DNA from: Anoxybacter fermentans
GTDB taxonomy: Bacteria > Bacillota > Halanaerobiia > DY22613
Reading direction: 5' to 3'
Assembly (NCBI RefSeq): GCF_003991135.1
Contig: NZ_CP016379.1
Span: forward strand, 372,001 to 436,000
DNA length: 64,000 bases
How positions within the stretch are numbered: position 1 is the stretch's first letter; the number at the start of each line of letters is the position of its first letter. The translations under genes were made by a program, and so were the position numbers. This document shows positions 1 through 64,000 of this stretch, in pieces. The notes under the pieces were generated by a model. It did no database searches, had not been told where the DNA came from, and worked only from the letters and a program-made list of their open reading frames with translations.

Positions 1-1047
1 ACTTATATGAGTATAGCAGCAAAAGCAGGTCTTCTTAAAGCCCGTCCAGATGAGAGACCTTTTGTGTTGACACGGGCCAGTTTTGCTGGAATTCAGCGTT
101 TTGCAGCAGTCTGGACGGGAGACAATAGGAGTTTCTGGGAACATATGGCCATGTCTATTCCCATGCTGACCACATTGGGATTAAGTGGTGTTACTTTCGC
201 CGGTGCTGATATCGGAGGCTTTGACTTTGATGCGAACCCCGAATTATTTGCTCGCTGGATCCAATTGGGAATTTGCTATCCATTCTGTCGAGTTCATAGT
301 GCTGTTCAGACTAGAGATCAAGAACCTTGGAGTTTTGGGCCCGAAGTTGAAAAAGTTGCTAAAGAGTACATCTCTTTACGATACCGTTTATTACCTTATC
401 TTTACAATCTCTTCTATCGTGCATCAATTACCGGTGAACCGATAATGCAGCCTTTATTATTCAGGTATCAGGATGATGAAAAAGTCCATAATTTAAATGA
501 TCAATTTATGTTGGGTGAGGCGATTATGGTAGCGCCGGTTCTTCATCCAGGGAAAGATTCCCGGGCTGTCTATCTACCGGAGGGAGAATGGTATGATTTC
601 CACACAGGTGAAAAATATTCTGGAAGACGTTCCATTCTTGTAGATGCTCCTTTGAGTAAGATGCCTATCTTTATCAAAGCAGGTTCTATTATTCCGATGT
701 ATCCGGTTGTCAACTACATTGGTGAGAAAGAGATTGAAGAACTTTCACTCCTAATTTATCCTGGGCCTGAAGCTGAGTATCTCTACTATGAAGATGATGG
801 TAAAAGTTTTGACTATTGGGAAGGTAAGTATAATCTGACCAGTTTTAAGGCTGAATTTGGTCATAAATCGGTTAATTTGACCATAGTTCCTCAAGTAAAT
901 GAATATGACTCACCCTTAAAGTATTATAAAATTATTTTGAAAGGTATGGCAGATTTAAATAAAGTTATGGTTAACGGTGTAGAAATAGAAGGAATCGTAG
1001 TGGATAATGATCTGGTTATTAAATTACCTGTTGATGAGAAATTTTAA
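1..1047 (+). CDS. alpha-glucosidase, GH31 (5' truncated by window edge)
   Basis: C-terminal half of a glycoside hydrolase family 31 enzyme that releases glucose from the non-reducing end of alpha-glucosides. The frame is open through base 1, so the ATG at 7 is internal and the N-terminal part, including the catalytic nucleophile motif, lies upstream of the window. Visible family signatures are RPFVLTRASFAG followed by AVWTGDN (the Asp is the expected acid/base), then SGVTFAGADIGGF, the long barrel helix with YRLLPYLYNLFY, and the C-terminal beta domains (GEWYDF, KAGSIIPMYP, YYEDDG). It sits immediately upstream of a maltose-type ABC transporter and a neopullulanase, so maltodextrin breakdown is the likely role. 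Whether it is secreted cannot be judged without the N-terminus. Confidence 0.93.
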   Translation, partial: TYMSIAAKAGLLKARPDERPFVLTRASFAGIQRFAAVWTGDNRSFWEHMAMSIPMLTTLGLSGVTFAGADIGGFDFDANPELFARWIQLGICYPFCRVHSAVQTRDQEPWSFGPEVEKVAKEYISLRYRLLPYLYNLFYRASITGEPIMQPLLFRYQDDEKVHNLNDQFMLGEAIMVAPVLHPGKDSRAVYLPEGEWYDFHTGEKYSGRRSILVDAPLSKMPIFIKAGSIIPMYPVVNYIGEKEIEELSLLIYPGPEAEYLYYEDDGKSFDYWEGKYNLTSFKAEFGHKSVNLTIVPQVNEYDSPLKYYKIILKGMADLNKVMVNGVEIEGIVVDNDLVIKLPVDEKF

Positions 1048-1166
1048 TTGGTTAAAAATATAAAAAACCTTATATTAGGAGGTGAAGGTAAGAGGGGGTA
1101 ATTTTAAAGTTTATTAATAAGGTTCAGGGTAATCAAAAAATAAAAATTTTAAGGAGGATGGATTTT

Positions 1167-2360
1167 ATGAAAAAGAGTTTAGTTTTGATGTTGGTATTAT
1201 TATTTACCCTGTCTGCTAATGCGTTTGCAACCAAATTAGTAATTTGGGAAAGTCCTGGCCCAGAAACCGAATTCATTAATTCTGTAAAAGATGAATTTAC
1301 TGCTGAAACCGGTATTGAAATTGAAGTAGTAGGTATTGACCAATTGAGCCAGGCTGACAAATTAGCTCTGGATGGTCCAGCAGGTAAAGGTGCTGATATT
1401 GTTGTTTGGCCTCATGACCGGATTGGTAAAGCTGTTATGCAAGGTATCATTGCTCCTCTGGATGTAACTGAGGAGGATTTGAGCCCTTATATTGAATCTG
1501 CTGTTGATGCTATGAGATATGGCGGTAAAGTTTATGGTATTCCATACGCTATGGAAACTGTTGCTCTGATTTACAACAAAGATCTTCTGCCTGTAGTTCC
1601 AAACACTATGGAGTCTCTGTTTACCATTGCTAAAGAGCTGACCGATGGTGAACAATATGGTTTCTTGTATGATATCAATAACTTCTATTTCAGCTATGGT
1701 TTCTTAAGCGGTTATGGTGCATATGTATTTAAAGAAACAGAAAATGGTCTGAATGTAGAAGATATTGGTTTAGCCAATGAAGGTGCAATCGAAGGCGCAA
1801 AATTATTGCTGAGATTCCGTAAAGAAGGTCTGATTCCAGAAGGTACCGACTATAGTGTTGCTGACGGTCTCTTCAAAGAAGGTAAAGTTGCTGCTATCAT
1901 CAATGGTCCATGGGCATTTGCTGAGTACAAAAAAGCTGGTGTAAATTACGGTATTGCTCCATTACCAAAGCTTTCTAACGGTGAATATCCACAAACCTTT
2001 ATTGGTGTAAAAGGTTACTATATTAGTGCGTTCAGTGAAAATAAAGATGCTGCTTTGAAGTTTATCCTCTGGTTAACCAACAAGAAAAATGCTTACAGAC
2101 ATTATAAAATGAACGCTATTATTCCAACTCATAAAGAAGTTCTGGCAATGCCTGAATTCAAGCAAAACGAAGACTTCCTGGCATTTGCTACTCAAGCAAG
2201 CCGTGGTGTACCAATGCCAAACGTTCCTGAAATGATGCAAGTATGGGAACCAATGGCTAATGCTCTAACTTACATCCTGAAAGAAGAAGCTACTCCAGAG
2301 GTAGCTTTAGAACTGGCTGTAGAGCAAATTCTCGAAAATATCTGGGAAATGAAGAACTAA
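1167..2360 (+). CDS. malE: maltose/maltodextrin ABC transporter substrate-binding protein (MalE-like)
   Basis: Periplasmic-type family 1 extracellular solute-binding protein of about 397 residues. The start at 1167 is chosen because AAGGAGG at 1151-1157 is nine bases upstream; an ATG at 1158 overlaps that site. Residues 1-21 form a signal peptide ending in SANAFA, with no lipobox cysteine. The mature protein has MalE-type features: TKLVIWESPGPE, ADIVVWPHDRIGKAVMQG, GIPYAMETVALIYNKDLL, a hinge near AAIINGPWAF, and the C-terminal NVPEMMQVWEP. It is followed by malF and malG permeases, so it is the binding component of that importer. Codon choice is strongly biased to GGT/GCT/GAA, as expected for a very highly expressed protein. 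The sugar bound is inferred from neighbours. Confidence 0.9.
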   Translation: MKKSLVLMLVLLFTLSANAFATKLVIWESPGPETEFINSVKDEFTAETGIEIEVVGIDQLSQADKLALDGPAGKGADIVVWPHDRIGKAVMQGIIAPLDVTEEDLSPYIESAVDAMRYGGKVYGIPYAMETVALIYNKDLLPVVPNTMESLFTIAKELTDGEQYGFLYDINNFYFSYGFLSGYGAYVFKETENGLNVEDIGLANEGAIEGAKLLLRFRKEGLIPEGTDYSVADGLFKEGKVAAIINGPWAFAEYKKAGVNYGIAPLPKLSNGEYPQTFIGVKGYYISAFSENKDAALKFILWLTNKKNAYRHYKMNAIIPTHKEVLAMPEFKQNEDFLAFATQASRGVPMPNVPEMMQVWEPMANALTYILKEEATPEVALELAVEQILENIWEMKN

Positions 2361-2375
2361 GAAAGACCATAGTTT

Positions 2376-2416
2376 AAAGATACATTCACACACTTAAAGT
2401 GTGTGAATGTATCTTT
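2376..2416 (+). terminator. malE-malF intercistronic hairpin
   Basis: A perfect 19-bp inverted repeat (2376-2394 and 2398-2416) with a 3-base loop, just after the malE stop. Only four T follow, so it is a poor full terminator. It more likely protects malE mRNA or partly terminates, giving more binding protein than permease. Confidence 0.75.
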
Positions 2417-2477
2417 TCAATGAATTGATTTTAAAAGTTATTTTTATCAATTGATTGAAAAAGAGAGGTGCTTAAGG

Positions 2478-3791
2478 ATGTCACCGCAGGTTAATCCAGT
2501 AGAGGTAAGTGAAACAAAAACAGGTATTAGACGTTATATTGCTGCTATTTTATCAGCGATTTTTATGGGCTTAGGTCAGATTTTTAATGGCCAAATTATA
2601 AAAGGTATTGGTTTTGCCCTCTTTTATTTTTCGGCATTGTTTCAGGGATATGAATTCTGGAAGTATTCATATTGGGGAATTACTACTTTAGGAGAAGTAC
2701 CAGGAGAACACCATTCATTGGTTATTTTGATTAAAAGTCTTGTTGGATTAATTTTATTTTTGATGGTATTTGGGATTTATATATTTAATATAGTTGATGC
2801 CTATAAAAATGGCAAATTACGAGATCAGGGAAAACAAGTACCTGGAATTAAGAAAACTTTTAAGAATATTGTTGAACATGGTTATGCTTTTTTATATCTT
2901 TCTCCAGGGATGATTTTCTTGCTCCTGGTTACAGTTTTACCTTTGATCTTTACGACACTGATTGCATTTACAAACTATGATTTATATCATTCGCCTCCAG
3001 GAAAATTGTTGGAATGGGTTGGATTTACTAATTTTAAAAAGATATGGACTTTTGGTTCCTGGAAGAAGACATTTTTGACTGTATTTTCCTGGACCATTGT
3101 CTGGACTGTTTTATCAACTTTTAGCTGTTTTGGATTAGGACTTTTAGTTGCTCTGGTATTGAATCAAAAGGATATAAAGGGAGCAAAAATCTGGAGAACT
3201 ATTTTAATTTTGCCCTGGGCTGTTCCAGCGGTTGTATCCATTCTAATCTGGTCAGGTCTTTTTAACACAAACTTTGGACCTATTAATGAATTGTTAGCGT
3301 TCTTTAACATTGAGCGTATTCACTGGTTGGAAGACCCCTTCTGGGCTAAAGTTGCCGTTTTGATTGTAAATCTCTGGCTAGGTTTTCCCTTCAGTATGGC
3401 TCTCTGTACAGGAATTTTGCAGGGAATTCCCCAGGATGTATATGAAGCGGCAGTGGTGGATGGAGCAAATCCTTTCCAAAAATTTTGGAAGATTACCTTA
3501 CCGCTGGTACTTTATTCTACTGCACCGCTGTTAATCATGCAGATGGCGTATAACTTTAATAACTTTAATGTAATATATCTCTTTAATCAGGGTAATCCAC
3601 CCATTTTGGGATTAAGGGGTGCTGGTGGTACGGATATTCTCATTTCCTGGGTATTTAAACTGACCCTGAATAAATTGAAGTATAACTATGCTGCAGCATT
3701 ATCATTGATTATCTTTATTATTGTAGCTGGATTTAGTATTTATAACTTTACAAGGACCCGTTCTTTCAAAGAGGAGGATATGATGCAATGA
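2478..3791 (+). CDS. malF: maltodextrin ABC transporter permease (MalF-like)
   Basis: Inner-membrane permease of about 437 residues. The ATG at 2478 is preferred over the upstream TTG at 2451 because GAGAGGTG at 2463-2470 is correctly spaced. As in several thermophile MalF proteins, there is an N-terminal extra membrane domain (residues about 15-110: IAAILSAIFMGLGQIFNGQ, then further hydrophobic segments) before the transport core. The core carries the BPD transporter signature EAAVVDGANPFQKFWKITLP near residue 323, which docks to the ATPase. The gene overlaps the next permease by four bases, indicating translational coupling. No ATPase gene is nearby. Confidence 0.92.
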   Translation: MSPQVNPVEVSETKTGIRRYIAAILSAIFMGLGQIFNGQIIKGIGFALFYFSALFQGYEFWKYSYWGITTLGEVPGEHHSLVILIKSLVGLILFLMVFGIYIFNIVDAYKNGKLRDQGKQVPGIKKTFKNIVEHGYAFLYLSPGMIFLLLVTVLPLIFTTLIAFTNYDLYHSPPGKLLEWVGFTNFKKIWTFGSWKKTFLTVFSWTIVWTVLSTFSCFGLGLLVALVLNQKDIKGAKIWRTILILPWAVPAVVSILIWSGLFNTNFGPINELLAFFNIERIHWLEDPFWAKVAVLIVNLWLGFPFSMALCTGILQGIPQDVYEAAVVDGANPFQKFWKITLPLVLYSTAPLLIMQMAYNFNNFNVIYLFNQGNPPILGLRGAGGTDILISWVFKLTLNKLKYNYAAALSLIIFIIVAGFSIYNFTRTRSFKEEDMMQ

Positions 3792-4636
3792 TTAGAAATC
3801 AAAAATTTTTAAAAGTCATTCGATTAACATTAACCTACATTTTTTTGCTCATAATGGTTTGTGTAACAGTATATCCTATCCTCTGGTTGATTGGAGCATC
3901 TTTTAATACCGGGGATAGCTTATACAGTTCAACAATGTTTCCTAAAAATCCAACACTGGATCACTACCGGGAACTGATGAATAACCCGGATTATCCATTC
4001 TATAGATGGTATTGGAATACTATAAAAGTGGCTGCTATGACAGCTATTTTGGGACTTGTACTCTGTTCTTTGACAGCTTATGCGTATTCCCGGTTCCGCT
4101 TTCCAGGCCGTAAATATGGTTTGATGACTATGTTGGTCATCCAGATGTTTCCATCATTTATGAATATGGTGGCTCTGTATGTACTATTAAATATGGCAGG
4201 TCTTTTAGATTCACATCTCGGTCTGGTATTGGTATATGCTGGAACCAGTATTCCTTTTAACACCTGGATATTAAAAGGATATTTTGATACCATTCCAAAA
4301 TCTTTAGAAGAGGCTGCTTTGATTGATGGAGCAAGTAGAAGTACAATTTTCTGGAGAATCATGATACCACTGTCTGCTCCAGTTCTTGCTGTAATTACAA
4401 TATTCCACTTTGTAATTCCATTTGGTGATTTTATACTTGCTCGACTTTTGTTAACATCTGTTAATAAGTACACATTAACTGTTGGATTATTTACACTGAT
4501 TAGTAATAATTTTGGAAAAAACTGGACAACATTTACTGCTGGTGCACTGTTGATGGCAATTCCAATTGTAATACTTTATTTGTCACTACAAAAATATTTC
4601 ATATCCGGTTTGACCAAAGGTGCAACCAAAGGATAA
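3788..4636 (+). CDS. malG: maltodextrin ABC transporter permease (MalG-like)
   Basis: Second permease of the importer, 282 residues, with six predicted membrane segments. It starts in an ATGA overlap with malF. The ATPase-docking EAA loop reads EEAALIDGASRSTIFWRI near residue 174, followed by the typical proline-rich PLSAPVLAV. The C-terminus LQKYFISGLTKGATKG is characteristic of MalG-type subunits. It pairs with the MalF subunit to form the channel for sugar delivered by the MalE-like protein. The energising ATPase must be encoded elsewhere. Confidence 0.93.
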   Translation: MIRNQKFLKVIRLTLTYIFLLIMVCVTVYPILWLIGASFNTGDSLYSSTMFPKNPTLDHYRELMNNPDYPFYRWYWNTIKVAAMTAILGLVLCSLTAYAYSRFRFPGRKYGLMTMLVIQMFPSFMNMVALYVLLNMAGLLDSHLGLVLVYAGTSIPFNTWILKGYFDTIPKSLEEAALIDGASRSTIFWRIMIPLSAPVLAVITIFHFVIPFGDFILARLLLTSVNKYTLTVGLFTLISNNFGKNWTTFTAGALLMAIPIVILYLSLQKYFISGLTKGATKG

Positions 4637-4657
4637 TAACAGAAGGAGGAAAATTTG

Positions 4658-6418
4658 GTGCTACGTGAAGCAATTTTTCATCAAGCAGGAGGAGCTTATG
4701 CATACCCAATAGCTAAGGATACATTAATGATTCAATTGAGAGCTGCAAAAGATGATTTAAAAGTGGTTTATTTAATTTACGGTGATCGGTATTGTGGAAC
4801 TGATCCGGTAGATCGGGTTATTATGGAAAAATATGCTAGTGATCAACTATTTGATTATTACCGGGCCAAGGTGCAGATAAAGACCCGCACTTTCCGATAT
4901 ATATTCTTATTGGATGATGGAAAAGAAAGATACTGGTATAATGAATTCGGTTTTAGTAAATGCCGTCCATTAGGATATCATTCGGGATATTTTCAATATC
5001 CTTATATTGCAGAAAGAGATTTTTTTGAGATTCCCGACTGGGTACAGGATGCTGTAGTCTATTCGATTTTTCCAGATCGATTTTTTAATGGTGATAAAAC
5101 TAATGACCCCACGACTGTACGGGAATGGGGTGAGAAGCCTACATCGCAAATGGACCTGTACGGTGGTGATCTGGCAGGGGTGTTAGCCAAACTTCCATAT
5201 CTGGAAAAGCTTGGGGTTAACACCCTGTATCTGACACCGATTTTTAAATCTCCCACCAGCCATAAATATGACACCACCGATTATTTTGAAATAGATCCTC
5301 ATTTTGGAGATAAGGAGCTTTTCCGTAAGCTGATCAATGAATGTCATAAACGTGGGATGAGAGTTATTTTAGATGCTGTTTTCAATCATTGTGGATATGA
5401 GTTTGCTCCATTTCAGGATGTAATTAAAAATGGAACTAAATCAAAGTATTGGGATTGGTTTTATATAAAGGATTATCCTATTACCACTGATCCAGTGAAT
5501 TATGAAACCTTTGCCCGGAATGTCTGGCGGATGCCAAAATTAAGACATGCTAATCCGGAAGTTAAAGAATATCTTTTACAGGTTGGTGAGTATTGGGTAA
5601 GGGAATTTGATATTGATGGCTGGAGATTAGATGTTGCTAATGAGATTGATCATGCCTTCTGGAGAGAATTCCGTACTCGATTGAGAGCCATTAAGCCCGA
5701 TCTCTATATTATAGGTGAGGTCTGGCATCATGCAGGAGCTTATCTTTTGGGCGATCAGTTTGATGCTGTTATGAACTATCCTTTCCGGGAAGCGGTTATC
5801 GGATTTTTTGGTGAAAGGACTTTAAGTGTAGATGCTTTTGATGAACGGTTGACCATAAACCGGGTGACCTATCCTAAGCAGGCGGTAGATGCCGCCTGGA
5901 ATTTGCTGGGTAGTCATGATACAGAGCGAATTTTGACCAGGTTTAAAGGTAATAAAAAGGCGTTAAAGTTGGCTGTTACTTTTCAGATGACATATCAGGG
6001 TGTGCCTTTTATATACTATGGTGATGAAATAGGTCTTGAGGGCGGAAATGATCCGGACTGCCGCCGCTGCATGCCCTGGGATGAAGAAGAACAGGATCTG
6101 AATCTCTTTAACCATTACCGGAAATTGATTCAAATCCGTCGCAAGTATGAAGCCTTACGTAAAGGTGAGTTCCGCACGATTTATAAAGATGAAGCTACCG
6201 GTATCTACATTTTTGAACGTTATACAGAAAATGAGCGGGTTTTAGTGATTATAAATAATGGTTTAAAGGAAGAAGAAGTAAAGATTGATCTAAAAAGTCT
6301 AGGATTTGATCCTACCAAAACTGTTCAGGAACTACTTCGTAATGAGATTATAAAAACAGAAGATGGATTGCTGAATCTAACTGTAGAAGCAGTAGAGGCA
6401 GCAATTCTGGTTCAGTAA
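4658..6418 (+). CDS. neopullulanase/cyclomaltodextrinase-type alpha-amylase (GH13)
   Basis: Cytoplasmic GH13 hydrolase of about 586 residues acting on maltodextrins, cyclodextrins or pullulan. No signal peptide. Start: AAGGAGG at 4643-4649 best fits the GTG at 4658 (a TTG at 4655 is also possible). An N-terminal CBM34-like domain (about 1-125) precedes the barrel, which opens with DAVVYSIFPDRFFNGD. The four GH13 regions are visible: DAVFNHCG (about 238), GWRLDVANE (nucleophile Asp about 325), GEVWH (acid/base Glu about 353) and LLGSHDTERI (transition-state Asp about 420). The N-domain and the VANEID context point to the GH13_20 group. It follows malG by 21 bp, so imported oligosaccharides are probably cut inside the cell. 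Confidence 0.93.
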   Translation: MLREAIFHQAGGAYAYPIAKDTLMIQLRAAKDDLKVVYLIYGDRYCGTDPVDRVIMEKYASDQLFDYYRAKVQIKTRTFRYIFLLDDGKERYWYNEFGFSKCRPLGYHSGYFQYPYIAERDFFEIPDWVQDAVVYSIFPDRFFNGDKTNDPTTVREWGEKPTSQMDLYGGDLAGVLAKLPYLEKLGVNTLYLTPIFKSPTSHKYDTTDYFEIDPHFGDKELFRKLINECHKRGMRVILDAVFNHCGYEFAPFQDVIKNGTKSKYWDWFYIKDYPITTDPVNYETFARNVWRMPKLRHANPEVKEYLLQVGEYWVREFDIDGWRLDVANEIDHAFWREFRTRLRAIKPDLYIIGEVWHHAGAYLLGDQFDAVMNYPFREAVIGFFGERTLSVDAFDERLTINRVTYPKQAVDAAWNLLGSHDTERILTRFKGNKKALKLAVTFQMTYQGVPFIYYGDEIGLEGGNDPDCRRCMPWDEEEQDLNLFNHYRKLIQIRRKYEALRKGEFRTIYKDEATGIYIFERYTENERVLVIINNGLKEEEVKIDLKSLGFDPTKTVQELLRNEIIKTEDGLLNLTVEAVEAAILVQ

Positions 6419-6423
6419 GCAAA

Positions 6424-6460
6424 CAAAACCTATCATTCAGTGTTGGATGATAGGTTTTTT
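6424..6460 (+). terminator. rho-independent terminator after the GH13 gene
   Basis: AAAACCTATCAT pairs with ATGATAGGTTTT, followed by a T run. It closes the maltodextrin operon. Confidence 0.85.
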
Positions 6461-6486
6461 AACTTTTAAGTGCTAATTCTCTCACC

Positions 6487-6515
6487 TTGCAGTTTGTTTA
6501 ATACTGTATTATAAT
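6487..6515 (+). promoter_or_regulatory. putative sigma-A promoter for uvrC
   Basis: TTGCAG (6487-6492) and TATAAT (6510-6515) are separated by 17 bases, about 50 bp upstream of uvrC. The -10 is perfect and the -35 is weak. Confidence 0.5.
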
Positions 6516-6566
6516 AAAATTATGTAACAGTAATAATGATAATGATTCTTAGTAAGGTGATGACAG

Positions 6567-8402
6567 ATGAATTTAACTGAAAAGCTAAAGATTCTTCCAG
6601 GACAGCCTGGAGTATATCTTTTAAAGGATAAATATGGTGAGATTATTTATGTGGGAAAAGCTAAGGTCTTGCGGAACCGAGTTCGTTCCTATTTTCAGGA
6701 TTCCCGGCATCATACCTATAAAACACATATATTAAAAAAGCATATATATGATTTTGACTATATAGTGACTGATTCGGAAGTAGAAGCATTAATTCTTGAA
6801 GCTAATCTGATTAAAAAACACCAGCCTAAGTTTAATATCCGTCTTAAAGATGATAAAACTTATCCATATATTAAAGTTACCATCAATGAAGATTTTCCAG
6901 GAATTTTTAAGACACGGTTAATAAAAAAGGATGGTGCTCGTTATTTTGGCCCGTATGCTGATGTGGATGCAGTTTACAAGACTCTGAGGATTCTTAAAAA
7001 AATTTTTCCCATCCGGATGTGCAAAAAGAAGATAAAGGATGGGAAATTTGAAGATAGGGCATGTCTGAATTACTATATTAAAAAATGTCCCGGGCCATGC
7101 ATAGGAGCTATTTCCCAAAAAGATTATAGACAGATTGTAAATGAAGTAATTTTATTTTTAGAGGGGAAGGCTGATAAATTGATCCGGGATTTGGAGGAGA
7201 GAATGAATAAAGCTGCTCAGGAACTGGATTTTGAAAAAGCGGCCTTTTACCGTGATTCAATTCGAGCTATTGAAAAGGTTACTCAGAATCAGAAAGTAGT
7301 AACTGAGGATTTGATGGACCGGGATGTGGTGGCTGTTGCAGTTGAAGATGATAGGGCCTGTTTACAGGTGATGATCATACGTAAGGGACGCTTATTGGGC
7401 CAGGAACATTTCATTATGGAAGGAACAGCCGAAGAAGAATTGGGAGAAGTTATGTCTGCTTTTATCAAACAATATTATTTGAACCAACCTATTTTGCCGA
7501 AGGAGATTCTTTTAGAGATTGAGCTCAGTGAAGAACAAACCATAAGTGAGTGGCTTAAAGACGTAGCTGGGCGAAAGGTTAAACTTCATGTGCCCAAACG
7601 TGGGCTAAAAAAGCAGCTTGTAGAGATGGCTCACAAAAATGCTAAGGAAAATCTGAAGAAAGAGAGGATAAAGGAAGCTTATGCTTTAAATAAGCCTCTT
7701 AAGGGTGTAAAAGAATTGCAGGATTATCTGGGGCTGAAGAGACCTCCTATACGGATTGAGGGCTTTGATATTTCACATATTCAGGGGACAGATACGGTGG
7801 CATCAATGGTAGTCTTTGAGAATGGTCAGCCAAAAAAAGAAGACTATCGCCGCTTTAAAATCCGTTCTACTGAAGGAAGTCCTGATGATTTTGCCAGTAT
7901 GAAAGAGGTGGTAAGCCGCCGCTATCGCCGGGTTTTGGAAGAAGGACAGAAGATGCCTGATTTAATCATCATTGACGGTGGTAAAGGCCAGCTTAATGCC
8001 GCTGTAGCTGTTTTAAAGGAATTGGGCATTAATATTAAAGATCAATCTATCATTGGACTTGCGAAAAGAGAGGAAGAGGTTTTTTTACCGGGCCAGTCTG
8101 ATCCAATTCTCTTGCCTCGTCATTCGGAAGCTTTATATCTAATTCAGCGGGTACGGGATGAAGCCCATAGGTTTGCAGTAAATTATCATCGTCAGCTCCG
8201 TACCAGGCGGCTAACCCATACTCTTTTAGATGAGATTCCGGGTATAGGACCCAAACGCCGGCAGGCATTGCTTCAACATTTTGGTTCATTGGAAAAAATT
8301 CGTTCTGCCACCATTGAGGAGTTTTGTCAGGTGGAAGGAATAAGTGAAAAAACCGCTGAGACTATTCGAAAATTCCTGGATTCTCATTTTTTAGCTGATT
8401 AA
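6567..8402 (+). CDS. uvrC: UvrABC system protein C (excinuclease)
   Basis: Subunit C of nucleotide excision repair, which makes both incisions around a lesion bound by UvrB. 611 residues, normal length. Domains in order: GIY-YIG nuclease (residues about 13-90, with GVYLLKDKYGEIIYVGKAK), a cysteine-containing stretch (CLNYYIKKCPGPC), a UVR motif that binds UvrB (about 198-232, DFEKAAFYRDSIRAIE), the RNase H-like C-terminal nuclease (GFDISHIQGTDTVASMVVF, IIDGGKGQL) and a helix-hairpin-helix pair near the end (IPGIGPKRRQALLQHFGS). Its own promoter and terminator suggest a monocistronic gene. A palindromic element begins directly behind the stop codon. Confidence 0.97.
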   Translation: MNLTEKLKILPGQPGVYLLKDKYGEIIYVGKAKVLRNRVRSYFQDSRHHTYKTHILKKHIYDFDYIVTDSEVEALILEANLIKKHQPKFNIRLKDDKTYPYIKVTINEDFPGIFKTRLIKKDGARYFGPYADVDAVYKTLRILKKIFPIRMCKKKIKDGKFEDRACLNYYIKKCPGPCIGAISQKDYRQIVNEVILFLEGKADKLIRDLEERMNKAAQELDFEKAAFYRDSIRAIEKVTQNQKVVTEDLMDRDVVAVAVEDDRACLQVMIIRKGRLLGQEHFIMEGTAEEELGEVMSAFIKQYYLNQPILPKEILLEIELSEEQTISEWLKDVAGRKVKLHVPKRGLKKQLVEMAHKNAKENLKKERIKEAYALNKPLKGVKELQDYLGLKRPPIRIEGFDISHIQGTDTVASMVVFENGQPKKEDYRRFKIRSTEGSPDDFASMKEVVSRRYRRVLEEGQKMPDLIIIDGGKGQLNAAVAVLKELGINIKDQSIIGLAKREEEVFLPGQSDPILLPRHSEALYLIQRVRDEAHRFAVNYHRQLRTRRLTHTLLDEIPGIGPKRRQALLQHFGSLEKIRSATIEEFCQVEGISEKTAETIRKFLDSHFLAD

Positions 8403-8403
8403 T

Positions 8404-8625
8404 GATTTTACTGCAAAAAGCTGATTTTTTACTTTAAAAGAAATTTTTCTAACCATCTAGAGTTCTATTTCAGTCGAAATAAGGCATACTAATCAAAGGG
8501 TCCTACTGGCCCTTGATTAGCTCATCACATCCTGTGCTGAGACCTTATTTCGACTGAAATCTCACTAAGATGGTTAAACTAAAAATTTCTATGTTGCTTA
8601 AAATTAACTTTTTGCAGTTTAATCA
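8404..8625 (+). repeat. palindromic element R1 (full-length, forward)
   Basis: Long imperfect inverted repeat of about 222 bp. The ends are ACTGCAAAAAGCTGATTTT and AAAATTAACTTTTTGCAGT. Inside are a second palindrome (TTTCAGTCGAAATAAGG / CCTTATTTCGACTGAAA) and an apical hairpin (CTAATCAAAGGG... / ...CCCTTGATTAG). It starts two bases after the uvrC stop. Member of the family described in the findings. Confidence 0.9.
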
Positions 8626-8670
8626 TTAATTAAATTGCAATTCGGAATTGACAGAGATTTAACTAGAATT

Positions 8671-8697
8671 CCTCCTAATTTTAGGAGGATTTTGCTT
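8671..8697 (+). terminator. putative terminator downstream of R1
   Basis: CCTCCTAA pairs with TTAGGAGG and is followed by a T-rich tail. It may be the original uvrC terminator, separated from the gene by element R1. Confidence 0.55.
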
Positions 8698-8722
8698 TTA
8701 AAAATGGAACAAATAATAATAG

Positions 8723-8855
8723 TGATTTTACTGTAAAAGGCTAATTTTGCGTTCTAAAAGAAATTTTTCGAACCATCTAAAGTTTGATCTCACTAAGATG
8801 GTTAAACTAAAAATTTCTATAGTTCTCAAAATTAGCTTTTTGCAGTTTAATTATA
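8723..8855 (+). repeat. palindromic element R2 (short, forward)
   Basis: Short 133-bp form with the same terminal arms as R1 but without the middle palindrome: the left arm goes directly from AAGTTTGAT to CTCACTAAGATGG. The remaining intergenic DNA from R2 to 8970 is AT-rich and shows no other feature apart from the start region of the next gene. Confidence 0.88.
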
Positions 8856-8984
8856 ATAGTTTGATTTTTTTGAAATTAGAGAAAAAAGAAAGAGGAAAAT
8901 TAGAATTTATGGTGAATTATTAATATTGCGGGTTTCTTATAGTGAGGGAATTGTTATTTATTAGAAGGGTAGGTGGAATTATTA

Positions 8985-9953
8985 ATGAATATACCAACTA
9001 AATATCAAAAGAAGTCGTTCTGGATAGAAACTTTCTGGGCTTATATGTACTTGTTGCCGGCCTTTATTATTCTGGGGGTTTTTGTCTTTTATCCGGTAGT
9101 TAAGTCTTTTATAATGAGTTTTTATAATTGGGATTTGATCGGAACTAAGACTTATGTTGGTCTGGAGAATTACAAAGAATTGTTTAAAGATAAAGTATTT
9201 TTAAAGGCGATTATCAATACGAGTTATTTTGTTTTCGTGTCTGTCCCAATAACGATGTGTCTTTCACTATTTATCGCAATTTTGTTAAATACAAATATTA
9301 GAGCACGTTCCTGGTATCGATTAGCTTTTTTTATTCCGTGGATCACTTCACCGGTAGCAGCAACTATGGTCTGGAAGTGGATTTTTAACTACAATAATTA
9401 CGGTTTATTAAACTATTTTCTATTAAAATTAACCCATCTGATAAATTGGTTTGCTTACATATTTACATTAGGTGGGGTTGAAAACTGGTTGTCATTTTCA
9501 CCGATTAATTGGCTGAATAATCCTTCTTTAACCATTCCAAACCTGATCCTGCTCAGTGTGTGGAAGATGATGGGTTATAATATAGTAATTTTTCTTGCTG
9601 GTTTACAGAATGTTCCGACAGAATTATATGAAGCTGCTGAAGTTGATGGTGCTTCTAGATGGCAAAAGTTTCGTCATATTACTTTGCCATTGATTTCGCC
9701 GACTACTTTCTTTATTTCAATCATATCTATGATTGGAGCATTTAAAATCTTTACACAGGTCTTTGTACTATATAGTGGTACTCCAGGTCTGGACAATAGT
9801 GGAATGACCATGGTGTTCTATGTTTATGATAAGGCCTTTGGTGAGTGGAGAATGGGTTATGCATCTGCTGGAGCGTATGTATTATTCTTTATTATCTTTA
9901 TATTCACCTTGATTCAGATGCAGATATCGAAAAAACGTGTTCATTATAGTTAG
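8985..9953 (+). CDS. sugar ABC transporter permease (MalF/UgpA family)
   Basis: Inner-membrane permease of about 322 residues. The ATG at 8985 is chosen because AGGTGG at 8971-8976 is correctly spaced, rather than the GTG at 8973. Hydrophobic segments begin with YMYLLPAFIILGVFVFYPVV. The ATPase-docking EAA loop reads YEAAEVDGASRWQKFRHITL near residue 214. The next gene is its partner permease and the binding protein follows behind them. Family membership suggests uptake of a sugar, glycoside or glycerol phosphate; the substrate cannot be told from sequence. No ATPase is encoded nearby. Confidence 0.9.
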   Translation: MNIPTKYQKKSFWIETFWAYMYLLPAFIILGVFVFYPVVKSFIMSFYNWDLIGTKTYVGLENYKELFKDKVFLKAIINTSYFVFVSVPITMCLSLFIAILLNTNIRARSWYRLAFFIPWITSPVAATMVWKWIFNYNNYGLLNYFLLKLTHLINWFAYIFTLGGVENWLSFSPINWLNNPSLTIPNLILLSVWKMMGYNIVIFLAGLQNVPTELYEAAEVDGASRWQKFRHITLPLISPTTFFISIISMIGAFKIFTQVFVLYSGTPGLDNSGMTMVFYVYDKAFGEWRMGYASAGAYVLFFIIFIFTLIQMQISKKRVHYS

Positions 9954-9967
9954 GTGGGTGATTGTCA

Positions 9968-10849
9968 ATGAGAGAAGTTTTGAATAAAACAATCATACCC
10001 AAAGCCCAGCCGGGTATGGGATATCAGATAAAGGAAAAAATCGTCAGATTTACTGTATATCTGATATTGACTGTTGGGGCGGTTTTTGTTCTTTTACCAT
10101 TTTTCTGGATGCTCTCCACATCATTGAAAATACCAAGTGAAATTGCTTCAATGCCGCCTAAGTGGATTCCGAGCAAATTTATGTGGGAAAATTATAAAAT
10201 TGCCTGGAATGCTGCTCCTTTTGCTAGATATTTTTTCAATAGTTTTTATGTAGCAATTGCATGTACATTCCTGGAGTTAATTACTTCAGCTTTGGGTGCA
10301 TATGCTTTTGCTAAGATGGATTTTTTTGGTAAGAATGTGCTGTTTATTATCTTTCTGGGAACGATGATGATACCTGGTGAGGTATTATTAATTCCAAACT
10401 ATATTACCATTATTCAATTGGGATGGGTTGATACCTATAAGGCTTTAATCATTCCGTGGGTTGTAAGTGTTTTTGGGATTTTTTTGATGCGTCAGTTCTT
10501 TTTGACTATTCCAAAGGAATTACATGATGCAGCAAAAATTGATGGTTGTAGCAGGTTCAGGTTTCTCTGGCAGATTATTATCCCTCTTTCTAAACCTGTA
10601 CTGATTACAGCAGCATTATTTAAATTCGTTGGTAGCTGGAATGCGTTTTTATGGGTATTGATTGTAACAAATACCCCAGAGATGCGAACCGTTCCAGTTG
10701 GTCTTTCCTTCTTTTCCTCAGATGTTGGAACAGATTATCACTTATTAATGGCTGCTTCAACCCTTGCCTTAATGCCAATTTTAATTCTCTTCTTCTTCTT
10801 GCAGAAGCAGTTCATTCAGGGAATTACTAGAAGTGGTTTAAAAGGTTAA
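9968..10849 (+). CDS. sugar ABC transporter permease (MalG/UgpE family)
   Basis: Partner permease of about 293 residues. The start at 9968 (ATG) is favoured by AGGTGGGTGA at 9952-9961, over a TTG at 9962. It has six hydrophobic segments, the EAA-type loop HDAAKIDGCSRFRFLWQIII near residue 186, and a MalG-like C-terminus (LQKQFIQGITRSGLKG). It lies 14 bp behind the first permease, so the two are co-transcribed. Confidence 0.9.
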   Translation: MREVLNKTIIPKAQPGMGYQIKEKIVRFTVYLILTVGAVFVLLPFFWMLSTSLKIPSEIASMPPKWIPSKFMWENYKIAWNAAPFARYFFNSFYVAIACTFLELITSALGAYAFAKMDFFGKNVLFIIFLGTMMIPGEVLLIPNYITIIQLGWVDTYKALIIPWVVSVFGIFLMRQFFLTIPKELHDAAKIDGCSRFRFLWQIIIPLSKPVLITAALFKFVGSWNAFLWVLIVTNTPEMRTVPVGLSFFSSDVGTDYHLLMAASTLALMPILILFFFLQKQFIQGITRSGLKG

Positions 10850-10916
10850 GACCTTCAATATATTATCTAATTCCGTTTGAGAGAAATGGAGTTAGATATT
10901 GTAAGAGGTCTGGCTT
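10849..10916 (+). terminator. imperfect hairpin behind permease pair
   Basis: AGACCTTCAATATATTATC can pair imperfectly with GATATTGTAAGAGGTCT, followed by a few T. It may reduce read-through into the binding-protein gene. Confidence 0.5.
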
Positions 10917-10933
10917 TTAAAATTAATTAAATA

Positions 10934-11063
10934 ATTAAACTGCAAAAAGTTAATTTTGAGCACTATAGAAATTTTTAATTTAACCATCTTAGTGAGATCG
11001 AACTTTAGATGGTTCGAAAAATTTCTTTAATGAAGCTAAAAATTAGCTTTTTGCAGTAAAATC
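10934..11063 (-). repeat. palindromic element R3 (short, reverse)
   Basis: 130-bp short form in reverse orientation, ending in TTTTTGCAGTAAAATC. The internal junction (AGTGAGATCGAACTTTAGATGG) is the exact reverse complement of the R2 junction apart from one base. It lies between the permease genes and their binding-protein gene. Confidence 0.88.
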
Positions 11064-11089
11064 TTAAATCAATTAAAGGAGGAGTTTTT

Positions 11090-12343
11090 ATGAAGAGGTT
11101 TATTTTACTGACTTTGCTGGTGGCACTTGTTATGGGTCTTGTAGTTTTGCCTGCTGCGGCCAAAGATAAAATCACCGTAACATTCTGGCATGCTATGTCT
11201 AAAGGTCATGCACCTTACTTAGAAGATATTATAAAGAGGTTCAATGAATCTCAGGATAAAATTGAAGTCGTTCCTATTTATCAGGGGAGTTATGGTGATT
11301 TGAATAAGAAATTGATGGGTTCTATTGCTGCAGGCAAACCACCTGTAATGGCTCAGGTATATGAAGATTGGACTACTAAATTAGTTGATGCTGGAGTTTT
11401 GGAAGCTGCAGAATGGTATATCGGTTCTGTCTTCACTCAAGAAGAGATTGATGATATCATTTTGATTTTCCAGAAGTCTAATATGTGGAATGATACTCTT
11501 TACACTCTTCCATTTAATAAAAGTACTAACGTATTATTTGTAAACCTGGATATGGTACCAAAAGTTCCGACTACCTGGGATGAGTTATTGGAAGCTGCTA
11601 AAGCTGCTACTAAAGACGAAGATGGTGATGGTACACCTGAAGTATATGGTTTTGGTATTCGTCCAACTGTTGATACTTTTAATATTTTTCTCCGTCAAGC
11701 TGGAGGTACTTTCTTAAATGAAGATGGAACCAAAGCTGTCTTTAACAATGAAGCTGGACAAAAAGCTCTCCAATTCCTCCATGATATGGTTTATAAGCAC
11801 AAGGTTGCTATGGTTTATACAGGTTATTTAAGTGGTCCAATTGGTGAAGGCAAGATTGCTATGTACCAAGGCTCTTCAGCTGGTATTCCATATGTAGCAA
11901 AAGCTATTGGTGATAAATTTAAGTGGACTGTTGCTCCTCTGGTAATGGGCGAGAAAGCTGCTGCTCCATTTATGGGTACCAATATTGCGGTATTTAAGAG
12001 TCATCCAGATGAAGTTAAGTATGCTGCTATGGAGTTTATCAAGTTCTTAATTAACACTGAAAATACTACTTACTGGGCAGTTAATACCGGTTATCTACCA
12101 GTTCGTTATTCTGCTCTAAAAACCAAAGAGTGGAAAGAATATATTGCTGCTGATTCTAAGAATGCTGCAGGTCCTTCTCAATTTGATTACGGTACCTTTG
12201 ATCCACGTCCAAATGGATGGTCTGAAATTCGTAAAGTCATTAGTGAATATATTCAGAAGGCTCTCTTAAATAAGATGACTGTAAAAGAAGCTTTAGATGC
12301 AGCAGCAGAAAAAGTTGATAAGATTTTGGCTAGAAACAAGTAA
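11090..12343 (+). CDS. sugar ABC transporter substrate-binding protein (UgpB-like, family 1)
   Basis: Extracellular solute-binding protein of 417 residues with a perfect AAAGGAGG ribosome site. The signal peptide (residues 1-24, ending PAAA) lacks a lipobox cysteine. The mature N-terminus KITVTFWHAMSKGHAPYLEDII and PPVMAQVYEDWTTKLVDAG resemble the glycerol-3-phosphate/oligosaccharide binding family. It is probably the receptor for the two permeases upstream, although gene order is inverted (permeases first) and a palindromic element intervenes. Codon bias towards GCT/GGT is strong, suggesting high expression. Substrate unknown. Confidence 0.88.
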   Translation: MKRFILLTLLVALVMGLVVLPAAAKDKITVTFWHAMSKGHAPYLEDIIKRFNESQDKIEVVPIYQGSYGDLNKKLMGSIAAGKPPVMAQVYEDWTTKLVDAGVLEAAEWYIGSVFTQEEIDDIILIFQKSNMWNDTLYTLPFNKSTNVLFVNLDMVPKVPTTWDELLEAAKAATKDEDGDGTPEVYGFGIRPTVDTFNIFLRQAGGTFLNEDGTKAVFNNEAGQKALQFLHDMVYKHKVAMVYTGYLSGPIGEGKIAMYQGSSAGIPYVAKAIGDKFKWTVAPLVMGEKAAAPFMGTNIAVFKSHPDEVKYAAMEFIKFLINTENTTYWAVNTGYLPVRYSALKTKEWKEYIAADSKNAAGPSQFDYGTFDPRPNGWSEIRKVISEYIQKALLNKMTVKEALDAAAEKVDKILARNK

Positions 12344-12354
12344 AATTTTATGCA

Positions 12355-12385
12355 CAGGGTCTACATCTGTGTAGACCCTGTTTTT
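12355..12385 (+). terminator. rho-independent terminator after the binding-protein gene
   Basis: Perfect 11-bp stem CAGGGTCTACA / TGTAGACCCTG with a TCTG loop and five T. Confidence 0.92.
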
Positions 12386-12439
12386 GGAAAATAATTGTCT
12401 GACATCTGACATTAAAATTAGGGAAATTGAGGTGACAAA

Positions 12440-13249
12440 ATGGGAGATTATCCATTTCTTTTAGGTGCAACATCTTTGACTGAACCAACACTAGATGCTG
12501 TTGGAAATATTGAGTTGAATTACAAATTAGGAATAAAGACGGTAGAAATAACCCTTGAATTCCCCCGAACATTACCTGTAAATCGTACCTTAAAAGATGC
12601 TATGATAAACTATAAGGAACAGTATGGAGTGGAGTTTACAATTCATTTACCTTTAAGTTTACGTATGACTGATGTTAACCCTTATATCCGGGATGCATCT
12701 TTAAAAACGTTGGAGGAAATTTTTAAGGAAATGGAGAATATAAAGCCTAAAGCTTATGTTCTCCATGTGGCACCATTTTTCCTGACAGGTGGAACACCGC
12801 TAGGGCGTCCTTTTGAGGTACAGCTTCATGAAGATCGACTTGAGGCTGCGAGAGAGACCTTATTTAGATTGACAAACCTGATCGAGCCTAGAATGGTTGC
12901 TATTGAAAATCTATTTCATGATCTAATCTTTCTGGATGAGTTAATTAAGGAGTTTGATTATAGTGTTTGTATGGATGTGGGACACCTATTGTTAAATAAT
13001 TCAGATCTTTATCTCTTTTATCAAAAATATCATGATCGTATAAAAGTAATCCATCTTCATGATGTGGTCAATGGACGGGATCATCAGCAATTGGGTGAAG
13101 CAGATTCCAATCTTGATTTGAAGGCTCTGTTCTATTTACTAAAAAAGAATAATTATCAGGAGACCATTATCTTAGAACAGTTTAAATCAGAACATATCCA
13201 ACAGTCCATGACTGTTGTAGCAGAAGTGTGGCAATATCTAACAAAATAA
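12440..13249 (+). CDS. sugar phosphate isomerase/epimerase-like TIM-barrel protein
   Basis: 269-residue protein of the xylose-isomerase-like TIM-barrel / AP endonuclease 2 superfamily. Supporting features are alternating strands and helices with metal-ligand style motifs: VAIENLFHD, SVCMDVGHLLL, IKVIHLHDVVNGRDHQQLGE and a final TIILEQFKSE. These correspond to the usual Glu-Asp-His-Glu metal site of the family. A GAGGTG ribosome site lies upstream. It follows a sugar ABC transporter and precedes a PHP hydrolase, so a role in sugar metabolism is plausible, but members also include nucleases and the exact substrate is unknown. Confidence 0.75.
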   Translation: MGDYPFLLGATSLTEPTLDAVGNIELNYKLGIKTVEITLEFPRTLPVNRTLKDAMINYKEQYGVEFTIHLPLSLRMTDVNPYIRDASLKTLEEIFKEMENIKPKAYVLHVAPFFLTGGTPLGRPFEVQLHEDRLEAARETLFRLTNLIEPRMVAIENLFHDLIFLDELIKEFDYSVCMDVGHLLLNNSDLYLFYQKYHDRIKVIHLHDVVNGRDHQQLGEADSNLDLKALFYLLKKNNYQETIILEQFKSEHIQQSMTVVAEVWQYLTK

Positions 13250-13370
13250 ATTGATGATTTTTATGATAACCATCTTAATTTATTTCCAAACTATAAGAAA
13301 CCCGCAAATCTTTTAGTAAATCTAGAGATATTTAAAATGGTATGATAATAGAAAAGTTGAGGTGAATCAA

Positions 13371-14126
13371 TTGAAATTCATAGCAGATTTTCATACTCAT
13401 ACAGTTGCCAGTGGTCATGCTTTTAGTACAATTCAGGAAAATGTACGAGCAGCTAAGGAAAGAGGTTTAAAGTATGTAGCTATTACCGAACATGGTCCCA
13501 CTGTTCCTGGTGGTCCACATCCATATTATTTTGGAAATATGCGTGTAATTCCCACTGAGATGTATGGTGTGAAAGTTTTGCGCGGTGTAGAGCTAAATAT
13601 TCAGGATACTCTGGGTACTGTGGATTTACCTGCTGAGACCATATATAATATGGATATTGTTTTGGCAGGTCTCCATCCAGCTACTGGATACGAGGGTTCT
13701 ACCATTGTGGAGAATACTGAAGCTATTATCAATGCCATCTATAATCCGTTGATTGATATTATTGTTCATCCTGATAATGAAAATTATCCCATTGATATTG
13801 TGGCTGTGGTAAAGGCTGCTAAGGAGAATGATACTTTTCTTGAGATTAACAACAGCTCTTTTGCTAACAATAGGCCCGGCCGGAAGAATAGTTATGAGTA
13901 TTGTAAAAAGATTGTAGAAGAGGCAAAAAGACAGGAACTAATGCTGGTTCTGGGTAGTGATGCTCACTTTTCAGCAGATGTGGGGAATTTTGAACTGTCA
14001 CTTAAGTTGATTGAAGAAGTAAAATTTCCACCGGAACTGATTTTGAATACATCTGAAGAACGGATAGAAGAATTTTTGGAAAGAAGAAACAAAAAACTGG
14101 AGAAGATTGTTATTCCACGATATTAG
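13371..14126 (+). CDS. PHP-domain metal-dependent phosphatase
   Basis: About 251 residues. The TTG at 13371 is chosen because GAGGTG at 13359-13364 is well placed and the product then begins KFIADFHTHT, matching its paralogue at 50094 (MRVIADLHTHT). PHP metal-binding motifs are visible: DFHTHT, ITEHGP, GVELNI, GLHP, IIVHPDN, LEINNSS and GSDAHFSADVG. Relatives of the YcdX type hydrolyse phosphate esters with a trinuclear metal centre; this protein should be cytoplasmic. Substrate unknown. Confidence 0.85.
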   Translation: MKFIADFHTHTVASGHAFSTIQENVRAAKERGLKYVAITEHGPTVPGGPHPYYFGNMRVIPTEMYGVKVLRGVELNIQDTLGTVDLPAETIYNMDIVLAGLHPATGYEGSTIVENTEAIINAIYNPLIDIIVHPDNENYPIDIVAVVKAAKENDTFLEINNSSFANNRPGRKNSYEYCKKIVEEAKRQELMLVLGSDAHFSADVGNFELSLKLIEEVKFPPELILNTSEERIEEFLERRNKKLEKIVIPRY

Positions 14127-14156
14127 GGCTATGCGAAACTAGCCCTCTTTTTTTTA
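14125..14156 (+). terminator. rho-independent terminator overlapping the PHP gene stop
   Basis: AGGGCTA / TAGCCCT stem with a long T run; the stem begins inside the stop codon. Confidence 0.88.
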
Positions 14157-14164
14157 TATTTAAT

Positions 14165-14296
14165 GGTTAAACTGCAAAAAGCTAATTTTTCGCTTCTTGA
14201 GAAATTTTTCGAATCATCTAAAGTTCGATTTCAGTCGATTTTTCAATTTCACTAAGATGGTTAAACAACTCAAAATTAACTTTTTGCAGTTTAATA
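14165..14296 (+). repeat. palindromic element R4 (short, forward)
   Basis: 132-bp form with ends GGTTAAACTGCAAAAAGC and TTTTTGCAGTTTAAT. The centre has a residual TTTCAGTCGATTTTTCAATTTC, looking like a collapsed middle palindrome. It lies just behind the PHP terminator. Confidence 0.87.
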
Positions 14297-14368
14297 ATGG
14301 CTGAATTAATTATTTTAATGTGATGATTAAAAAAATAAATATTTTACTTAAAAATTTTAAAAAAATCC

Positions 14369-14398
14369 TTGACAGTTCTCTGGTAGAATGTGTATAAT
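14369..14398 (+). promoter_or_regulatory. strong sigma-A promoter of the DUF2089/DUF4097 operon
   Basis: Perfect TTGACA (14369-14374) and perfect TATAAT (14393-14398) with an 18-base spacer, about 70 bp upstream of the DUF2089 gene. This is the best promoter match noticed in the window. Confidence 0.85.
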
Positions 14399-14467
14399 GA
14401 AAACAAAAAAGCTTGAAAATTTTTATTTGGACCTTTAATAATTTTAAAATAAAGGAGGTTAACAATA

Positions 14468-14845
14468 GTGGCGCATGAAATTATCGGGAAATGTCCCGTT
14501 TGTAATCAGGAATTAGAGGTGGTTAAATTAAAGTGCCGTTTTTGTGGAACATCTATTGAAGGTAATTTTGAAGTATGTAAATTCTGTCGCCTTGAATCAG
14601 AACAGAAACATTTTGTCGAGGTATTTATCAGATGTAGAGGTAATATAAAAGAAGTAGAACGGGAGCTGAACATATCCTATCCTACAGTCAGAAGTAAACT
14701 GGATCAGGTAATTAAGGCACTGGGGTATGATGTAGGGTCAGCACCTGATGATGATAAAGGAGCAAAGCGGAAAGAGATTCTGGATATGTTAAATTCGGGT
14801 GAGATTACATCTAAAGAGGCTATTAAACTTTTAAAGGAACTTTAA
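14468..14845 (+). CDS. DUF2089 family zinc-ribbon/HTH regulator
   Basis: 125 residues with a GTG start behind AAAGGAGG. Residues 9-45 hold a zinc-ribbon-like set of cysteine pairs (CPVC, CRFC, CKFC). The middle (about 45-85) resembles a sigma-70 region 4-like helix-turn-helix (VERELNISYPTVRSKLDQVI). The last 27 residues (RKEILDMLNSGEITSKEAIKLLKEL) are a SHOCT-like module that recurs at the N-terminus of two genes downstream. DUF2089 proteins commonly accompany YvlB-type DUF4097 genes, so it probably regulates this operon, but that is inference. Confidence 0.85.
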   Translation: MAHEIIGKCPVCNQELEVVKLKCRFCGTSIEGNFEVCKFCRLESEQKHFVEVFIRCRGNIKEVERELNISYPTVRSKLDQVIKALGYDVGSAPDDDKGAKRKEILDMLNSGEITSKEAIKLLKEL

Positions 14846-14860
14846 AGGAGGTTGTTTGTA

Positions 14861-15220
14861 GTGAGTGAAGAAAGAAAGAAAATTTTGCAGATGTTGGCTG
14901 AGGGTAAGATTACTGTTGAGGAAGCAAATGAATTATTAAATGCGCTCAATGAAGGTCAAGAGAGACAGTCAGTAAGTAGGGAGGCTCATTTTTTGCGTAT
15001 AAAAGTCTGGGAAGATGGAAAAGAAAAAGTTAATGTCAATATTCCTCTTTCTTTAGCAAAAATGTTTATGAAGTTTATTCCTACTGAGGCAAAATTACAG
15101 ATGGAATCACATGATATTGATCTAAATGCCATCATCAGAGATATACAAAATGGTGCACCTGCCGGAAAACTTGTTGAAATTGTAGATGATGGAGACCGGG
15201 TAGAAATTTATCTGGATTAG
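14861..15220 (+). CDS. SHOCT-like domain protein (YvlB N-terminal type)
   Basis: 119 residues. The GTG at 14861 is favoured by AAAGGAGG at 14844-14851, over a TTG at 14852. Residues 3-30 are the SHOCT-like module (ERKKILQMLAEGKITVEEAN). The rest (FLRIKVWEDGKEKVNVNIPLSLAKMF) matches the small cytoplasmic domain found in proteins annotated as SHOCT-like or YvlB-like. No signal peptide or membrane segment. It lies 15 bp behind the DUF2089 gene and 2 bp before the next. Function unknown; the operon resembles envelope-stress loci. Confidence 0.8.
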   Translation: MSEERKKILQMLAEGKITVEEANELLNALNEGQERQSVSREAHFLRIKVWEDGKEKVNVNIPLSLAKMFMKFIPTEAKLQMESHDIDLNAIIRDIQNGAPAGKLVEIVDDGDRVEIYLD

Positions 15221-15222
15221 CC

Positions 15223-15558
15223 ATGAAGATCATTGAAAAAGTTAAAAATCGTAACTATTTAATGATTGTTAAAGTTAAGGTAGAAGATTTGAAAATACCC
15301 ATAATTATTCCCATACCATTGGGAATAGTAGAGGATATCCTGGTCTCCCTTACCTGGTTATTTCAATTTGGTGTGAGATTTTTACCTCAATTTAATCACA
15401 TAAGAGAAATTTATATAGGTCCTGGTAACATAAAATTAAAATGGAATTACTTATTTGATATTTCAGTAGAATTTTTTAGAGAACTGAGAAAAATAGGGAA
15501 ATTTACTTTTATCGAAATTAAAGAAGAAGATGTTTATGTGAGTATTAAGTTTTATTAA
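15223..15558 (+). CDS. small hypothetical protein in DUF4097 operon
   Basis: 111 residues, starting two bases after the previous stop, so translation is coupled. No signature was recognised. Its opening (KVKVEDLKIPIIIPIPLGIVEDIL) resembles the IPLSLA segment of the preceding protein, and a hydrophobic centre (VSLTWLFQFGVRFL) could be a short membrane-associated helix. It may be a diverged relative of the preceding small protein that has lost the SHOCT-like N-terminus. Confidence 0.65.
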   Translation: MKIIEKVKNRNYLMIVKVKVEDLKIPIIIPIPLGIVEDILVSLTWLFQFGVRFLPQFNHIREIYIGPGNIKLKWNYLFDISVEFFRELRKIGKFTFIEIKEEDVYVSIKFY

Positions 15559-15585
15559 TCTGGCCAAAAGGAAGGGGGAATTCTG

Positions 15586-17127
15586 GTGAGTGAACGAATG
15601 ATGATATTGAAAATGCTGAGTGAAGGAAAGATTACTTTAGAAGAAGCAGATGCCCTTCTGGAAGCTTTAGAATTAACAGAAAAAAGCGAAAATTACAAAA
15701 ACAAAGAGAAGTCGGTGATTAAAGATTCCACTATAAAAGAAGAAATTGAGTTGATGGAAGATGAAATTGAAAGAATGGAAGATGAGTTGGAAAAGATTGA
15801 AGATGAATTGGATAATAAATTAGATGAGTTGGAAGATCGTTTAGATGAACTTAAAGATATGGAGAAACTAAATGAAGATTATCTGTCAGAGATGCAGCAC
15901 AGGCTTAATGAAGTCCGCCAAAAACTAATAGAACGTAAAGAGAGAGTTAAAGAACGGCGTAGGAAATTGAAAGAGAATTGGAAAGTTCAGAAGGAAAAAT
16001 TTAAAAGATACGGTGGAATTAGTTTTGCTTTTCAGGAAGGATTAGAAGAGATTAAAAAAGGCTTTCAGGAGCTTAAGAAAAGTTTTCAGGGTGAAGGAAT
16101 GGAAGAGATTAAATCTGCTATGCGGGATCTTGCCGATTCAATCAATGAGGGAATGCGGGAATTAAAAGAAAATCTTGATGAAGGCGCAAAGGAAGTACAG
16201 AAGGCATTTCATATAAAAGATTTCAAACATCTGTTAAATAATATTATCAAATCTTTTGGGTTCAATACTTATATTAATCTAGAAGAAGAGATAACAGGAA
16301 CCTTTAATCCTGAACAAGGCCCTGTCATTGTTGATTTAAAAACTCATAATGGTCGCATCGAAGTAGTTGGTTCAGACGAAACGGACTATAGACTCCAGCT
16401 TAAATATCATATTCCAACAGACAGTAAAGAGAAAGCAGAAAAACTTAAAGAAGAGATGTGCACTATTTCGCAGACACCTACTTTGTTTCAGTTAAAAACC
16501 AATCCTATGAATCGCAGTGGAGTAAGTGTTAGACTTTATATTCCTAAGAACTTACAGGCAGATTTTAAATTGCAAACTTCTAATGGTCGAATTTATATCA
16601 CCGGACTGAAACAGGATGGTAAACTTGATTTAAAGTCCAGTAATGGTCGTTTGGAGTTGGTTGATTTACGGGTTAAAGAGATCGAAGGACATACTTCCAA
16701 TGGTCGAATTGAGATTAAAGATTTTGCAGCAGATAGAGTTAATGTAAATACTAGTAATGGTAGTATTTATTTAGAGGGATTATGCGATCAGGTTGATGCC
16801 AGAACGTCCAATGGAACAATTACAGCTTGTCCGTATATTTCTGAAAAAGGCAATCTGAATTTAAATACTTCCAATGGCAAGATTAAAATAGAGATACGAG
16901 ATCCGGAAGTAGGAGTTGATCTGGATTTAACTTCCAGTATGGGTAGTATGACATTAGATATACCTGATCTGGTTTATCAGGAGAAAATAGAAAACCCCAT
17001 GTGGAAAAGATATCTGGCTCAATCGAAAGATTATATAGTTAGAGAAAAGAGAATTCAGATTCATGCAAGTACTTCTATGGGAAGTATTTATGTTGGCCAA
17101 TCTAAAGAAGAGGCCTGTTGTGATTAG
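15586..17127 (+). CDS. DUF4097 family protein with SHOCT-like N-terminus and coiled coil (YvlB/LiaX-like)
   Basis: 513 residues, GTG start. Residues 3-30 are the third copy of the SHOCT-like module (RMMILKMLSEGKITLEEAD). Residues about 45-210 are highly charged and form long coiled coils. From about 240 the protein is a DUF4097 beta-helix-like domain with repeating turns every 17-22 residues: THNGRI, TSNGRI, SSNGRL, TSNGRI, TSNGSI, TSNGTI, TSNGKI, SSMGSM, TSMGSI. The architecture matches YvlB of Bacillus and LiaX of enterococci, proteins linked to cell-envelope stress and antimicrobial peptides. No signal peptide. It ends in CC. Confidence 0.88.
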   Translation: MSERMMILKMLSEGKITLEEADALLEALELTEKSENYKNKEKSVIKDSTIKEEIELMEDEIERMEDELEKIEDELDNKLDELEDRLDELKDMEKLNEDYLSEMQHRLNEVRQKLIERKERVKERRRKLKENWKVQKEKFKRYGGISFAFQEGLEEIKKGFQELKKSFQGEGMEEIKSAMRDLADSINEGMRELKENLDEGAKEVQKAFHIKDFKHLLNNIIKSFGFNTYINLEEEITGTFNPEQGPVIVDLKTHNGRIEVVGSDETDYRLQLKYHIPTDSKEKAEKLKEEMCTISQTPTLFQLKTNPMNRSGVSVRLYIPKNLQADFKLQTSNGRIYITGLKQDGKLDLKSSNGRLELVDLRVKEIEGHTSNGRIEIKDFAADRVNVNTSNGSIYLEGLCDQVDARTSNGTITACPYISEKGNLNLNTSNGKIKIEIRDPEVGVDLDLTSSMGSMTLDIPDLVYQEKIENPMWKRYLAQSKDYIVREKRIQIHASTSMGSIYVGQSKEEACCD

Positions 17128-17156
17128 TATAAAAAGTATAAAAGGCTAAAGATAAA

Positions 17157-17184
17157 ACCGGTTCCCCGAAATTGGGAACCGGTT
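17157..17184 (+). terminator. strong hairpin between DUF4097 gene and yvlD-like gene
   Basis: Perfect 11-bp GC-rich stem AACCGGTTCCC / GGGAACCGGTT, without a good T run. It may partly terminate or stabilise mRNA between the two genes. Confidence 0.65.
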
Positions 17185-17203
17185 ATTTGAAGAAGGGGGT
17201 TTA

Positions 17204-17566
17204 ATGTCAATGAACTTAAGATACAGAAGGAATAAGTTAATGACCCGCTGTTTAATTAATTTTATTGCAATTTTAATTACAGGTCATTTGTTGGATGGTA
17301 TAGTGGTTAATAGTTTAATTGCTGTATTGGCTGCAGCATTTGTGCTTGGTATTGTAAATACTTTCATAAGGCCAATACTGGTTATACTATCACTTCCTTT
17401 AACAATTATAACTCTAGGACTTTTTACTTTTGTTATAAATGCCCTGATGTTACTTTTAACAGCCAGTTTAATTCCCGGTTTTTCTATATCCAGTTTTTGG
17501 ACAGCATTTTTTGGTGCTATCATAATCAGTATATTAAGTTCTATAATTTTAGCAGTATTTGATTAA
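17204..17566 (+). CDS. phage holin family 4-like membrane protein (YvlD-like)
   Basis: 120 residues with about four hydrophobic segments: LINFIAILITGHLLDGIVV, LIAVLAAAFVLGIVNTF, LPLTIITLGLFTFVINALML and a C-terminal one. The central IVNTFIRPILVILSLPLTII is typical of the holin-4/YvlD family (COG1950). In Bacillus the yvlABCD operon pairs a DUF4097 protein with this membrane protein, and the same pairing is seen here. Role unknown but probably linked to envelope stress; it is not a phage lysis gene in this context. Confidence 0.88.
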   Translation: MSMNLRYRRNKLMTRCLINFIAILITGHLLDGIVVNSLIAVLAAAFVLGIVNTFIRPILVILSLPLTIITLGLFTFVINALMLLLTASLIPGFSISSFWTAFFGAIIISILSSIILAVFD

Positions 17567-17673
17567 ACAAGAACAGAATTGTAATCTAGACTACTGAATT
17601 ACTTGGATAAAAAAAGTATATTATTTTTACGAAAGGTCAAGAATATTAGAAGATTATTAAGGAGGTGACACTT

Positions 17674-17847
17674 ATGGCATATGTAATTTCTGATGAGTGC
17701 ATTATGTGTGGAGCTTGTGAATCCGAATGCCCAGTAAGTGCTATTAGTGAAGGTGATGGCAAGTACGAGATTAACCCAGATGAGTGTATAGACTGTGGTG
17801 CATGTGCAGAAGTTTGTCCTGTAGAGGCTATTAGCCCAGGTGAGTAA
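17674..17847 (+). CDS. 2[4Fe-4S] ferredoxin
   Basis: 57-residue clostridial-type ferredoxin. The ATG at 17674 has AAGGAGGTG at 17659-17667. Two classical cluster motifs are present: CIMCGACESECP and CIDCGACAEVCP, each binding one 4Fe-4S cluster. It is a soluble low-potential electron carrier for fermentative metabolism. Monocistronic, with its own terminator. Confidence 0.97.
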   Translation: MAYVISDECIMCGACESECPVSAISEGDGKYEINPDECIDCGACAEVCPVEAISPGE

Positions 17848-17902
17848 TAAATAATAATTTAAAATAGGCTTGCTCTAGCAGAGATAATCCTTATCTTAAA
17901 TA

Positions 17903-17937
17903 AAACACCAAGTATCTGTGATACCTGGTGTTTTTTT
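17903..17937 (+). terminator. ferredoxin terminator
   Basis: AACACCAAGTATC pairs with GATACCTGGTGTT, followed by seven T. Confidence 0.92.
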
Positions 17938-17947
17938 ATTGAAAAAA

Positions 17948-17977
17948 TTGATTTCTGCCGCGCTAATGTGGTAAAAT
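17948..17977 (+). promoter_or_regulatory. putative csoR promoter
   Basis: TTGATT (17948-17953) and TAAAAT (17972-17977) with an 18-base spacer, upstream of the AAAGGAGG site of csoR. Confidence 0.5.
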
Positions 17978-18013
17978 ATATATAAAGTTGTACTATATAA
18001 AGGAGGAAAAGGA

Positions 18014-18292
18014 ATGTCTTCATATACCGAAAATAAAGATGATTTACTTAAAAGGTTGCGGCGGATAGAAGGACAGGTCCGGGGAATTCAGCGAATGATA
18101 GAAGAGGACCAATATTGTGTTGATGTATTGGTACAGATTGCAGCAGTAAGGGCGGCTCTATATAAAGTGGGTTTTAATATCCTACAAAATCATGCTCATG
18201 GGTGTGTAATGAAAGCTATTCGTGCTGAAGAAGAAGCTGGTGATCAGGCTATAGATGAGCTTTTAGATGTAATTTTTAGATTTACTAAATGA
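18014..18292 (+). CDS. csoR: CsoR-type copper-sensing transcriptional repressor
   Basis: 92-residue all-helical DUF156 repressor. It keeps the copper-ligand triad at Cys35, His60 and Cys64 (YCVDVL and HAHGCV), with the same spacing as CsoR, which separates it from formaldehyde- or nickel-sensing relatives. Copper binding releases DNA. The signature LKRLRRIEGQVRGIQRMIEE is typical. The copper ATPase gene follows, and two similar candidate operators lie upstream of copA and copZ. Confidence 0.93.
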   Translation: MSSYTENKDDLLKRLRRIEGQVRGIQRMIEEDQYCVDVLVQIAAVRAALYKVGFNILQNHAHGCVMKAIRAEEEAGDQAIDELLDVIFRFTK

Positions 18293-18301
18293 TCTAAAAC
18301 A

Positions 18302-18329
18302 AACGGTCAGAGATGGCCGTTTTTTTTTG
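18302..18329 (+). terminator. csoR terminator
   Basis: AACGGTC pairs with GGCCGTT (one G-T pair), followed by a long T run. Confidence 0.85.
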
Positions 18330-18363
18330 TTGCAATCCTTGATAGGTTATGGTAAAATATAAA

Positions 18364-18382
18364 TATACCAGTTAGGGGTATA
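18364..18382 (+). promoter_or_regulatory. candidate CsoR operator of copA
   Basis: TATACC, six bases, GGGTATA: a near-palindrome of the CsoR operator style. It lies about 60 bp before copA and overlaps the probable -10 region (a -35 candidate TTGATA is at 18339-18344). Confidence 0.6.
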
Positions 18383-18440
18383 AGGTATATTAGAGAGATT
18401 TCTTTAGGAAATAATAGTAGATGAGAGGAGGAAGCGAAAC

Positions 18441-21119
18441 ATGGAAAAGAATTTACGACTTGAAAAATTTACGGTTTTGGGAATGACTTGTGAACACTGT
18501 GTAAAACGGGTTTCTCAAGGGATTGCTTCATTGCCTGGGGTAAAAAAAGTGGATGTTTCATTGGAAGAAAAGCTGGTTCGGGTAGCTTTTGATCCTGACC
18601 AGATAAGTTTAGACAAAATAGTTGAAAAGGTACAGAGTTTAGATTATCAGGTGCCTGACCATACAATAAAAGAAAAAGAGTCCGGGCCAGAAAAGGTTAG
18701 CCTTAAGAAAGAAGAGATAAAAAAGAAAACCTTTAATATTCAGGGAATGACCTGTGCAAATTGTGCCCGGACTATCGAAAAGAATGTAGCTAAAATGGAT
18801 GGTGTAAGAAAGGCAGTGGTAAACTTTGCATCAGAGAAACTAACTGTTGAGGTGGAACCAGAGGTTAAAGATGAGGAGATTATAAGTTTAGTAAACGAAC
18901 TGGGCTATCGGGCTTTGCAAGAGACAGATTCAGGCAAAATTCAATTTAAAATAGAAGGAATGAGCTGTGCCAATTGTGCCCAAACCATTGAGAAAAAGTT
19001 GAATCAGACTGCCGGAGTTAAAAAGGCTGTGATTAATTTCGCTAATGAGAAAGCTACAGTAGAGTTTGATCCAGCTGTAATTACCAAACGAAAAATTCTT
19101 GATATAGTACGTAATTTAGGATATACACCGGTAATCGGTGAAGAACGGGATGATGGCACGGCCATAGCAAAACAGGAATTGGCCTGGTTGATTTTTTCTG
19201 TGATAGCTGCTATTCCTGTAGTCTGGTTGGAACATTTTACACCCGGTGGAGATATGGCCCTGAGTCAGGGAATCCGCTATATATTGCTGGTAATTACAAC
19301 GGTAACCTTATTTACTTCTGGTTGGACTTTTTATAAAGGAGCTTACCATTCGTTGAAAAATAAGTCAGCCAATATGGATGTATTGGTTTCAATGGGACTT
19401 TCCGCAGCTTATATTTACAGTGTATTGACAACTTTTCCGCAGTTTTTTTTCCGCGGCCATAGTTTTTTTGCTACGGTCATGGAATTGATTGTTTTTATCC
19501 GGTTCGGTAAGTTCCTTGAGGCAAGGGCCAAAGGACGGGCCAGTCAGGCATTGAAGAAGCTTCTGGAACTTCAAGCTGATAAAGCACGGATTATTGTAGA
19601 TGGCGAGGAGCGGATGGTGGCAGCCTCCGAAGTTGAGGTAGGCGATATTGTACTGGTGAAACCTGGTGAAAAGATTCCTGTAGATGGTGAGATTATAGAA
19701 GGTCATGCAAGTATTGATGAATCTATGGTAACCGGGGAATCAGTACCTGTTGAGAAAGAAGTAGGGGATCCGGTAATGGGTGCTACCATCAACAGATCCG
19801 GTGTAATTAAAGTTAAGACTACCAAAGTCGGAAAAGATACTGTTCTGTCACAAATTATTCAAATGGTAGAAGAAGCACAAGGAGATAAACCTCCAATTCA
19901 ACGATTTGCTGATCTGGTATCTAATTATTTTGTACCATCTGTAGTAGTTATAGCATTGACGAGTTTTATAGTCTGGAAATTTATCGTCGGTATGCCCTTT
20001 GTTTTTGCTTTTACAGCGATGATTGCGGTTTTAGTTATTGCCTGCCCGTGTGCCCTTGGCCTGGCCACACCGACCGCAGTTATGGTAGGCAGCGGAATTG
20101 GTTTGGATCGAGGAATTCTTTTTAAATCAGCAGCAGTACTGGAGCATATTGCTGGCCTTGAGGCTATCGGATTTGATAAGACAGGAACTATTACCAAGGG
20201 AAGTCCTGAAGTAACAGATGTGATACCAATAGAGGGATTATCTCAGGAGGAGTTATTAAAAATTGCTGCTAGTGGTGAGAATCCATCAACCCATCCGCTG
20301 GCTCAGGCTGTAGTTGAAAAAGCAAAAGAGCAGGGAATTGAGATTGTTGAAGTGACCAACTATGAAGAAAAGAGTGGTCATGGAATTATCTGCGAATTTG
20401 AGGGTAAGACTCTCCATATTGGTAATATTAAGTTAATGCGATTTGCTAATGTAGATGTAACACCAATTGAAAAAGAGTTTAATAAATTGGCTCAAGAAGG
20501 TAAGACCACAATGTATATTGCTTTGGATGGCCAGGTAATAGGTGTGATTGGGCTTTTTGATGTAATTAAAGAAAGTTCTAAGGAAGCGATTCGTGCTATC
20601 CAGGAATTGGGTTTAAAGACATTCATGATTACAGGGGATAATGAAAAAGTGGCTCAGGTGGTGGCAAGAGAAGTAGGGATTGATGAAGTAATGGCAGAAG
20701 TTTTGCCGGAAGATAAGATTAATGCGGTGAAGGAATATCAGAGACGTGGTTATAAGGTCGGGATGGTGGGCGATGGGATTAATGATGCACCAGCTCTGGC
20801 CCAGGCTGATATAGGTATTGCTATCGGTTCCGGTACAGATGTAGCCAAAGAGACAGGTGATGTAATACTGGTGAAAAATGACTTAAAAGATGTGGAGAGA
20901 GCAATTCGTCTTGGTCGGAAGACCTTAAGCCGGATTAAATTAAACCTCTTTTGGGCATTGATTTATAATACCCTGGGAATACCGGTGGCTGCAGGGGTAT
21001 TATATCCTATTACCGGTCAACTGCTTCCGCCTCAGTGGGCAGGACTTGCCATGGCCCTTTCTTCTGTATCTGTTGTTACCAGTTCTCTCCTTCTGAACAG
21101 ATATAGAAAAAAGCTTTAA
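18441..21119 (+). CDS. copA: copper-exporting P1B-type ATPase with three HMA domains
   Basis: 892 residues. Three N-terminal heavy-metal-binding domains carry GMTCEHC (14-20), GMTCANC (about 102) and GMSCANC (about 173); most bacterial CopA proteins have one or two. The membrane core follows, with TGES (actuator, about 429), the intramembrane CPC metal site (about 535), DKTGT phosphorylation site (about 578), the HP motif (STHPLAQAV) and GDGIND (about 776). Late membrane motifs [14 protein letters not shown] and MALSSVSVV define Cu(I)-type specificity. It exports Cu(I) from the cytoplasm. Flanked by csoR and, further on, copZ. Confidence 0.97.
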
Positions 21120-21174
21120 GCTCTGTTATAATAAAATAGTAATTGAACCCCAGGTGGAGGAGGGAAAAATCTTT

Positions 21175-21600
21175 ATGGAAGAATATGCACAAGTGACACG
21201 AATTTTAGAAGGAGGTACGGCTGAAGTTGAGATTCGCCGCCATAGTGCCTGTGGTAAGTGTGGTAAATGTGGGCATATAAATAACGCCCGGTTTGAAGTA
21301 AGTAATCCAATTAATGCTAAGGTAGGAGATATAGTAGTATTAGAAATGGAGACACGCCATCTTATAACAGCCGTTTTGATTATATATCTTCTGCCATTGG
21401 TAAATTTAATTATTGGTTATGCTTTGGGAAATTGGTTTAATACTACCTTAAATATTTGGAAAGGTGAGGGTTTTGCAATTTTCTGTGGATTGATTTTTAT
21501 GGCTCTTACTTTTGGATTTGTACGAATTTATGATCGACGGATGGGAGTTAAAAGTGGTTTTAAACCGAGGATTAAACGAGTAATTAATGACTCCAGATAG
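21175..21600 (+). CDS. RseC/MucC-like SoxR-reducing system protein
   Basis: About 141 residues. The ATG at 21175 with GGAGGAGGG at 21156-21164 is preferred over a GTG at 21154. The N-terminal soluble part contains a clustered cysteine motif (SACGKCGKCGH), followed by two membrane segments (ITAVLIIYLLPLVNLIIGY and GFAIFCGLIFMALTFGF). This is the RseC_MucC layout, often found with Rnf complexes in anaerobes. Here it sits between copA and copZ, about 55 bp behind copA, so a redox role near metal stress is possible. Exact function unknown. Confidence 0.82.
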   Translation: MEEYAQVTRILEGGTAEVEIRRHSACGKCGKCGHINNARFEVSNPINAKVGDIVVLEMETRHLITAVLIIYLLPLVNLIIGYALGNWFNTTLNIWKGEGFAIFCGLIFMALTFGFVRIYDRRMGVKSGFKPRIKRVINDSR

Positions 21601-21618
21601 ATTATCTGGGGTCTTTTT
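21589..21618 (+). terminator. terminator overlapping the end of the RseC-like gene
   Basis: GACTCCAGATA pairs with TATCTGGGGTC (one G-T), then five T. The left arm lies inside the last codons. Confidence 0.88.
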
Positions 21619-21641
21619 ATTTTGGTAAAATAATTATTGAT

Positions 21642-21863
21642 GATCTTACTGCAAAAAGCTAATTTTAGCTTCTTGAGAAATTTTTCGAATCATCTAAAGC
21701 TCGATTTCCGCCGAGATAAGGCTTCCTAATCAAAGGGTCCTCTTGGCCCTTGATTAGCTCATCACCTCCTGTGATGAGGCCTTATTTCGTCGGAAATCGA
21801 GCTAAGATGATTTGGCGAAAAATTTCTATGTCGCTCAAAATTAGCTTTTTGCAGTATAATCAT
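21642..21863 (+). repeat. palindromic element R5 (full-length, forward)
   Basis: 222 bp with ends CTTACTGCAAAAAGCTAATTTT and AAAATTAGCTTTTTGCAGT. The middle palindrome is a variant (GATTTCCGCCGAGATAAGGC / GCCTTATTTCGTCGGAAATC), and the apical hairpin CTAATCAAAGGG... / ...CCCTTGATTAG is present. It fills most of the gap between the RseC-like gene and copZ. Confidence 0.9.
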
Positions 21864-21872
21864 AGTTGAATC

Positions 21873-21901
21873 TTGACAAAAACTATATGATAAGTTATAC
21901 T
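21873..21901 (+). promoter_or_regulatory. copZ promoter
   Basis: TTGACA (21873-21878), 17 bases, TATACT (21896-21901), immediately downstream of element R5 and upstream of the candidate CsoR operator. Confidence 0.75.
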
Positions 21902-21906
21902 TATAA

Positions 21907-21924
21907 TATACCTTACAGAGGTAC
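21907..21924 (+). promoter_or_regulatory. candidate CsoR operator of copZ
   Basis: TATACC, six bases, AGGTAC: same half-site and spacing as the copA site, just downstream of the copZ -10. Confidence 0.5.
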
Positions 21925-21952
21925 CCTATATGTGTGAGAGGAGGTGTAAGAG

Positions 21953-22180
21953 ATGGGCTGCTGTGGTGGCAATTCTAAAAAAATAACTTTTGGTGTCAAG
22001 GGTATGAGCTGTCACCATTGTAAAATGGCTGTAGAAAAAGCTTTAAAAGAACTGAGTGGTGTATCTGATGCTGTGGTAAATTTAGATGAGGCTAATGTGA
22101 CAGTTACTTATAATGAAGGTCAGGTTACTGTAGATCAATTAAAGGATGCCGTTCGTGATGCAGGTTATCAGCCTGAATAA
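21953..22180 (+). CDS. copZ: copper chaperone CopZ (HMA domain)
   Basis: 75-residue Atx1-like protein with the metal motif GMSCHHC and the betaalphabeta-betaalphabeta length of the family. It delivers Cu(I) to CopA. An additional N-terminal MGCCGG adds a vicinal cysteine pair that could bind extra metal. GGAGGTG lies upstream and it has its own promoter, candidate CsoR site and terminator. Confidence 0.93.
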   Translation: MGCCGGNSKKITFGVKGMSCHHCKMAVEKALKELSGVSDAVVNLDEANVTVTYNEGQVTVDQLKDAVRDAGYQPE

Positions 22181-22191
22181 TAATACTAAAG

Positions 22192-22237
22192 ATCTGACTT
22201 CTAACGGTTTATTAACTGTTGGGAGTCAGATTTTTTT
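22192..22237 (+). terminator. copZ terminator
   Basis: ATCTGACT pairs with AGTCAGAT across a partly paired loop, followed by seven T. Confidence 0.88.
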
Positions 22238-22684
22238 GGTGTTAAAATCAGTGACTACAACGTATGGTAAATTGAGAAATTTTATGATATAATTAATTTA
22301 TATTTACCTGATACTACTTTCTTATACGTTCTATAGAGTCTGGCAAATACCTTTTTGAATTTAGAAACCATGGATTTACGAGCTGAATGCAGAAGAAGAT
22401 TTCTATACTTATGTTTTAAGTGTCAAAGCAATAATTCCTAAGATAAAGAAGGGATGACAGTGTAATGTTTTGATAGATAGAGTTTTTAGCAGTAAATTAG
22501 ATAAAATATTATGAATATTCTGTGATAGAAATGATTGAAGCAGGCTATAGTAGACCGCTTTTCATAGAGGTGTCATATCAATGGTAAAATGGCTGATTAT
22601 AAAAAGAGATTAAAAAGAAAATTTAATAAATTGAAAAGAAATTAAGTAGTGGTTGACAAATCATAACTTACAAATCTCTCCATT
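22238..22684. other. intergenic region without a recognisable gene
   Basis: About 450 bp without a convincing ORF. A lysine-rich 18-codon stretch at 22587-22643 and a short open stretch near 22530 could be remnants of a decayed gene, but nothing was recognised. Confidence 0.4.
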
Positions 22685-22846
22685 CTGAGTTGTAGTAAGT
22701 TGGAGATTAGTTGACTACTACTTACTACTCTCAGGGGGAGGGATTCTTTTTTTAGGAAAATCCTGATCCTATAAGGAAAAATAAAGCTTTTACCCCTTGA
22801 AAAAGAGGGGGAATTTGACAGAACAGCATGGATAAAGGGGGGTGGA
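22685..22846 (+). promoter_or_regulatory. structured leader upstream of the PII-like/antiporter pair
   Basis: GTAGTAAGT (22692-22700) pairs perfectly with ACTTACTAC (22720-22728), extended by CTGAG / CTCAG (22685-22689, 22730-22734), then a purine block and a T run. A second hairpin (CCCCTT... / ...AGAGGGG) follows near 22800, before the GGGGGGTGG ribosome site. It could be an attenuator or riboswitch; the class was not recognised. Confidence 0.4.
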
Positions 22847-23182
22847 ATGATGCAATTGCTAGTAATGGTTGTGGATAAGGAAGAGGATTTGGATGAAATT
22901 TTTGAAGCTTTTATAGATATCGGAATTAAAGGGGTTACTGTTCTAGATAGTTACGGTTCTGGTCACCTATTTACAGAAAATTTATCCATATTTGGAAAAC
23001 TAAGTAGTATAGCTGATGGTAGAAAAAAACATAATAAAACAATCTTTTCTATAATTGAGGATCCGGAAAAGTTGGAAGAAGCTATTGAAGTAGTAGAAAA
23101 TATTGTAGGTGACTTGAATCAGCCGCATACAGCAGTTCTCTTTACAGTGCCATTGGGAATTGTTCGGGGTTTAACTAATTAA
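22847..23182 (+). CDS. PII-like regulatory protein
   Basis: 111 residues. The pattern (MQLLVMVVDKEEDLDEIFEAFIDIGIKGVTVLDS at the start, HTAVLFTVPLGIVRGL at the end) fits the small ferredoxin-like fold of P-II/CutA-type proteins. A variable T-loop-like stretch lies at about 45-70. The canonical PII uridylylation and ATP motifs are not evident, so it is better called PII-like. It is 40 bp upstream of a CPA2 antiporter, suggesting it controls that transporter, as other PII-like proteins do for their membrane partners. Confidence 0.7.
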   Translation: MMQLLVMVVDKEEDLDEIFEAFIDIGIKGVTVLDSYGSGHLFTENLSIFGKLSSIADGRKKHNKTIFSIIEDPEKLEEAIEVVENIVGDLNQPHTAVLFTVPLGIVRGLTN

Positions 23183-23222
23183 TAACAGAGGTATAGTTTG
23201 AGGTATCAGGAGGCGAATGGTT

Positions 23223-24437
23223 GTGGAAACAAATTTAGTGCTAGCGCTTGGCATCTTACTTTTGGCAGGATTAGCAGGAGGTATTTTTATTAGTCGTTTT
23301 AAATTGCCTGCCGTAACAGGTTATATCCTTGCTGGTCTTGCTGTAGGTCCAGCAATTTTAAAATTAATATCCTGGGAAATGGTTGAATATTTAAAACCAG
23401 TTAATTCCATTGCTTTAGGGATTATCGCTCTGGTTATTGGTGGAGAGTTGGAGATTAAAACTTTACGTAAATTAGGAAAGAGTATTATGTGGATTGGGGT
23501 TATGGAGATTTTAGGAGCAGCAACAATTGTATTTTTGGCTATGCTTTTAGTCCGTCAATCTCTTCCTAATGCTCTTTTATTAGGTGGTCTAGCTACAGCA
23601 ACCGCACCTGCTGCTACTGTAGCGGTAATCAAAGAAGTGAGGTCAAGAGGGCCATTAACCGACAGTTTGCTGGCTATTGTTGCATTAGATGATGCTTTAG
23701 GGGTTATTGTATTTGGAATAATGGCAGCGGTGGTTAAAGTATTAGTTAGCGGTGTTGAAAGTACTTCAATTAGTCATATGGTTACTACACCTGTTTTGGA
23801 GATCGCCTATTCCATTCTTTTAGGAGCTATGATGGGATTTATCCTTGGGGTTATTGCTCGAAGAGTAAGTAAGCAAAAAACATTATTGACAATTACTTTA
23901 GGTATTGTTTTCTTAACAGCCGGTCTTGCAAGTCATTTTCACCTCTCAGCTATTCTTGCAAATATGGTAGTAGGAGCAGTTATTGTAAATACTTCTCCAC
24001 GTCGCCGGAAAATCTTTAACTTAATTGAAGGAATTGAGATACCTATTTTTGTTACTTTTTTTGCTCTGGCAGGAGCCAGTTTAGAGATTGAAATGTTAGG
24101 TAAGGTAGGAGTAGTAGGTATTATTTATGTGGTTGCTCGCATCACAGGTAAAGTTGCTGGAACTTATATTGGCGGCCATATAGGGAAGGCTGAGCCTGTA
24201 GTAAAGAAATATCTGGGATGGGGGTTAATGCCCCAGGCTGGTGTGGTTGTCGGTTTAACTATGGTGGCTCAGGATATTTATCCCGAAGCTGGTAGTTTAA
24301 TTTTAAATATCATCTTAACATCTGTGGTAATTTCAGAATTAATAGGTCCTATCTTCTCTAGAAAAGTCTTAGAATTAGCTGGTGAGGTTTATAATGAAAA
24401 GAGAAAAAATTTCCCTGATAACTCTTCTATGACATGA
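23223..24437 (+). CDS. CPA2 family cation:proton antiporter
   Basis: About 404 residues, 11-13 hydrophobic segments. The GTG at 23223 is spaced nine bases from AGGAGG (23208-23213); an ATG at 23217 is too close. Signature elements are FKLPAVTGYILAGLAVGP, the unwound-helix motif LATATAPAATVAVIKE, and VALDDALG, whose Asp pair is typical of electrogenic Na+/H+ exchangers. No C-terminal TrkA-N domain. Probably sodium or potassium/proton exchange, fitting a salt-adapted anaerobe, perhaps regulated by the adjacent PII-like protein. Confidence 0.88.
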   Translation: METNLVLALGILLLAGLAGGIFISRFKLPAVTGYILAGLAVGPAILKLISWEMVEYLKPVNSIALGIIALVIGGELEIKTLRKLGKSIMWIGVMEILGAATIVFLAMLLVRQSLPNALLLGGLATATAPAATVAVIKEVRSRGPLTDSLLAIVALDDALGVIVFGIMAAVVKVLVSGVESTSISHMVTTPVLEIAYSILLGAMMGFILGVIARRVSKQKTLLTITLGIVFLTAGLASHFHLSAILANMVVGAVIVNTSPRRRKIFNLIEGIEIPIFVTFFALAGASLEIEMLGKVGVVGIIYVVARITGKVAGTYIGGHIGKAEPVVKKYLGWGLMPQAGVVVGLTMVAQDIYPEAGSLILNIILTSVVISELIGPIFSRKVLELAGEVYNEKRKNFPDNSSMT

Positions 24438-24491
24438 AAAACCAACTATGAAATCAGTTTAATAGGAGAAGGAAATTGAGGGGGAAATGCG

Positions 24492-25664
24492 ATGAAACAA
24501 AAACAAGTGATTATAGTAGGAGGAGGACCGGCCGGAGCTTTTGCTGGTTACCGCTTAGCAAAGGAAGGCTATCGGGTGAAAATTTTAGATAAAGCTATTT
24601 TTCCCCGTTATAAACCCTGTGCAGGTGGAATTTTAACCAAAGTTAATCATATTTTACCTATCAAAAAGGAATGGATTGAAGCTGAGTGTATGTCTGTCAA
24701 TATGACTTATCGTTATCATTCTCCAGTTGAGGTGACTGTTGATAAGCCATTTGTGATGATGGTTAATCGAGAGAAGTTTGATCATGAGTTATTAAAAATG
24801 GCACAAGAAGCTGGAGCTGAAGTTTATGAGGGAGTTTTAGTCAAATCTGTTATGGAAGATGATCGACAGGTTATGGTAAAAACAGGTTCGGGAAAAGTCT
24901 TTAAGGGAGATTATCTAATCGGTGCTGATGGGGCGATAAGCCAGGTAGCACGTTCTCTATCTTTGCCAGGTTATAGTCAAAGATTGGGAATTGCGTTAGA
25001 AGGAGAATTTATTGTTTCTGATCAGGATTATGAGCGTTTTCGGCATCTGATACAGTTAAACTATGGAAATCTTCCATCCGGTTATAGTTGGATTTTTCCT
25101 AAAGATGGATATCTATCCATTGGAATTGGAACATTTCAGGATAAATATCCGGATTTAAAGCGTAAGTTGCAGGAATATATTAAGAGCTTTGGTATACATA
25201 TAAAAAAGACCCTTCGATTCCGGGGGAGTTTTATTCCCTGGGGCGGAATAAATCAGGTTTTTTCTGGAAAACGAACTTTTTTAGTAGGAGATGCAGCCGG
25301 ACTGGTTGATCCTCTAACTGGAGAAGGGATATATTATGCTTTAAAAAGTTCAGAGCTTGCTGTAGAAAATCTGTTTAAGATTAATTCAGGTAAGGGTCAA
25401 ATTAAAGAGTATGATAAACGGATTGTTCAGGAAATTTTGCCTGAATTAAAGATGGCCCGTAGGGTTGCCAGATTGGCCTTTTCTCTATCACCGCTGGTGC
25501 ATCGGGTTGTCAGGTATTATCCTGATTTACTAACCTACCTTCTTAAGATATGTTCTGGTGAAAAAAGTTATTCCTTTTACGTTGGAATGTTTCTTAAGAA
25601 AATACCAATTACATTATTTAAGAGTACATTATCATTTAGACACCAAAAAGGCTCTCTTTTTTGA
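24492..25664 (+). CDS. geranylgeranyl reductase family FAD-dependent oxidoreductase
   Basis: 390 residues with a Rossmann FAD motif (VIIVGGGPAGAFAGYRLAKEG), PRYKPCAGG typical of the geranylgeranyl reductase/halogenase group, YLIGADGAISQVAR, and the second FAD motif FLVGDAAGLVDPLTGEG. Family members reduce isoprenoid chains or act on other lipids. Soluble or membrane-associated; no signal peptide. It stands alone, 54 bp behind the antiporter. Substrate unknown. Confidence 0.88.
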   Translation: MKQKQVIIVGGGPAGAFAGYRLAKEGYRVKILDKAIFPRYKPCAGGILTKVNHILPIKKEWIEAECMSVNMTYRYHSPVEVTVDKPFVMMVNREKFDHELLKMAQEAGAEVYEGVLVKSVMEDDRQVMVKTGSGKVFKGDYLIGADGAISQVARSLSLPGYSQRLGIALEGEFIVSDQDYERFRHLIQLNYGNLPSGYSWIFPKDGYLSIGIGTFQDKYPDLKRKLQEYIKSFGIHIKKTLRFRGSFIPWGGINQVFSGKRTFLVGDAAGLVDPLTGEGIYYALKSSELAVENLFKINSGKGQIKEYDKRIVQEILPELKMARRVARLAFSLSPLVHRVVRYYPDLLTYLLKICSGEKSYSFYVGMFLKKIPITLFKSTLSFRHQKGSLF

Positions 25665-25675
25665 GAGTCTTATTT
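25649..25675 (+). terminator. terminator overlapping the reductase stop
   Basis: AGGCTCTC pairs with GAGAGTCT around six T; the tail is only moderately T-rich. Confidence 0.65.
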
Positions 25676-25683
25676 CTCATTAA

Positions 25684-25795
25684 TGATAAAACTACAAAAA
25701 CTTAATTTTGAGTAGTATAGAAGTTTTTCATTAAAACATCTTAGTAAAATTGAAGGAGAAATAAGGCCAAAAATTAGCTTTTTACAGTTTAACCA
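25684..25795 (-). repeat. palindromic element R6 (shortest, reverse)
   Basis: 112-bp degenerate copy (AAACTACAAAAACTTAATTTTGAG ... AAAATTAGCTTTTTACAGTTT). One arm (ACATCTTAGTAAAATTGAAGGAGAAATAAGG) retains part of the middle palindrome but its partner is lost. Confidence 0.8.
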
Positions 25796-25829
25796 TTTAT
25801 GGGATATAGCAAGGGAGGTATTATTTAAG

Positions 25830-26651
25830 ATGGACTTTCGAATGTTGGCAGTTGATATGGATGATACTCTTTTAGGAAAGGATTTAAAGATCACTAAAGA
25901 AACTATAAAAAAAATTCAATTAGCTAAAAAAGCAGGTGTAAAGGTTATTATTGCAACTGGACGGATGTTTATATCGATTATTCCCTTTCTCCGTCAGTTA
26001 GAGCTTACTGATCCGGTTATTGTCTATAATGGTGCTATGGTCTGTAGATTGGGGGATAAAAAACCGCTACTTCACCATCCTATTCCTTTGGAGTATGCCC
26101 GCAAGATTGCCAGGAGAGTAGAGAGTGCGGGATACCAACTGAATGCCTATATTAATGATCAACTTTATGTGAGGGAGCAAACCCCGGAAGTGCTGCGATA
26201 TATGCAAAGGACAGGGGTTAATTCTACAAAGGTTGGACCTATTGGAGATTTTCTTGAAGAAGATCCTACTAAATTATTGGTGATTCATGATAACTTATCA
26301 GAGATTGAACAGCTTAAGGCAGAGTTAAGATCTGAGTTTGGTGATGTACTGACAATTACTCAATCTAAACCTTATTTTATAGAAGTTATGGCTAAAGGGA
26401 TTTCAAAAGGAAAGACACTGGCTGAATTGGCTAAAGGGCTGGGAATTGCACCTCATGAGGTGATTGCTATTGGTGATGGATTAAATGATCTGGAGATGGT
26501 AAAATGGGCAGGGTTAGGAGTGGCAGTGGCCAATGCTCATCCGGAATTAAAGGAAGCTGCTGATTATGTGACAGGCTCCTGTGATGAAGAAGGAGTAGCT
26601 CAGGTAATAGATAAATTTATATTGAGAAGGAGGAGGGCCAGTGAAGAGTGA
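25830..26651 (+). CDS. Cof-type HAD hydrolase
   Basis: 273 residues of the HAD superfamily, Cof/type IIB cap. Motif I is AVDMDDTLLG (nucleophile Asp), motif II IATGRM, motif III lysine near SKGKTLAEL, motif IV AIGDGLNDLEMVKW. Such enzymes dephosphorylate sugar phosphates or cofactors. The end overlaps the start of bshB1 by 11 bp, so the gene is translationally coupled to the bacillithiol genes. Confidence 0.92.
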   Translation: MDFRMLAVDMDDTLLGKDLKITKETIKKIQLAKKAGVKVIIATGRMFISIIPFLRQLELTDPVIVYNGAMVCRLGDKKPLLHHPIPLEYARKIARRVESAGYQLNAYINDQLYVREQTPEVLRYMQRTGVNSTKVGPIGDFLEEDPTKLLVIHDNLSEIEQLKAELRSEFGDVLTITQSKPYFIEVMAKGISKGKTLAELAKGLGIAPHEVIAIGDGLNDLEMVKWAGLGVAVANAHPELKEAADYVTGSCDEEGVAQVIDKFILRRRRASEE

Positions 26652-27360
26652 TCCAATTTTAAAAAAAGCAGATATACTTGCATTTGGTCCCCATCCCGAT
26701 GATGTGGAATTAAATATTGGGGGAATTCTGGCACTGCATGCCCAAAAAAAGCAGGTTGTAGTAGTTGATCTTACCGAAGGTGAGATGGGCAGTAATGGTT
26801 CTGTGGAGATTAGAAGAAAAGAAAGTCAAAAGGCAGCACAGATATTGAATTTGAAAGTAAGGGAGAACCTCTATATTCCCGATGGTGAGATAAATCCTCA
26901 TGATCTTGAACAACAAAAACGGGTAGTGGCAGCTATCCGGCGATATCAACCTGATCTTGTCTTACTGCCTTATTGGGAGGATAGGCATCCAGATCATGCG
27001 GCAGCAAGTCGCTTAATTGAGATTGCTATCTTCAAAAGTGGATTGAAGCGTTATCTACTTGATGAGGAATTACCTCCATATCGTCCATCCCGGTGGTATT
27101 ATTATTTACAGCACCAGCATGAGAATCCTAACCTGGTGGTAGATGTATCTTCAGTATATGCCAGGAAAATGGAAGCGATTAGGGCATATAAAAGTCAATT
27201 TGACCCGAGGATGGGTTTTAAAACATACATAAATCAACCTATATTTTTACAAAAAATTGAGGCCCGTGATCAGTATTTTGGAGCAATGGTCGGTGTAAAA
27301 TATGGTGAAGGGTTAATTTTTAAACCTCCATTATCTATTAAGGATTTGTTTCAATTATAA
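26641..27360 (+). CDS. bshB1: bacillithiol biosynthesis deacetylase BshB1
   Basis: 239-residue PIG-L/LmbE-type zinc deacetylase, which removes acetate from GlcNAc-malate. Metal motif HPDDVELNIGG, then LTEGEMGSNG, and DRHPDHAAAS with the further ligand histidine. The C-terminal YKSQFDPR is typical of BshB1. GTG start inside the end of the HAD gene. It is followed by bshA 14 bp later, which confirms the assignment. Confidence 0.93.
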   Translation: MKSDPILKKADILAFGPHPDDVELNIGGILALHAQKKQVVVVDLTEGEMGSNGSVEIRRKESQKAAQILNLKVRENLYIPDGEINPHDLEQQKRVVAAIRRYQPDLVLLPYWEDRHPDHAAASRLIEIAIFKSGLKRYLLDEELPPYRPSRWYYYLQHQHENPNLVVDVSSVYARKMEAIRAYKSQFDPRMGFKTYINQPIFLQKIEARDQYFGAMVGVKYGEGLIFKPPLSIKDLFQL

Positions 27361-27374
27361 AGGAGGGGTTTTGA

Positions 27375-28487
27375 TTGCGTATTGGTATTGTCTGTTATCC
27401 ATCTCATGGAGGAAGTGGTGTGGTAGCAACAGAATTGGGAAAACAATTAGCCCGTCGGGGGCATAAAGTACATTTTATCAGTTATAATCTTCCATTTCGC
27501 CTGGATAAATTTTATGATAATATCTATTATCATGAGGTTGATACACCTACATATCCATTATTCAAATATCCACCTTATTCATTAGCTTTAACTAATAAAA
27601 TTGCAGAGCTGATCCGGTATGAAAAACTGGATGTAATCCATGCTCACTATGCCATCCCCCATTCTCTATGTGCAATAATTGCCCGGGATATTGCAAAAGC
27701 ACCAGAGCTACGTTTGGTAACAACCCTGCATGGGACAGATATAACTCTGGTTGGAAATGATCCGTCTTATAGAGAGTTAACGAAATATAGTATTGAAGAG
27801 ACAGATGGGGTTACAGCTGTTTCTAAGGCTCTCTGGAAGGAGACTATCGATATTTTTGATATAAAAAAACGGATTGAAGTGATTTATAATTTTGTTGATG
27901 TAAAAGAATACACCCGTCAGTCAGTTCCGGAGGTTGATATAGCTTCTGGAAAAAAGCAGATAAAAAATATTATCCATATTTCTAACTTCCGAAAAGTGAA
28001 AAACATTCCTAATGTTATTAAAATATTTCATCTGATCAGTCAGGAAGTTGATGCCCGGCTGCTGCTGGTGGGTGGCGGCCCTGAAGAATGTGTTGCAAAA
28101 CGGATGGTTCAACAACTTCAGCTTGAGGACAAAGTTTTATTTCTGGGTAAACAGGATAATATCGTTCCTCTGTTATCAATTTCAGATTTGTTGTTACTTC
28201 CATCTAAAAAAGAGAGTTTTGGACTTGTATGTATTGAGGCGATGGCCTGTAAAGTCCCGGTAATTGCTTCTAATACCGGAGGATTGCCGGAAGTAGTGGA
28301 AGATGGGGTGACAGGTTTTCTAGCAGATCCAGATGATTACCAGAAAATGGCTGAATTAAGCCTGCGCCTTTTGCAAAATTCTGGTTTACATGAGGAGTTT
28401 GCAGAAAGGGGACGCCGGAGAGTTGTGGAGAAGTTCAATGCCGAAAAAATTGTAGATCAATATGAAAAGTATTATCGAAGTTTATGA
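27375..28487 (+). CDS. bshA: N-acetyl-alpha-D-glucosaminyl L-malate synthase BshA
   Basis: 370-residue GT4 retaining glycosyltransferase that joins UDP-GlcNAc to L-malate in the first step of bacillithiol synthesis. TTG start behind AAAGGAGGGG. Diagnostic sequence: GIVCYPSHGGSGVVATELG, IHAHYAIPHS, TTLHGTDITLVGND, and the donor-site motif KKESFGLVCIEAMA. The third gene, bshC, is not in the window. Confidence 0.95.
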   Translation: MRIGIVCYPSHGGSGVVATELGKQLARRGHKVHFISYNLPFRLDKFYDNIYYHEVDTPTYPLFKYPPYSLALTNKIAELIRYEKLDVIHAHYAIPHSLCAIIARDIAKAPELRLVTTLHGTDITLVGNDPSYRELTKYSIEETDGVTAVSKALWKETIDIFDIKKRIEVIYNFVDVKEYTRQSVPEVDIASGKKQIKNIIHISNFRKVKNIPNVIKIFHLISQEVDARLLLVGGGPEECVAKRMVQQLQLEDKVLFLGKQDNIVPLLSISDLLLLPSKKESFGLVCIEAMACKVPVIASNTGGLPEVVEDGVTGFLADPDDYQKMAELSLRLLQNSGLHEEFAERGRRRVVEKFNAEKIVDQYEKYYRSL

Positions 28488-28498
28488 AAAGAATAAAT

Positions 28499-28522
28499 GC
28501 CCGGGATTGCCGGGCTTTTTTA
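28499..28522 (+). terminator. bshA terminator
   Basis: GCCCGG / CCGGGC stem followed by six T. Confidence 0.9.
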
Positions 28523-28524
28523 TT

Positions 28525-28716
28525 GTAATTTTATTGCAAAAGGCTAATTTTTCACTTCAAAAGAAATTTTTTTAAATCATCTAAATGGGTTATTCTGTCC
28601 CTTAGAACTAGCTCATCACATTTTGGGATGAGATCTTATTTTTCCTTTCATCTCACAAAGATGGTTTAACGAAAAATTTCAATAGTGCTCAAAATTAGTT
28701 TTTTGCAGTTTAATCA
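28525..28716 (+). repeat. palindromic element R7 (intermediate, forward)
   Basis: 192 bp, ends ATTGCAAAAGGCTAATTTTTC and AAAATTAGTTTTTTGCAGT. The left middle arm is shortened; the apical part reads GGGTTATTCTGTCCCTTAGAACTAG. Its right end contributes a -35-like TTTGCA to the degV promoter. Confidence 0.87.
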
Positions 28717-28730
28717 TGTTGTGATATAAT
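28702..28730 (+). promoter_or_regulatory. putative degV promoter formed at the edge of R7
   Basis: TTTGCA (28702-28707), inside the R7 terminus, and TATAAT (28725-28730) outside it, with a 17-base spacer. Confidence 0.55.
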
Positions 28731-28745
28731 TATGTTGTAGGGTAT

Positions 28746-28776
28746 GTTCAAAATTAACTTTTTACAGTTTGATTAT
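28746..28776 (+). repeat. solo right end of the palindromic element
   Basis: TCAAAATTAACTTTTTACAG plus TTTGATTA matches only the right terminus of the family. It lies between the degV promoter and start codon. Confidence 0.75.
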
Positions 28777-28803
28777 GAAATTAAAAACCAGGGAGGGATA
28801 TAT

Positions 28804-29652
28804 ATGGGTAAAATAAAAATATTTGCAGATAGTACATGTGACCTCACTCCAGAGTTGATTAAGGAAAATGATATTTCTATAGTACCACTATATGTTGTTT
28901 TTGATGAAGAGACATACAGGGATGGAGTTGATATTACACCTGAAGAGCTGTATAAAAAAGTAGACGAATACGGAAAACTACCGAAAACTGCTGCAGCTTC
29001 ACCCGCTGATTTCCAAAAGGCCTTTGAACCCTACATTAATGAAGGTTATGACATTTTATATATTGGAATTTCTTCCAAATTATCTTCAACTATCCAAAAT
29101 GCAATGATTGCAGCGAATCAATTCCCGGAAGGAAGAATTGAAGTAGTTGATTCTTTAAACTTATCAACCGGTATAGGATTTTTAGTTATGAAAGCAGTAG
29201 ATTACGTTAAGGAAGGTTTGAGTTTAAAAGAGATAGCTGCCAAAATAAGAGAAAAAGTTAAGAAGATAGAGACAAGGTTTGTTGTTGATACACTGGAATA
29301 TTTATATAAAGGTGGTCGTTGTTCCGGGCTGCAAAATTTTGTTGCCAGCATGTTAAAGATTAGACCTATGATAAAAGTTGAAGATGGAAAAATGGGTGTA
29401 GCGGAAAAAATAAGAGGGCGAAGAGAGAGAGTGCTAAAACGTTTATTAGATGTTGTGCTGAAAAATAAAGATGTTGTGGATGGAGAACGGTTATTTATAA
29501 CTCATTCTTTGGGAGAAGAAGGTGCTAAATATATTAAAGAAGAACTTGAGAAAACTATTAATATAAAGGATATTATTATAACAGATGCTGGATGTGTTAT
29601 ATCTTGTCATTGTGGACCAAAAACAGTAGGAATAATATATTCAACAAAATAA
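28804..29652 (+). CDS. DegV family fatty-acid-binding protein
   Basis: 282 residues. The ATG at 28804 is preferred: it has GGGAGGG at 28791-28797 and gives the standard N-terminus MGKIKIFADSTCDL. An upstream in-frame ATG at 28744 would translate a repeat fragment. Family signatures: FADSTCDLTPEL, TAAASPADF, ISSKLSSTIQNA, DSLNLSTGIGF, DTLEYLYKGGR, and a cysteine-containing end (CHCGPKTVGII). DegV proteins bind long-chain fatty acids for the FakA kinase. No partner gene is adjacent. Confidence 0.92.
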   Translation: MGKIKIFADSTCDLTPELIKENDISIVPLYVVFDEETYRDGVDITPEELYKKVDEYGKLPKTAAASPADFQKAFEPYINEGYDILYIGISSKLSSTIQNAMIAANQFPEGRIEVVDSLNLSTGIGFLVMKAVDYVKEGLSLKEIAAKIREKVKKIETRFVVDTLEYLYKGGRCSGLQNFVASMLKIRPMIKVEDGKMGVAEKIRGRRERVLKRLLDVVLKNKDVVDGERLFITHSLGEEGAKYIKEELEKTINIKDIIITDAGCVISCHCGPKTVGIIYSTK

Positions 29653-29653
29653 T

Positions 29654-29838
29654 GATTTTACTACAAAAAGCTAATTTTCGCTTCAAAAGAAATTTTTCAA
29701 ACCATCTAAAGTTCGATTTCAGTGTAATCCATGGGTCTTCGACCCATGGATTGGTTTATTTGTGATGAGGTCTTATTTCTCCTTTAATTCACTAAGATGG
29801 CTAAATAATTTAAAAATTAGCTTTTTGTAGTTTAATAA
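29654..29838 (+). repeat. palindromic element R8 (intermediate, forward)
   Basis: 185 bp starting two bases after the degV stop. Its apical hairpin is unlike other copies: AATCCATGGGTC / GACCCATGGATT around TTC, a perfect 12-bp stem. It ends directly at the next terminator. Confidence 0.88.
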
Positions 29839-29839
29839 T

Positions 29840-29884
29840 AACGCCTCCTGATAGAATTATTTTAACAGGTGGCGTTGTTTTTTA
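29840..29884 (+). terminator. terminator displaced from degV by R8
   Basis: AACGCCTCCTG pairs with CAGGTGGCGTT (one mismatch), then a T run. It presumably belonged directly to degV before R8 was inserted. Confidence 0.8.
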
Positions 29885-29891
29885 CATATCC

Positions 29892-29920
29892 TTTACTTTA
29901 GAAAAGTCAAATGGTATAAT
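29892..29920 (+). promoter_or_regulatory. promoter of membrane protein gene
   Basis: TTTACT (29892-29897), 17 bases, TATAAT (29915-29920), about 30 bp before the start codon. Confidence 0.65.
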
Positions 29921-29950
29921 GGAGTACAGAAATTTATGGAGGTGCAAAAG

Positions 29951-30646
29951 GTGACCGTATGGCAGATTATTAAAAAAAGTTTTAAAGATTTTTATGATCA
30001 TATATTTTTATTAGGTGGAGTAAGTTTAATCTGGTTTATAATTGTAGGACCACTGGTGTATGTTGGGCTTGCAGGATTCTTTTTGAAAATGCCTTTTCCA
30101 GTAATTATGAATTTAATTTTTGTTGGGCCATTAACCCTTGGTGTTTTTTACTTGACCAATCAATTGATCAAATATAAAGATTCTGGTTTAAAGGATTTTT
30201 TCCAGGGATTTGCTAAATTTTTCTTTAGAGGAATGTTTGCTTATTGGATGAGCCTTTTAACTATGGTAATACTGTTGGTTGACTTAACCTTTTTTATAAA
30301 TTTTGGGAATAGGTTTATGCAGTATTTGAGTGGAATTTGGATTTATCTGATTATCTTTTTTATGATGAGTCAGTTTTATTTCTGGAGCCTTTTGGTGGAG
30401 ATGGAAGATGGACTTTTAAAGATTTATAAACGTTCCCTTCTTCTGACTCTGGACAATATTCTATATAGCCTTGGGCTTTTTCTGATATTTATTCTTCTAG
30501 TTGCTGTTGGAGTGATCACAGCAGGAGTAGGATTAGCGGTAACGTTTATAGGTTTTCTGGGTATTTTAGCAAATAATGCAACTTATAATCTTTTAATTAA
30601 ATATGGAATAAGAAAAGAATTTTCAACACCGTATAACATTGCTTAA
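29951..30646 (+). CDS. integral membrane protein (YesL/DUF624-like)
   Basis: 231 residues. The GTG at 29951 is favoured by GGAGGTG at 29938-29944; an ATG at 29936 overlaps that site. Five or six hydrophobic segments, with a short conserved-looking cytoplasmic start (TVWQIIKKSFKDFYDH) and a motif LKIYKRSLLLTLDNILYSLG before the last segments. This layout resembles DUF624/YesL proteins, often found near sugar transport genes, but identity is not certain. Monocistronic, flanked by palindromic elements. Confidence 0.65.
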   Translation: MTVWQIIKKSFKDFYDHIFLLGGVSLIWFIIVGPLVYVGLAGFFLKMPFPVIMNLIFVGPLTLGVFYLTNQLIKYKDSGLKDFFQGFAKFFFRGMFAYWMSLLTMVILLVDLTFFINFGNRFMQYLSGIWIYLIIFFMMSQFYFWSLLVEMEDGLLKIYKRSLLLTLDNILYSLGLFLIFILLVAVGVITAGVGLAVTFIGFLGILANNATYNLLIKYGIRKEFSTPYNIA

Positions 30647-30651
30647 GGTAT

Positions 30652-30871
30652 GATTTTACTGCAAAAAGCTAATTTTTCGCTTTAAAAGAAATTTTTCGAA
30701 CCATCTAAAGTTCGATTTCAGTCGAAATAAGGCACACTAATCAACGGGCCCTCCTGGCCCTTGATTAGCTCATCAATCCTTATATGAGGCTTTATTTCGA
30801 CTGAAATCTCACTAAGATGGTTAAACGAAAAATTTCTATGTCGCTCAAAATTAGCTTTTTGCAGTTTAATC
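30652..30871 (+). repeat. palindromic element R9 (full-length, forward)
   Basis: 220 bp; one of the best preserved copies. Ends GATTTTACTGCAAAAAGC and GCTTTTTGCAGTTTAATC, middle palindrome TTTCAGTCGAAATAAGG / CTTTATTTCGACTGAAA, apical CTAATCAACGGGCCC / GGCCCTTGATTAG. Confidence 0.92.
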
Positions 30872-30920
30872 AGGTATCTTCTGTCTAAAAAAATAATATA
30901 TTATATTAAGGAGGTAGTCT

Positions 30921-31880
30921 ATGAACAAAAAATATGTAATTGGTGTTGATCTTGGCGGAACAAAAATCTTAACTGCAATCGCTGATATGGAAGGTAAAAT
31001 TTTGAATCGGGTACGGGTAGATACAGGTGCCGATGAACCTGCAGAAAATGTTATAGGTCGTATAATTAAGACAGTTAATGAGGTAATGGAACAGGTAGGT
31101 GCTACAAAAGATGAAGTCCTCCGGATTGGAGTAGGTTCTCCAGGCCCCCTGGACATTGAAAAAGGAGTTGTACTCTTTTCACCAAATTTAAAATGGCATA
31201 ATGTGCCTATTGTTTCGATGATGGAAGAAGAACTGGGACTGCCGGTTGTTCTTGAGAATGATGCCAATGCCGCTGCTCTAGCTGAATATACTTTCGGTGC
31301 TGGAAAAGGTGCAGAGCACATGATTTATATGACCATAAGTACTGGAATTGGTGGTGGAGTGATCATCAATGGTCAGCTTCTTCATGGTGTAGGTTCTGCT
31401 GCTGGAGAGCTGGGACACCATACTATTATACCAGATGGTCCGCAATGTGGTTGCGGTAATTACGGCTGTCTTGAGGCACTGGCATCTGGAACAGCTCTTG
31501 GGAGGTATGGCCGGGAAGCTGTTTTGAGTGGTGAAGAGACACTAATGAGGGAAATGGTAAATAGTCCTGAAAAAGTAGATGGGTCAGTGGTTACCCGTGC
31601 AGCTGAAGCAGGAGATAAAGTGGCTTTAGAGATTGTAGACAGGGTAGCTACATATATTGGTATTGGGATTGCCAACATGATTAATATTTTTAATCCAGCC
31701 AAAGTGGTATTGGGCGGAGGAGTTATCAAAGCTGGCCATCTATTTTATGATAAAATTTTAAAAACTGTAGAAGAACGGGCATTAGAAGCACCACGAAAGC
31801 AGTGTGAGATTGTTTTTGCTGAATTAGGATCTGATGTGGGTGTTCTTGGAGCAATTGCAGTTGCCTTAAAAGATAAATGA
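30921..31880 (+). CDS. ROK family glucokinase
   Basis: 319 residues. ATP motif GVDLGGTKILTAI at the N-terminus, catalytic ENDANAAALAEYTFG, the ROK signature around ISTGIGGGVIINGQLLHG, the glucose-contacting GELGHHTI, and zinc ligands in CGCGNYGCLEA. Likely phosphorylates glucose released by the amylolytic enzymes of this region; other hexoses are possible. It precedes hprK by 23 bp, so sugar phosphorylation and its sensor kinase share an operon. Confidence 0.92.
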   Translation: MNKKYVIGVDLGGTKILTAIADMEGKILNRVRVDTGADEPAENVIGRIIKTVNEVMEQVGATKDEVLRIGVGSPGPLDIEKGVVLFSPNLKWHNVPIVSMMEEELGLPVVLENDANAAALAEYTFGAGKGAEHMIYMTISTGIGGGVIINGQLLHGVGSAAGELGHHTIIPDGPQCGCGNYGCLEALASGTALGRYGREAVLSGEETLMREMVNSPEKVDGSVVTRAAEAGDKVALEIVDRVATYIGIGIANMINIFNPAKVVLGGGVIKAGHLFYDKILKTVEERALEAPRKQCEIVFAELGSDVGVLGAIAVALKDK

Positions 31881-31903
31881 TAGGTAATAGGAGATGAATT
31901 TTT

Positions 31904-32851
31904 TTGAGCTTAACGATTCAGGAATTGATCTCCCATTTCAAACTGGAATTGTTAGCTGGTAGGAAAGGCTTGAAAAATAAATTGATGGTGACAGATATCA
32001 AACGGCCGGGGATTGAACTTGCCGGCTATTGGAAATACTTTACCCCTGAACGAATTCAGCTGTTGGGGAGAACTGAGATTAACTTTTTAAGTGAACTTTC
32101 TTTTCTTGAAAGAAAGGAAAGGTTGATTAAATTTTTCAGTTATCAATTACCAGGGGTAATTATTACACGGAATTTAAAACCACCTGAGCCGATGATCCAG
32201 ATTGCTAAAGAGACAGGAGTTCCTCTCCTGAGAGTCAAAACCTCTACAACCCGTTTTTTAAGTCAGTTGACCGATTATCTGGAAAAAAAGCTTGCTCCGT
32301 CTAAGACCGTTCACGGGGTACTGGTTGAGGTATATGGTGTGGGAGTTTTGCTGATAGGGGAAAGTGGAATTGGAAAAAGTGAGACTGCCCTTGAATTGGT
32401 AAAGCGGGGTCATCGGCTGATAGCTGATGATGTAGTAGAGCTGAAACGAATTGGAGCCAGTACACTGGTGGGTACTGCTTTAAAGATTAACCAGCACTAT
32501 ATGGAATTAAGAGGAATTGGAATTATTGATGTTAAGACCCTCTTTGGAGCAGGAGCAATCAAATCAGAACAGGTGGTCCACATGATAATCGAATTGGAAG
32601 ACTGGAAATGTCAAAAGGACGATTATGATCGATTGGGTTTAAATACTGCTACGGCTCCTTTACTTGGTGTTGAGATTCCAAAAGTAGTGGTTCCGGTGCG
32701 TCCTGGTCGGAATTTAACAACGATAATAGAAGTTGCAGCTATGAACCATCGGTTGAAATGCATAGGATTTGATGCAGCAAAGAAATTTACCCGGCAACTT
32801 GAGGCAGAGATTTCCCGTAAAAGAGAGAAGAATACTCTGAAAGGTGAGTGA
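31904..32851 (+). CDS. hprK: HPr kinase/phosphorylase
   Basis: 315 residues, TTG start with GGAGATGA upstream. It phosphorylates Ser46 of HPr or Crh in response to glycolytic intermediates and removes the phosphate when phosphate is high. The P-loop is GESGIGKSE near residue 150, followed by LIADDVVEL, and the HprK signature MELRGIGIIDVKTLFG. The N-terminal regulatory domain is present, so it is full length. Its stop overlaps the region of the next start. A candidate partner, a Crh-like protein, is at 48748. Confidence 0.96.
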   Translation: MSLTIQELISHFKLELLAGRKGLKNKLMVTDIKRPGIELAGYWKYFTPERIQLLGRTEINFLSELSFLERKERLIKFFSYQLPGVIITRNLKPPEPMIQIAKETGVPLLRVKTSTTRFLSQLTDYLEKKLAPSKTVHGVLVEVYGVGVLLIGESGIGKSETALELVKRGHRLIADDVVELKRIGASTLVGTALKINQHYMELRGIGIIDVKTLFGAGAIKSEQVVHMIIELEDWKCQKDDYDRLGLNTATAPLLGVEIPKVVVPVRPGRNLTTIIEVAAMNHRLKCIGFDAAKKFTRQLEAEISRKREKNTLKGE

Positions 32852-32853
32852 AA

Positions 32854-33771
32854 ATGTCTCATAAATTCTGGGTCATTCTCCTGGTTGTTCTGTTGATTTC
32901 TGGCCCGACAGTCAGGGTATTTGGTGAAGATGAAACAGGGGAGATTGCCGTAGAAGATAAATGGACCACCATTCTTGATATAGAAGATCCTATAGGAGAT
33001 GATTATGGCCCCGGTACTTATCTATACCCAACTCATGTTCAGTTTGCACCATATCAGGGTTTATTAGATATTGAAAGATTTAAGGTAGAAGGTACAGAAA
33101 AACTGATTAGATTTCAGATAACTTTTGGTCAGATAACCAATCCCTGGCATGGACCCTTTGGATTTAGTCATCAATTGATTCAGATTTATATTGACCACCG
33201 TCCCGGTGGTAAAAGGCGGCCCTTTTATCCCGGGGCCAAAGTTGTTTTTAGCCCACGGGCGCCCTGGGATACTCTGATAAAGGTGACTGGTTGGGGAATG
33301 TATATCTTTCGCTGTACAGATAAACCTGAAAAAGAACCTGCTCACTATACTAAAGGGGATATTAAAGTTCTGGCTGATGGTAAAACCATCCAGGTTCAGA
33401 TTCCTATTGAAGATATAAGTAGTTTTGATGATCTTTATGATGCTTCTTATTATCTTTTGGTAGGTGGCCAGGATGGTTTTGGTCCTGATAACTATAGGGT
33501 GGTAAAAAAAGAAGTGAGCGAATGGTATTTTGGTGGAGGAGATGGGTCAGGATATGCTCCTAATGTGATTGATATACTTACTCTTCCTCATAAAAGTCAG
33601 CAAAAAATTCTAGGTTCTTATGATCCGACAAACCGTGTTCTGGCAGTTGTAGAACCTGTTCATCGTCCCAATCCTCTAAAGAAAGGAATTATCTATCTAA
33701 TATCTATTACCGTTGGAATACTGCTCTGGTACAGTTGGTGCAAAAGAGATGAATTTAACTTAGACCAATAA
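32854..33771 (+). CDS. membrane-anchored glucodextranase C-terminal-type carbohydrate-binding protein (copy 1)
   Basis: About 305 residues; ATG 32854 behind AAGGTGAG. Signal peptide (1-24), then one domain resembling the C-terminal sugar-binding module of glucodextranase and pullulanases: DPIGDDYGPGTYLYPTHVQF, GFSHQLIQIYIDHRPGG, APWDTLIKVTGWG. A single C-terminal membrane helix (GIIYLISITVGILLWYSW) anchors it, so the module faces the outside of the inner membrane. No catalytic domain. Co-transcribed with hprK. It may hold alpha-glucans or surface components; function unproven. Confidence 0.82.
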   Translation: MSHKFWVILLVVLLISGPTVRVFGEDETGEIAVEDKWTTILDIEDPIGDDYGPGTYLYPTHVQFAPYQGLLDIERFKVEGTEKLIRFQITFGQITNPWHGPFGFSHQLIQIYIDHRPGGKRRPFYPGAKVVFSPRAPWDTLIKVTGWGMYIFRCTDKPEKEPAHYTKGDIKVLADGKTIQVQIPIEDISSFDDLYDASYYLLVGGQDGFGPDNYRVVKKEVSEWYFGGGDGSGYAPNVIDILTLPHKSQQKILGSYDPTNRVLAVVEPVHRPNPLKKGIIYLISITVGILLWYSWCKRDEFNLDQ

Positions 33772-33793
33772 TTAAGAAGATTAAAATAATAAA

Positions 33794-34014
33794 GATTAGA
33801 CTGTAAAAAGCTAATTTTGAGCACATTGAAATTTTTCGTGTAACCATCTTAGTAAGATTGAGGAGGAATAAGGCTTCATCAGAGAAGGTGATAAGCTAAT
33901 CAGGGGTCAGAAGGACCTATTGCTTAGTGTGCCTTATTTCGACGTAAATCGAACTTTAGATGGTTCGAAAAATTTCTTCATAAAGTGAAAAATTAGCTTT
34001 GTGCATTAAAATCA
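33794..34014 (-). repeat. palindromic element R10 (full-length, reverse)
   Basis: 221 bp in reverse orientation, ends ACTGTAAAAAGCTAATTTTGAG and AAAATTAGCTTTGTGCATTAAAATC, with substitutions. The apical part CTAATCAGGGGTC AGAA GGACC is partly remodelled. It separates the two glucodextranase-C paralogues. Confidence 0.87.
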
Positions 34015-34123
34015 GACCATTAATTTAAGAAGATTAAATAATAGTCGATTAGGGAAAAAAGAGGAATTTTATTTGATAATGAAGAAAAATAAAAATAAGA
34101 CCCGCAAGATGGGAGGTACCAGA

Positions 34124-35062
34124 GTGAGCAGAGGTATTTGTAAATTTTTAATATTTATTTGTATTGTTTTTCTATTTTTAAGTCTGCCTCTCCTGGCCAG
34201 AGAGGATAATGATAAAAGGAATATTATCTTTCAAATAGATGATCCGGTGGGAGATGATTGGGGACCAGGAAGCTACACCTATCCTAGATACAAACATTTT
34301 GAACCTTTTAAAGGTTTATTTGATCTAACCAGATTTAGTATAATCGATGCTGACCCGGATTATATATTAGAGTTTGCATTTACAGAAATTCGTGATCCTT
34401 GGCGTTCTAAATATGGATTCAGCCATCCTTTGATTCAGATTTATTTTGATAATCAGCCGGGTGGAAGTACTGAACTTTTCCGGCCCGGGGCCAGGGTAAA
34501 GTTGGATTCTAATGCACCATGGGATGTTATGTTGAATATTACTGGATGGTGGGTCAGATTATTCCGACCTACTGATAGAGAAAGAGTTAAATCGATGAAA
34601 ATTCCCTGGAATGATACAAAAAATCCTTTTGAACTTTCTGAGGCTGTTGTTACCCTTGAAGAAAATGTGATCAAAGTTCAGTTACCTAAAACCATTATTG
34701 GGGATTTAAGTAAGGCAAAATTCTTTTTACTGATTGGAGCCTTTTTTCCTTTTGGTGAAGACCATTATCGGGAGGTTAAAAAAGTTAGTGATGATTGGGC
34801 ATTTGGTGGAAGCACTAATCCGGAATTAAGTCCCCGGGTACTGGATATTTTAGTACCGGATGGAATGGTTCAGGAAGAAGTCTTAAAATTAAGTCAAAAT
34901 GCTCGTGATTTTGTGACCATTCCTTATATTGCTATTAGTAGAGGGACTGAAAGTATGATTTTTAATGAAAAAATTTTGATCTGGGTTGTAACGCTAATAG
35001 TTATTGTTTTATTGGCATTAGTTATTAAAATAAAAAGTAAAAAAGACCCAGTCAGAAAGTAG
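34124..35062 (+). CDS. membrane-anchored glucodextranase C-terminal-type carbohydrate-binding protein (copy 2)
   Basis: About 312 residues. The GTG at 34124 with GGGAGG at 34111-34116 gives a clean signal peptide (MSRGICKFLIFICIVFLFL...); a longer start at 34073 would add a basic tail. It is a paralogue of the preceding gene: DPVGDDWGPGSYTYPRYKHF, GFSHPLIQIYFDNQPGG, APWDVMLNITGWW, and a C-terminal membrane helix. The duplicated pair suggests a heteromeric or substrate-diversified surface function. Confidence 0.82.
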   Translation: MSRGICKFLIFICIVFLFLSLPLLAREDNDKRNIIFQIDDPVGDDWGPGSYTYPRYKHFEPFKGLFDLTRFSIIDADPDYILEFAFTEIRDPWRSKYGFSHPLIQIYFDNQPGGSTELFRPGARVKLDSNAPWDVMLNITGWWVRLFRPTDRERVKSMKIPWNDTKNPFELSEAVVTLEENVIKVQLPKTIIGDLSKAKFFLLIGAFFPFGEDHYREVKKVSDDWAFGGSTNPELSPRVLDILVPDGMVQEEVLKLSQNARDFVTIPYIAISRGTESMIFNEKILIWVVTLIVIVLLALVIKIKSKKDPVRK

Positions 35063-35122
35063 TATAATATATTGACCTTCTTCAAATATTAGTTAATAGA
35101 AAAAATTTGAAGGGGGAATAAG

Positions 35123-35464
35123 ATGGCTCAAACTAACTATCAGTTGGACCCAAATATGGATCAGGGAATCAAGGTTGAACCAACTCCAATTATTGCTGGA
35201 CAGCGGGTGGATATTGAATATGATGGACTTTTAGCTAAAGCTGGTGCTCAAGAAATTTATCTTCATGCAGGTTTTGGTAGGAACGACAGTTGGACTAATG
35301 TAATGGATATTAAGATGACTCGCCAGGGCAATCGGTTTGTAACACGTCTTGCAATTGAAGATGAGACCAGATTCAATTTCTGCTTTAGAGACAATGCTGG
35401 AAACTGGGATAATAACAATGGGCGAAATTGGTCTTTTGAAATCCATAATGGCAAACTCTACTAA
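35123..35464 (+). CDS. stand-alone starch/glycogen-binding module (CBM25/53-like)
   Basis: 113 residues and no signal peptide. It resembles CBM25/CBM53: KVEPTPIIAGQRVDIEYDGLL, YLHAGFGRNDSWTNVMDIKM, FNFCFRDNAGNWDNNNGRNW. Being cytoplasmic and unattached to an enzyme, it probably binds intracellular glycogen; the debranching enzyme gene follows. Similar solo modules are known in anaerobic Bacillota, but their role is unclear. Confidence 0.82.
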   Translation: MAQTNYQLDPNMDQGIKVEPTPIIAGQRVDIEYDGLLAKAGAQEIYLHAGFGRNDSWTNVMDIKMTRQGNRFVTRLAIEDETRFNFCFRDNAGNWDNNNGRNWSFEIHNGKLY

Positions 35465-35479
35465 ATTTTTAAATATCCG

Positions 35480-35509
35480 GGTCTATCGGAAAACCGATAG
35501 ACCTTTTTT
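35480..35509 (+). terminator. terminator after the CBM gene
   Basis: Perfect GGTCTATCGG / CCGATAGACC stem with AAAA loop and six T. Confidence 0.92.
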
Positions 35510-35526
35510 AGTATTTAGAAGTTATA

Positions 35527-35543
35527 CTTTTTGCAGTATAATC
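35527..35543 (+). repeat. fragment of palindromic element right end
   Basis: CTTTTTGCAGTATAATC matches the last 17 bases of R5 exactly. Short, so chance similarity is possible. Confidence 0.45.
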
Positions 35544-35571
35544 CAGTATTAATTTTACAGAGGTGATTTGA

Positions 35572-37536
35572 ATGGAAATGATTCGTTTAACAGGTTCAAT
35601 TTTAAAAAAAGAAGAAGAATTTACTCGTCGGGAATGGGTGGTAACTAACGGAATAGGAGGTTTTGCCGGATCATCACTGGTGGGAGCCAATACCAGGGGA
35701 TATCATGGGATTTTAGTAGCTGCTTTTAAACTGCCCCTTAAGCGAATGCTCCTTGTGAGTAAGTTAGATGAAAAGGTATTAACTGCTGATAAGGAATATC
35801 CGCTGGGAACCAATATCTATCAAAACGATTTGCATCCTAAGGGATATCTGTATCTGACAGATTTTCGATATAGTTTCCATCCTATATTCAGTTATGAGCT
35901 GGATGGAAGAATTCTGGAGAAGAAGATTTATATGATTTATGGTGAAAATACTACTGTTGTGGAATATCATTATCTGGATGGTACAGATCAGATTAAGCTT
36001 CGATTGACTCCTTTTTTGAATTATCGGGATTATCATGGTAATATAGAGGCCAGTGACTGGCCCTGGATGATAGAAAAAGACGGATGTCAGTATAAATTTA
36101 CTGCCTTTGAAGGGGCTGCTTCAGTTTATATGACTGCAAAGGGAGACTGGACTGAAGATCGTCACTGGCATTACAGGTTATTCTATCCCATTGAAGAATA
36201 CCGGGGTCTTAAAGCATTGGAAGATCATTATATTCCGGGATATTTGACTGTTCAATTAAAACCAGGTGAAAAATTGGCTGTAATTTTTTCAACATTGGAC
36301 AAATATAGAGGTAATGATGATATTCAATTACTATATCAGAAACAGGTTGAGAGGATTGAAGAATTATTTAAAAAGGCCGGAGCTAGAGATAGATTGAGCC
36401 GCAGGTTAGTGATAGCTGCAGATCAGTTTCTGGTTCACCGTGATTCTACAGATACAGCCACGGTGATTGCTGGCTATCCCTGGTTTACTGACTGGGGGCG
36501 GGATAGTATGATTTCTTTGCCAGGGTTAACTCTGGCTACAGGAAGATGGGAAGAAGGAAAAGAGATATTGGAGACTTTTGCCCATTATTCCAAATATGGT
36601 TTAATTCCTAATCGTTTCCCGGATGAAGGAGAAGAACCTGAATATAATACGGTGGATGCAAGTCTCTGGTTTTTTGTTGCTTTTTATGAATACTACAAAA
36701 AGACCGGAGATAAAGAATTTGTTCTAAAACATCTACCGCTATTAAAAGAGATAATTCGTTTTCATATGGAAGGTACCCTCTGGGGGATTCAGATGGAGTC
36801 TGACGGATTATTGACCCAGGGTGAAAAAGGTGTGCAGTTGACCTGGATGGATGCAAAGATTGGAGATTGGGTGGTAACTCCCCGCCAGGGAAAAGCAGTT
36901 GAAATCAATGCCCTATGGTATAATGCGGTCAAAATTGTTGCTTATTTTACAAAACTTGCTGGTGAAGAAGAGAAATTTCAGGAATATGAAGAATTGGCGC
37001 AAAAGATTTTAATAAGCTTTAGAGAAAAGTTCTGGAATGATGAAGAAGGGTATCTTTATGACCGGATTACTGATGGAGAAAAAGACCCCTCTATCAGGCC
37101 AAATCAAATTTTTGCTTTAAGTTTACCTTTTCCATTGTTAGATTGCGAGGAAGGTGCCAGATTGTTAAAAGTAGTAAAAGAACATCTAGTTACACCCTTT
37201 GGTCTGCGCAGCTTATCATTCCAGGATAAAGATTATCACAGTCACTATGGTGGTAACCAGTACCACCGGGACGCAGCTTATCATCAAGGAACAGTTTGGG
37301 GATGGCTTATGGGACCATATCTGGGTGCACTCCTTTATGTAAAAGGCGACTCTTTAAATACACGACAGCTAATTTTTAGTTTACTGGAGCCGCTTTTGGC
37401 ACATATGGAAAGTGATGGAGCTATTGGTCAGATCAGTGAAATCTTTGATGGAGACCGTCCATATCATCACCGGGGTTGTTATGCTCAGGCCTGGAGTGTT
37501 GCGGAAATTCTCAGGATAATTGATTTAATCTCATAA
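35572..37536 (+). CDS. glycogen debranching enzyme (amylo-alpha-1,6-glucosidase)
   Basis: 654 residues, cytoplasmic. N-terminal beta-sandwich (REWVVTNGIGGFAGSSLVGANTRGYHGILVAA) and a C-terminal (alpha/alpha)6 barrel with DWGRDSMISLPGL (about 306), NTVDASLWFF, TWMDAK and GTVWGWLMGPYLGAL, as in the GDE C-terminal family. It hydrolyses alpha-1,6 branches of glycogen. It starts the alpha-glucan island and is followed by an element and a TPR gene. Confidence 0.94.
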   Translation: MEMIRLTGSILKKEEEFTRREWVVTNGIGGFAGSSLVGANTRGYHGILVAAFKLPLKRMLLVSKLDEKVLTADKEYPLGTNIYQNDLHPKGYLYLTDFRYSFHPIFSYELDGRILEKKIYMIYGENTTVVEYHYLDGTDQIKLRLTPFLNYRDYHGNIEASDWPWMIEKDGCQYKFTAFEGAASVYMTAKGDWTEDRHWHYRLFYPIEEYRGLKALEDHYIPGYLTVQLKPGEKLAVIFSTLDKYRGNDDIQLLYQKQVERIEELFKKAGARDRLSRRLVIAADQFLVHRDSTDTATVIAGYPWFTDWGRDSMISLPGLTLATGRWEEGKEILETFAHYSKYGLIPNRFPDEGEEPEYNTVDASLWFFVAFYEYYKKTGDKEFVLKHLPLLKEIIRFHMEGTLWGIQMESDGLLTQGEKGVQLTWMDAKIGDWVVTPRQGKAVEINALWYNAVKIVAYFTKLAGEEEKFQEYEELAQKILISFREKFWNDEEGYLYDRITDGEKDPSIRPNQIFALSLPFPLLDCEEGARLLKVVKEHLVTPFGLRSLSFQDKDYHSHYGGNQYHRDAAYHQGTVWGWLMGPYLGALLYVKGDSLNTRQLIFSLLEPLLAHMESDGAIGQISEIFDGDRPYHHRGCYAQAWSVAEILRIIDLIS

Positions 37537-37589
37537 AATTTTAGCAGGAAGTTTTAATGAGGATAGAGAAGCATATAAATTTAAGGAGA

Positions 37590-37776
37590 TGATTAAATTG
37601 CAAAAAGCTAATTTTGAGCGCTATAGAAATTTTTCGTTGAACCATCTTAGTGAGATTTCAGTCGAAATAAGGCCTCATATGAGGATGTGATAAGCTAATC
37701 AAGGGTCAGGATGACCCATTTTGATGGTTCGAAAAATTTCTTTTGAAGTGAAGAATTAGTTTTTTGCAGTAAAATC
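37590..37776 (-). repeat. palindromic element R12 (intermediate, reverse)
   Basis: 187 bp, ends ATTGCAAAAAGCTAATTTTGAG and TTAGTTTTTTGCAGTAAAATC. One side of the middle palindrome is intact (GATTTCAGTCGAAATAAGGC); the partner arm is missing after GGGTCAGGATGACCC. Confidence 0.88.
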
Positions 37777-37807
37777 AGGAAATTAAATTGAAGAGGAGGG
37801 AATTTCT

Positions 37808-38968
37808 GTGCGACAAAAACATTTTAGCCTAATCGCTCTGTTGGTTATAGTCGGTTTAATTGTGCTAGCTTTACCTGTAACAGCTCAGGAAGATTTATTT
37901 GGTCAGGGAATGGAGGCATATTTATCTGGAGATTATGAAAAGGCCATTGAATTTTTTGATCAGGTAATAGATGCTGATGGTAGATATGTGTATGATGCTT
38001 ATTTTTACAAAATTTTATCCTATGCTAATTTATATAAACTGTTGCAGACTAAAGATTCATTACAGGAAATGATGGATAAGGGCTTTGATTCTGGATATCT
38101 TCATTGGAGATTGGGGCAATTATATTTAAATAAAGATTCCCAGTTTGATAGTGCTCAGTTGGATGAGGCATTGAAAGAACTGAAAAAAGCTTATGATATG
38201 GGTATTCGTACTGCTGAATTTCACAGGGATTTGGCGTTAGCTTATCAGGGAGTCGGTGAATATGACAAGGCAATAACTGAGTATAAGCTGGCATTGATGC
38301 AGGATCCTAAATATGTCGAAGGTTATATAAATCTGGCTTTAATTTATAAGGAATTAGGTGAAAACGAAAAAGCTATTGAGGCATTGGAGACTGCATTAAA
38401 ATATGATGCTGGAAATATAAGTATTTATCAAAGTCTGGGAGATTTGAAGTTTTCTTTAGGTGATTTTTCTGCTGCGGCTGAGTATTATAAAAAGACTTTA
38501 GAGATCAATCCAAAGTTTGTATCCAGTATGTTAAAACTTTCTTTGACATATTACCATATGGAAAAATATGATCTTGCTAAATATCAGTTCTTAAAGACCA
38601 TAGAGATCAATCCTTATCTTTACCAGGCTTATTTCTATCTAGGTAAGATTGCGGTACTTCAGGAGAATTATGAAGAGGCTATAAAGTATTTTGAACTGGC
38701 TATTGAATATAATTCTCAATTTGCAGATGCATTGATTGCTTTGGGTGATATATATTTAAAACAAGGTAATGCTTATCGGGCCATGTCCCAATATACTCTG
38801 GCTATTGAAAAGAACCCTAAATATCCCAAAGCTCATTTACATCTGGCTAAAGCCTATATTGTTCTGGAGATGAAAGAAGCTGCCATAGCCGAATTACGAA
38901 AAACACTGCACATGAATCCTGATTTTAAAGAAGCACAGGAGTTATTAGAGCAGTTATTGGGAGAATAA
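37808..38968 (+). CDS. secreted tetratricopeptide repeat protein
   Basis: 386 residues, GTG start behind GAGGAGGG. A signal peptide (1-27, ending VTAQ; no lipobox) is followed by about ten TPR units: EYDKAITEYKLALMQDPKYVEGYINLALIYKE and similar 34-residue repeats run to the end. It is a protein-protein scaffold outside the cytoplasmic membrane, probably periplasmic in a diderm. Partner unknown. It lies within the alpha-glucan island but between two palindromic elements, so expression may be independent. Confidence 0.9.
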   Translation: MRQKHFSLIALLVIVGLIVLALPVTAQEDLFGQGMEAYLSGDYEKAIEFFDQVIDADGRYVYDAYFYKILSYANLYKLLQTKDSLQEMMDKGFDSGYLHWRLGQLYLNKDSQFDSAQLDEALKELKKAYDMGIRTAEFHRDLALAYQGVGEYDKAITEYKLALMQDPKYVEGYINLALIYKELGENEKAIEALETALKYDAGNISIYQSLGDLKFSLGDFSAAAEYYKKTLEINPKFVSSMLKLSLTYYHMEKYDLAKYQFLKTIEINPYLYQAYFYLGKIAVLQENYEEAIKYFELAIEYNSQFADALIALGDIYLKQGNAYRAMSQYTLAIEKNPKYPKAHLHLAKAYIVLEMKEAAIAELRKTLHMNPDFKEAQELLEQLLGE

Positions 38969-38972
38969 TACT

Positions 38973-39161
38973 TGATTATACTGCAAAAAGCTAATTTTGA
39001 GCGACATAGGAAATAAGGCCTCATCACAGGAGGTGATGAGCTAGTTCTAAGGGCCAGGAGAGCCCTTTGAGTCAGGAAGCCTTATTTCAGCGGAAATTGA
39101 ACTTTAGATGATTCGAAAAATTTCTCAAGAAGTGAAAAATTAGCTTTTTGCAGTTTAACCA
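38973..39161 (-). repeat. palindromic element R13 (intermediate, reverse)
   Basis: 189 bp starting four bases after the TPR gene stop. The apical hairpin mixes two arm types: CTAGTTCTAAGGGCC on one side, GAGTCAG on the other. Confidence 0.88.
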
Positions 39162-39182
39162 TTAAATAAGATTAAATATAGT

Positions 39183-39238
39183 AACCATGAAGGTTAAAGC
39201 TATTTGAAAATAGCTTTACTTTCATGGTTTATTATTTT
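39183..39238 (+). terminator. long hairpin terminator upstream of ECF gene
   Basis: AACCATGAA / TTCATGGTT outer stem and AAAGCTATTT / AAATAGCTTT inner stem, then a T-rich tail. It probably ends TPR gene transcripts. Confidence 0.72.
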
Positions 39239-39257
39239 TAAAAGGGAGGAATCATTG

Positions 39258-39773
39258 ATGAAAATTAAAACAAGACAGATGGTGTCTATGGCAATTTTGA
39301 TTGCATTAGGTGTAATTTTGCCAATTAGCTTTCATTTGTTCGAGGCAGGTGGCTCAATCTTTTTACCGATGCATATTCCTGTTTTTTAGCAGGAGCTTTA
39401 CTTGGCCCAGTTGTTGGAATGATTGTTGGAGTAGTGACGCTGGTGTTAAGCAGTTTTCTTACCGGTATGCCGCCCATTATTCTGATGGTTCCAATAATGT
39501 TTGTAGAACTGGGTATTTATGGTCTGGTGATCGGATATTTTTATATATCTGGCCTTACTTTTTAGTATGGTGATAGGGGGAATTGGGGCAGGTCTGATTG
39601 TCTGGATTCTGGTATATATTTTTAATATTAGTAGTTTGCCAGCCAATTCTTTGATATTCATCTGGGGCGCTATTATTAAAGGATTGCCAGGGATTATTAT
39701 TCAAGTTGTTTTGATTCCGTTGGTAGTTTATTTTCTTAAGTCATCAAAGGTAGAAATTATGGAAAATCTGTAG
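39258..39773 (+). pseudogene. ECF transporter S-component-like membrane protein, two frameshifts
   Basis: About 171 codons if repaired. Segment 1 (ATG 39258 after GGGAGGA) reads MAILIALGVILPISFHLF...FLPMHIPVF and stops at 39387. Segment 2, one base back, continues LAGALLGPVVGMIVGVVTLVLSSFLTGMPPII...LTF and stops at 39563. Segment 3, in the original frame, continues SMVIGGIGAGLIVWILVYIF to 39773. Joined, these form the five- or six-helix substrate-binding subunit of an energy-coupling-factor transporter. The breaks lie in runs of six T (39382-39387) and five T (39559-39563). They may be sequencing errors, true mutations or slippage sites. Substrate unknown. Confidence 0.78.
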
Positions 39774-39785
39774 AGGGGTGAAAGA

Positions 39786-40379
39786 ATGTCTAGAGAATTT
39801 TTTAATCAAAAAGCAGAAAAATGGGATCAGATAGTTAATCATGATAGCATTAAAATCAGGAAAGTACTTGATGGGTTACCTGACATTGTTAATCCAGAGA
39901 TTTTGGATGTAGGTTCTGGAACCGGAGTTTTAATTCCATTTTTAAAGGAGAGATATGGTGAAAGGGTACGGATTACTGCCATTGATTTTGCAGAAAAGAT
40001 GATTGAGGTTTCTAAAAAAAAGCACAGGGATTATTCGAATATTGAATTCATTGTAGGAGATATTTATTCATATCCGTTAACTGAAAGAAAGTATGATTTG
40101 ATCTTGTGTTATTCGGTTTTTCCTCATTTAAAAGATAAAGAAGGTATTTTAAGAAGGTTTGGATTACTTTTAAAACATGGCGGTTGGTTGGTAATCTTTC
40201 ATTCTGAGTCCCGGGAAAATATCAATAATTTACATCACAAAGCTGGTAAAGAGGTGAAAGAAGATTATTTACCGCCGGCAGATCAAGTAGTGAAGATGGC
40301 TGAAAAGTTCGGGTATAACGCCAAAAGAGTTGTAGATGATGATAGGATGTATCTGGTGGAGTTGCTATATTTAAATTAG
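39786..40379 (+). CDS. class I SAM-dependent methyltransferase
   Basis: 197 residues. SAM-binding motif I ILDVGSGTGVLIPFL (about 37-51), acidic residue in AIDFAEKMIEVS, VGDIYSYPL and YDLILCYSVFPHL typical of the Methyltransf_11/25 group. It starts 12 bp behind the ECF S-component remnant and may be coupled to it. Methyl acceptor unknown; no signal peptide, so cytoplasmic. Confidence 0.88.
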   Translation: MSREFFNQKAEKWDQIVNHDSIKIRKVLDGLPDIVNPEILDVGSGTGVLIPFLKERYGERVRITAIDFAEKMIEVSKKKHRDYSNIEFIVGDIYSYPLTERKYDLILCYSVFPHLKDKEGILRRFGLLLKHGGWLVIFHSESRENINNLHHKAGKEVKEDYLPPADQVVKMAEKFGYNAKRVVDDDRMYLVELLYLN

Positions 40380-40394
40380 GCAGGCGTTAGAAAA

Positions 40395-40427
40395 GCCTTT
40401 TCCCAATAGTGGGAAAAGGCTCTTTTT
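40395..40427. terminator. bidirectional terminator between convergent genes
   Basis: Perfect GCCTTTTCCC / GGGAAAAGGC stem with T run on one side and A run (AGAAAAG) on the other, between the methyltransferase and the DUF4912 gene. Confidence 0.88.
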
Positions 40428-40429
40428 CT

Positions 40430-41221
40430 CTATTGTATCATTTGTTCAGATGCTCCAATTTTGCCGCCAACCTGAATAATAAACTCTGGTGAACCTTCTG
40501 GACTTATGACTATCTTTTTCTGATAAAACTCGTCAATGGTCATCCACTTAGTATCAACTATATTAGATGGTCTGTCTGGTGGAGTTTGAACCTCATTTGA
40601 ACAGAGGATAGGGTGAAAATGTCCGGCTTCATCCCTTACACCTAATTCAAAGATAAATTTTTGATCAGGTTGATTTAAATATAGATACCAGTTTCCTGCC
40701 TTTGGGTCAACAGCTTGAAAGAAATCAATCTGCTGTGAAAAATTTCGAACTTTGAGTTCCCATTTTCCAGAGGGTGCATCAGGAGGTAATACCCAATAAA
40801 CGAATACCCAATAAGGGTCTTTGGCAAGTGCTATTAATGTGGGATTTAACTCCATGTCAATGGCCATCTCATATCCGGAAATTGGCTCGGGTTGAACGCC
40901 TATTTGAATTACGTGATCAGCCGGAGCATTATAATCCAACTCCAATACCTGAACAGGTCTGAATTTTTCAGGTGTCTTTGTTTTTTCTTCATCCTTTAAT
41001 AACTCAATCCTGCTTTTTCTTTTCATTTTTTCTCTTTCCACTTCTAAATCCAACTTATTTTCCCATTCAGGTTTGTGACTTATGTTTGGTTCTTCTGCTA
41101 TTTCCATATCCTCATTTTTTCGAGGAGGAAGAACCACTTCCTTATCACCTTTTTCCCGTTTGCTTATAAAATAGAATATGGCTATTAATACAGGGATCAA
41201 TAAAATAATCCATTTAATCAA
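40430..41221 (-). CDS. DUF4912 domain protein with N-terminal membrane anchor
   Basis: 263 residues. An N-terminal hydrophobic helix (IKWIILLIPVLIAIFYFIS) precedes a charged linker (about 25-95) and a DUF4912 domain (PTLIALAKDPYWVFVYWVLPP, WYLYLNQPDQKFIFELGVRDEAGHFHPIL). DUF4912 proteins are often encoded next to GH57 DUF1957 enzymes, as here: the branching enzyme gene lies 42 bp upstream on the same strand. Role unknown; perhaps alpha-glucan binding or anchoring. Confidence 0.82.
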   Translation of the reverse strand: MIKWIILLIPVLIAIFYFISKREKGDKEVVLPPRKNEDMEIAEEPNISHKPEWENKLDLEVEREKMKRKSRIELLKDEEKTKTPEKFRPVQVLELDYNAPADHVIQIGVQPEPISGYEMAIDMELNPTLIALAKDPYWVFVYWVLPPDAPSGKWELKVRNFSQQIDFFQAVDPKAGNWYLYLNQPDQKFIFELGVRDEAGHFHPILCSNEVQTPPDRPSNIVDTKWMTIDEFYQKKIVISPEGSPEFIIQVGGKIGASEQMIQ

Positions 41222-41263
41222 AGGGAGGTCACCTCCTGGGATAATCTTCTGGTATGAAAAGTA

Positions 41264-42847
41264 TTATATATGCTGGTAAATTCTATAGTCCAATTCGGGA
41301 AAAAGGTTATTTTCTGCTTCAAACCTGCTCAGTTTCTCTTCATCAATTCTTTTCTCTCTAATCATTTTCACAATTTCATTAAATTGATTCAAATGGGTTT
41401 TGATACGGCGAATGGCATAGTCAACCATAGTACCTGTTTTCATGATAAATGCCCAGTCACTACTTTGGGCCAACAGTAACTCACGTGCTGCCTGGTTTAA
41501 TGCCCTAAGTTCCAGTAAAGAAGGATTTTTATACTCTGAAGCCAGATCGATCATCTGACGGCTTGCTTGATGAAGATAAGGATAAATCCAGTCATTGGTT
41601 CCATTGAGCCAGACTTCGTGATATCCCTCATGACCCCAGCTTCCCTCGGAGGGTTGGGCAATTTGATGGTTTGGATATTTTTCCAGATATCTGGAAGGCG
41701 TAATCAACCTGACCTGGTTTTGATCAAAATAAAGTTTTTTGATAACGAACTCCAGAAATTGAGGTCCTTCATACCACCAATGACCAAATAGTTCAGCATC
41801 ATAGGGTGCATTTATGATTGGTGGTTTATCCATAAAGGTTGTTAAATACTCAATCTGTTTTTGACGGTTGAAGATAAAGTTGCTGGCATGGATAGATGCT
41901 TTTTTTCTAGCCCAATCCGGTTTGTAGACCTTTTTATAATCGGTTTTTCCGGTAATCCGGTAGTATTTGATTCCTGTCATTTTTCTAATCCCTGAGGAGT
42001 GAATGTATGGACGGATATAGTTATAATCCAGGTCATATCCTATATCCCGGTAAAACTCACGGTAATCAAAATCTCCTGGATATCCTTCCTGAGCACTCCA
42101 GACCTGTTTTGAGGTCTCTACATCCCGACCGAAGACTGCCACACCCGCTGGAGTATAGACTGGAGCGTTGACCCCATATTTAGGGCGGGGTGTGGCATAG
42201 AGGAGGCAATGGGTATCTACAAAAAAGAATTCAATTCCTTCATCAGCCAGAATTTGATCAAAACCCGGTTTATAACCACACTCCGGTAACCATATTCCCC
42301 GTGGTTTACGACCAAAGAACCGTTCATAAGTTCTTATTCCCTGACGGATTTGGGCTCTAATTGATTCAGGATAAATCATTAATGGTAGATATCCGTGGGT
42401 GGCAGCACAGGTGATAATTTCAATTTGCCCGATCTCTTGAAAATATCGAAAACCTTGAATAATATTTTTTTCATACCTTTCACAGAATAAATGATAGACT
42501 TTTTTAAATGAATCTAAATACATTTGGGCTACTCTATTAAATTCAGGTTCATTTTGAGTTCGTTTGACTTCTTTTTGTGCCAATTCTATTAATCTCTCTA
42601 AGCGTCGTAGATAACGGGTCTTAAGAAGCTTATCATTTAGCATATTTAATAATGTGGGGCTTAAAACGATAGTGATGGGAAAAGGTACATTTTCCCTTTC
42701 CAATTGTTCCATCATTTTTAATAGCGGCAAATATGTTTCGGTAATTGCCTCATAAAACCAATCTTCCTCTAAGGGATCAGAATCATTTGGATGGCGTACA
42801 AAAGGTAAATGGGCATGTAATACTAGGTTGAGATAACCCTGAGTCAA
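41264..42847 (-). CDS. 1,4-alpha-glucan branching enzyme, GH57 (DUF1957 type)
   Basis: 527 residues, TTG start with GGAGTGA upstream. Diagnostic features are YLNLVLHAHLPFVRHP, the catalytic Glu in GIWLPECGYKPG (about 188), and the catalytic Asp in INAPYDAELFGHWWYEGP (about 347). This fits TK1436-type branching enzymes, which create alpha-1,6 branches in glycogen. It is normal length and cytoplasmic. Convergent partner on the far side of the DUF4912 gene; divergent from the glycosyltransferase gene. Confidence 0.9.
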   Translation of the reverse strand: MTQGYLNLVLHAHLPFVRHPNDSDPLEEDWFYEAITETYLPLLKMMEQLERENVPFPITIVLSPTLLNMLNDKLLKTRYLRRLERLIELAQKEVKRTQNEPEFNRVAQMYLDSFKKVYHLFCERYEKNIIQGFRYFQEIGQIEIITCAATHGYLPLMIYPESIRAQIRQGIRTYERFFGRKPRGIWLPECGYKPGFDQILADEGIEFFFVDTHCLLYATPRPKYGVNAPVYTPAGVAVFGRDVETSKQVWSAQEGYPGDFDYREFYRDIGYDLDYNYIRPYIHSSGIRKMTGIKYYRITGKTDYKKVYKPDWARKKASIHASNFIFNRQKQIEYLTTFMDKPPIINAPYDAELFGHWWYEGPQFLEFVIKKLYFDQNQVRLITPSRYLEKYPNHQIAQPSEGSWGHEGYHEVWLNGTNDWIYPYLHQASRQMIDLASEYKNPSLLELRALNQAARELLLAQSSDWAFIMKTGTMVDYAIRRIKTHLNQFNEIVKMIREKRIDEEKLSRFEAENNLFPELDYRIYQHI

Positions 42848-42987
42848 TTCACTTCACTCCTATTCAACAGTCGTACTCCTTTTAATATGAGTAGAGAGAT
42901 AAAATTTTATACATAAAAGAACTGAATAAAACCACCACCTCTGGAGATATTAAAAAGCAGAGAAAATTTATAAGGAGGGAAGTTTTT

Positions 42988-44241
42988 TTGCATATTTTAA
43001 CTTTTTCCCCTGAATATCCGCCACTACAGGTCGGGGGATTGGCCAGGCATGTTAAGCCACTGAGTGAAGCACTGGTTAAAGAAGGACATAAGGTTACAGT
43101 AATTACTCAGATGGCTACAGGTGCACTTAAAGAAGAGATGAAAAATGGGATTGAGATTATCCGGGTTAAGCACCCTCTCGTTAATGCTCCAGATTTTGCG
43201 TCTTCTATTCTTCAGATTAATTTTGAAATGGTACAGGCAGCAGGTAGCCTGATTTTAAAAGGGCGTCATTTTGATTTGATTCACGGTCATGATTGGTTGG
43301 TAATAATGGCTGCCCGAACTTTGAAACACCAACTAAAAGTTCCTTTGATTATGACCATCCATGCCACAGAACACGGTAGAAATCACGGTATTTATAATGA
43401 CTTGCAACGTTATATTAATGATTTGGAATGGCTTTCTTGTTATGAAGCCTGGCGGGTTATAGTCTGTAGTAATTACATGAAACGCGAAATTCAATATCTT
43501 TTTCAGGTTCCTGAAGATAAGATTGATATTATTGAAAATGGCGTGGAACCTGAGGATTTTTCAGGTGATGTTTTAGAAGGATTTCGAGAGAATTATGCCC
43601 ATCCCGATGAAAAAATGGTCTTTTTTGTAGGCAGATTGGTGCAGGAGAAAGGTGTACAGGTTTTGATTGAGTCAATACCTGAAATTTTATTCCATAATCC
43701 TCAGACCAAATTTGTTATTGCCGGAAAAGGACCCAAAATGGATGAACTAAAAGACCAGGCAACACGGCTTGGTGTTTATGATAGGTGCTATTTCACCGGT
43801 TTTATTGATGATAAGACGAGAAATAATCTCTACCGTGTCTGTGATCTGGCTGTTTTTCCAAGTCTGTATGAACCTTTCGGAATTGTAGCACTGGAAGCTA
43901 TGGCTGCTAAAGTTCCAGTTCTTGTCACTAATGTAGGTGGCATGGCAGAGATTGTAGAGGATGGGGTAGATGGGATTAAGGTTCATCCTGGATCTCCACA
44001 TGAGCTGGCCCAGGGGATTTTACGGGTTTTAAAAAACCCTGAGTTGGGTAAAAAGATTCAGGAAAATGGTTTTAAAAAGGTAAAAGAGAAGTATAACTGG
44101 CCCGGGATTGCTAAAAAGACCAATAAAGTTTATCAACGGGTATATGATGAGTATCTGGAAAGTGATTGGGGTGAAGAGATTACTGGTATTAATATGGTTA
44201 ATGAAAAAGTAGAATACCGGTATCAAACTACAGGAAAGTAA
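42988..44241 (+). CDS. GT4-type glycosyltransferase, probable glycogen synthase
   Basis: 417 residues, TTG start behind AAGGAGGG. The N-terminal ILTFSPEYPPLQVGGLARHVKPL resembles the GGLA(D/R) nucleotide-sugar motif of glycogen synthases. The C-terminal half has VFFVGRLVQEKGVQVLIE and the donor-site PSLYEPFGIVALEAMAAKVPV. Its place between a branching enzyme and a glucosyl nucleotide pathway suggests alpha-glucan elongation, although GT4 members also make other products. Divergent from the branching enzyme; coupled to the next gene by a 24-bp gap. Confidence 0.85.
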   Translation: MHILTFSPEYPPLQVGGLARHVKPLSEALVKEGHKVTVITQMATGALKEEMKNGIEIIRVKHPLVNAPDFASSILQINFEMVQAAGSLILKGRHFDLIHGHDWLVIMAARTLKHQLKVPLIMTIHATEHGRNHGIYNDLQRYINDLEWLSCYEAWRVIVCSNYMKREIQYLFQVPEDKIDIIENGVEPEDFSGDVLEGFRENYAHPDEKMVFFVGRLVQEKGVQVLIESIPEILFHNPQTKFVIAGKGPKMDELKDQATRLGVYDRCYFTGFIDDKTRNNLYRVCDLAVFPSLYEPFGIVALEAMAAKVPVLVTNVGGMAEIVEDGVDGIKVHPGSPHELAQGILRVLKNPELGKKIQENGFKKVKEKYNWPGIAKKTNKVYQRVYDEYLESDWGEEITGINMVNEKVEYRYQTTGK

Positions 44242-44265
44242 GGAAAGAAGGAGGATGTGGTAAGG

Positions 44266-46728
44266 ATGAAAGCAATTATTATGGCTGGAGGTAAGGGAAC
44301 AAGATTACGTCCATTAACCTGTGACCTTCCAAAACCGCTGGTACCGATTTTAAACAAACCTGTAATGGAATATAGCATTGAGCTGTTAAAGGAACACAGA
44401 ATCACTGAGATTGGGGTTACTACATGTTATCTTCCCGAGATGATTAGAGATTATTTTGGTGACGGTAGCCGTTGGGGAGTTAAGTTATACTATTTTCAGG
44501 AAGAAGAACCATTGGGAACAGCGGGAAGTGTACACAATGCTTCAGATTTTCTGGATGAGACATTTGTTGTGATTAGTGGAGATGCTTTGACAGATATTGA
44601 TCTCAGTCAAGCTATTAGATATCATCAGGAGAAAAAGAGTATAGCTACTCTGGTTTTAAGCCGCCAGGAAATACCTTTAGAGTATGGCGTGGTGATTACT
44701 GATGAGAATGGTAGAATTATGCGTTTTTTAGAAAAACCATCCTGGGGAGAAGTTTTTAGTGATCTGGTCAATACAGGAATTTATATCCTGGAACCAAAGA
44801 TTTTTGAATATTATGATCATGGAGTTAAGTTTGATTTTAGTAAAGATCTCTTTCCTTTGCTAATGCAGGATGGCCAGACTTTGTACGGTTTTCCTGCAGA
44901 TGGTTATTGGTCCGATATTGGTGATCTGGAACAGTATATGCAAACTCAATTTGATATTTTGACTAAAAAAGCTGATGTATATATTCGAGGTAGACAGATT
45001 GAAGAAGGGATCTGGATTGGTGAAGGAACAGATATTCCTGGAAATGTACATTTAACTGCACCGGTCTTCATTGGAGAAGATGTAGTAATTAAGCCTGGAA
45101 CACATTTAGAAGCAGTTGTGATAGGAGATTATACCATCATTGAATCCGGTAGTTCACTTAAGAGAAGCATTCTCTGGTCTGGGGTATATCTGGGCAGGAA
45201 TACAGAAATCAGAGCTGGTTTTCTCTGTGATGGAGTAAAGGTTAAAGATAATGTTCGAATTTTTGAAGGAGCGGCTCTGGGTACAGATTGTACAATTGGA
45301 AGGAATGTAACTATCCAACCGGGTGTAAAGATCTGGCCAATGAAGGTTGTGGAAGATTATACCAACCTTAATAAAAGTCTTGTCTGGGCACCTAAATGGC
45401 GGAAGCGGCTCTTTAATACTTACGGAGTACATGGTCTGGCAAATATTGAGATAACTCCAGAGTTTGCAGCTAAATTGGCATGTGCCTATGGGTCAACTTT
45501 TGAGAATGGTGCAGAAATTGCTGTAAGCTCCGATAATTTTGCAGTCTCTAAAATGCTGCAAAAATCTGTAGTAGCAGGGCTTCTCTCCAGCGGAATAAGG
45601 GTCGTTGATCTGGGTGAGATACCATCTCCTGTTGCCAGATACAGTATTGCTTCTTTAGAAGCTAGTGGTGGAATGCATATTCGCTGTTGTTATGATAACC
45701 CTGAAGAAATAATTTTTGAGTTTATGGATGAAAATGGAATTAATATTAATCGAAGTATGGAAAGGGAGATTGAAAAGAAATTTTTCGGTGAAGATTTTAA
45801 ACGGGCAGACCAGGAGCATGTTGGAGAATATTACTATGCACCTCAGATGATTGATAGCTATTTACATGGGCTTGAATCACTGATCAATCGTGATCAGATT
45901 CGCCGCAGACGGTATCGATTGGTGATTGATTATGAATATGATAGTCTTTCTCAGCTTTTACTTAATATGCTTGACCGTCTTGGTTGTGAAGCAGAATTTA
46001 CTTATAACTATGGACGCGGGATGCGGCCTTTAAGTTTTGCTGAAAGGCTTTCTACCAGTAATCGGATTGGACAGATGGTTTTTGATTTAGAAGCTGATAT
46101 GGGGATTATTCTGGATCATAATGGAGAGAATCTGACTCTGATCACTGAATCAGGCAGAGTGGTGACTGAAGAGGAATTTCAGATTTTAATGGCCATGGTT
46201 CTTCTTCATCAGGGAGTAAGGAGATTGGTTGTACCAATAAGTGCCCCTGCTTATATTGATGAATTGGTTGAGGAATACGGAGGAGAGATTATCCGTACCC
46301 GGAGTGATAGGCCAACGATAATGCGTACGTTTTTTGATGTGGCAGTAGAAAATGGACAACCTTTTATCTTCCCCTATAGTGATGGATTGGCAGCACTGAC
46401 ACTGATTCTGGACTTTTTAGCAGATCAGGAGATAACTCCAGATGAGTTAATTGAATCTATTCCAGCATTCTATACAAGTCTAGAAGATGTGGACTGTCCG
46501 TGGGAAGAGAAGGGTAAAGTAATGCGTAAGTTGATTGAAACTACCAGGAATGACAAGGTGGAGCTGGTGGATGGTGTAAGAATACAGCATGACCATGGTT
46601 GGACATGGATTTATCCTGATAATGATGAACCGGTCTTCCATGTTTACACTGAAGCAGATAATCCAGAACTGGCATCTCAAATCTCTCAGGAATATGCTGC
46701 CATGATAGAAGATTTTAAAACGAGTTAG
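44266..46728 (+). CDS. nucleotidyltransferase fused to a degenerate phosphomannomutase-like domain
   Basis: About 820 residues. The ATG at 44266 gives the family N-terminus MKAIIMAGGKGTRLRPLT; a GTG at 44257 is too close to GGAGG. Residues 1-235 form the sugar-1-phosphate nucleotidyltransferase, with SGDALTDID and FLEKPSWGE. Residues about 245-370 form a left-handed beta-helix. Residues about 385-820 look like phosphohexomutase. In that part the catalytic serine loop is replaced by MHIRCCYDNPEE (about 471), and the metal loop is DLEADMGIILDHNGE instead of DGDGDR. The mutase is therefore probably inactive or regulatory. Likely makes an activated glucose or mannose for the neighbouring glycosyltransferase. 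Confidence 0.88.
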   Translation: MKAIIMAGGKGTRLRPLTCDLPKPLVPILNKPVMEYSIELLKEHRITEIGVTTCYLPEMIRDYFGDGSRWGVKLYYFQEEEPLGTAGSVHNASDFLDETFVVISGDALTDIDLSQAIRYHQEKKSIATLVLSRQEIPLEYGVVITDENGRIMRFLEKPSWGEVFSDLVNTGIYILEPKIFEYYDHGVKFDFSKDLFPLLMQDGQTLYGFPADGYWSDIGDLEQYMQTQFDILTKKADVYIRGRQIEEGIWIGEGTDIPGNVHLTAPVFIGEDVVIKPGTHLEAVVIGDYTIIESGSSLKRSILWSGVYLGRNTEIRAGFLCDGVKVKDNVRIFEGAALGTDCTIGRNVTIQPGVKIWPMKVVEDYTNLNKSLVWAPKWRKRLFNTYGVHGLANIEITPEFAAKLACAYGSTFENGAEIAVSSDNFAVSKMLQKSVVAGLLSSGIRVVDLGEIPSPVARYSIASLEASGGMHIRCCYDNPEEIIFEFMDENGININRSMEREIEKKFFGEDFKRADQEHVGEYYYAPQMIDSYLHGLESLINRDQIRRRRYRLVIDYEYDSLSQLLLNMLDRLGCEAEFTYNYGRGMRPLSFAERLSTSNRIGQMVFDLEADMGIILDHNGENLTLITESGRVVTEEEFQILMAMVLLHQGVRRLVVPISAPAYIDELVEEYGGEIIRTRSDRPTIMRTFFDVAVENGQPFIFPYSDGLAALTLILDFLADQEITPDELIESIPAFYTSLEDVDCPWEEKGKVMRKLIETTRNDKVELVDGVRIQHDHGWTWIYPDNDEPVFHVYTEADNPELASQISQEYAAMIEDFKTS

Positions 46729-46739
46729 GAGGAGGTAAG

Positions 46740-48722
46740 ATGCCGAGGGCATTAACTATAGGAAATGGGAATCTTTTAATTAATTTTGATAAAGACTTAA
46801 ATATGCGAGATCTATACTTTCCCCATGTTGGGGAGTTAAACCATATTGGCGGTCATAAAAATAGCCTGGGAGTCTGGGTTGATGGTCAGTTTAGCTGGAC
46901 CGATGAATATGGTTGGCAAAATAAGGTTGGGTATCTTAAAGAGAGTCTTGTAACCAAAGCCAATGCCCGTCATGATGGTTTAGGAGTGGAACTTGAGATA
47001 AATGACCTGGTTCATTTCCGGGAAAATATATATTTGAAGAAAATTAAAGTAAAAAATCTTTTTGATTGGGAACGGGAGATCAGGATTTTCTTAACCCATG
47101 ATTTTAGTATTAATGAAACCAATATTGGAGATACAGTTTTTTATGACCCCAGTCTGGATGTAATAATTCAATATAAACGCGATATTTGTTTTTTGATTAA
47201 CGGGTTTACTGAGACTGGTGATGGGTTTTTTCAATATGCCTGTGGTATAAAACGGTTTGGGGGAGCAGAAGGAACCTGGCGGGATGCAGAAGATGGCTGG
47301 TTGGAAGGTAACACCATTGCTCAGGGTTCGGTAGATAGTACTATTAGTTTTAGAGTCAATGTTCCGGGAAAGGATGAAGAGGTGATCTATTACTGGATAG
47401 TAGTTGATCGTGGTTTTGAGGAAGTACGGGAAATGAACTCTTATGTCTTAAGCCGCGGGCCAGCTAATCTTTTACAAAAGACAGAGGCTTACTGGAGGGC
47501 CTGGGTGAACAAGACAAAAAAAGGGTTTCATAACCTGTCTTCGGAGATTGTTGATCTCTATAAATTAAGTCTTTTAATTGTCAGAACCCAGATTGATAAT
47601 AATGGTGCTATTATCGCTGCCAATGACTCTGATATTCTTCAATATAACCGGGACCATTACAGTTATATGTGGCCTAGAGACGGGGCACTGGTAGCCTATG
47701 CTCTGGATATGGCAGGTTATCCTGAGATTACATCACGGTTTTTTAGGTTTTGTGAGAAGGTTCTGGCTGAGGGAGGATATGTATGGCATAAATATAATCC
47801 CGATGGTTCAGTAGGTTCTAGCTGGCATCCCTGGTTTTATAATGGGGAGATTCAATTACCCATTCAAGAGGATGAGACCGCATTGATCCTCTTTGCTTTG
47901 TGGCATTTTTATGAATGGTTTCATGATCTGGAGTTTGTAGAATCTCTCTATCAGCCATTGATTAAAAAAGCTGCTGATTTTATGGTGGACTACCGCCATC
48001 CCGGATTGAAACTTCCTTTGATGAGTTATGATCTATGGGAGGAACGGCGAGGAATTTTTACCTTTACAGCAGCATCAGTTTATGGTGGATTGATTGCTGC
48101 TGCTAATTTTGCTAAACTATTGGGAGATTTAAAAAGATATAACCGATATGCCCAAGCTGCTTCTGAGGTCAAAGAGGCAATATTGACTCATTTATATGAC
48201 CAAAAGTTAGGACGTTTTATCCGCGGGATTTATCTGGAGGGGGATAATATTCGACGTGATCTAACCTTAGAAAGTAGTTTATATGGGGTTTTTAAATTTG
48301 GTGTTTTGCCAGCTAAAGATCCAAAGATGGTGCAGACGATGCAAGCCATCGAGAATGGTCTTTGGTGTAAAACTGAGGTGGGTGGAATTGCTCGCTACAC
48401 AAATGATTATTATTTCAAAAAAAGTGAGGATATTGCCAATGTTCCCGGGAACCCCTGGTTTATCTGTACAATGTGGCTGGCAGATTGGTATATCGAAATT
48501 GCTGAAACTTATGAAGATTTAGAAAAACCACTAAAAATTTTGTATTGGGTAGTTGATCATCAGTGTGAAAGTGGAGTTTTATCAGAACAGATTCACCCAT
48601 ATACAGGAGAACCACTTTCAGTGGCACCTTTGACCTGGTCCCATGCTACACTGATAATGGTGGTAAATAATTATTTGAAGAAATATGCTGAGATTAATCA
48701 AAAGTGTTTTATGAAAGTGTAG
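46740..48722 (+). CDS. glycoside hydrolase family 15 glucoamylase-type enzyme
   Basis: 660 residues, no signal peptide, so cytoplasmic. The N-terminal beta-sandwich (MPRALTIGNGNLLINFDK, YFPHVGELNH) precedes the (alpha/alpha)6 barrel with YSYMWPRDGALVAYALDMAG, EDETALILFALW and the catalytic region SYDLWEERRGIFTFTA (about 427-442). The end PLTWSHATLIMVV is a GH15 hallmark. It releases glucose from maltodextrins or glycogen (or trehalose in some relatives). It follows the fusion gene by 11 bp. Confidence 0.93.
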   Translation: MPRALTIGNGNLLINFDKDLNMRDLYFPHVGELNHIGGHKNSLGVWVDGQFSWTDEYGWQNKVGYLKESLVTKANARHDGLGVELEINDLVHFRENIYLKKIKVKNLFDWEREIRIFLTHDFSINETNIGDTVFYDPSLDVIIQYKRDICFLINGFTETGDGFFQYACGIKRFGGAEGTWRDAEDGWLEGNTIAQGSVDSTISFRVNVPGKDEEVIYYWIVVDRGFEEVREMNSYVLSRGPANLLQKTEAYWRAWVNKTKKGFHNLSSEIVDLYKLSLLIVRTQIDNNGAIIAANDSDILQYNRDHYSYMWPRDGALVAYALDMAGYPEITSRFFRFCEKVLAEGGYVWHKYNPDGSVGSSWHPWFYNGEIQLPIQEDETALILFALWHFYEWFHDLEFVESLYQPLIKKAADFMVDYRHPGLKLPLMSYDLWEERRGIFTFTAASVYGGLIAAANFAKLLGDLKRYNRYAQAASEVKEAILTHLYDQKLGRFIRGIYLEGDNIRRDLTLESSLYGVFKFGVLPAKDPKMVQTMQAIENGLWCKTEVGGIARYTNDYYFKKSEDIANVPGNPWFICTMWLADWYIEIAETYEDLEKPLKILYWVVDHQCESGVLSEQIHPYTGEPLSVAPLTWSHATLIMVVNNYLKKYAEINQKCFMKV

Positions 48723-48747
48723 TTTAGAAAAATGGGAGGGATGGACA

Positions 48748-49005
48748 GTGGTAGAAAGAAAATTTGTTTTCAAAGGAGAAAAAGGACTGAATGCAGAGAT
48801 GGCGACGCAATTTGTCCAGATTGCAAGTAAATATACTTCCAGAATTATGATCATATACGAAGATAAAGAGGTCAATGCCAAAAGTATAATGAGTCTTCTG
48901 GCACTGGCTATCGCTCCCGGTGATGAGTTTATCATTCGGGCCCGGGGTGAAGATGAAGAGTGTGCTCTTAAGGATTTAGCCAGATTTATAGAAAATAGCG
49001 GGTAA
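48748..49005 (+). CDS. Crh-like HPr paralogue lacking the active-site histidine
   Basis: 85 residues with HPr length and fold. The active-site loop reads GEKGLNAEMATQF: Asn occupies position 15 where HPr has His, and Glu replaces Arg17, so phosphotransfer from enzyme I should be impossible. Ser46 is kept in VNAKSIMSLLALAI, the target of HprK. This is the situation of Bacillus Crh, which has Gln15. It is therefore a probable catabolite-regulation partner of HprK (31904). GTG start behind GGGAGGG, 25 bp after the glucoamylase gene, so it senses within the alpha-glucan operon. Confidence 0.9.
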   Translation: MVERKFVFKGEKGLNAEMATQFVQIASKYTSRIMIIYEDKEVNAKSIMSLLALAIAPGDEFIIRARGEDEECALKDLARFIENSG

Positions 49006-49025
49006 TGTGCTTAAAGCTAATTTTT

Positions 49026-49067
49026 GGTTAAACTGCAAAAAGCTAATTTTTCGCTTCTTGAGAAATT
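49026..49067 (+). repeat. solo left end of the palindromic element (R14)
   Basis: GGTTAAACTGCAAAAAGC followed by TAATTTTTCGCTTCTTGAGAAATT matches the first 42 bases of R4 exactly, then similarity ends. Confidence 0.82.
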
Positions 49068-49074
49068 ATGAAAG

Positions 49075-49124
49075 AGACAGTGCTGAATTATTAAATCTGT
49101 TCAGGCTGTCTTTTATTTTTTTTT
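49075..49124 (+). terminator. terminator of the alpha-glucan operon
   Basis: AGACAG...GAA pairs imperfectly with TTC...CTGTCT, followed by a long T-rich tail. Confidence 0.75.
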
Positions 49125-49206
49125 GCATTTTTTCGGGATAGGTTATATAATTGAGATTAGATTAGTTTAGTAAAAGGGAAAATCAGGTGAAAGTTGAGGT
49201 GGCAAT

Positions 49207-50064
49207 GTGATAAGTTATCAAATCTATTTATGGGTCGGCTTAATGGTATTGGGGCTTATAGATCTCTATTTATCTCGTTATCCCATCTTTCATCCCATTA
49301 TAATGGTTGCGGCAGCAGGATGGTTCTGGAGTGAATTAAATACCGGCCTTATTGTAGGGGGATTTTTAGAGCTTATTTTTGGAATTGCCCAACTTAAGGG
49401 TAATAGACGCTTAAATCTGGTTTTATATGCTGGTGGGCTTGCTATTTATTTAAACCAGGAAACTTATAATATCAATTTGATTTTATGCTTGACTTTGGGA
49501 CTTTTGCTGGCTCTGGGTCTACAATCATTAATGGAACCGTTGCGAAACTTGCTCAAATGGCTGGTTTTGGGAGTCTTTAGTGGAGCCATTATTATTCTGG
49601 TCCACCTGGGAAGAGATTTGTTGGGTCTGATTCCTGCTCAATTTTTGAGTCAAATATCGATAGCAGGGGAAGTTCTGCCCTGGATCTTTTTTGCTTATGC
49701 TATCAAAGGATTGATAGAACGAATTGATAATAAAGAGACAGTGCAGGCTATTCCGGCTATTTTGATTGGTAGTGAACTGAATATGGAGCAGTACATTTGG
49801 GGCCCCATTGCTTTTATAATTCTCTTTTATCTATTCGATATAGTATTTAGAGGCCGGGAGTTTAAGGTATTGTTATGGATTGATTGGGTCCTTATTGTGA
49901 TTGGAATTTATATTAATCTTCAGTTTTTTGGTTTTATATGGGTTTTTGCTGGACTTTTGGGTCTTAATCTTTTATTTATTACCCGAAATTTTGCCCCATT
50001 GGAAATTTATTTGTTAAATTTTATAGCAGGGATTATACTAAGTCAGGGAGGATTGCTTTATTAA
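49207..50064 (+). CDS. polytopic membrane protein, weakly PTS mannose-family EIIC-like
   Basis: 285 residues with about eight hydrophobic segments. GTG start behind GAGGTGG. The stretch GWFWSELNTGLIVGGFLELIFGIAQLKG resembles the GLIIGATLQLIYLG segment of mannose-family EIIC subunits, and overall length and topology agree. No IIA, IIB or IID partner is nearby, and the rest is too divergent for a firm call. It is followed 26 bp later by a PHP hydrolase gene and nagA, suggesting sugar (amino sugar) context. An unrelated membrane family is possible. Confidence 0.5.
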   Translation: MISYQIYLWVGLMVLGLIDLYLSRYPIFHPIIMVAAAGWFWSELNTGLIVGGFLELIFGIAQLKGNRRLNLVLYAGGLAIYLNQETYNINLILCLTLGLLLALGLQSLMEPLRNLLKWLVLGVFSGAIIILVHLGRDLLGLIPAQFLSQISIAGEVLPWIFFAYAIKGLIERIDNKETVQAIPAILIGSELNMEQYIWGPIAFIILFYLFDIVFRGREFKVLLWIDWVLIVIGIYINLQFFGFIWVFAGLLGLNLLFITRNFAPLEIYLLNFIAGIILSQGGLLY

Positions 50065-50093
50065 ATTACCTGGAATGAAAGAAGGAGGTTATG

Positions 50094-50837
50094 ATGAGAG
50101 TAATAGCAGATTTACATACTCATACTTTAAAATGTGGACATGCATACAGTACGTTGAGAGAAATGGCTGAAGGTGCCAGATTGAATGGTATTAAGATTAT
50201 GGCAACTACAGATCATGGGCCAAATATGCCCGGGGCAGCAAATCTGGATTATTTTCGTCATCTGATCCGATTGCCCGAAGAAATCGAAGGAGTTCGGATT
50301 TTAAAAGGAGTAGAGGCCAATATAGTTGGATTGGATGGTAGTCTGGATGTACCTGATGAGATCCTTGCACAATTAGATATAGTTCTGGTAGGGTTTCATC
50401 CATTATGCGGGTATGAGGGTGAAAGTGTAGAGGATCATACCAGAGCTATGATTGGAGCGATTAAAAATCCTTTAGTCGATCTGGTTGTACATCCTGGAAA
50501 TCCTATGTTTCCCATTGATGTAAAACAGGTGGTAGCAGCAGCAATGGAAAATGATGTGATACTGGAGATTAATAATAGTAGTTTTCGCGGTAGTCGGAAA
50601 GGAAGTCAAGAGAACTGTTATGCTATAGCTAAACACTGTTTGAAGGAGGGTATCACTGTTTCGGTAGATAGTGATGCCCATATTTCCTTTGATGTTGGGA
50701 GATTAGATTATGCCATTAGGTTGGTTAAACAGGTGGGAATGAAACCCGAACAGGTGCTAAATACTTCTGTGGAACGGGTTATGGAATTTGTAAATCGAAA
50801 AAGACAGGTTAAGAAAGGATTTTTTAACAATAAATAG
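50094..50837 (+). CDS. PHP-domain metal-dependent phosphatase (paralogue)
   Basis: About 247 residues; ATG 50094 is better spaced from AAGGAGG than the ATG at 50091. Paralogue of the protein at 13371, with the same metal motifs: DLHTHTLKCGHAYST, TTDHGPNMPG, GVEANI, GFHPLCGYEG, LVVHPGN, LEINNSS and DSDAHISFDVG. It is probably a phosphoesterase for a small metabolite. It forms a compact operon with the upstream membrane protein and nagA (16 bp gap). Confidence 0.86.
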   Translation: MRVIADLHTHTLKCGHAYSTLREMAEGARLNGIKIMATTDHGPNMPGAANLDYFRHLIRLPEEIEGVRILKGVEANIVGLDGSLDVPDEILAQLDIVLVGFHPLCGYEGESVEDHTRAMIGAIKNPLVDLVVHPGNPMFPIDVKQVVAAAMENDVILEINNSSFRGSRKGSQENCYAIAKHCLKEGITVSVDSDAHISFDVGRLDYAIRLVKQVGMKPEQVLNTSVERVMEFVNRKRQVKKGFFNNK

Positions 50838-50853
50838 GGGGAACAAACTATAA

Positions 50854-52020
50854 ATGACCATATATTTAATTAATGGTAAGATAGTATTGAGGCAGGGGAT
50901 TCTGGCTGATCATGTACTGGTAATACGGGATGGAAAAATTGCTGAGATGCTACTTACTGATGAGGTCAATGACTTGATTTTAAAGGATCATCAGGTTATT
51001 GATCTTAAAGGAGGATATATTTGCCCTGGCTGGATAGACATTCACTGCCACGGAGCAGTTGGCGTTGATGTGATGGATGGAGATATAAAAGGGCTTATGA
51101 AGATTGCTCGATTTAAAGCATCTCAGGGTGTTACTGGATTTGTTCCAACGGGAATAACGGCTTCTTTTGATCAGATTGAGAGGGCAGTAGAAGTGGTAGC
51201 GAAAGCTACAGAAATAAATGAGGATGGAGCTAAGATTCTCGGTTTTCATATGGAAGGACCATTTATCAATCCGGCTAAAAAGGGAGCACATCAGGAAGAG
51301 CTGATTGTACCCTGTGATACAGCCTGGACCAGAAAATTAAAAGTGAATGTACCGGGAAGATTTATAGTAACTGTCGCTCCTGAAACGGAAGGAGCTCTGG
51401 ATTATATTCGGGAGATGAGGAAAGAAGGAGTGTTGATTGCTGTAGGTCATACTGATGGCACATATGATGATATAAGAGCAGCCTATGAGGCTGGCGCTAC
51501 TCATGGTGTTCATACTTTTAATGGAATGCGGGGACTTCATCATCGTGAGCCGGGTGTAGTTGGAGCAATTATGGACTTACCTCTTATAGCAGAGGTGATT
51601 GTAGATGGTGTTCACTTACATCCGGCAATTGTACGTATTTTAAGTAAGTTAAAGTTGCCTGATAAGATGGTTCTGATTACTGATGCCATGCGGGCAGCTG
51701 GGCTTGAAGATGGTGAGTATGAGCTAGGAGGCTTAAAAGTATGGAAAAAAGGAAAAGAGGCCAGGCTAGCAGATGGTACTCTGGCTGGTAGTACCCTGAC
51801 CATGCAAGAAGCTGTACAAAATGCAGTTCGGATGGTAGGGCTCTCCATTGTTGATGTTATGCAGATGGCAGCTACCAATCCGGCCCGACTTTTGGGGCTT
51901 GAAGACCGGAAGGGGAGTATTGAAATCGGTAAAAATGCAGATCTTACTTTACTTACACCTGATCTTGAGGTTAGGGAGACAATAATTGAAGGTCGGGTAG
52001 TTTATCAGAAATTTAATTAA
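50854..52020 (+). CDS. nagA: N-acetylglucosamine-6-phosphate deacetylase
   Basis: 388-residue amidohydrolase that converts GlcNAc-6-P to glucosamine-6-P and acetate. Visible motifs: WIDIHCHGAVGVDVMDG (metal site), GFHMEGPFINPAKKGAHQ, AVGHTDGTYD, THGVHTFNGMRGLHHREPG and VLITDAMRAAG (catalytic Asp). Full length. GGGGGAAC serves as ribosome site. No nagB is adjacent. The stop codon abuts element R15. Confidence 0.94.
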   Translation: MTIYLINGKIVLRQGILADHVLVIRDGKIAEMLLTDEVNDLILKDHQVIDLKGGYICPGWIDIHCHGAVGVDVMDGDIKGLMKIARFKASQGVTGFVPTGITASFDQIERAVEVVAKATEINEDGAKILGFHMEGPFINPAKKGAHQEELIVPCDTAWTRKLKVNVPGRFIVTVAPETEGALDYIREMRKEGVLIAVGHTDGTYDDIRAAYEAGATHGVHTFNGMRGLHHREPGVVGAIMDLPLIAEVIVDGVHLHPAIVRILSKLKLPDKMVLITDAMRAAGLEDGEYELGGLKVWKKGKEARLADGTLAGSTLTMQEAVQNAVRMVGLSIVDVMQMAATNPARLLGLEDRKGSIEIGKNADLTLLTPDLEVRETIIEGRVVYQKFN

Positions 52021-52021
52021 A

Positions 52022-52246
52022 GATTTTACTGTAAAAAGCTAATTTTTCGCTCCTTGAAAAATTTTTCGAACCATCTAGAACTCGATTTCCGCCAAAATAA
52101 GGCTTCCTAATCAAAGGGCCCTCCTGGCCCTTAGAACTAGCTCACTACCTCCTGTGATGAGGCCTTATTTCGTTGGAAATTTCGCTAAGATGGTTTAGCG
52201 AAAAATTTCTATGTCGCTCAAAATTAGCTTTTTGCAGTTTAATTAT
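52022..52246 (+). repeat. palindromic element R15 (full-length, forward)
   Basis: 225 bp starting two bases after the nagA stop. The middle palindrome is GATTTCCGCCAAAATAAGGC / GCCTTATTTCGTTGGAAAT. The apical arms are mismatched: CTAATCAAAGGGCC on the left and GGCCCTTAGAACTAG on the right, a mix of two arm types. Confidence 0.92.
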
Positions 52247-52261
52247 AAATAATTTGTAAAA

Positions 52262-52530
52262 GAGAAGGAGAAGTCCTTTTGAGCTTGTTGATAAACCTTT
52301 CTTTTTTAGAGACTTGCTCGTGTACTGCCAGAAAAACTAAATATAATTTCTGAAGCGTATAAGTCAAGGCTGAAGCCAAGGAAGGCGGAAGCCTTGACTT
52401 TTAAGGACGCGGAGCCAGGATGGCGGAGCGTCCGGTAGCGGAAGAAATTATATTTAGTTTTTCTGGCCCTCTGTGGGAGCAAGTTATGTGCGCCTCCCCT
52501 TTTTTAACAGCCTGAGAAGGAGAAGTCCTT
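52262..52530. repeat. second palindromic element with twin hairpins and 17-bp direct flanks
   Basis: A perfect 25-bp inverted repeat (52327-52351 and 52443-52467), extended outward by ACTTGCTC / GAGCAAGT (52312-52319, 52477-52484). It encloses two GC-rich hairpins: 52361-52400 (AAGTCAAGGC / GCCTTGACTT) and 52405-52433 (GGACGC / GCGTCC). GAGAAGGAGAAGTCCTT occurs at 52262-52278 and again at 52514-52530. No transposase. Unrelated to the R family. Confidence 0.85.
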
Positions 52531-52540
52531 CTCTTTTTTT
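52514..52540. terminator. terminator between nagA and the convergent beta-propeller gene
   Basis: GAGAAGGA / TCCTTCTC stem, GAAG loop, long T run. The stem contains the second copy of the 17-bp direct repeat. Confidence 0.82.
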
Positions 52541-53487
52541 TATTCAGAGTTTGATGTTTCATCTTTTGAGGTATCATATAGGATTTGATATACCTTGATA
52601 CATTGTTCAGCCATATCCACCAGATATAGTTTATCCTGATAGATTACAAAATCTGTAGGGAAAAAAGATTCATTTTCAGGATTTATTTTAGTTAGTTCAA
52701 TGGTGTTTAGAAGCTTTCCGGTTTTAGAATATATTTTTATATATGAAAAAATGGTATCGTCTTTAATCTCACTATCCAGGACAAAAAGATTTTCTTTTTC
52801 GTCAAATGCAATGGAACGTGGTTTAATAAACTGATTTGCTTCAGTTCCTGTTTCTTCCCATTCCATTACCAGTTCTCCCTTAGGGTTGATAACTTTAATT
52901 TTATTATTATTTGTGTCAGCAATGTAAATATTTCCATCAGAACTTAAAGCTAGACTCAAGGGTTGCCATAAATCTAAGTGTTCGAAGGATTGTTCGATCT
53001 GGCCCTGTTGATTTAAAAGCATCAATTTATTGTTATCAGCCAGATAAAATTTTCCTTCTTCGGTGAGAAGTAGGGCTTCTATCCATGAGAAAGATTTATC
53101 ATTCCACTCCATTTCTAACTCTTTTTTAGAAGAATATTTTAAAACTTTTTTGGCGTTTTCTAATGTAATATAATAATTATTCTTTTGATCAACGGTTATT
53201 GTCATGTATTCTCTTTGATTCACCTCATTGGGTAACTCTCCTGTCCATGAAGAAATAAAATTACCTTCAATATTAAAAAATTGAATAGATGGTTTTTTGT
53301 CAATGATAATTAATTCACCGGTTCTGGTTAAGGAAATCTGATATGGATAAAATAATTCACCATTGTTCATGCCGGAAATTCCAAAAGAATTAATGAATTG
53401 CAGTTCGACGGCAAAGGTGTTTTGGGAAAAGAGTACAGGAAAGATAAAAAGCATGAAAAAGGTTAATGCTATGTGGCTGATTTTCAT
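52540..53487 (-). CDS. secreted NHL-repeat/6-bladed beta-propeller protein
   Basis: About 315 residues. The start at 53487 has AGGAGG upstream and gives a signal peptide (MKISHIALTFFMLFIFPVLF...TFA, no lipobox). The body is built of NHL-like blades: FGISGMNNGELFYPYQISLTRTGELIIID, PLSLALSSDGNIYIADTNNNKIKVIN, KPRSIAFDEKENLFVLDS, FPTDFVIYQDKLYLVDM. It is probably a periplasmic or surface binding scaffold. Divergent from the giant surface protein gene and possibly linked to it. Confidence 0.86.
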   Translation of the reverse strand: MKISHIALTFFMLFIFPVLFSQNTFAVELQFINSFGISGMNNGELFYPYQISLTRTGELIIIDKKPSIQFFNIEGNFISSWTGELPNEVNQREYMTITVDQKNNYYITLENAKKVLKYSSKKELEMEWNDKSFSWIEALLLTEEGKFYLADNNKLMLLNQQGQIEQSFEHLDLWQPLSLALSSDGNIYIADTNNNKIKVINPKGELVMEWEETGTEANQFIKPRSIAFDEKENLFVLDSEIKDDTIFSYIKIYSKTGKLLNTIELTKINPENESFFPTDFVIYQDKLYLVDMAEQCIKVYQILYDTSKDETSNSE

Positions 53488-53643
53488 AGTTTGATTCCTC
53501 CTTTCAAAAAAAAGTATAAAATTATTATTCGTTAAAAATATCAAAAATACCTTTAAATAAGAAAATAAAATAAAGAAAGAATATTTTTATAAAATAGCGA
53601 ATATTTCTTTGAAGACAAGATTTGGTTGAAAGGAGAGAATCTC
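53488..53643. promoter_or_regulatory. divergent intergenic region
   Basis: 156 bp, very AT-rich, between the beta-propeller gene (minus) and the giant surface protein gene (plus). It must hold both promoters; no clear consensus pair was picked out. Confidence 0.4.
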
Positions 53644-54138
53644 ATGAGGAGAAGATGTCTTATATTCTTTATTCTCATAATCTATCTGGTCTTTTTAAAC
53701 CAAATAGTATTTAGTAAAAGTTATTCCTCAGGTCCATATAGCAATGGATTGAGAATTACAGAAAATTCTACTTTAACCGGAGGTACTTATGATATTAAAG
53801 GGGATTTTACTATTAATTCGGGTGTTACTTTAACAGTGAAAAATACTACTACATTGAATGTTGAAGGTAATATAAATATATTTGGTAAAATTGTAACAGA
53901 CAAGGTTAAGTTGAATTTAAGCATGATAAGCTCAAATGGAAATATTTTAATTAAAAATAGTATCAATGTTTATAGTGCCCAGGGCTTACCTGGAAGGAAT
54001 GGTGAGGATAGTTATAATGGATCTAAAGGTGGCGATGGTAAAACATCCAATTTATATCTTATTGCTAATAAAGGTGACATTTTGAAATATTTTGAATATA
54101 GGTGGTACAGGCGGAAAAGGTGGAGATGGAGGAAATAG
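53644..54138 (+). CDS. N-terminal fragment of giant surface protein (frameshifted)
   Basis: The ATG at 53644 has GGAGAG upstream and starts a signal peptide (MRRRCLIFFILIIYLVFLNQIVFS). The following region (LRITENSTLTGGTYDIKGDFTINSGVTLTVKN) is beta-helix-like and then enters a glycine-rich stretch (GLPGRNGEDSYNGSKGGDG). After KGDILKY the frame becomes basic nonsense and stops at 54138. The glycine-rich reading continues in the +1 frame from about 54092. Removing one T from the four-T run at 54090-54093 would join the two parts as one gene. Confidence 0.8.
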   Translation: MRRRCLIFFILIIYLVFLNQIVFSKSYSSGPYSNGLRITENSTLTGGTYDIKGDFTINSGVTLTVKNTTTLNVEGNINIFGKIVTDKVKLNLSMISSNGNILIKNSINVYSAQGLPGRNGEDSYNGSKGGDGKTSNLYLIANKGDILKYFEYRWYRRKRWRWRK

Positions 54139-57100
54139 TTATGGAGGACTTTTTTCTGGAGTGGACGGAGGTAATGGTGGTATGGGTGGAACCGGTGGAG
54201 ATGGTGGGTGGATTGAAGTTATTGCCAAAAAAGGAAAGGTTGAAATAAAAAAGATGGTAAAATCTCTAGGTGGAACTGGTGGCCGTGGTGGAAAAGGAGG
54301 AGCTGATGCAAGTATAAGTGGAGGACCAGGAAATGGTGGTGATGGTGGAAATGGTGGAGATGGTGGTCAAATTTTAATCATTGGTCAGGATGTGAAAATT
54401 TATAGAGGAGCTGGTTTTGATGTATCTCCAGGAATTGGAGGGGCTGGAGGAAGTGGTGGCGCTCCAGGTACTTCTGGTCCATCAGGTGAAGATGGTGATT
54501 CTGGTTCTCCTGGAGAGCCTGGTTCTGTGGAAATAAAGGGTGGAGAAATATTTTACGAATCTTCAAGAATTAAAACTCTTTCTAGTATCTATATTTTACC
54601 CTCACAGGCCCATACAAGTATAGAATATGATCAAGTGAAACCGAATAAGCCAGATATTATAAAATTTCCTTATTTTAAAAATAATGAAACTGGCGTATAT
54701 TACACAAATACTACAACACCGATTATAGAGATTAAGGTTCCAGAAGATAATGGTTTTTCCGAATATGGACTTAAAAGTGGAATTGGAAAATTTAAAGTAT
54801 GGAGTTTAGAATTAGAAGATGATAATTCAAATATAATAGATAAACCTATAAGAACGTTGAGGTTAGATTTAGATTCTGGATATACAATGCCGCCGAAACC
54901 AGATGAAGATGATGTTGTTTATCCTTATCCTGATACTGATACTGAAGATTCAAAAGCTCTTGCTGTTGATGTTGTTCAGGCTTTTGATGAAAGTCAGGTG
55001 CAAAATGGGTTTTTCTCTTTTCCACTGGAATGTGTAAAAACAAATACTGTGTTACATTTGAATGTAAGGACATATGACAAATATGATAATTATATAGATT
55101 ATGTAGATAATGATAGTAACTGGTTAAAAATTTATATTGATACTATTCCACCAGATTCTCCAGATGGTTTACAGTATCAAATTTTTGATGAGACAAAGAT
55201 AGAATTTGAATGGACTCCGCCAAGAGATACAAGTGGAATAAAAGAATATGATATTAAAATTAATGATAGAATAGTGGCTCAGGGGATTAAGGAACCCAGA
55301 TATATATATAATGGAGGTTTTAATAAACAGATTAAATTTCAAGTTAGAGCTAGAGACCTGGCAGGTAATGAATCACAATTTTCAGATCCAATAATAGTAT
55401 ATACATATCCAGAGAAAACAAGTATTAAATCTGTAATTACCGGCGGAAACCGTTTTTCGGGTTATACTGCAAGTGTGCAGTTTATCTCGGTTGGCGATAA
55501 AGCTGCTGGATATCAAATAAAATATTTTGAAGTTGATAGTAGTGGGAATCGAATTAATAATGAAGAGTTTGATATTATTCGTGATGTGGGAAGTATTAGT
55601 ACCCCAGCAGGTGGTACTTATAGTTATGTAATTTATAATTTAATTGCCCATAAGAGGTATAAGTTTGCTATTCGAACCTATAACAGTAAACCAGGAGCCC
55701 CAAATTACACTGATTGGGTTGAATATGGTCCCGTTCAGGTAAAAAATAATGCTCCTACCAGGGCCACTTTATTATCTCCGGCTGATGGTGAGTATATTAA
55801 TTGCAATAAAGAAAGTTCTTTTGTTTTAAAAGCAGCAGAAAGTACAGATGGTGATCTTGATTTTCTCTTGTATACTTTTGTTATTAATGGTGAGGAATCT
55901 TCAAAGTTTAGGGCTTCTAATGGAGAGGTTATATATAGACCAAACATTGTAGATGGATCTTATGAATGGTTTGTTCGCACATATGACGGATATGATTGTA
56001 CTGAATCGGAGACAAGAAGATTTATTGTCGATCTAACGCCTCCACTTGCTCCTGAATTTTCGATTGAAAAAGCAGAAATCAAAGAAGATAAGGTTACTCT
56101 AAAGAATATTTTAATTCGTGATAATGATGTGGCAAGATTTAGGGTTTGGTCTGATGCAGATAACAGAATAAAAGAAATTAATGTAGCTAACTCATATACA
56201 CTAACCATTCCCAAAGTCGAAGGAGCACAAAATATTTATATGAAAGCAGTAGATAAGGCGGGTAATGTAAGCAAAACTTCTTATAAGGTTCGGATTATTT
56301 ATGATATTACTCCTCCGCAAAAACCTTCTTCCATTACTCTTAGTGGAGGTAATCATTCAATTAAAGTAAGTTGGAATGAATGTGCAGACCAATTACCCAG
56401 AAGTGGAATTGATATTAGTGGGGTTGGGGGTTATCGAATTAGATACAGGAAATATGGTACTGATAAGTGGACAGAGGTAGATGTGAATACTAATAGTTAT
56501 TGGATTACAGGAATTGGTGAAAATGATAAGTATGAGGTGCAATTAATGACTGTAGATAAAGCTGGTAATGAAAGTGGGTGGACCAATAGTTATTACGGTT
56601 ATTCTTTGCCATCAGTGGGTATTTTAAAAGTTTTAGACTTCGGTTATAAATTAACTGATTCAGGGGAATATCAGCATTATGTAGATTTTTCCGTTGACCC
56701 TGGTTATTCTGCCAAATACAAAATAATCCGTAAAAACCAGGATACAGGGTTGGAAAAGGAGACTGGTTGGATTGATAGTTCGGTGCAGACCTATCGTGAT
56801 TATTGTTCTCCCCATGGCAGATATAACTACAAAATAGTTACTCGTAATTCATTAGAAAAGAAGATAGAGGCTGTTTCTTCTGAATGGTATTCTGTAGATA
56901 TTCCAAATCATCAACCACAGGTACCAGTAAATACAGTTAAAGGTTTTATAAATCAATTACAACCCACATTAGGTTGTGAGCCAGTTTTAGATGTGGATGG
57001 TGATGGTCTGACATATTATTATTATATCGAAGAGGATAAAGCAGGAATTAGAAATCCCATTGTTAAATGGGAAGTGGCCAATAATTCAAACATTCTTTAT

Positions 57101-60100
57101 CAACCTATTGTTAACCTTAAGGATGGTTATACCTACTATTATCGAGTTGGTGTAGATGATGGATACTCAATGATTAAGGATGAATATAACAATTTGATTC
57201 CTGGTGTGGTTTCAGTAGAAACCAGTTTTGTGGTTGACATAACCGCTCCAGAAATAGAAATTATTCTGCCAGAAGAGCATAGGGATAGTATTTTGAAGGG
57301 TGAATTTGTTGATGAGGTTACTGTAATTGTCAAGGCTATTGACAAGAATCCAGCTATTAGTGGGGGTAGTTCCAGCGGTTTAAAAGATCTCTATTATTAT
57401 TGGAATGGTGATTTATCAACCAAAAGGACAATCTCTTCTGGAGAGTATATTGAAATTCCTCACGGAATTAATACCCTTTATGTGGTTGCGGAAGATAATA
57501 TAGGAAATAAAACCAGGCCAAAGACAATGGTATTTAAAGTGGATAAAACTGGCCCGGTAATTTCTGATCTTACACTGCAAGGGACCGAATTGAATGGAGT
57601 AAAATATACAGTAAGTTCCTCGGAATTATTTGCAACATTCCGTTTGACAGAAGAAGAAACAGAAGTTGACAGAGCTGTGTATAGCATTGTAACTGCAGCT
57701 GAACTATCAAATCTGGATAACTTACCGGATGATCGATGGGTTTCTATCTCTATTAAAGAAGGGATTGAAAATTATTATGAGATTGTTGCTCCTTATGATC
57801 TAATTGATGGAGAGGAATACTACTTTGTTGTAAAAGCCTGGAACATAGTTGGAAGAGAAACTGTTGCATATTCAGATCCAGTAATTGTAGATAGTTCTGC
57901 ACCAGAAATTAAATTTAGTGATAGTGAGGGTACTGTACCGGATAAATATAGGTTAACCAGTTTGAGTAATTTAACTCTGGTATGTGAAGTTATAGATTAC
58001 GGTTCAGGAGTAGCTAAATTGGAGTATGGTCTCTCAGAAGAACTGGATGAGGCAAAAGTAACAAATTGGTGCTCAGACATATCTCAACTTTCAAGTATCT
58101 CTCTAGAGGATGGAAAAGAATATCATCTAGTAGTACGGGCAATTGATCATCTGGGATTGAAAAATGTGGAGTTTAGTGTGCCCATTTTAATTGATACAAC
58201 TCCTCCAGTTTTTAAATCTCTTAAAGGAGGAAATCCAATACCTGGTACAGATCAATATCAGACACAGTGGGATCCAACGTATTTGAAGGTTTATTGGAAC
58301 ATAACAGATGAGAGTAATCTACTTCAAATAAGATATGCTATTGGTATTACTCCTGGTGGTAAGGAGATATCCAGTCAGTTACCGGGTAATGCAAATGGAT
58401 GGTTTAGTGTTGATAAGTGGAAGAAGGAAATGGATCTGATTATTGATAGTCTTAATTTAGCTGATGGAAGTTATTATGTGACCATTGAAGCAACTAATGA
58501 AGTAGGATTGGTTCAAAAACAAACGACAAATCCTATCATAATAGATACTACTTTACCGCCAATGCCAGTAGTTAAAGATGACGGAATCTGTACCGGAAGG
58601 AAAGAAATCCACTTTACTGTATCATTCCCGAATGAGAATTTGTTAGATAATCAATATTATTATCAAATAGTTGCTGAAAACGGTAGTGTTGTTTATGGAG
58701 AAGTGGAACTTTCCAATCCAAACAATTTACCTGATGTAAGTTTAACTGTTGATGAATCTGATGGCATAACTTTTGAAAATGGTAAAACTTATTATGTGGT
58801 ATTGGGAGAAAAAGTTAATGGTATATTTACTCCAATTGCTTATAGTGATGGAATTATAATTGATTGGACTCCACCACAGTTTATCAGTTTTAATGATGGA
58901 GAATATTTTACAGATGAAAATGTATATTTGACCTGGGATGCTGTGGATGAAGAATCAGGTATTAGCAGTTATTACATTAAAATTGGGACAAGCCGTGGTG
59001 GTGGTGAATTAACAGACGGCTGGATTTATCTGGGAACTAAAAACTCAACAGCAGTCCAGGGTCTGGAATTTGGAGATGGTGGATTATACTTTGCTACCAT
59101 AAAGGCAATCAACAGAGCAGGAACAGAAACTGTGATTATCGGAGATGGTTTTCGTATTGATACAACTTCACCTCCTATACCTAAAGTTTTAACCGAAAGT
59201 AACTATACTACCAGGTTGGATACACTGGCAGCCAGTTGGACCTGGACAAAACCAGATACTGGCTCGGGGACGGTCGCCTATTATTATGATTATCTGACTG
59301 TTCGAGATTCTACTCAGGCTCAATGGAAACCTGTAGAAAGTATAACTGGGGATCCATTATCGACCAGAATTACTTTGACCAATCTAAATCTTAAAAATGG
59401 TACAACTTATTATATTGCGATAAAAGCTGTGGATCGGGTTGGTCTGGAATCGGTTGGCTTAAGTGAAGGAATTATGGCAGATGTGGAGGCGCCGATAACT
59501 CCAATCATTGATGATTTGAGAGATTATCAGGACTTTACTGATCAATTAACTGCTCACTTCTATTCCCGGGATGAAGAATCCGGGATCAAAGGTTTTAAAT
59601 ATGCTATTGGAACATTGGATGATGAAACGGCAGTGATGGATTGGAAAGAGATTACCAATCCTGAAGAAACAGTCTCAAATCTTAATTTAGTTGAAGGAGA
59701 AATCTATTTCTTTACAGCTCTAGCTACTGATAATGCCGGTCTTAAGTCAGCTAAATCGCGCAGTGATGGAATCTTAATTGATATGCAAAAACCTACTATT
59801 GAATATGTACATTCAGAGGGTGAGTACTCAAATAATGGTCGGGAACTGTTCTTTGTCTGGAAAGGAGTTCCCTCATATGCGCCAATTGTAGAATATGAAT
59901 ATTATCTAACTCCAGAAGCTAATCCAACGACTTATGAGTGGAAATCAACCACTCAAGAACAAATTCTCCTTACTGCAGAAAATGAGATCAATTCTCCAAC
60001 ATTTATTAATGGTCAAACCTATTATTTCTTTGTTCGTGCGCGGGATGCTTCCGGTAAAGTTTCTGAGATAGCCAGTGCTCATATTACAATTGATTCTACA

Positions 60101-61891
60101 CCCCCTATTCGACCAGTGATTTTAATGGATGGAGATTATCAATCACAAAATCTGAATTTAAGCTGGAGAAGTAGTGATCCTGAGACACAGATTGCCAGAT
60201 ATCGTTATGGAATTGGTACTGTCCGTGGAGAAGTGGATGTGACCAATGGATGGGTAAATATAGAAGAAACTGGAGAGTATGTCCATATTTATCGGGATGA
60301 TTTGCCATTAAAACACAACCAGAGATATTATCTTTCAGTTCAGGCGCAGAATAATGCTGGCGCATGGTCTGAAGTAGGATATGATGAAGGTTTTTTAGTT
60401 GATTTAATTCCGCCATCTACACCGGAAGTTAAGGGGCCAGGCCATTATTTAAGGAGCAAAACTACCATATCTAATATTACATTCTCTTCAGAGGAAACTG
60501 AAGTTGGTATTAAAGCCTATCGTTATCAGATCATTGCAGAGGATGAGAAGGATCAAATTACAACTTTGACGGGTAAAGTAATTTCACTTAATTCAGAAAA
60601 CAATACCTATGATAAGAGTGTTACAGTTACCTTTGATGCTGAGAATCTTTCTCTTAAAGAAGGAGGCAAATACTATATTGCTGTTCAGGCCCAAAATATT
60701 CTGAATATGTGGTCAGATGTTGGATTTACATCAATACCGTTTATCGTTGATACTATACCTCCATCTGTAGCCTTTGTTCGTGGAAATGAAGAGATTGTGA
60801 CAAATGGTGAGAGTATTGAAATAAAATGGACTACAGACGAGGTTGGTAAAGTATTTTATAGATTAAAGCATCCAGATGGAAGATTTACACCAGAACAGGG
60901 TTATCATGAAGAAGAAATTACTGCAATTGGAGAACATACTCTGATTTTTGATCAGACTGAAATAGGTACTTATTATTTCTACCTTTATATGGAAGATATG
61001 ACTGGTAATATTTCTTCTGAAGTAGTTCAACAGATCAGAGTTAATTCTCCACCGAATATTCAGGTTGGTGATGGTAGATCTGTCTATAAAGGACGGGAAT
61101 TACGATTGGGTGAGTCAGATTTTGTGGTTACAGACCAGGATGGAACAGTTGAGATTTATGAATGGGATTTTGGTGATGGAACAGCAATTGTAACAACTAC
61201 AGAACTTTCTGTATCTCATCGTTATACCGAAATTGGAGATTATACAGTGACTTTAACTGTAACCGATAATGATGGAGGAAAAGCATCTGCTGAATTGAGC
61301 GTTATTGTAACCAATACACTGGAGGGTGAACTGACTTTAGATGAGACCTGGACCGGGATAATGGAATTGAGAGGAGATGTAATTGTACCTGAAGGAATTA
61401 CTTTAACTATTCAATCAGGTACTGTGATTGTGGTTCCTAATGGAAAAGGAATAGTGGTAAATGGAACTATAAATTGTAATGGTAGTTATGAAGAAATTAG
61501 ATTTACTACTACTGACCCTACAGGAACTTATGGTCCTAACCTCTGGAAGGGAATTTATCTTTCCAGCACCAGTCTGGGTTCTGAGTTTCTCAATACAGTA
61601 GTTGAATATGCTGAACGGGGCCTGGTTTTGAATCGTCAGGACATTTTGATAAAAAATTCTATCTTTAGAGAAAATGGAATCGGAGTGCATATGTATCAGT
61701 CTTCTACTGCTATAAATAATTGTAGATTTGAAAATAACCTCTATTATGGCATTAAAGAAGAAGGAGTCAATACACCAATAATTTGTAACAATATCTTTTA
61801 CGGAAATGGTATTGCACCATATTATCATCATGAAAAGACATTACTTACGATAGAAGATGTAAATAATCTCTTTGGTTTCGGAAACCAGTAA
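54092..61891 (+). CDS. giant secreted surface protein: glycine-rich region, about 15 Ig/FnIII-like modules, PKD domain, beta-helix
   Basis: 2,599 codons in this frame, without its own ribosome site or signal peptide; both belong to the fragment at 53644. Order: glycine-rich GGTGGKGGDGG and collagen-like GSPGEPG stretches (residues about 3-155); about 15 beta-sandwich modules of 90-140 residues, most ending in a motif like IDTTPP followed by a new module; a PKD domain (about 2325-2410, YEWDFGDGTAIV, HRYTEIGDYTVTLTVTDNDGG); and a right-handed beta-helix (WTGIMELRGDVIVPEGITLTIQSGT ... NNIFYGNG). Modules contain YYF(V/A)KAxN-like strands of fibronectin type. A role in adhesion or polysaccharide contact is inferred. 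Confidence 0.85.
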   Translation: MNIGGTGGKGGDGGNSYGGLFSGVDGGNGGMGGTGGDGGWIEVIAKKGKVEIKKMVKSLGGTGGRGGKGGADASISGGPGNGGDGGNGGDGGQILIIGQDVKIYRGAGFDVSPGIGGAGGSGGAPGTSGPSGEDGDSGSPGEPGSVEIKGGEIFYESSRIKTLSSIYILPSQAHTSIEYDQVKPNKPDIIKFPYFKNNETGVYYTNTTTPIIEIKVPEDNGFSEYGLKSGIGKFKVWSLELEDDNSNIIDKPIRTLRLDLDSGYTMPPKPDEDDVVYPYPDTDTEDSKALAVDVVQAFDESQVQNGFFSFPLECVKTNTVLHLNVRTYDKYDNYIDYVDNDSNWLKIYIDTIPPDSPDGLQYQIFDETKIEFEWTPPRDTSGIKEYDIKINDRIVAQGIKEPRYIYNGGFNKQIKFQVRARDLAGNESQFSDPIIVYTYPEKTSIKSVITGGNRFSGYTASVQFISVGDKAAGYQIKYFEVDSSGNRINNEEFDIIRDVGSISTPAGGTYSYVIYNLIAHKRYKFAIRTYNSKPGAPNYTDWVEYGPVQVKNNAPTRATLLSPADGEYINCNKESSFVLKAAESTDGDLDFLLYTFVINGEESSKFRASNGEVIYRPNIVDGSYEWFVRTYDGYDCTESETRRFIVDLTPPLAPEFSIEKAEIKEDKVTLKNILIRDNDVARFRVWSDADNRIKEINVANSYTLTIPKVEGAQNIYMKAVDKAGNVSKTSYKVRIIYDITPPQKPSSITLSGGNHSIKVSWNECADQLPRSGIDISGVGGYRIRYRKYGTDKWTEVDVNTNSYWITGIGENDKYEVQLMTVDKAGNESGWTNSYYGYSLPSVGILKVLDFGYKLTDSGEYQHYVDFSVDPGYSAKYKIIRKNQDTGLEKETGWIDSSVQTYRDYCSPHGRYNYKIVTRNSLEKKIEAVSSEWYSVDIPNHQPQVPVNTVKGFINQLQPTLGCEPVLDVDGDGLTYYYYIEEDKAGIRNPIVKWEVANNSNILYQPIVNLKDGYTYYYRVGVDDGYSMIKDEYNNLIPGVVSVETSFVVDITAPEIEIILPEEHRDSILKGEFVDEVTVIVKAIDKNPAISGGSSSGLKDLYYYWNGDLSTKRTISSGEYIEIPHGINTLYVVAEDNIGNKTRPKTMVFKVDKTGPVISDLTLQGTELNGVKYTVSSSELFATFRLTEEETEVDRAVYSIVTAAELSNLDNLPDDRWVSISIKEGIENYYEIVAPYDLIDGEEYYFVVKAWNIVGRETVAYSDPVIVDSSAPEIKFSDSEGTVPDKYRLTSLSNLTLVCEVIDYGSGVAKLEYGLSEELDEAKVTNWCSDISQLSSISLEDGKEYHLVVRAIDHLGLKNVEFSVPILIDTTPPVFKSLKGGNPIPGTDQYQTQWDPTYLKVYWNITDESNLLQIRYAIGITPGGKEISSQLPGNANGWFSVDKWKKEMDLIIDSLNLADGSYYVTIEATNEVGLVQKQTTNPIIIDTTLPPMPVVKDDGICTGRKEIHFTVSFPNENLLDNQYYYQIVAENGSVVYGEVELSNPNNLPDVSLTVDESDGITFENGKTYYVVLGEKVNGIFTPIAYSDGIIIDWTPPQFISFNDGEYFTDENVYLTWDAVDEESGISSYYIKIGTSRGGGELTDGWIYLGTKNSTAVQGLEFGDGGLYFATIKAINRAGTETVIIGDGFRIDTTSPPIPKVLTESNYTTRLDTLAASWTWTKPDTGSGTVAYYYDYLTVRDSTQAQWKPVESITGDPLSTRITLTNLNLKNGTTYYIAIKAVDRVGLESVGLSEGIMADVEAPITPIIDDLRDYQDFTDQLTAHFYSRDEESGIKGFKYAIGTLDDETAVMDWKEITNPEETVSNLNLVEGEIYFFTALATDNAGLKSAKSRSDGILIDMQKPTIEYVHSEGEYSNNGRELFFVWKGVPSYAPIVEYEYYLTPEANPTTYEWKSTTQEQILLTAENEINSPTFINGQTYYFFVRARDASGKVSEIASAHITIDSTPPIRPVILMDGDYQSQNLNLSWRSSDPETQIARYRYGIGTVRGEVDVTNGWVNIEETGEYVHIYRDDLPLKHNQRYYLSVQAQNNAGAWSEVGYDEGFLVDLIPPSTPEVKGPGHYLRSKTTISNITFSSEETEVGIKAYRYQIIAEDEKDQITTLTGKVISLNSENNTYDKSVTVTFDAENLSLKEGGKYYIAVQAQNILNMWSDVGFTSIPFIVDTIPPSVAFVRGNEEIVTNGESIEIKWTTDEVGKVFYRLKHPDGRFTPEQGYHEEEITAIGEHTLIFDQTEIGTYYFYLYMEDMTGNISSEVVQQIRVNSPPNIQVGDGRSVYKGRELRLGESDFVVTDQDGTVEIYEWDFGDGTAIVTTTELSVSHRYTEIGDYTVTLTVTDNDGGKASAELSVIVTNTLEGELTLDETWTGIMELRGDVIVPEGITLTIQSGTVIVVPNGKGIVVNGTINCNGSYEEIRFTTTDPTGTYGPNLWKGIYLSSTSLGSEFLNTVVEYAERGLVLNRQDILIKNSIFRENGIGVHMYQSSTAINNCRFENNLYYGIKEEGVNTPIICNNIFYGNGIAPYYHHEKTLLTIEDVNNLFGFGNQ

Positions 61892-61915
61892 ATGGTTAAG
61901 AGGGGGTTATTAAGA

Positions 61916-64000
61916 ATGAAAAAAGGTACTTTACATTTATTGATTATAATGGTTTTGATGATAGTAGGGCTGGTAGGGCATATAGAGGCTGCCTTCCAGC
62001 CCCCTTCGGGGTTGGTACTACCTTCAGTGGTAGAAGTGGAAAATCCTGAAAATATATTGTCCTTTGAAGCTCTTTTTGATCAAGATGTGCTTACACAACC
62101 CATTTTATTGAACGGAAATGTGGAATATATTTACTTTAAATTTGATCAGGGAATAAACCCTGATGTAGTTAAATTTTATATTATTGAAAATTCAAACTGT
62201 AGTTTTAGTCTGGAGTATTTGACTGAAGATGGTGGATGGAGTTCTGTTGCAGAGCTAAATTTAATTAATGGAAACCAGATGAATTCAGGTTGGAACCGTT
62301 ATCCTATCAGTCTGGATCATCTAGTTAATCAGTTTCGTTTAAGAATCGAAAGATACAGTAAGACTGATCAAATTGGGATTGGTGAGATTGAGTTTTGGGG
62401 CCAGACTTCTCAAGGGATTCCACTCAAAACTAAAGAGTATAAGATGGTAGAAGATGAGATTTTGGAGTTTCACGGTGGAAGTGGACCACAGGGGACTCCG
62501 GAGCCAAAGAGTGTTCATGTTAAAATAGATGTTCCCATTCGCTATGTAGAAAAAGCAGAACTCATTTATGATATCTATGATTTAGAGTCCTATGTGGAAG
62601 GTTTCTGGCAGATTAATGAAGGAGGATATCATTATTTAACTCCTTTAGGGGCACTTAATACATGGACAACAGCCATTGAAGAAATCGACCCTACTTTACT
62701 GATTCAGGGAGAAAATAAGATTACATTTAAAGTAGGGAATAACAAAAAGAATGGATTTAAGATAACCAACGTCCGGTTGAAATTGTATTATGACAATGGT
62801 GAGAGAACAATAAAACAGGTAGAAGGTTCTGGAAATAATGAACAGTTATTGTCTAACCTGATTGATGGAGATTTGAGTACCTATTGGGAGACAGATTGGC
62901 AGGTTTATGATCAGGTTGTTTTAACCTTCCATTTGCCTGAGAAAACCGGGGTAGAGTATGTCACCTGGTTACAGGAATGTGAATTTGTTGACTCTATCAG
63001 GATTGAATATTTATCTTCTGGGGGTTGGGAGCTCTTTGCTCCAGAATTGACAGAAAAGGATCTTATAGAAGGGTGGAATGTGATTCAGACCAATCAAGCT
63101 GTAGAAACTGACCAGATTCGATTTGTTTTGCTTAATCCCAGGAAAAAACACTTGATTGGACCAATTTATGAAGTTATAGTCTGGGGAAGTAAGATCAAAT
63201 CCCGGAAGTTAAAACCTGATCTTATAATCAGTTATCCAGGGAATGGGGATGTTGTCAAAATTCAATCTTTAGTGAAAGGATTTGTTAGAGGGGATTATGA
63301 TCGAATAGAAATCAATGGCGAGCAGGTTACAGTAGAAAATAATTATTTTGAGACAGAAGTTAAATTGGACAAAGAGAGTACAGAAGAGAACTTTAGACGA
63401 ACCATTGTAGTAGAAGCTATCCGCGATGAAAGTGTGGTCAATGTGGATCAGGTTGATGTATATTTACAACCGACTCCTTTAGTAACCATTACTTCTCCTG
63501 AAGATGGATATCTGACAAATGCTGAAGAAGCGCTAATTGAAGGAGAAACAGATTTGCCTTCCCATGATTTATATATCAATGGAAACTGGTTTTCAACTGG
63601 CAGTCGGAATTTTCAGGCATATTATGCACTGGAGGAAGGAATAAATCAAATAACAATAGAAGCAGTTGCACAAAGGGGTCTTTCTGATTCTGAGACTATT
63701 TATGTACGGCGGGATAGCCAACCACCAATTATCTATTTTAATGAGGATTACAATAGTCTGGTATTAAATGAGAGTTTAAATTATTATCCAATTGAAGGAT
63801 ATATTGAAGATTATTCCCAATGTAGATTGTATGTTAATGGTATAGAAGTTGATTTACAGGATGAGTATTTTTCCTATTCAGCACAATTGCACCCAGGCTA
63901 TAATTATTTTACCTTTAGAGTTGTTGATGAATTAAATCAGGAGATAAGTACTGAAATTTGTCTTGTACAGGATTCAACTCCTCCTAATCCGTTTGTACCT
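61916..64000 (+). CDS. second large secreted surface protein (3' truncated by window edge)
   Basis: At least 695 residues, open to the window end. ATG 61916 with AGAGGGGG upstream. Signal peptide MKKGTLHLLIIMVLMIVGLVGHIEAA. Residues about 30-165 and 290-425 look like two discoidin-type domains (VEYIYFKFDQ..., NLIDGDLSTYWETDWQVYDQVVLTF). From about 440, Ig-like modules of the glucodextranase domain B type follow (VTITSPEDGYLTNAEEALIEG, LYINGNWFSTGSRNFQA). The end DSTPPNPFVP starts a new module like those of the preceding gene. Only 24 bp behind it, hence the same operon. The C-terminus is unknown; RHS-type or cell-wall-binding tails are possible. Confidence 0.82.
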   Translation, partial: MKKGTLHLLIIMVLMIVGLVGHIEAAFQPPSGLVLPSVVEVENPENILSFEALFDQDVLTQPILLNGNVEYIYFKFDQGINPDVVKFYIIENSNCSFSLEYLTEDGGWSSVAELNLINGNQMNSGWNRYPISLDHLVNQFRLRIERYSKTDQIGIGEIEFWGQTSQGIPLKTKEYKMVEDEILEFHGGSGPQGTPEPKSVHVKIDVPIRYVEKAELIYDIYDLESYVEGFWQINEGGYHYLTPLGALNTWTTAIEEIDPTLLIQGENKITFKVGNNKKNGFKITNVRLKLYYDNGERTIKQVEGSGNNEQLLSNLIDGDLSTYWETDWQVYDQVVLTFHLPEKTGVEYVTWLQECEFVDSIRIEYLSSGGWELFAPELTEKDLIEGWNVIQTNQAVETDQIRFVLLNPRKKHLIGPIYEVIVWGSKIKSRKLKPDLIISYPGNGDVVKIQSLVKGFVRGDYDRIEINGEQVTVENNYFETEVKLDKESTEENFRRTIVVEAIRDESVVNVDQVDVYLQPTPLVTITSPEDGYLTNAEEALIEGETDLPSHDLYINGNWFSTGSRNFQAYYALEEGINQITIEAVAQRGLSDSETIYVRRDSQPPIIYFNEDYNSLVLNESLNYYPIEGYIEDYSQCRLYVNGIEVDLQDEYFSYSAQLHPGYNYFTFRVVDELNQEISTEICLVQDSTPPNPFVP

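Follow-up and report, generated by a model that had tools for sequence, protein, structure and literature searches.

A Crh-like protein lacking His15 is the sole HPr of Anoxybacter fermentans and is encoded in an alpha-glucan operon

HPr-family gene and its product

What role is left to an HPr-family protein that lacks the catalytic histidine, in a cell that has no enzyme I (EI) to phosphorylate it? The question is raised by a short gene within a 64,000-nucleotide stretch of the A. fermentans genome (the window; positions 372001-436000 of a single 3.56-Mb contig, the genome being 100% complete). The open reading frame at 48748-49005 on the forward (+) strand starts with GTG, is preceded by a ribosome site (GGGAGG, 48734-48739) and encodes an 85-AA product, the sequence of which contains the N-terminal stretch MVERKFVFKGEKGLNAEMATQFVQ and a further stretch, VNAKSIMSLLALAIAPGDE. 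In a profile search residues 2-83 matched PF00381 with 85.6 bits, and the score for the TIGR01003 family was above the cut-off. The AlphaFold model of the protein (mean pLDDT 94.7) agreed with HPr crystal structures at a TM-score of 0.96, so that a chance reading frame is ruled out; the PF00381 match, the model and the codon constraint described below also rule out a pseudogene.

The original prediction placed Asn, Glu and Ser at positions 15, 17 and 46, and this was confirmed by alignment to B. subtilis HPr and by the codons themselves, all read on the + strand. The position of the catalytic His15 is occupied by Asn (AAT, 48790-48792), residue 17 is Glu (GAG, 48796-48798), and Ser46 (AGT, 48883-48885) lies within NAKSIMSLL, which fits the motif found in HPr and Crh relatives. 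As the alignment also shows, both Arg17 and Pro18 of HPr are missing.

Search for enzyme I and other HPr proteins

The gene had been described as that of an HPr paralogue. This is not correct, since a PF00381 search of the whole genome returned one locus, 48748-49005, and no further HPr. The absence of EI and of a true HPr, noted earlier for the surrounding DNA, extends to the complete genome: ptsI and a His15 HPr were both searched for and neither was found, and the EI N-domain (PF05524) gave no match in the complete genome, whereas seven control genomes were positive. The two whole-genome searches thus rule out a His15 HPr or an EI elsewhere in the genome, and the lack of EI supports the PTS independence proposed for this system. 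As the protein has no His15 and the cell no EI, a phosphocarrier role is not expected; the protein would instead be a Crh-like regulator, with no transfer of phosphate from PEP.

Operon structure and the EIIC-like neighbor

The HPr-like gene is the last of four, as predicted for an operon of glycosyltransferase, nucleotidyltransferase and glucoamylase genes. It follows, on the + strand, the genes for a GlgA-Coryne-like GT4 glycosyltransferase (42988-44241; 164 bits, below cut-off), a fused sugar-1-phosphate nucleotidyltransferase/phosphoglucomutase-like protein (NTP/PMM; 44257-46728, profile matches) and a GH15 glucoamylase or oligosaccharide amylase-like protein (46740-48722, profile matches). 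The gaps are 15, 11 and 25 bp, and the HPr-like gene is followed by a terminator hairpin and a T run (49072-49114, +; -17.7 kcal/mol, z -3.9). The claimed linkage to alpha-glucan genes is thereby borne out, although the operon position by itself is no proof that the operon enzymes are the target of the HPr-like protein.

Past the terminator, a separate transcription unit (49207-50064, +) encodes an orphan membrane protein of 285 AA with a weak likeness to mannose-class PTS EIIC, the only match, itself weak, in an EII-Sor search of the genome. Orthologues are found in the alpha-glucan cluster of families f10 and f11. Because the gene lies in this same cluster also in relatives of the class that have neither HPr nor EI, it is no sign of a leftover PTS operon, and that candidate was rejected. 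The orphan starts 201 bp 3′ of the HPr-like gene, and this proximity would fit an alternative in which a different residue or a different PEP-dependent enzyme, perhaps together with the orphan, lets the HPr-like protein still carry phosphate. Yet the EI N-domain is absent from both genomes of the family (G000, the present one, and G001), Asn is no substitute for His15 in its role, and the EIIC-like protein, here encoded beyond the terminator, occurs also in G046 and G049 without HPr and EI; we consider a phosphocarrier most improbable.

HprK and the surrounding alpha-glucan cluster

An hprK gene had been reported in the window behind a glucokinase gene, and both were found there, 16 kb upstream of the HPr-like gene. 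The ROK glucokinase gene (30921-31880, +; 287 bits, above cut-off) is directly followed by that of the HPr(Ser) kinase/phosphorylase (31904-32851, +; TIGR00679, 382 bits vs. a cut-off of 240), which is the single HprK of the genome in a PF07475 search. Both HprK domains are present (PF02603 and PF07475), and alignment to the solved HprK structures 1ko7 and 1jb1 showed intact motifs: the Walker A sequence GESGIGKSE, IADD, ELRGIGIID and VPVRPGRNL. Further along the + strand lie the genes of two Glucodextran_C proteins (32848-33771, which is kept beside hprK in the class, and 34073-35062; profile matches) and of an archaeal-type glycogen debranching enzyme (35572-37536; 491 bits, above cut-off), followed on the opposite (-) strand by those of the DUF4912 protein of the cluster (40430-41221) and a divergent GH57 branching enzyme with a BE_C domain (41264-42847), both recognized by profile matches. 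The debranching enzyme, GH57 branching enzyme, GH15 protein and GlgA-like GT4 would together form a predicted set for synthesis and breakdown.

The presence of Ser46 together with an intact HprK, as for Crh, makes the HPr-like protein most likely an HprK substrate, and we regard its phosphorylation at Ser46 by the cell's own HprK as very likely. Crh is a described substrate of HprK (PMC9631020, PMC13130090). The HprK encoded 16 kb upstream probably both phosphorylates and dephosphorylates the HPr-like protein, at Ser46 only, and with this as the only modification its phosphorylation state would follow the levels of ATP, FBP and phosphate.

Class-wide comparison of the cluster

Throughout the class the genes follow the conserved order glk-hprK-Glucodextran_C-small CBM-like protein, and the cluster continues in several genomes with DUF4912, GH57, GT4, NTP/PMM, EIIC-like and PHP genes. 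Several family f10 genomes have the EIIC-like gene within about 30-125 bp after the NTP/PMM gene; GH15 and HPr genes between these two were found in the class comparison only in the present genome and G001. G046 and G047, in which no HprK was found, have the Glucodextran_C gene directly after glk. This comparison indicates that hprK is an old member of the alpha-glucan locus, which the HPr-like gene joined in its own family.

HprK was detected in 39/59 class genomes, and HprK without EI in the present genome, G001 and one 76%-complete genome only. B. subtilis has hprK, yet the HprK Pfam search gave no match in it, so absences of HprK in relatives are to be read with caution.

In the genus of G034-G037 (L103, L104, L105, L106, L137) the sole HPr has Gln15 or Arg15, together with Lys17, Ser18 and Ser46. 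G034 has an EI gene in which the GSATSHAAILA site is intact, and EI is found in two more of these genomes; it is puzzling that an EI should have no HPr with His15 as its partner.

Conservation of the altered site in G001

The taxonomic order was represented in the comparison by one other genome, G001, of the same family but a different genus. Its sole HPr, which includes the stretches MVEEQVELKVEGGLNAEVATRFVQIASRYTSRI and VNPKSIMSLLTLAIAPG, also has Asn15, Glu17 and Ser46, and the gene follows the same GH15 gene and precedes the same EIIC-like gene; HprK is present in that genome and the EI N-domain search was negative. Asn15 is thus conserved in the only relative within the family that was compared. 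The two proteins are identical at 56/83 positions overall, at 18/21 of residues 13-33 and at 18/20 of residues 38-57, and the genes differ with pN 0.21 vs. pS 0.77, as for hprK. From this pattern of identity and the pN and pS values, the altered site is judged to be under constraint.

These data bear on whether the gene is a decaying, functionless ptsH relic left after loss of EI. Such a relic would account for the loss of EI and of His15, Arg17 and Pro18. However, the same substituted site is found in two genera despite saturated synonymous sites, the Ser46 helix is near-identical, the ribosome site, the operon and the terminator show no damage, HprK is retained, and both faces of the protein would not have survived in a relic. 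We therefore hold decay to be very improbable.

HPr proteins of EI-less genomes across the phylum

A phylum sample of 399 genomes was searched for EI and HPr, on which the counts rest; apart from the present genome, the only EI-less member in which HprK was noted, by chance, is G275. EI was present in 158/399 genomes and HPr in 164/399, and 13 had HPr without EI, ten of which are at least 99% complete and were counted. Seven of these ten, from five families, have no His15 HPr, and Ser46 is present in all seven. Position 15 is Asn in the present genome, Glu in G240, G275 and G206, Lys in G256, Ser in G207 and Thr in G350. The less complete EI-less genomes G181, G295 and G355 also have His15, and EI may simply be missing from their assemblies. 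Among 40 control loci from EI-positive genomes 38 had His15, and the remaining two were Crh-type second copies with Gln15. Loss of His15 was therefore compared as 7/10 EI-less genomes vs. 0/38 His15-typed EI-positive controls (Fisher p 1.6e-6 by genome and 1e-4 by family), counts which ignore the full phylogeny and use controls taken from high-scoring matches, biased toward His15.

As judged from gene names read from sequence, most of the His15-less HPr genes of EI-less genomes lie at a rapZ-yvcK-whiA locus, which is where Bacillus has crh, and the A. fermentans gene, in its alpha-glucan operon, is the exception. In EI-less G275 a Glu15/Ser46 HPr is encoded with hprK, glk and GlgC/GlgD-like genes within 8 kb (names from sequence motifs). 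Against a PTS-independent role of the His15-less protein stand the three near-complete EI-less genomes that kept His15 (G084, G321 and G442), and the genus of G034-G037, in which HPr has Gln15 or Arg15 despite the EI genes.

Variation at this site was also seen within a single genus (L228, L229 and L230, that is G256, G206 and G175): EI-positive G175 encodes an HPr with His15 as well as an Asp15 copy, the latter at a uvrC-HAD-crh-rapZ locus, and the EI-less congeners retain just the Lys15 or Glu15 copy. The HPr domains of G221, G339, G269 and G076 (L172, L173, L174, L175), EI-positive genomes in which the EI matches are weak, are highly divergent: they contain LHFRPxARL, and the region around Ser46 is altered.

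Comparison with Crh and HPr

Likeness to Crh had been proposed for the protein and was borne out, as in a comparison with PDB sequences the closest relevant solved chain was B. subtilis Crh (60 bits vs. 50-57 bits for true HPr chains, among the relevant matches). The Crh model NF010354 was the top scorer among the models listed, although its 72.9 bits lie below the cut-off of 123. The HPr-like protein shares with Bacillus Crh (PDB 1zvv, NF010354) the HPr fold, the replacement of His15, Ser46 and an HprK in the genome, and is 45% identical to it in the structure alignment. In contrast, Bacillus Crh has Gln15 and Arg17 where Asn15 and Glu17 are found here, and its gene lies at yvcJ-yvcK-whiA-crh rather than after GH15 in an alpha-glucan operon; moreover, no true HPr or EI and no recognizable CcpA accompany the present protein. 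With HPr (PtsH) it has in common the fold, PF00381 and a TIGR01003 score above the cut-off, but not His15, Arg17/Pro18 or an EI in the genome.

A tree built from 83 columns united the A. fermentans and G001 proteins solidly (100/99), the placement of the pair elsewhere in the tree being unsettled, and needed about 5 changes for the His15-less rows, 2 of them forced. As 83 columns are too few, the tree does not decide between descent from ptsH and from crh. The best name for the protein is Crh-like, sole HPr, given that it scores below the Crh cut-off, lies at another locus and has no true HPr alongside.

Crh is known outside Bacillus, in T. saccharolyticum (PMC3526391). The presence of ptsH without ptsI, the state seen here, is described for Bartonella and Ureaplasma by Comas et al. 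2008 (PMC2405797); the text consulted holds no discussion of His15 loss or of an HprK-only circuit. The literature searched, mostly without subscription journals, yielded no description of EI-less Firmicutes in which HprK is paired with a single HPr lacking His15, and none of an alpha-glucan operon that includes an HPr-family gene.

Possible output of the HprK circuit

Taking the evidence as a whole, we think it reasonably likely that the protein is, like Crh, a target of HprK, here independent of a PTS, and that it signals glycolytic or energy state, probably to alpha-glucan metabolism. In E. coli, which has EI, His15 is the switch of the interaction between HPr and glycogen phosphorylase. 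Structure comparison of the AlphaFold model returned this complex of E. coli HPr bound to glycogen phosphorylase (9s8k, 9s8b), in which an HPr-fold protein likewise acts on alpha-glucan metabolism, although phosphorylation at His15 is impossible in the A. fermentans protein. Given the operon context, direct action on alpha-glucan enzymes is our preferred output: by analogy, the phosphorylated or dephosphorylated form may bind alpha-glucan or central carbon enzymes directly, a proposal we advance tentatively. Inhibition of MgsA by unphosphorylated Crh has been reported (PMC13130090).

The other output considered was CcpA-style regulation, in which Ser46-phosphorylated HPr-like protein would be a corepressor of a LacI-family regulator at operators diverging from the cre consensus, with repression of alpha-glucan and sugar genes. 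The genome has 11 LacI-family matches. One of them (G000:369616), encoded 2.4 kb ahead of the window, carries Tyr and Glu at the positions of CcpA 296/297, and the orthologue in G001, to which it is 76% identical, carries Tyr, Asp and Arg304; the route is kept in view because the local protein has part of the motif and the orthologue all of it. However, Glu17 replaces Arg17 on a face of HPr and Crh that we take to contact CcpA, the ccpA cut-off was passed by 0/59 class genomes, and the window contains neither a perfect cre site nor more near matches than expected. Arg304, the contact of CcpA with Ser46-P (PMC4591507), is missing in the seven of the 11 LacI proteins that were read. CcpA and cre as the obvious output are therefore disfavored, and LacI-mediated corepression in the wider sense is unlikely.

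Most work on HprK and on Ser46 of HPr is done within the PTS, where sugar uptake and the phosphorylation of His15 confound the signal. A genome that encodes HprK and a single, Ser46-only HPr but lacks EI amounts to a natural single-site mutant of the PTS regulatory network, so that the effect of Ser46 phosphorylation alone becomes directly testable. That the pattern recurs in several families suggests that it is the serine branch which is worth retaining, and the tie of hprK to alpha-glucan genes offers a concrete target without the need for CcpA. A broader and rather doubtful extension is that HprK and a His15-less HPr together form a free-standing energy or glycolysis sensor that PTS-less Firmicutes have repeatedly kept, and which in the present family moved into the alpha-glucan operon to switch glycogen enzymes directly via Ser46 phosphorylation.

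Among the LacI-family regulators, three (L129:4012-5187, L134:4345-5559 and L121:1498-2652) have an extra N-terminal copy of the helix-turn-helix; this doubled form gives two domains to CcpA by phmmer and is conserved in the present genome, G001 and other class members. Elsewhere in the window, a signal-peptide reading frame (53626-54138) goes out of frame at the start of a glycine-rich 2599-AA one (54092-61891), as though a frameshift divided a single large secreted protein.
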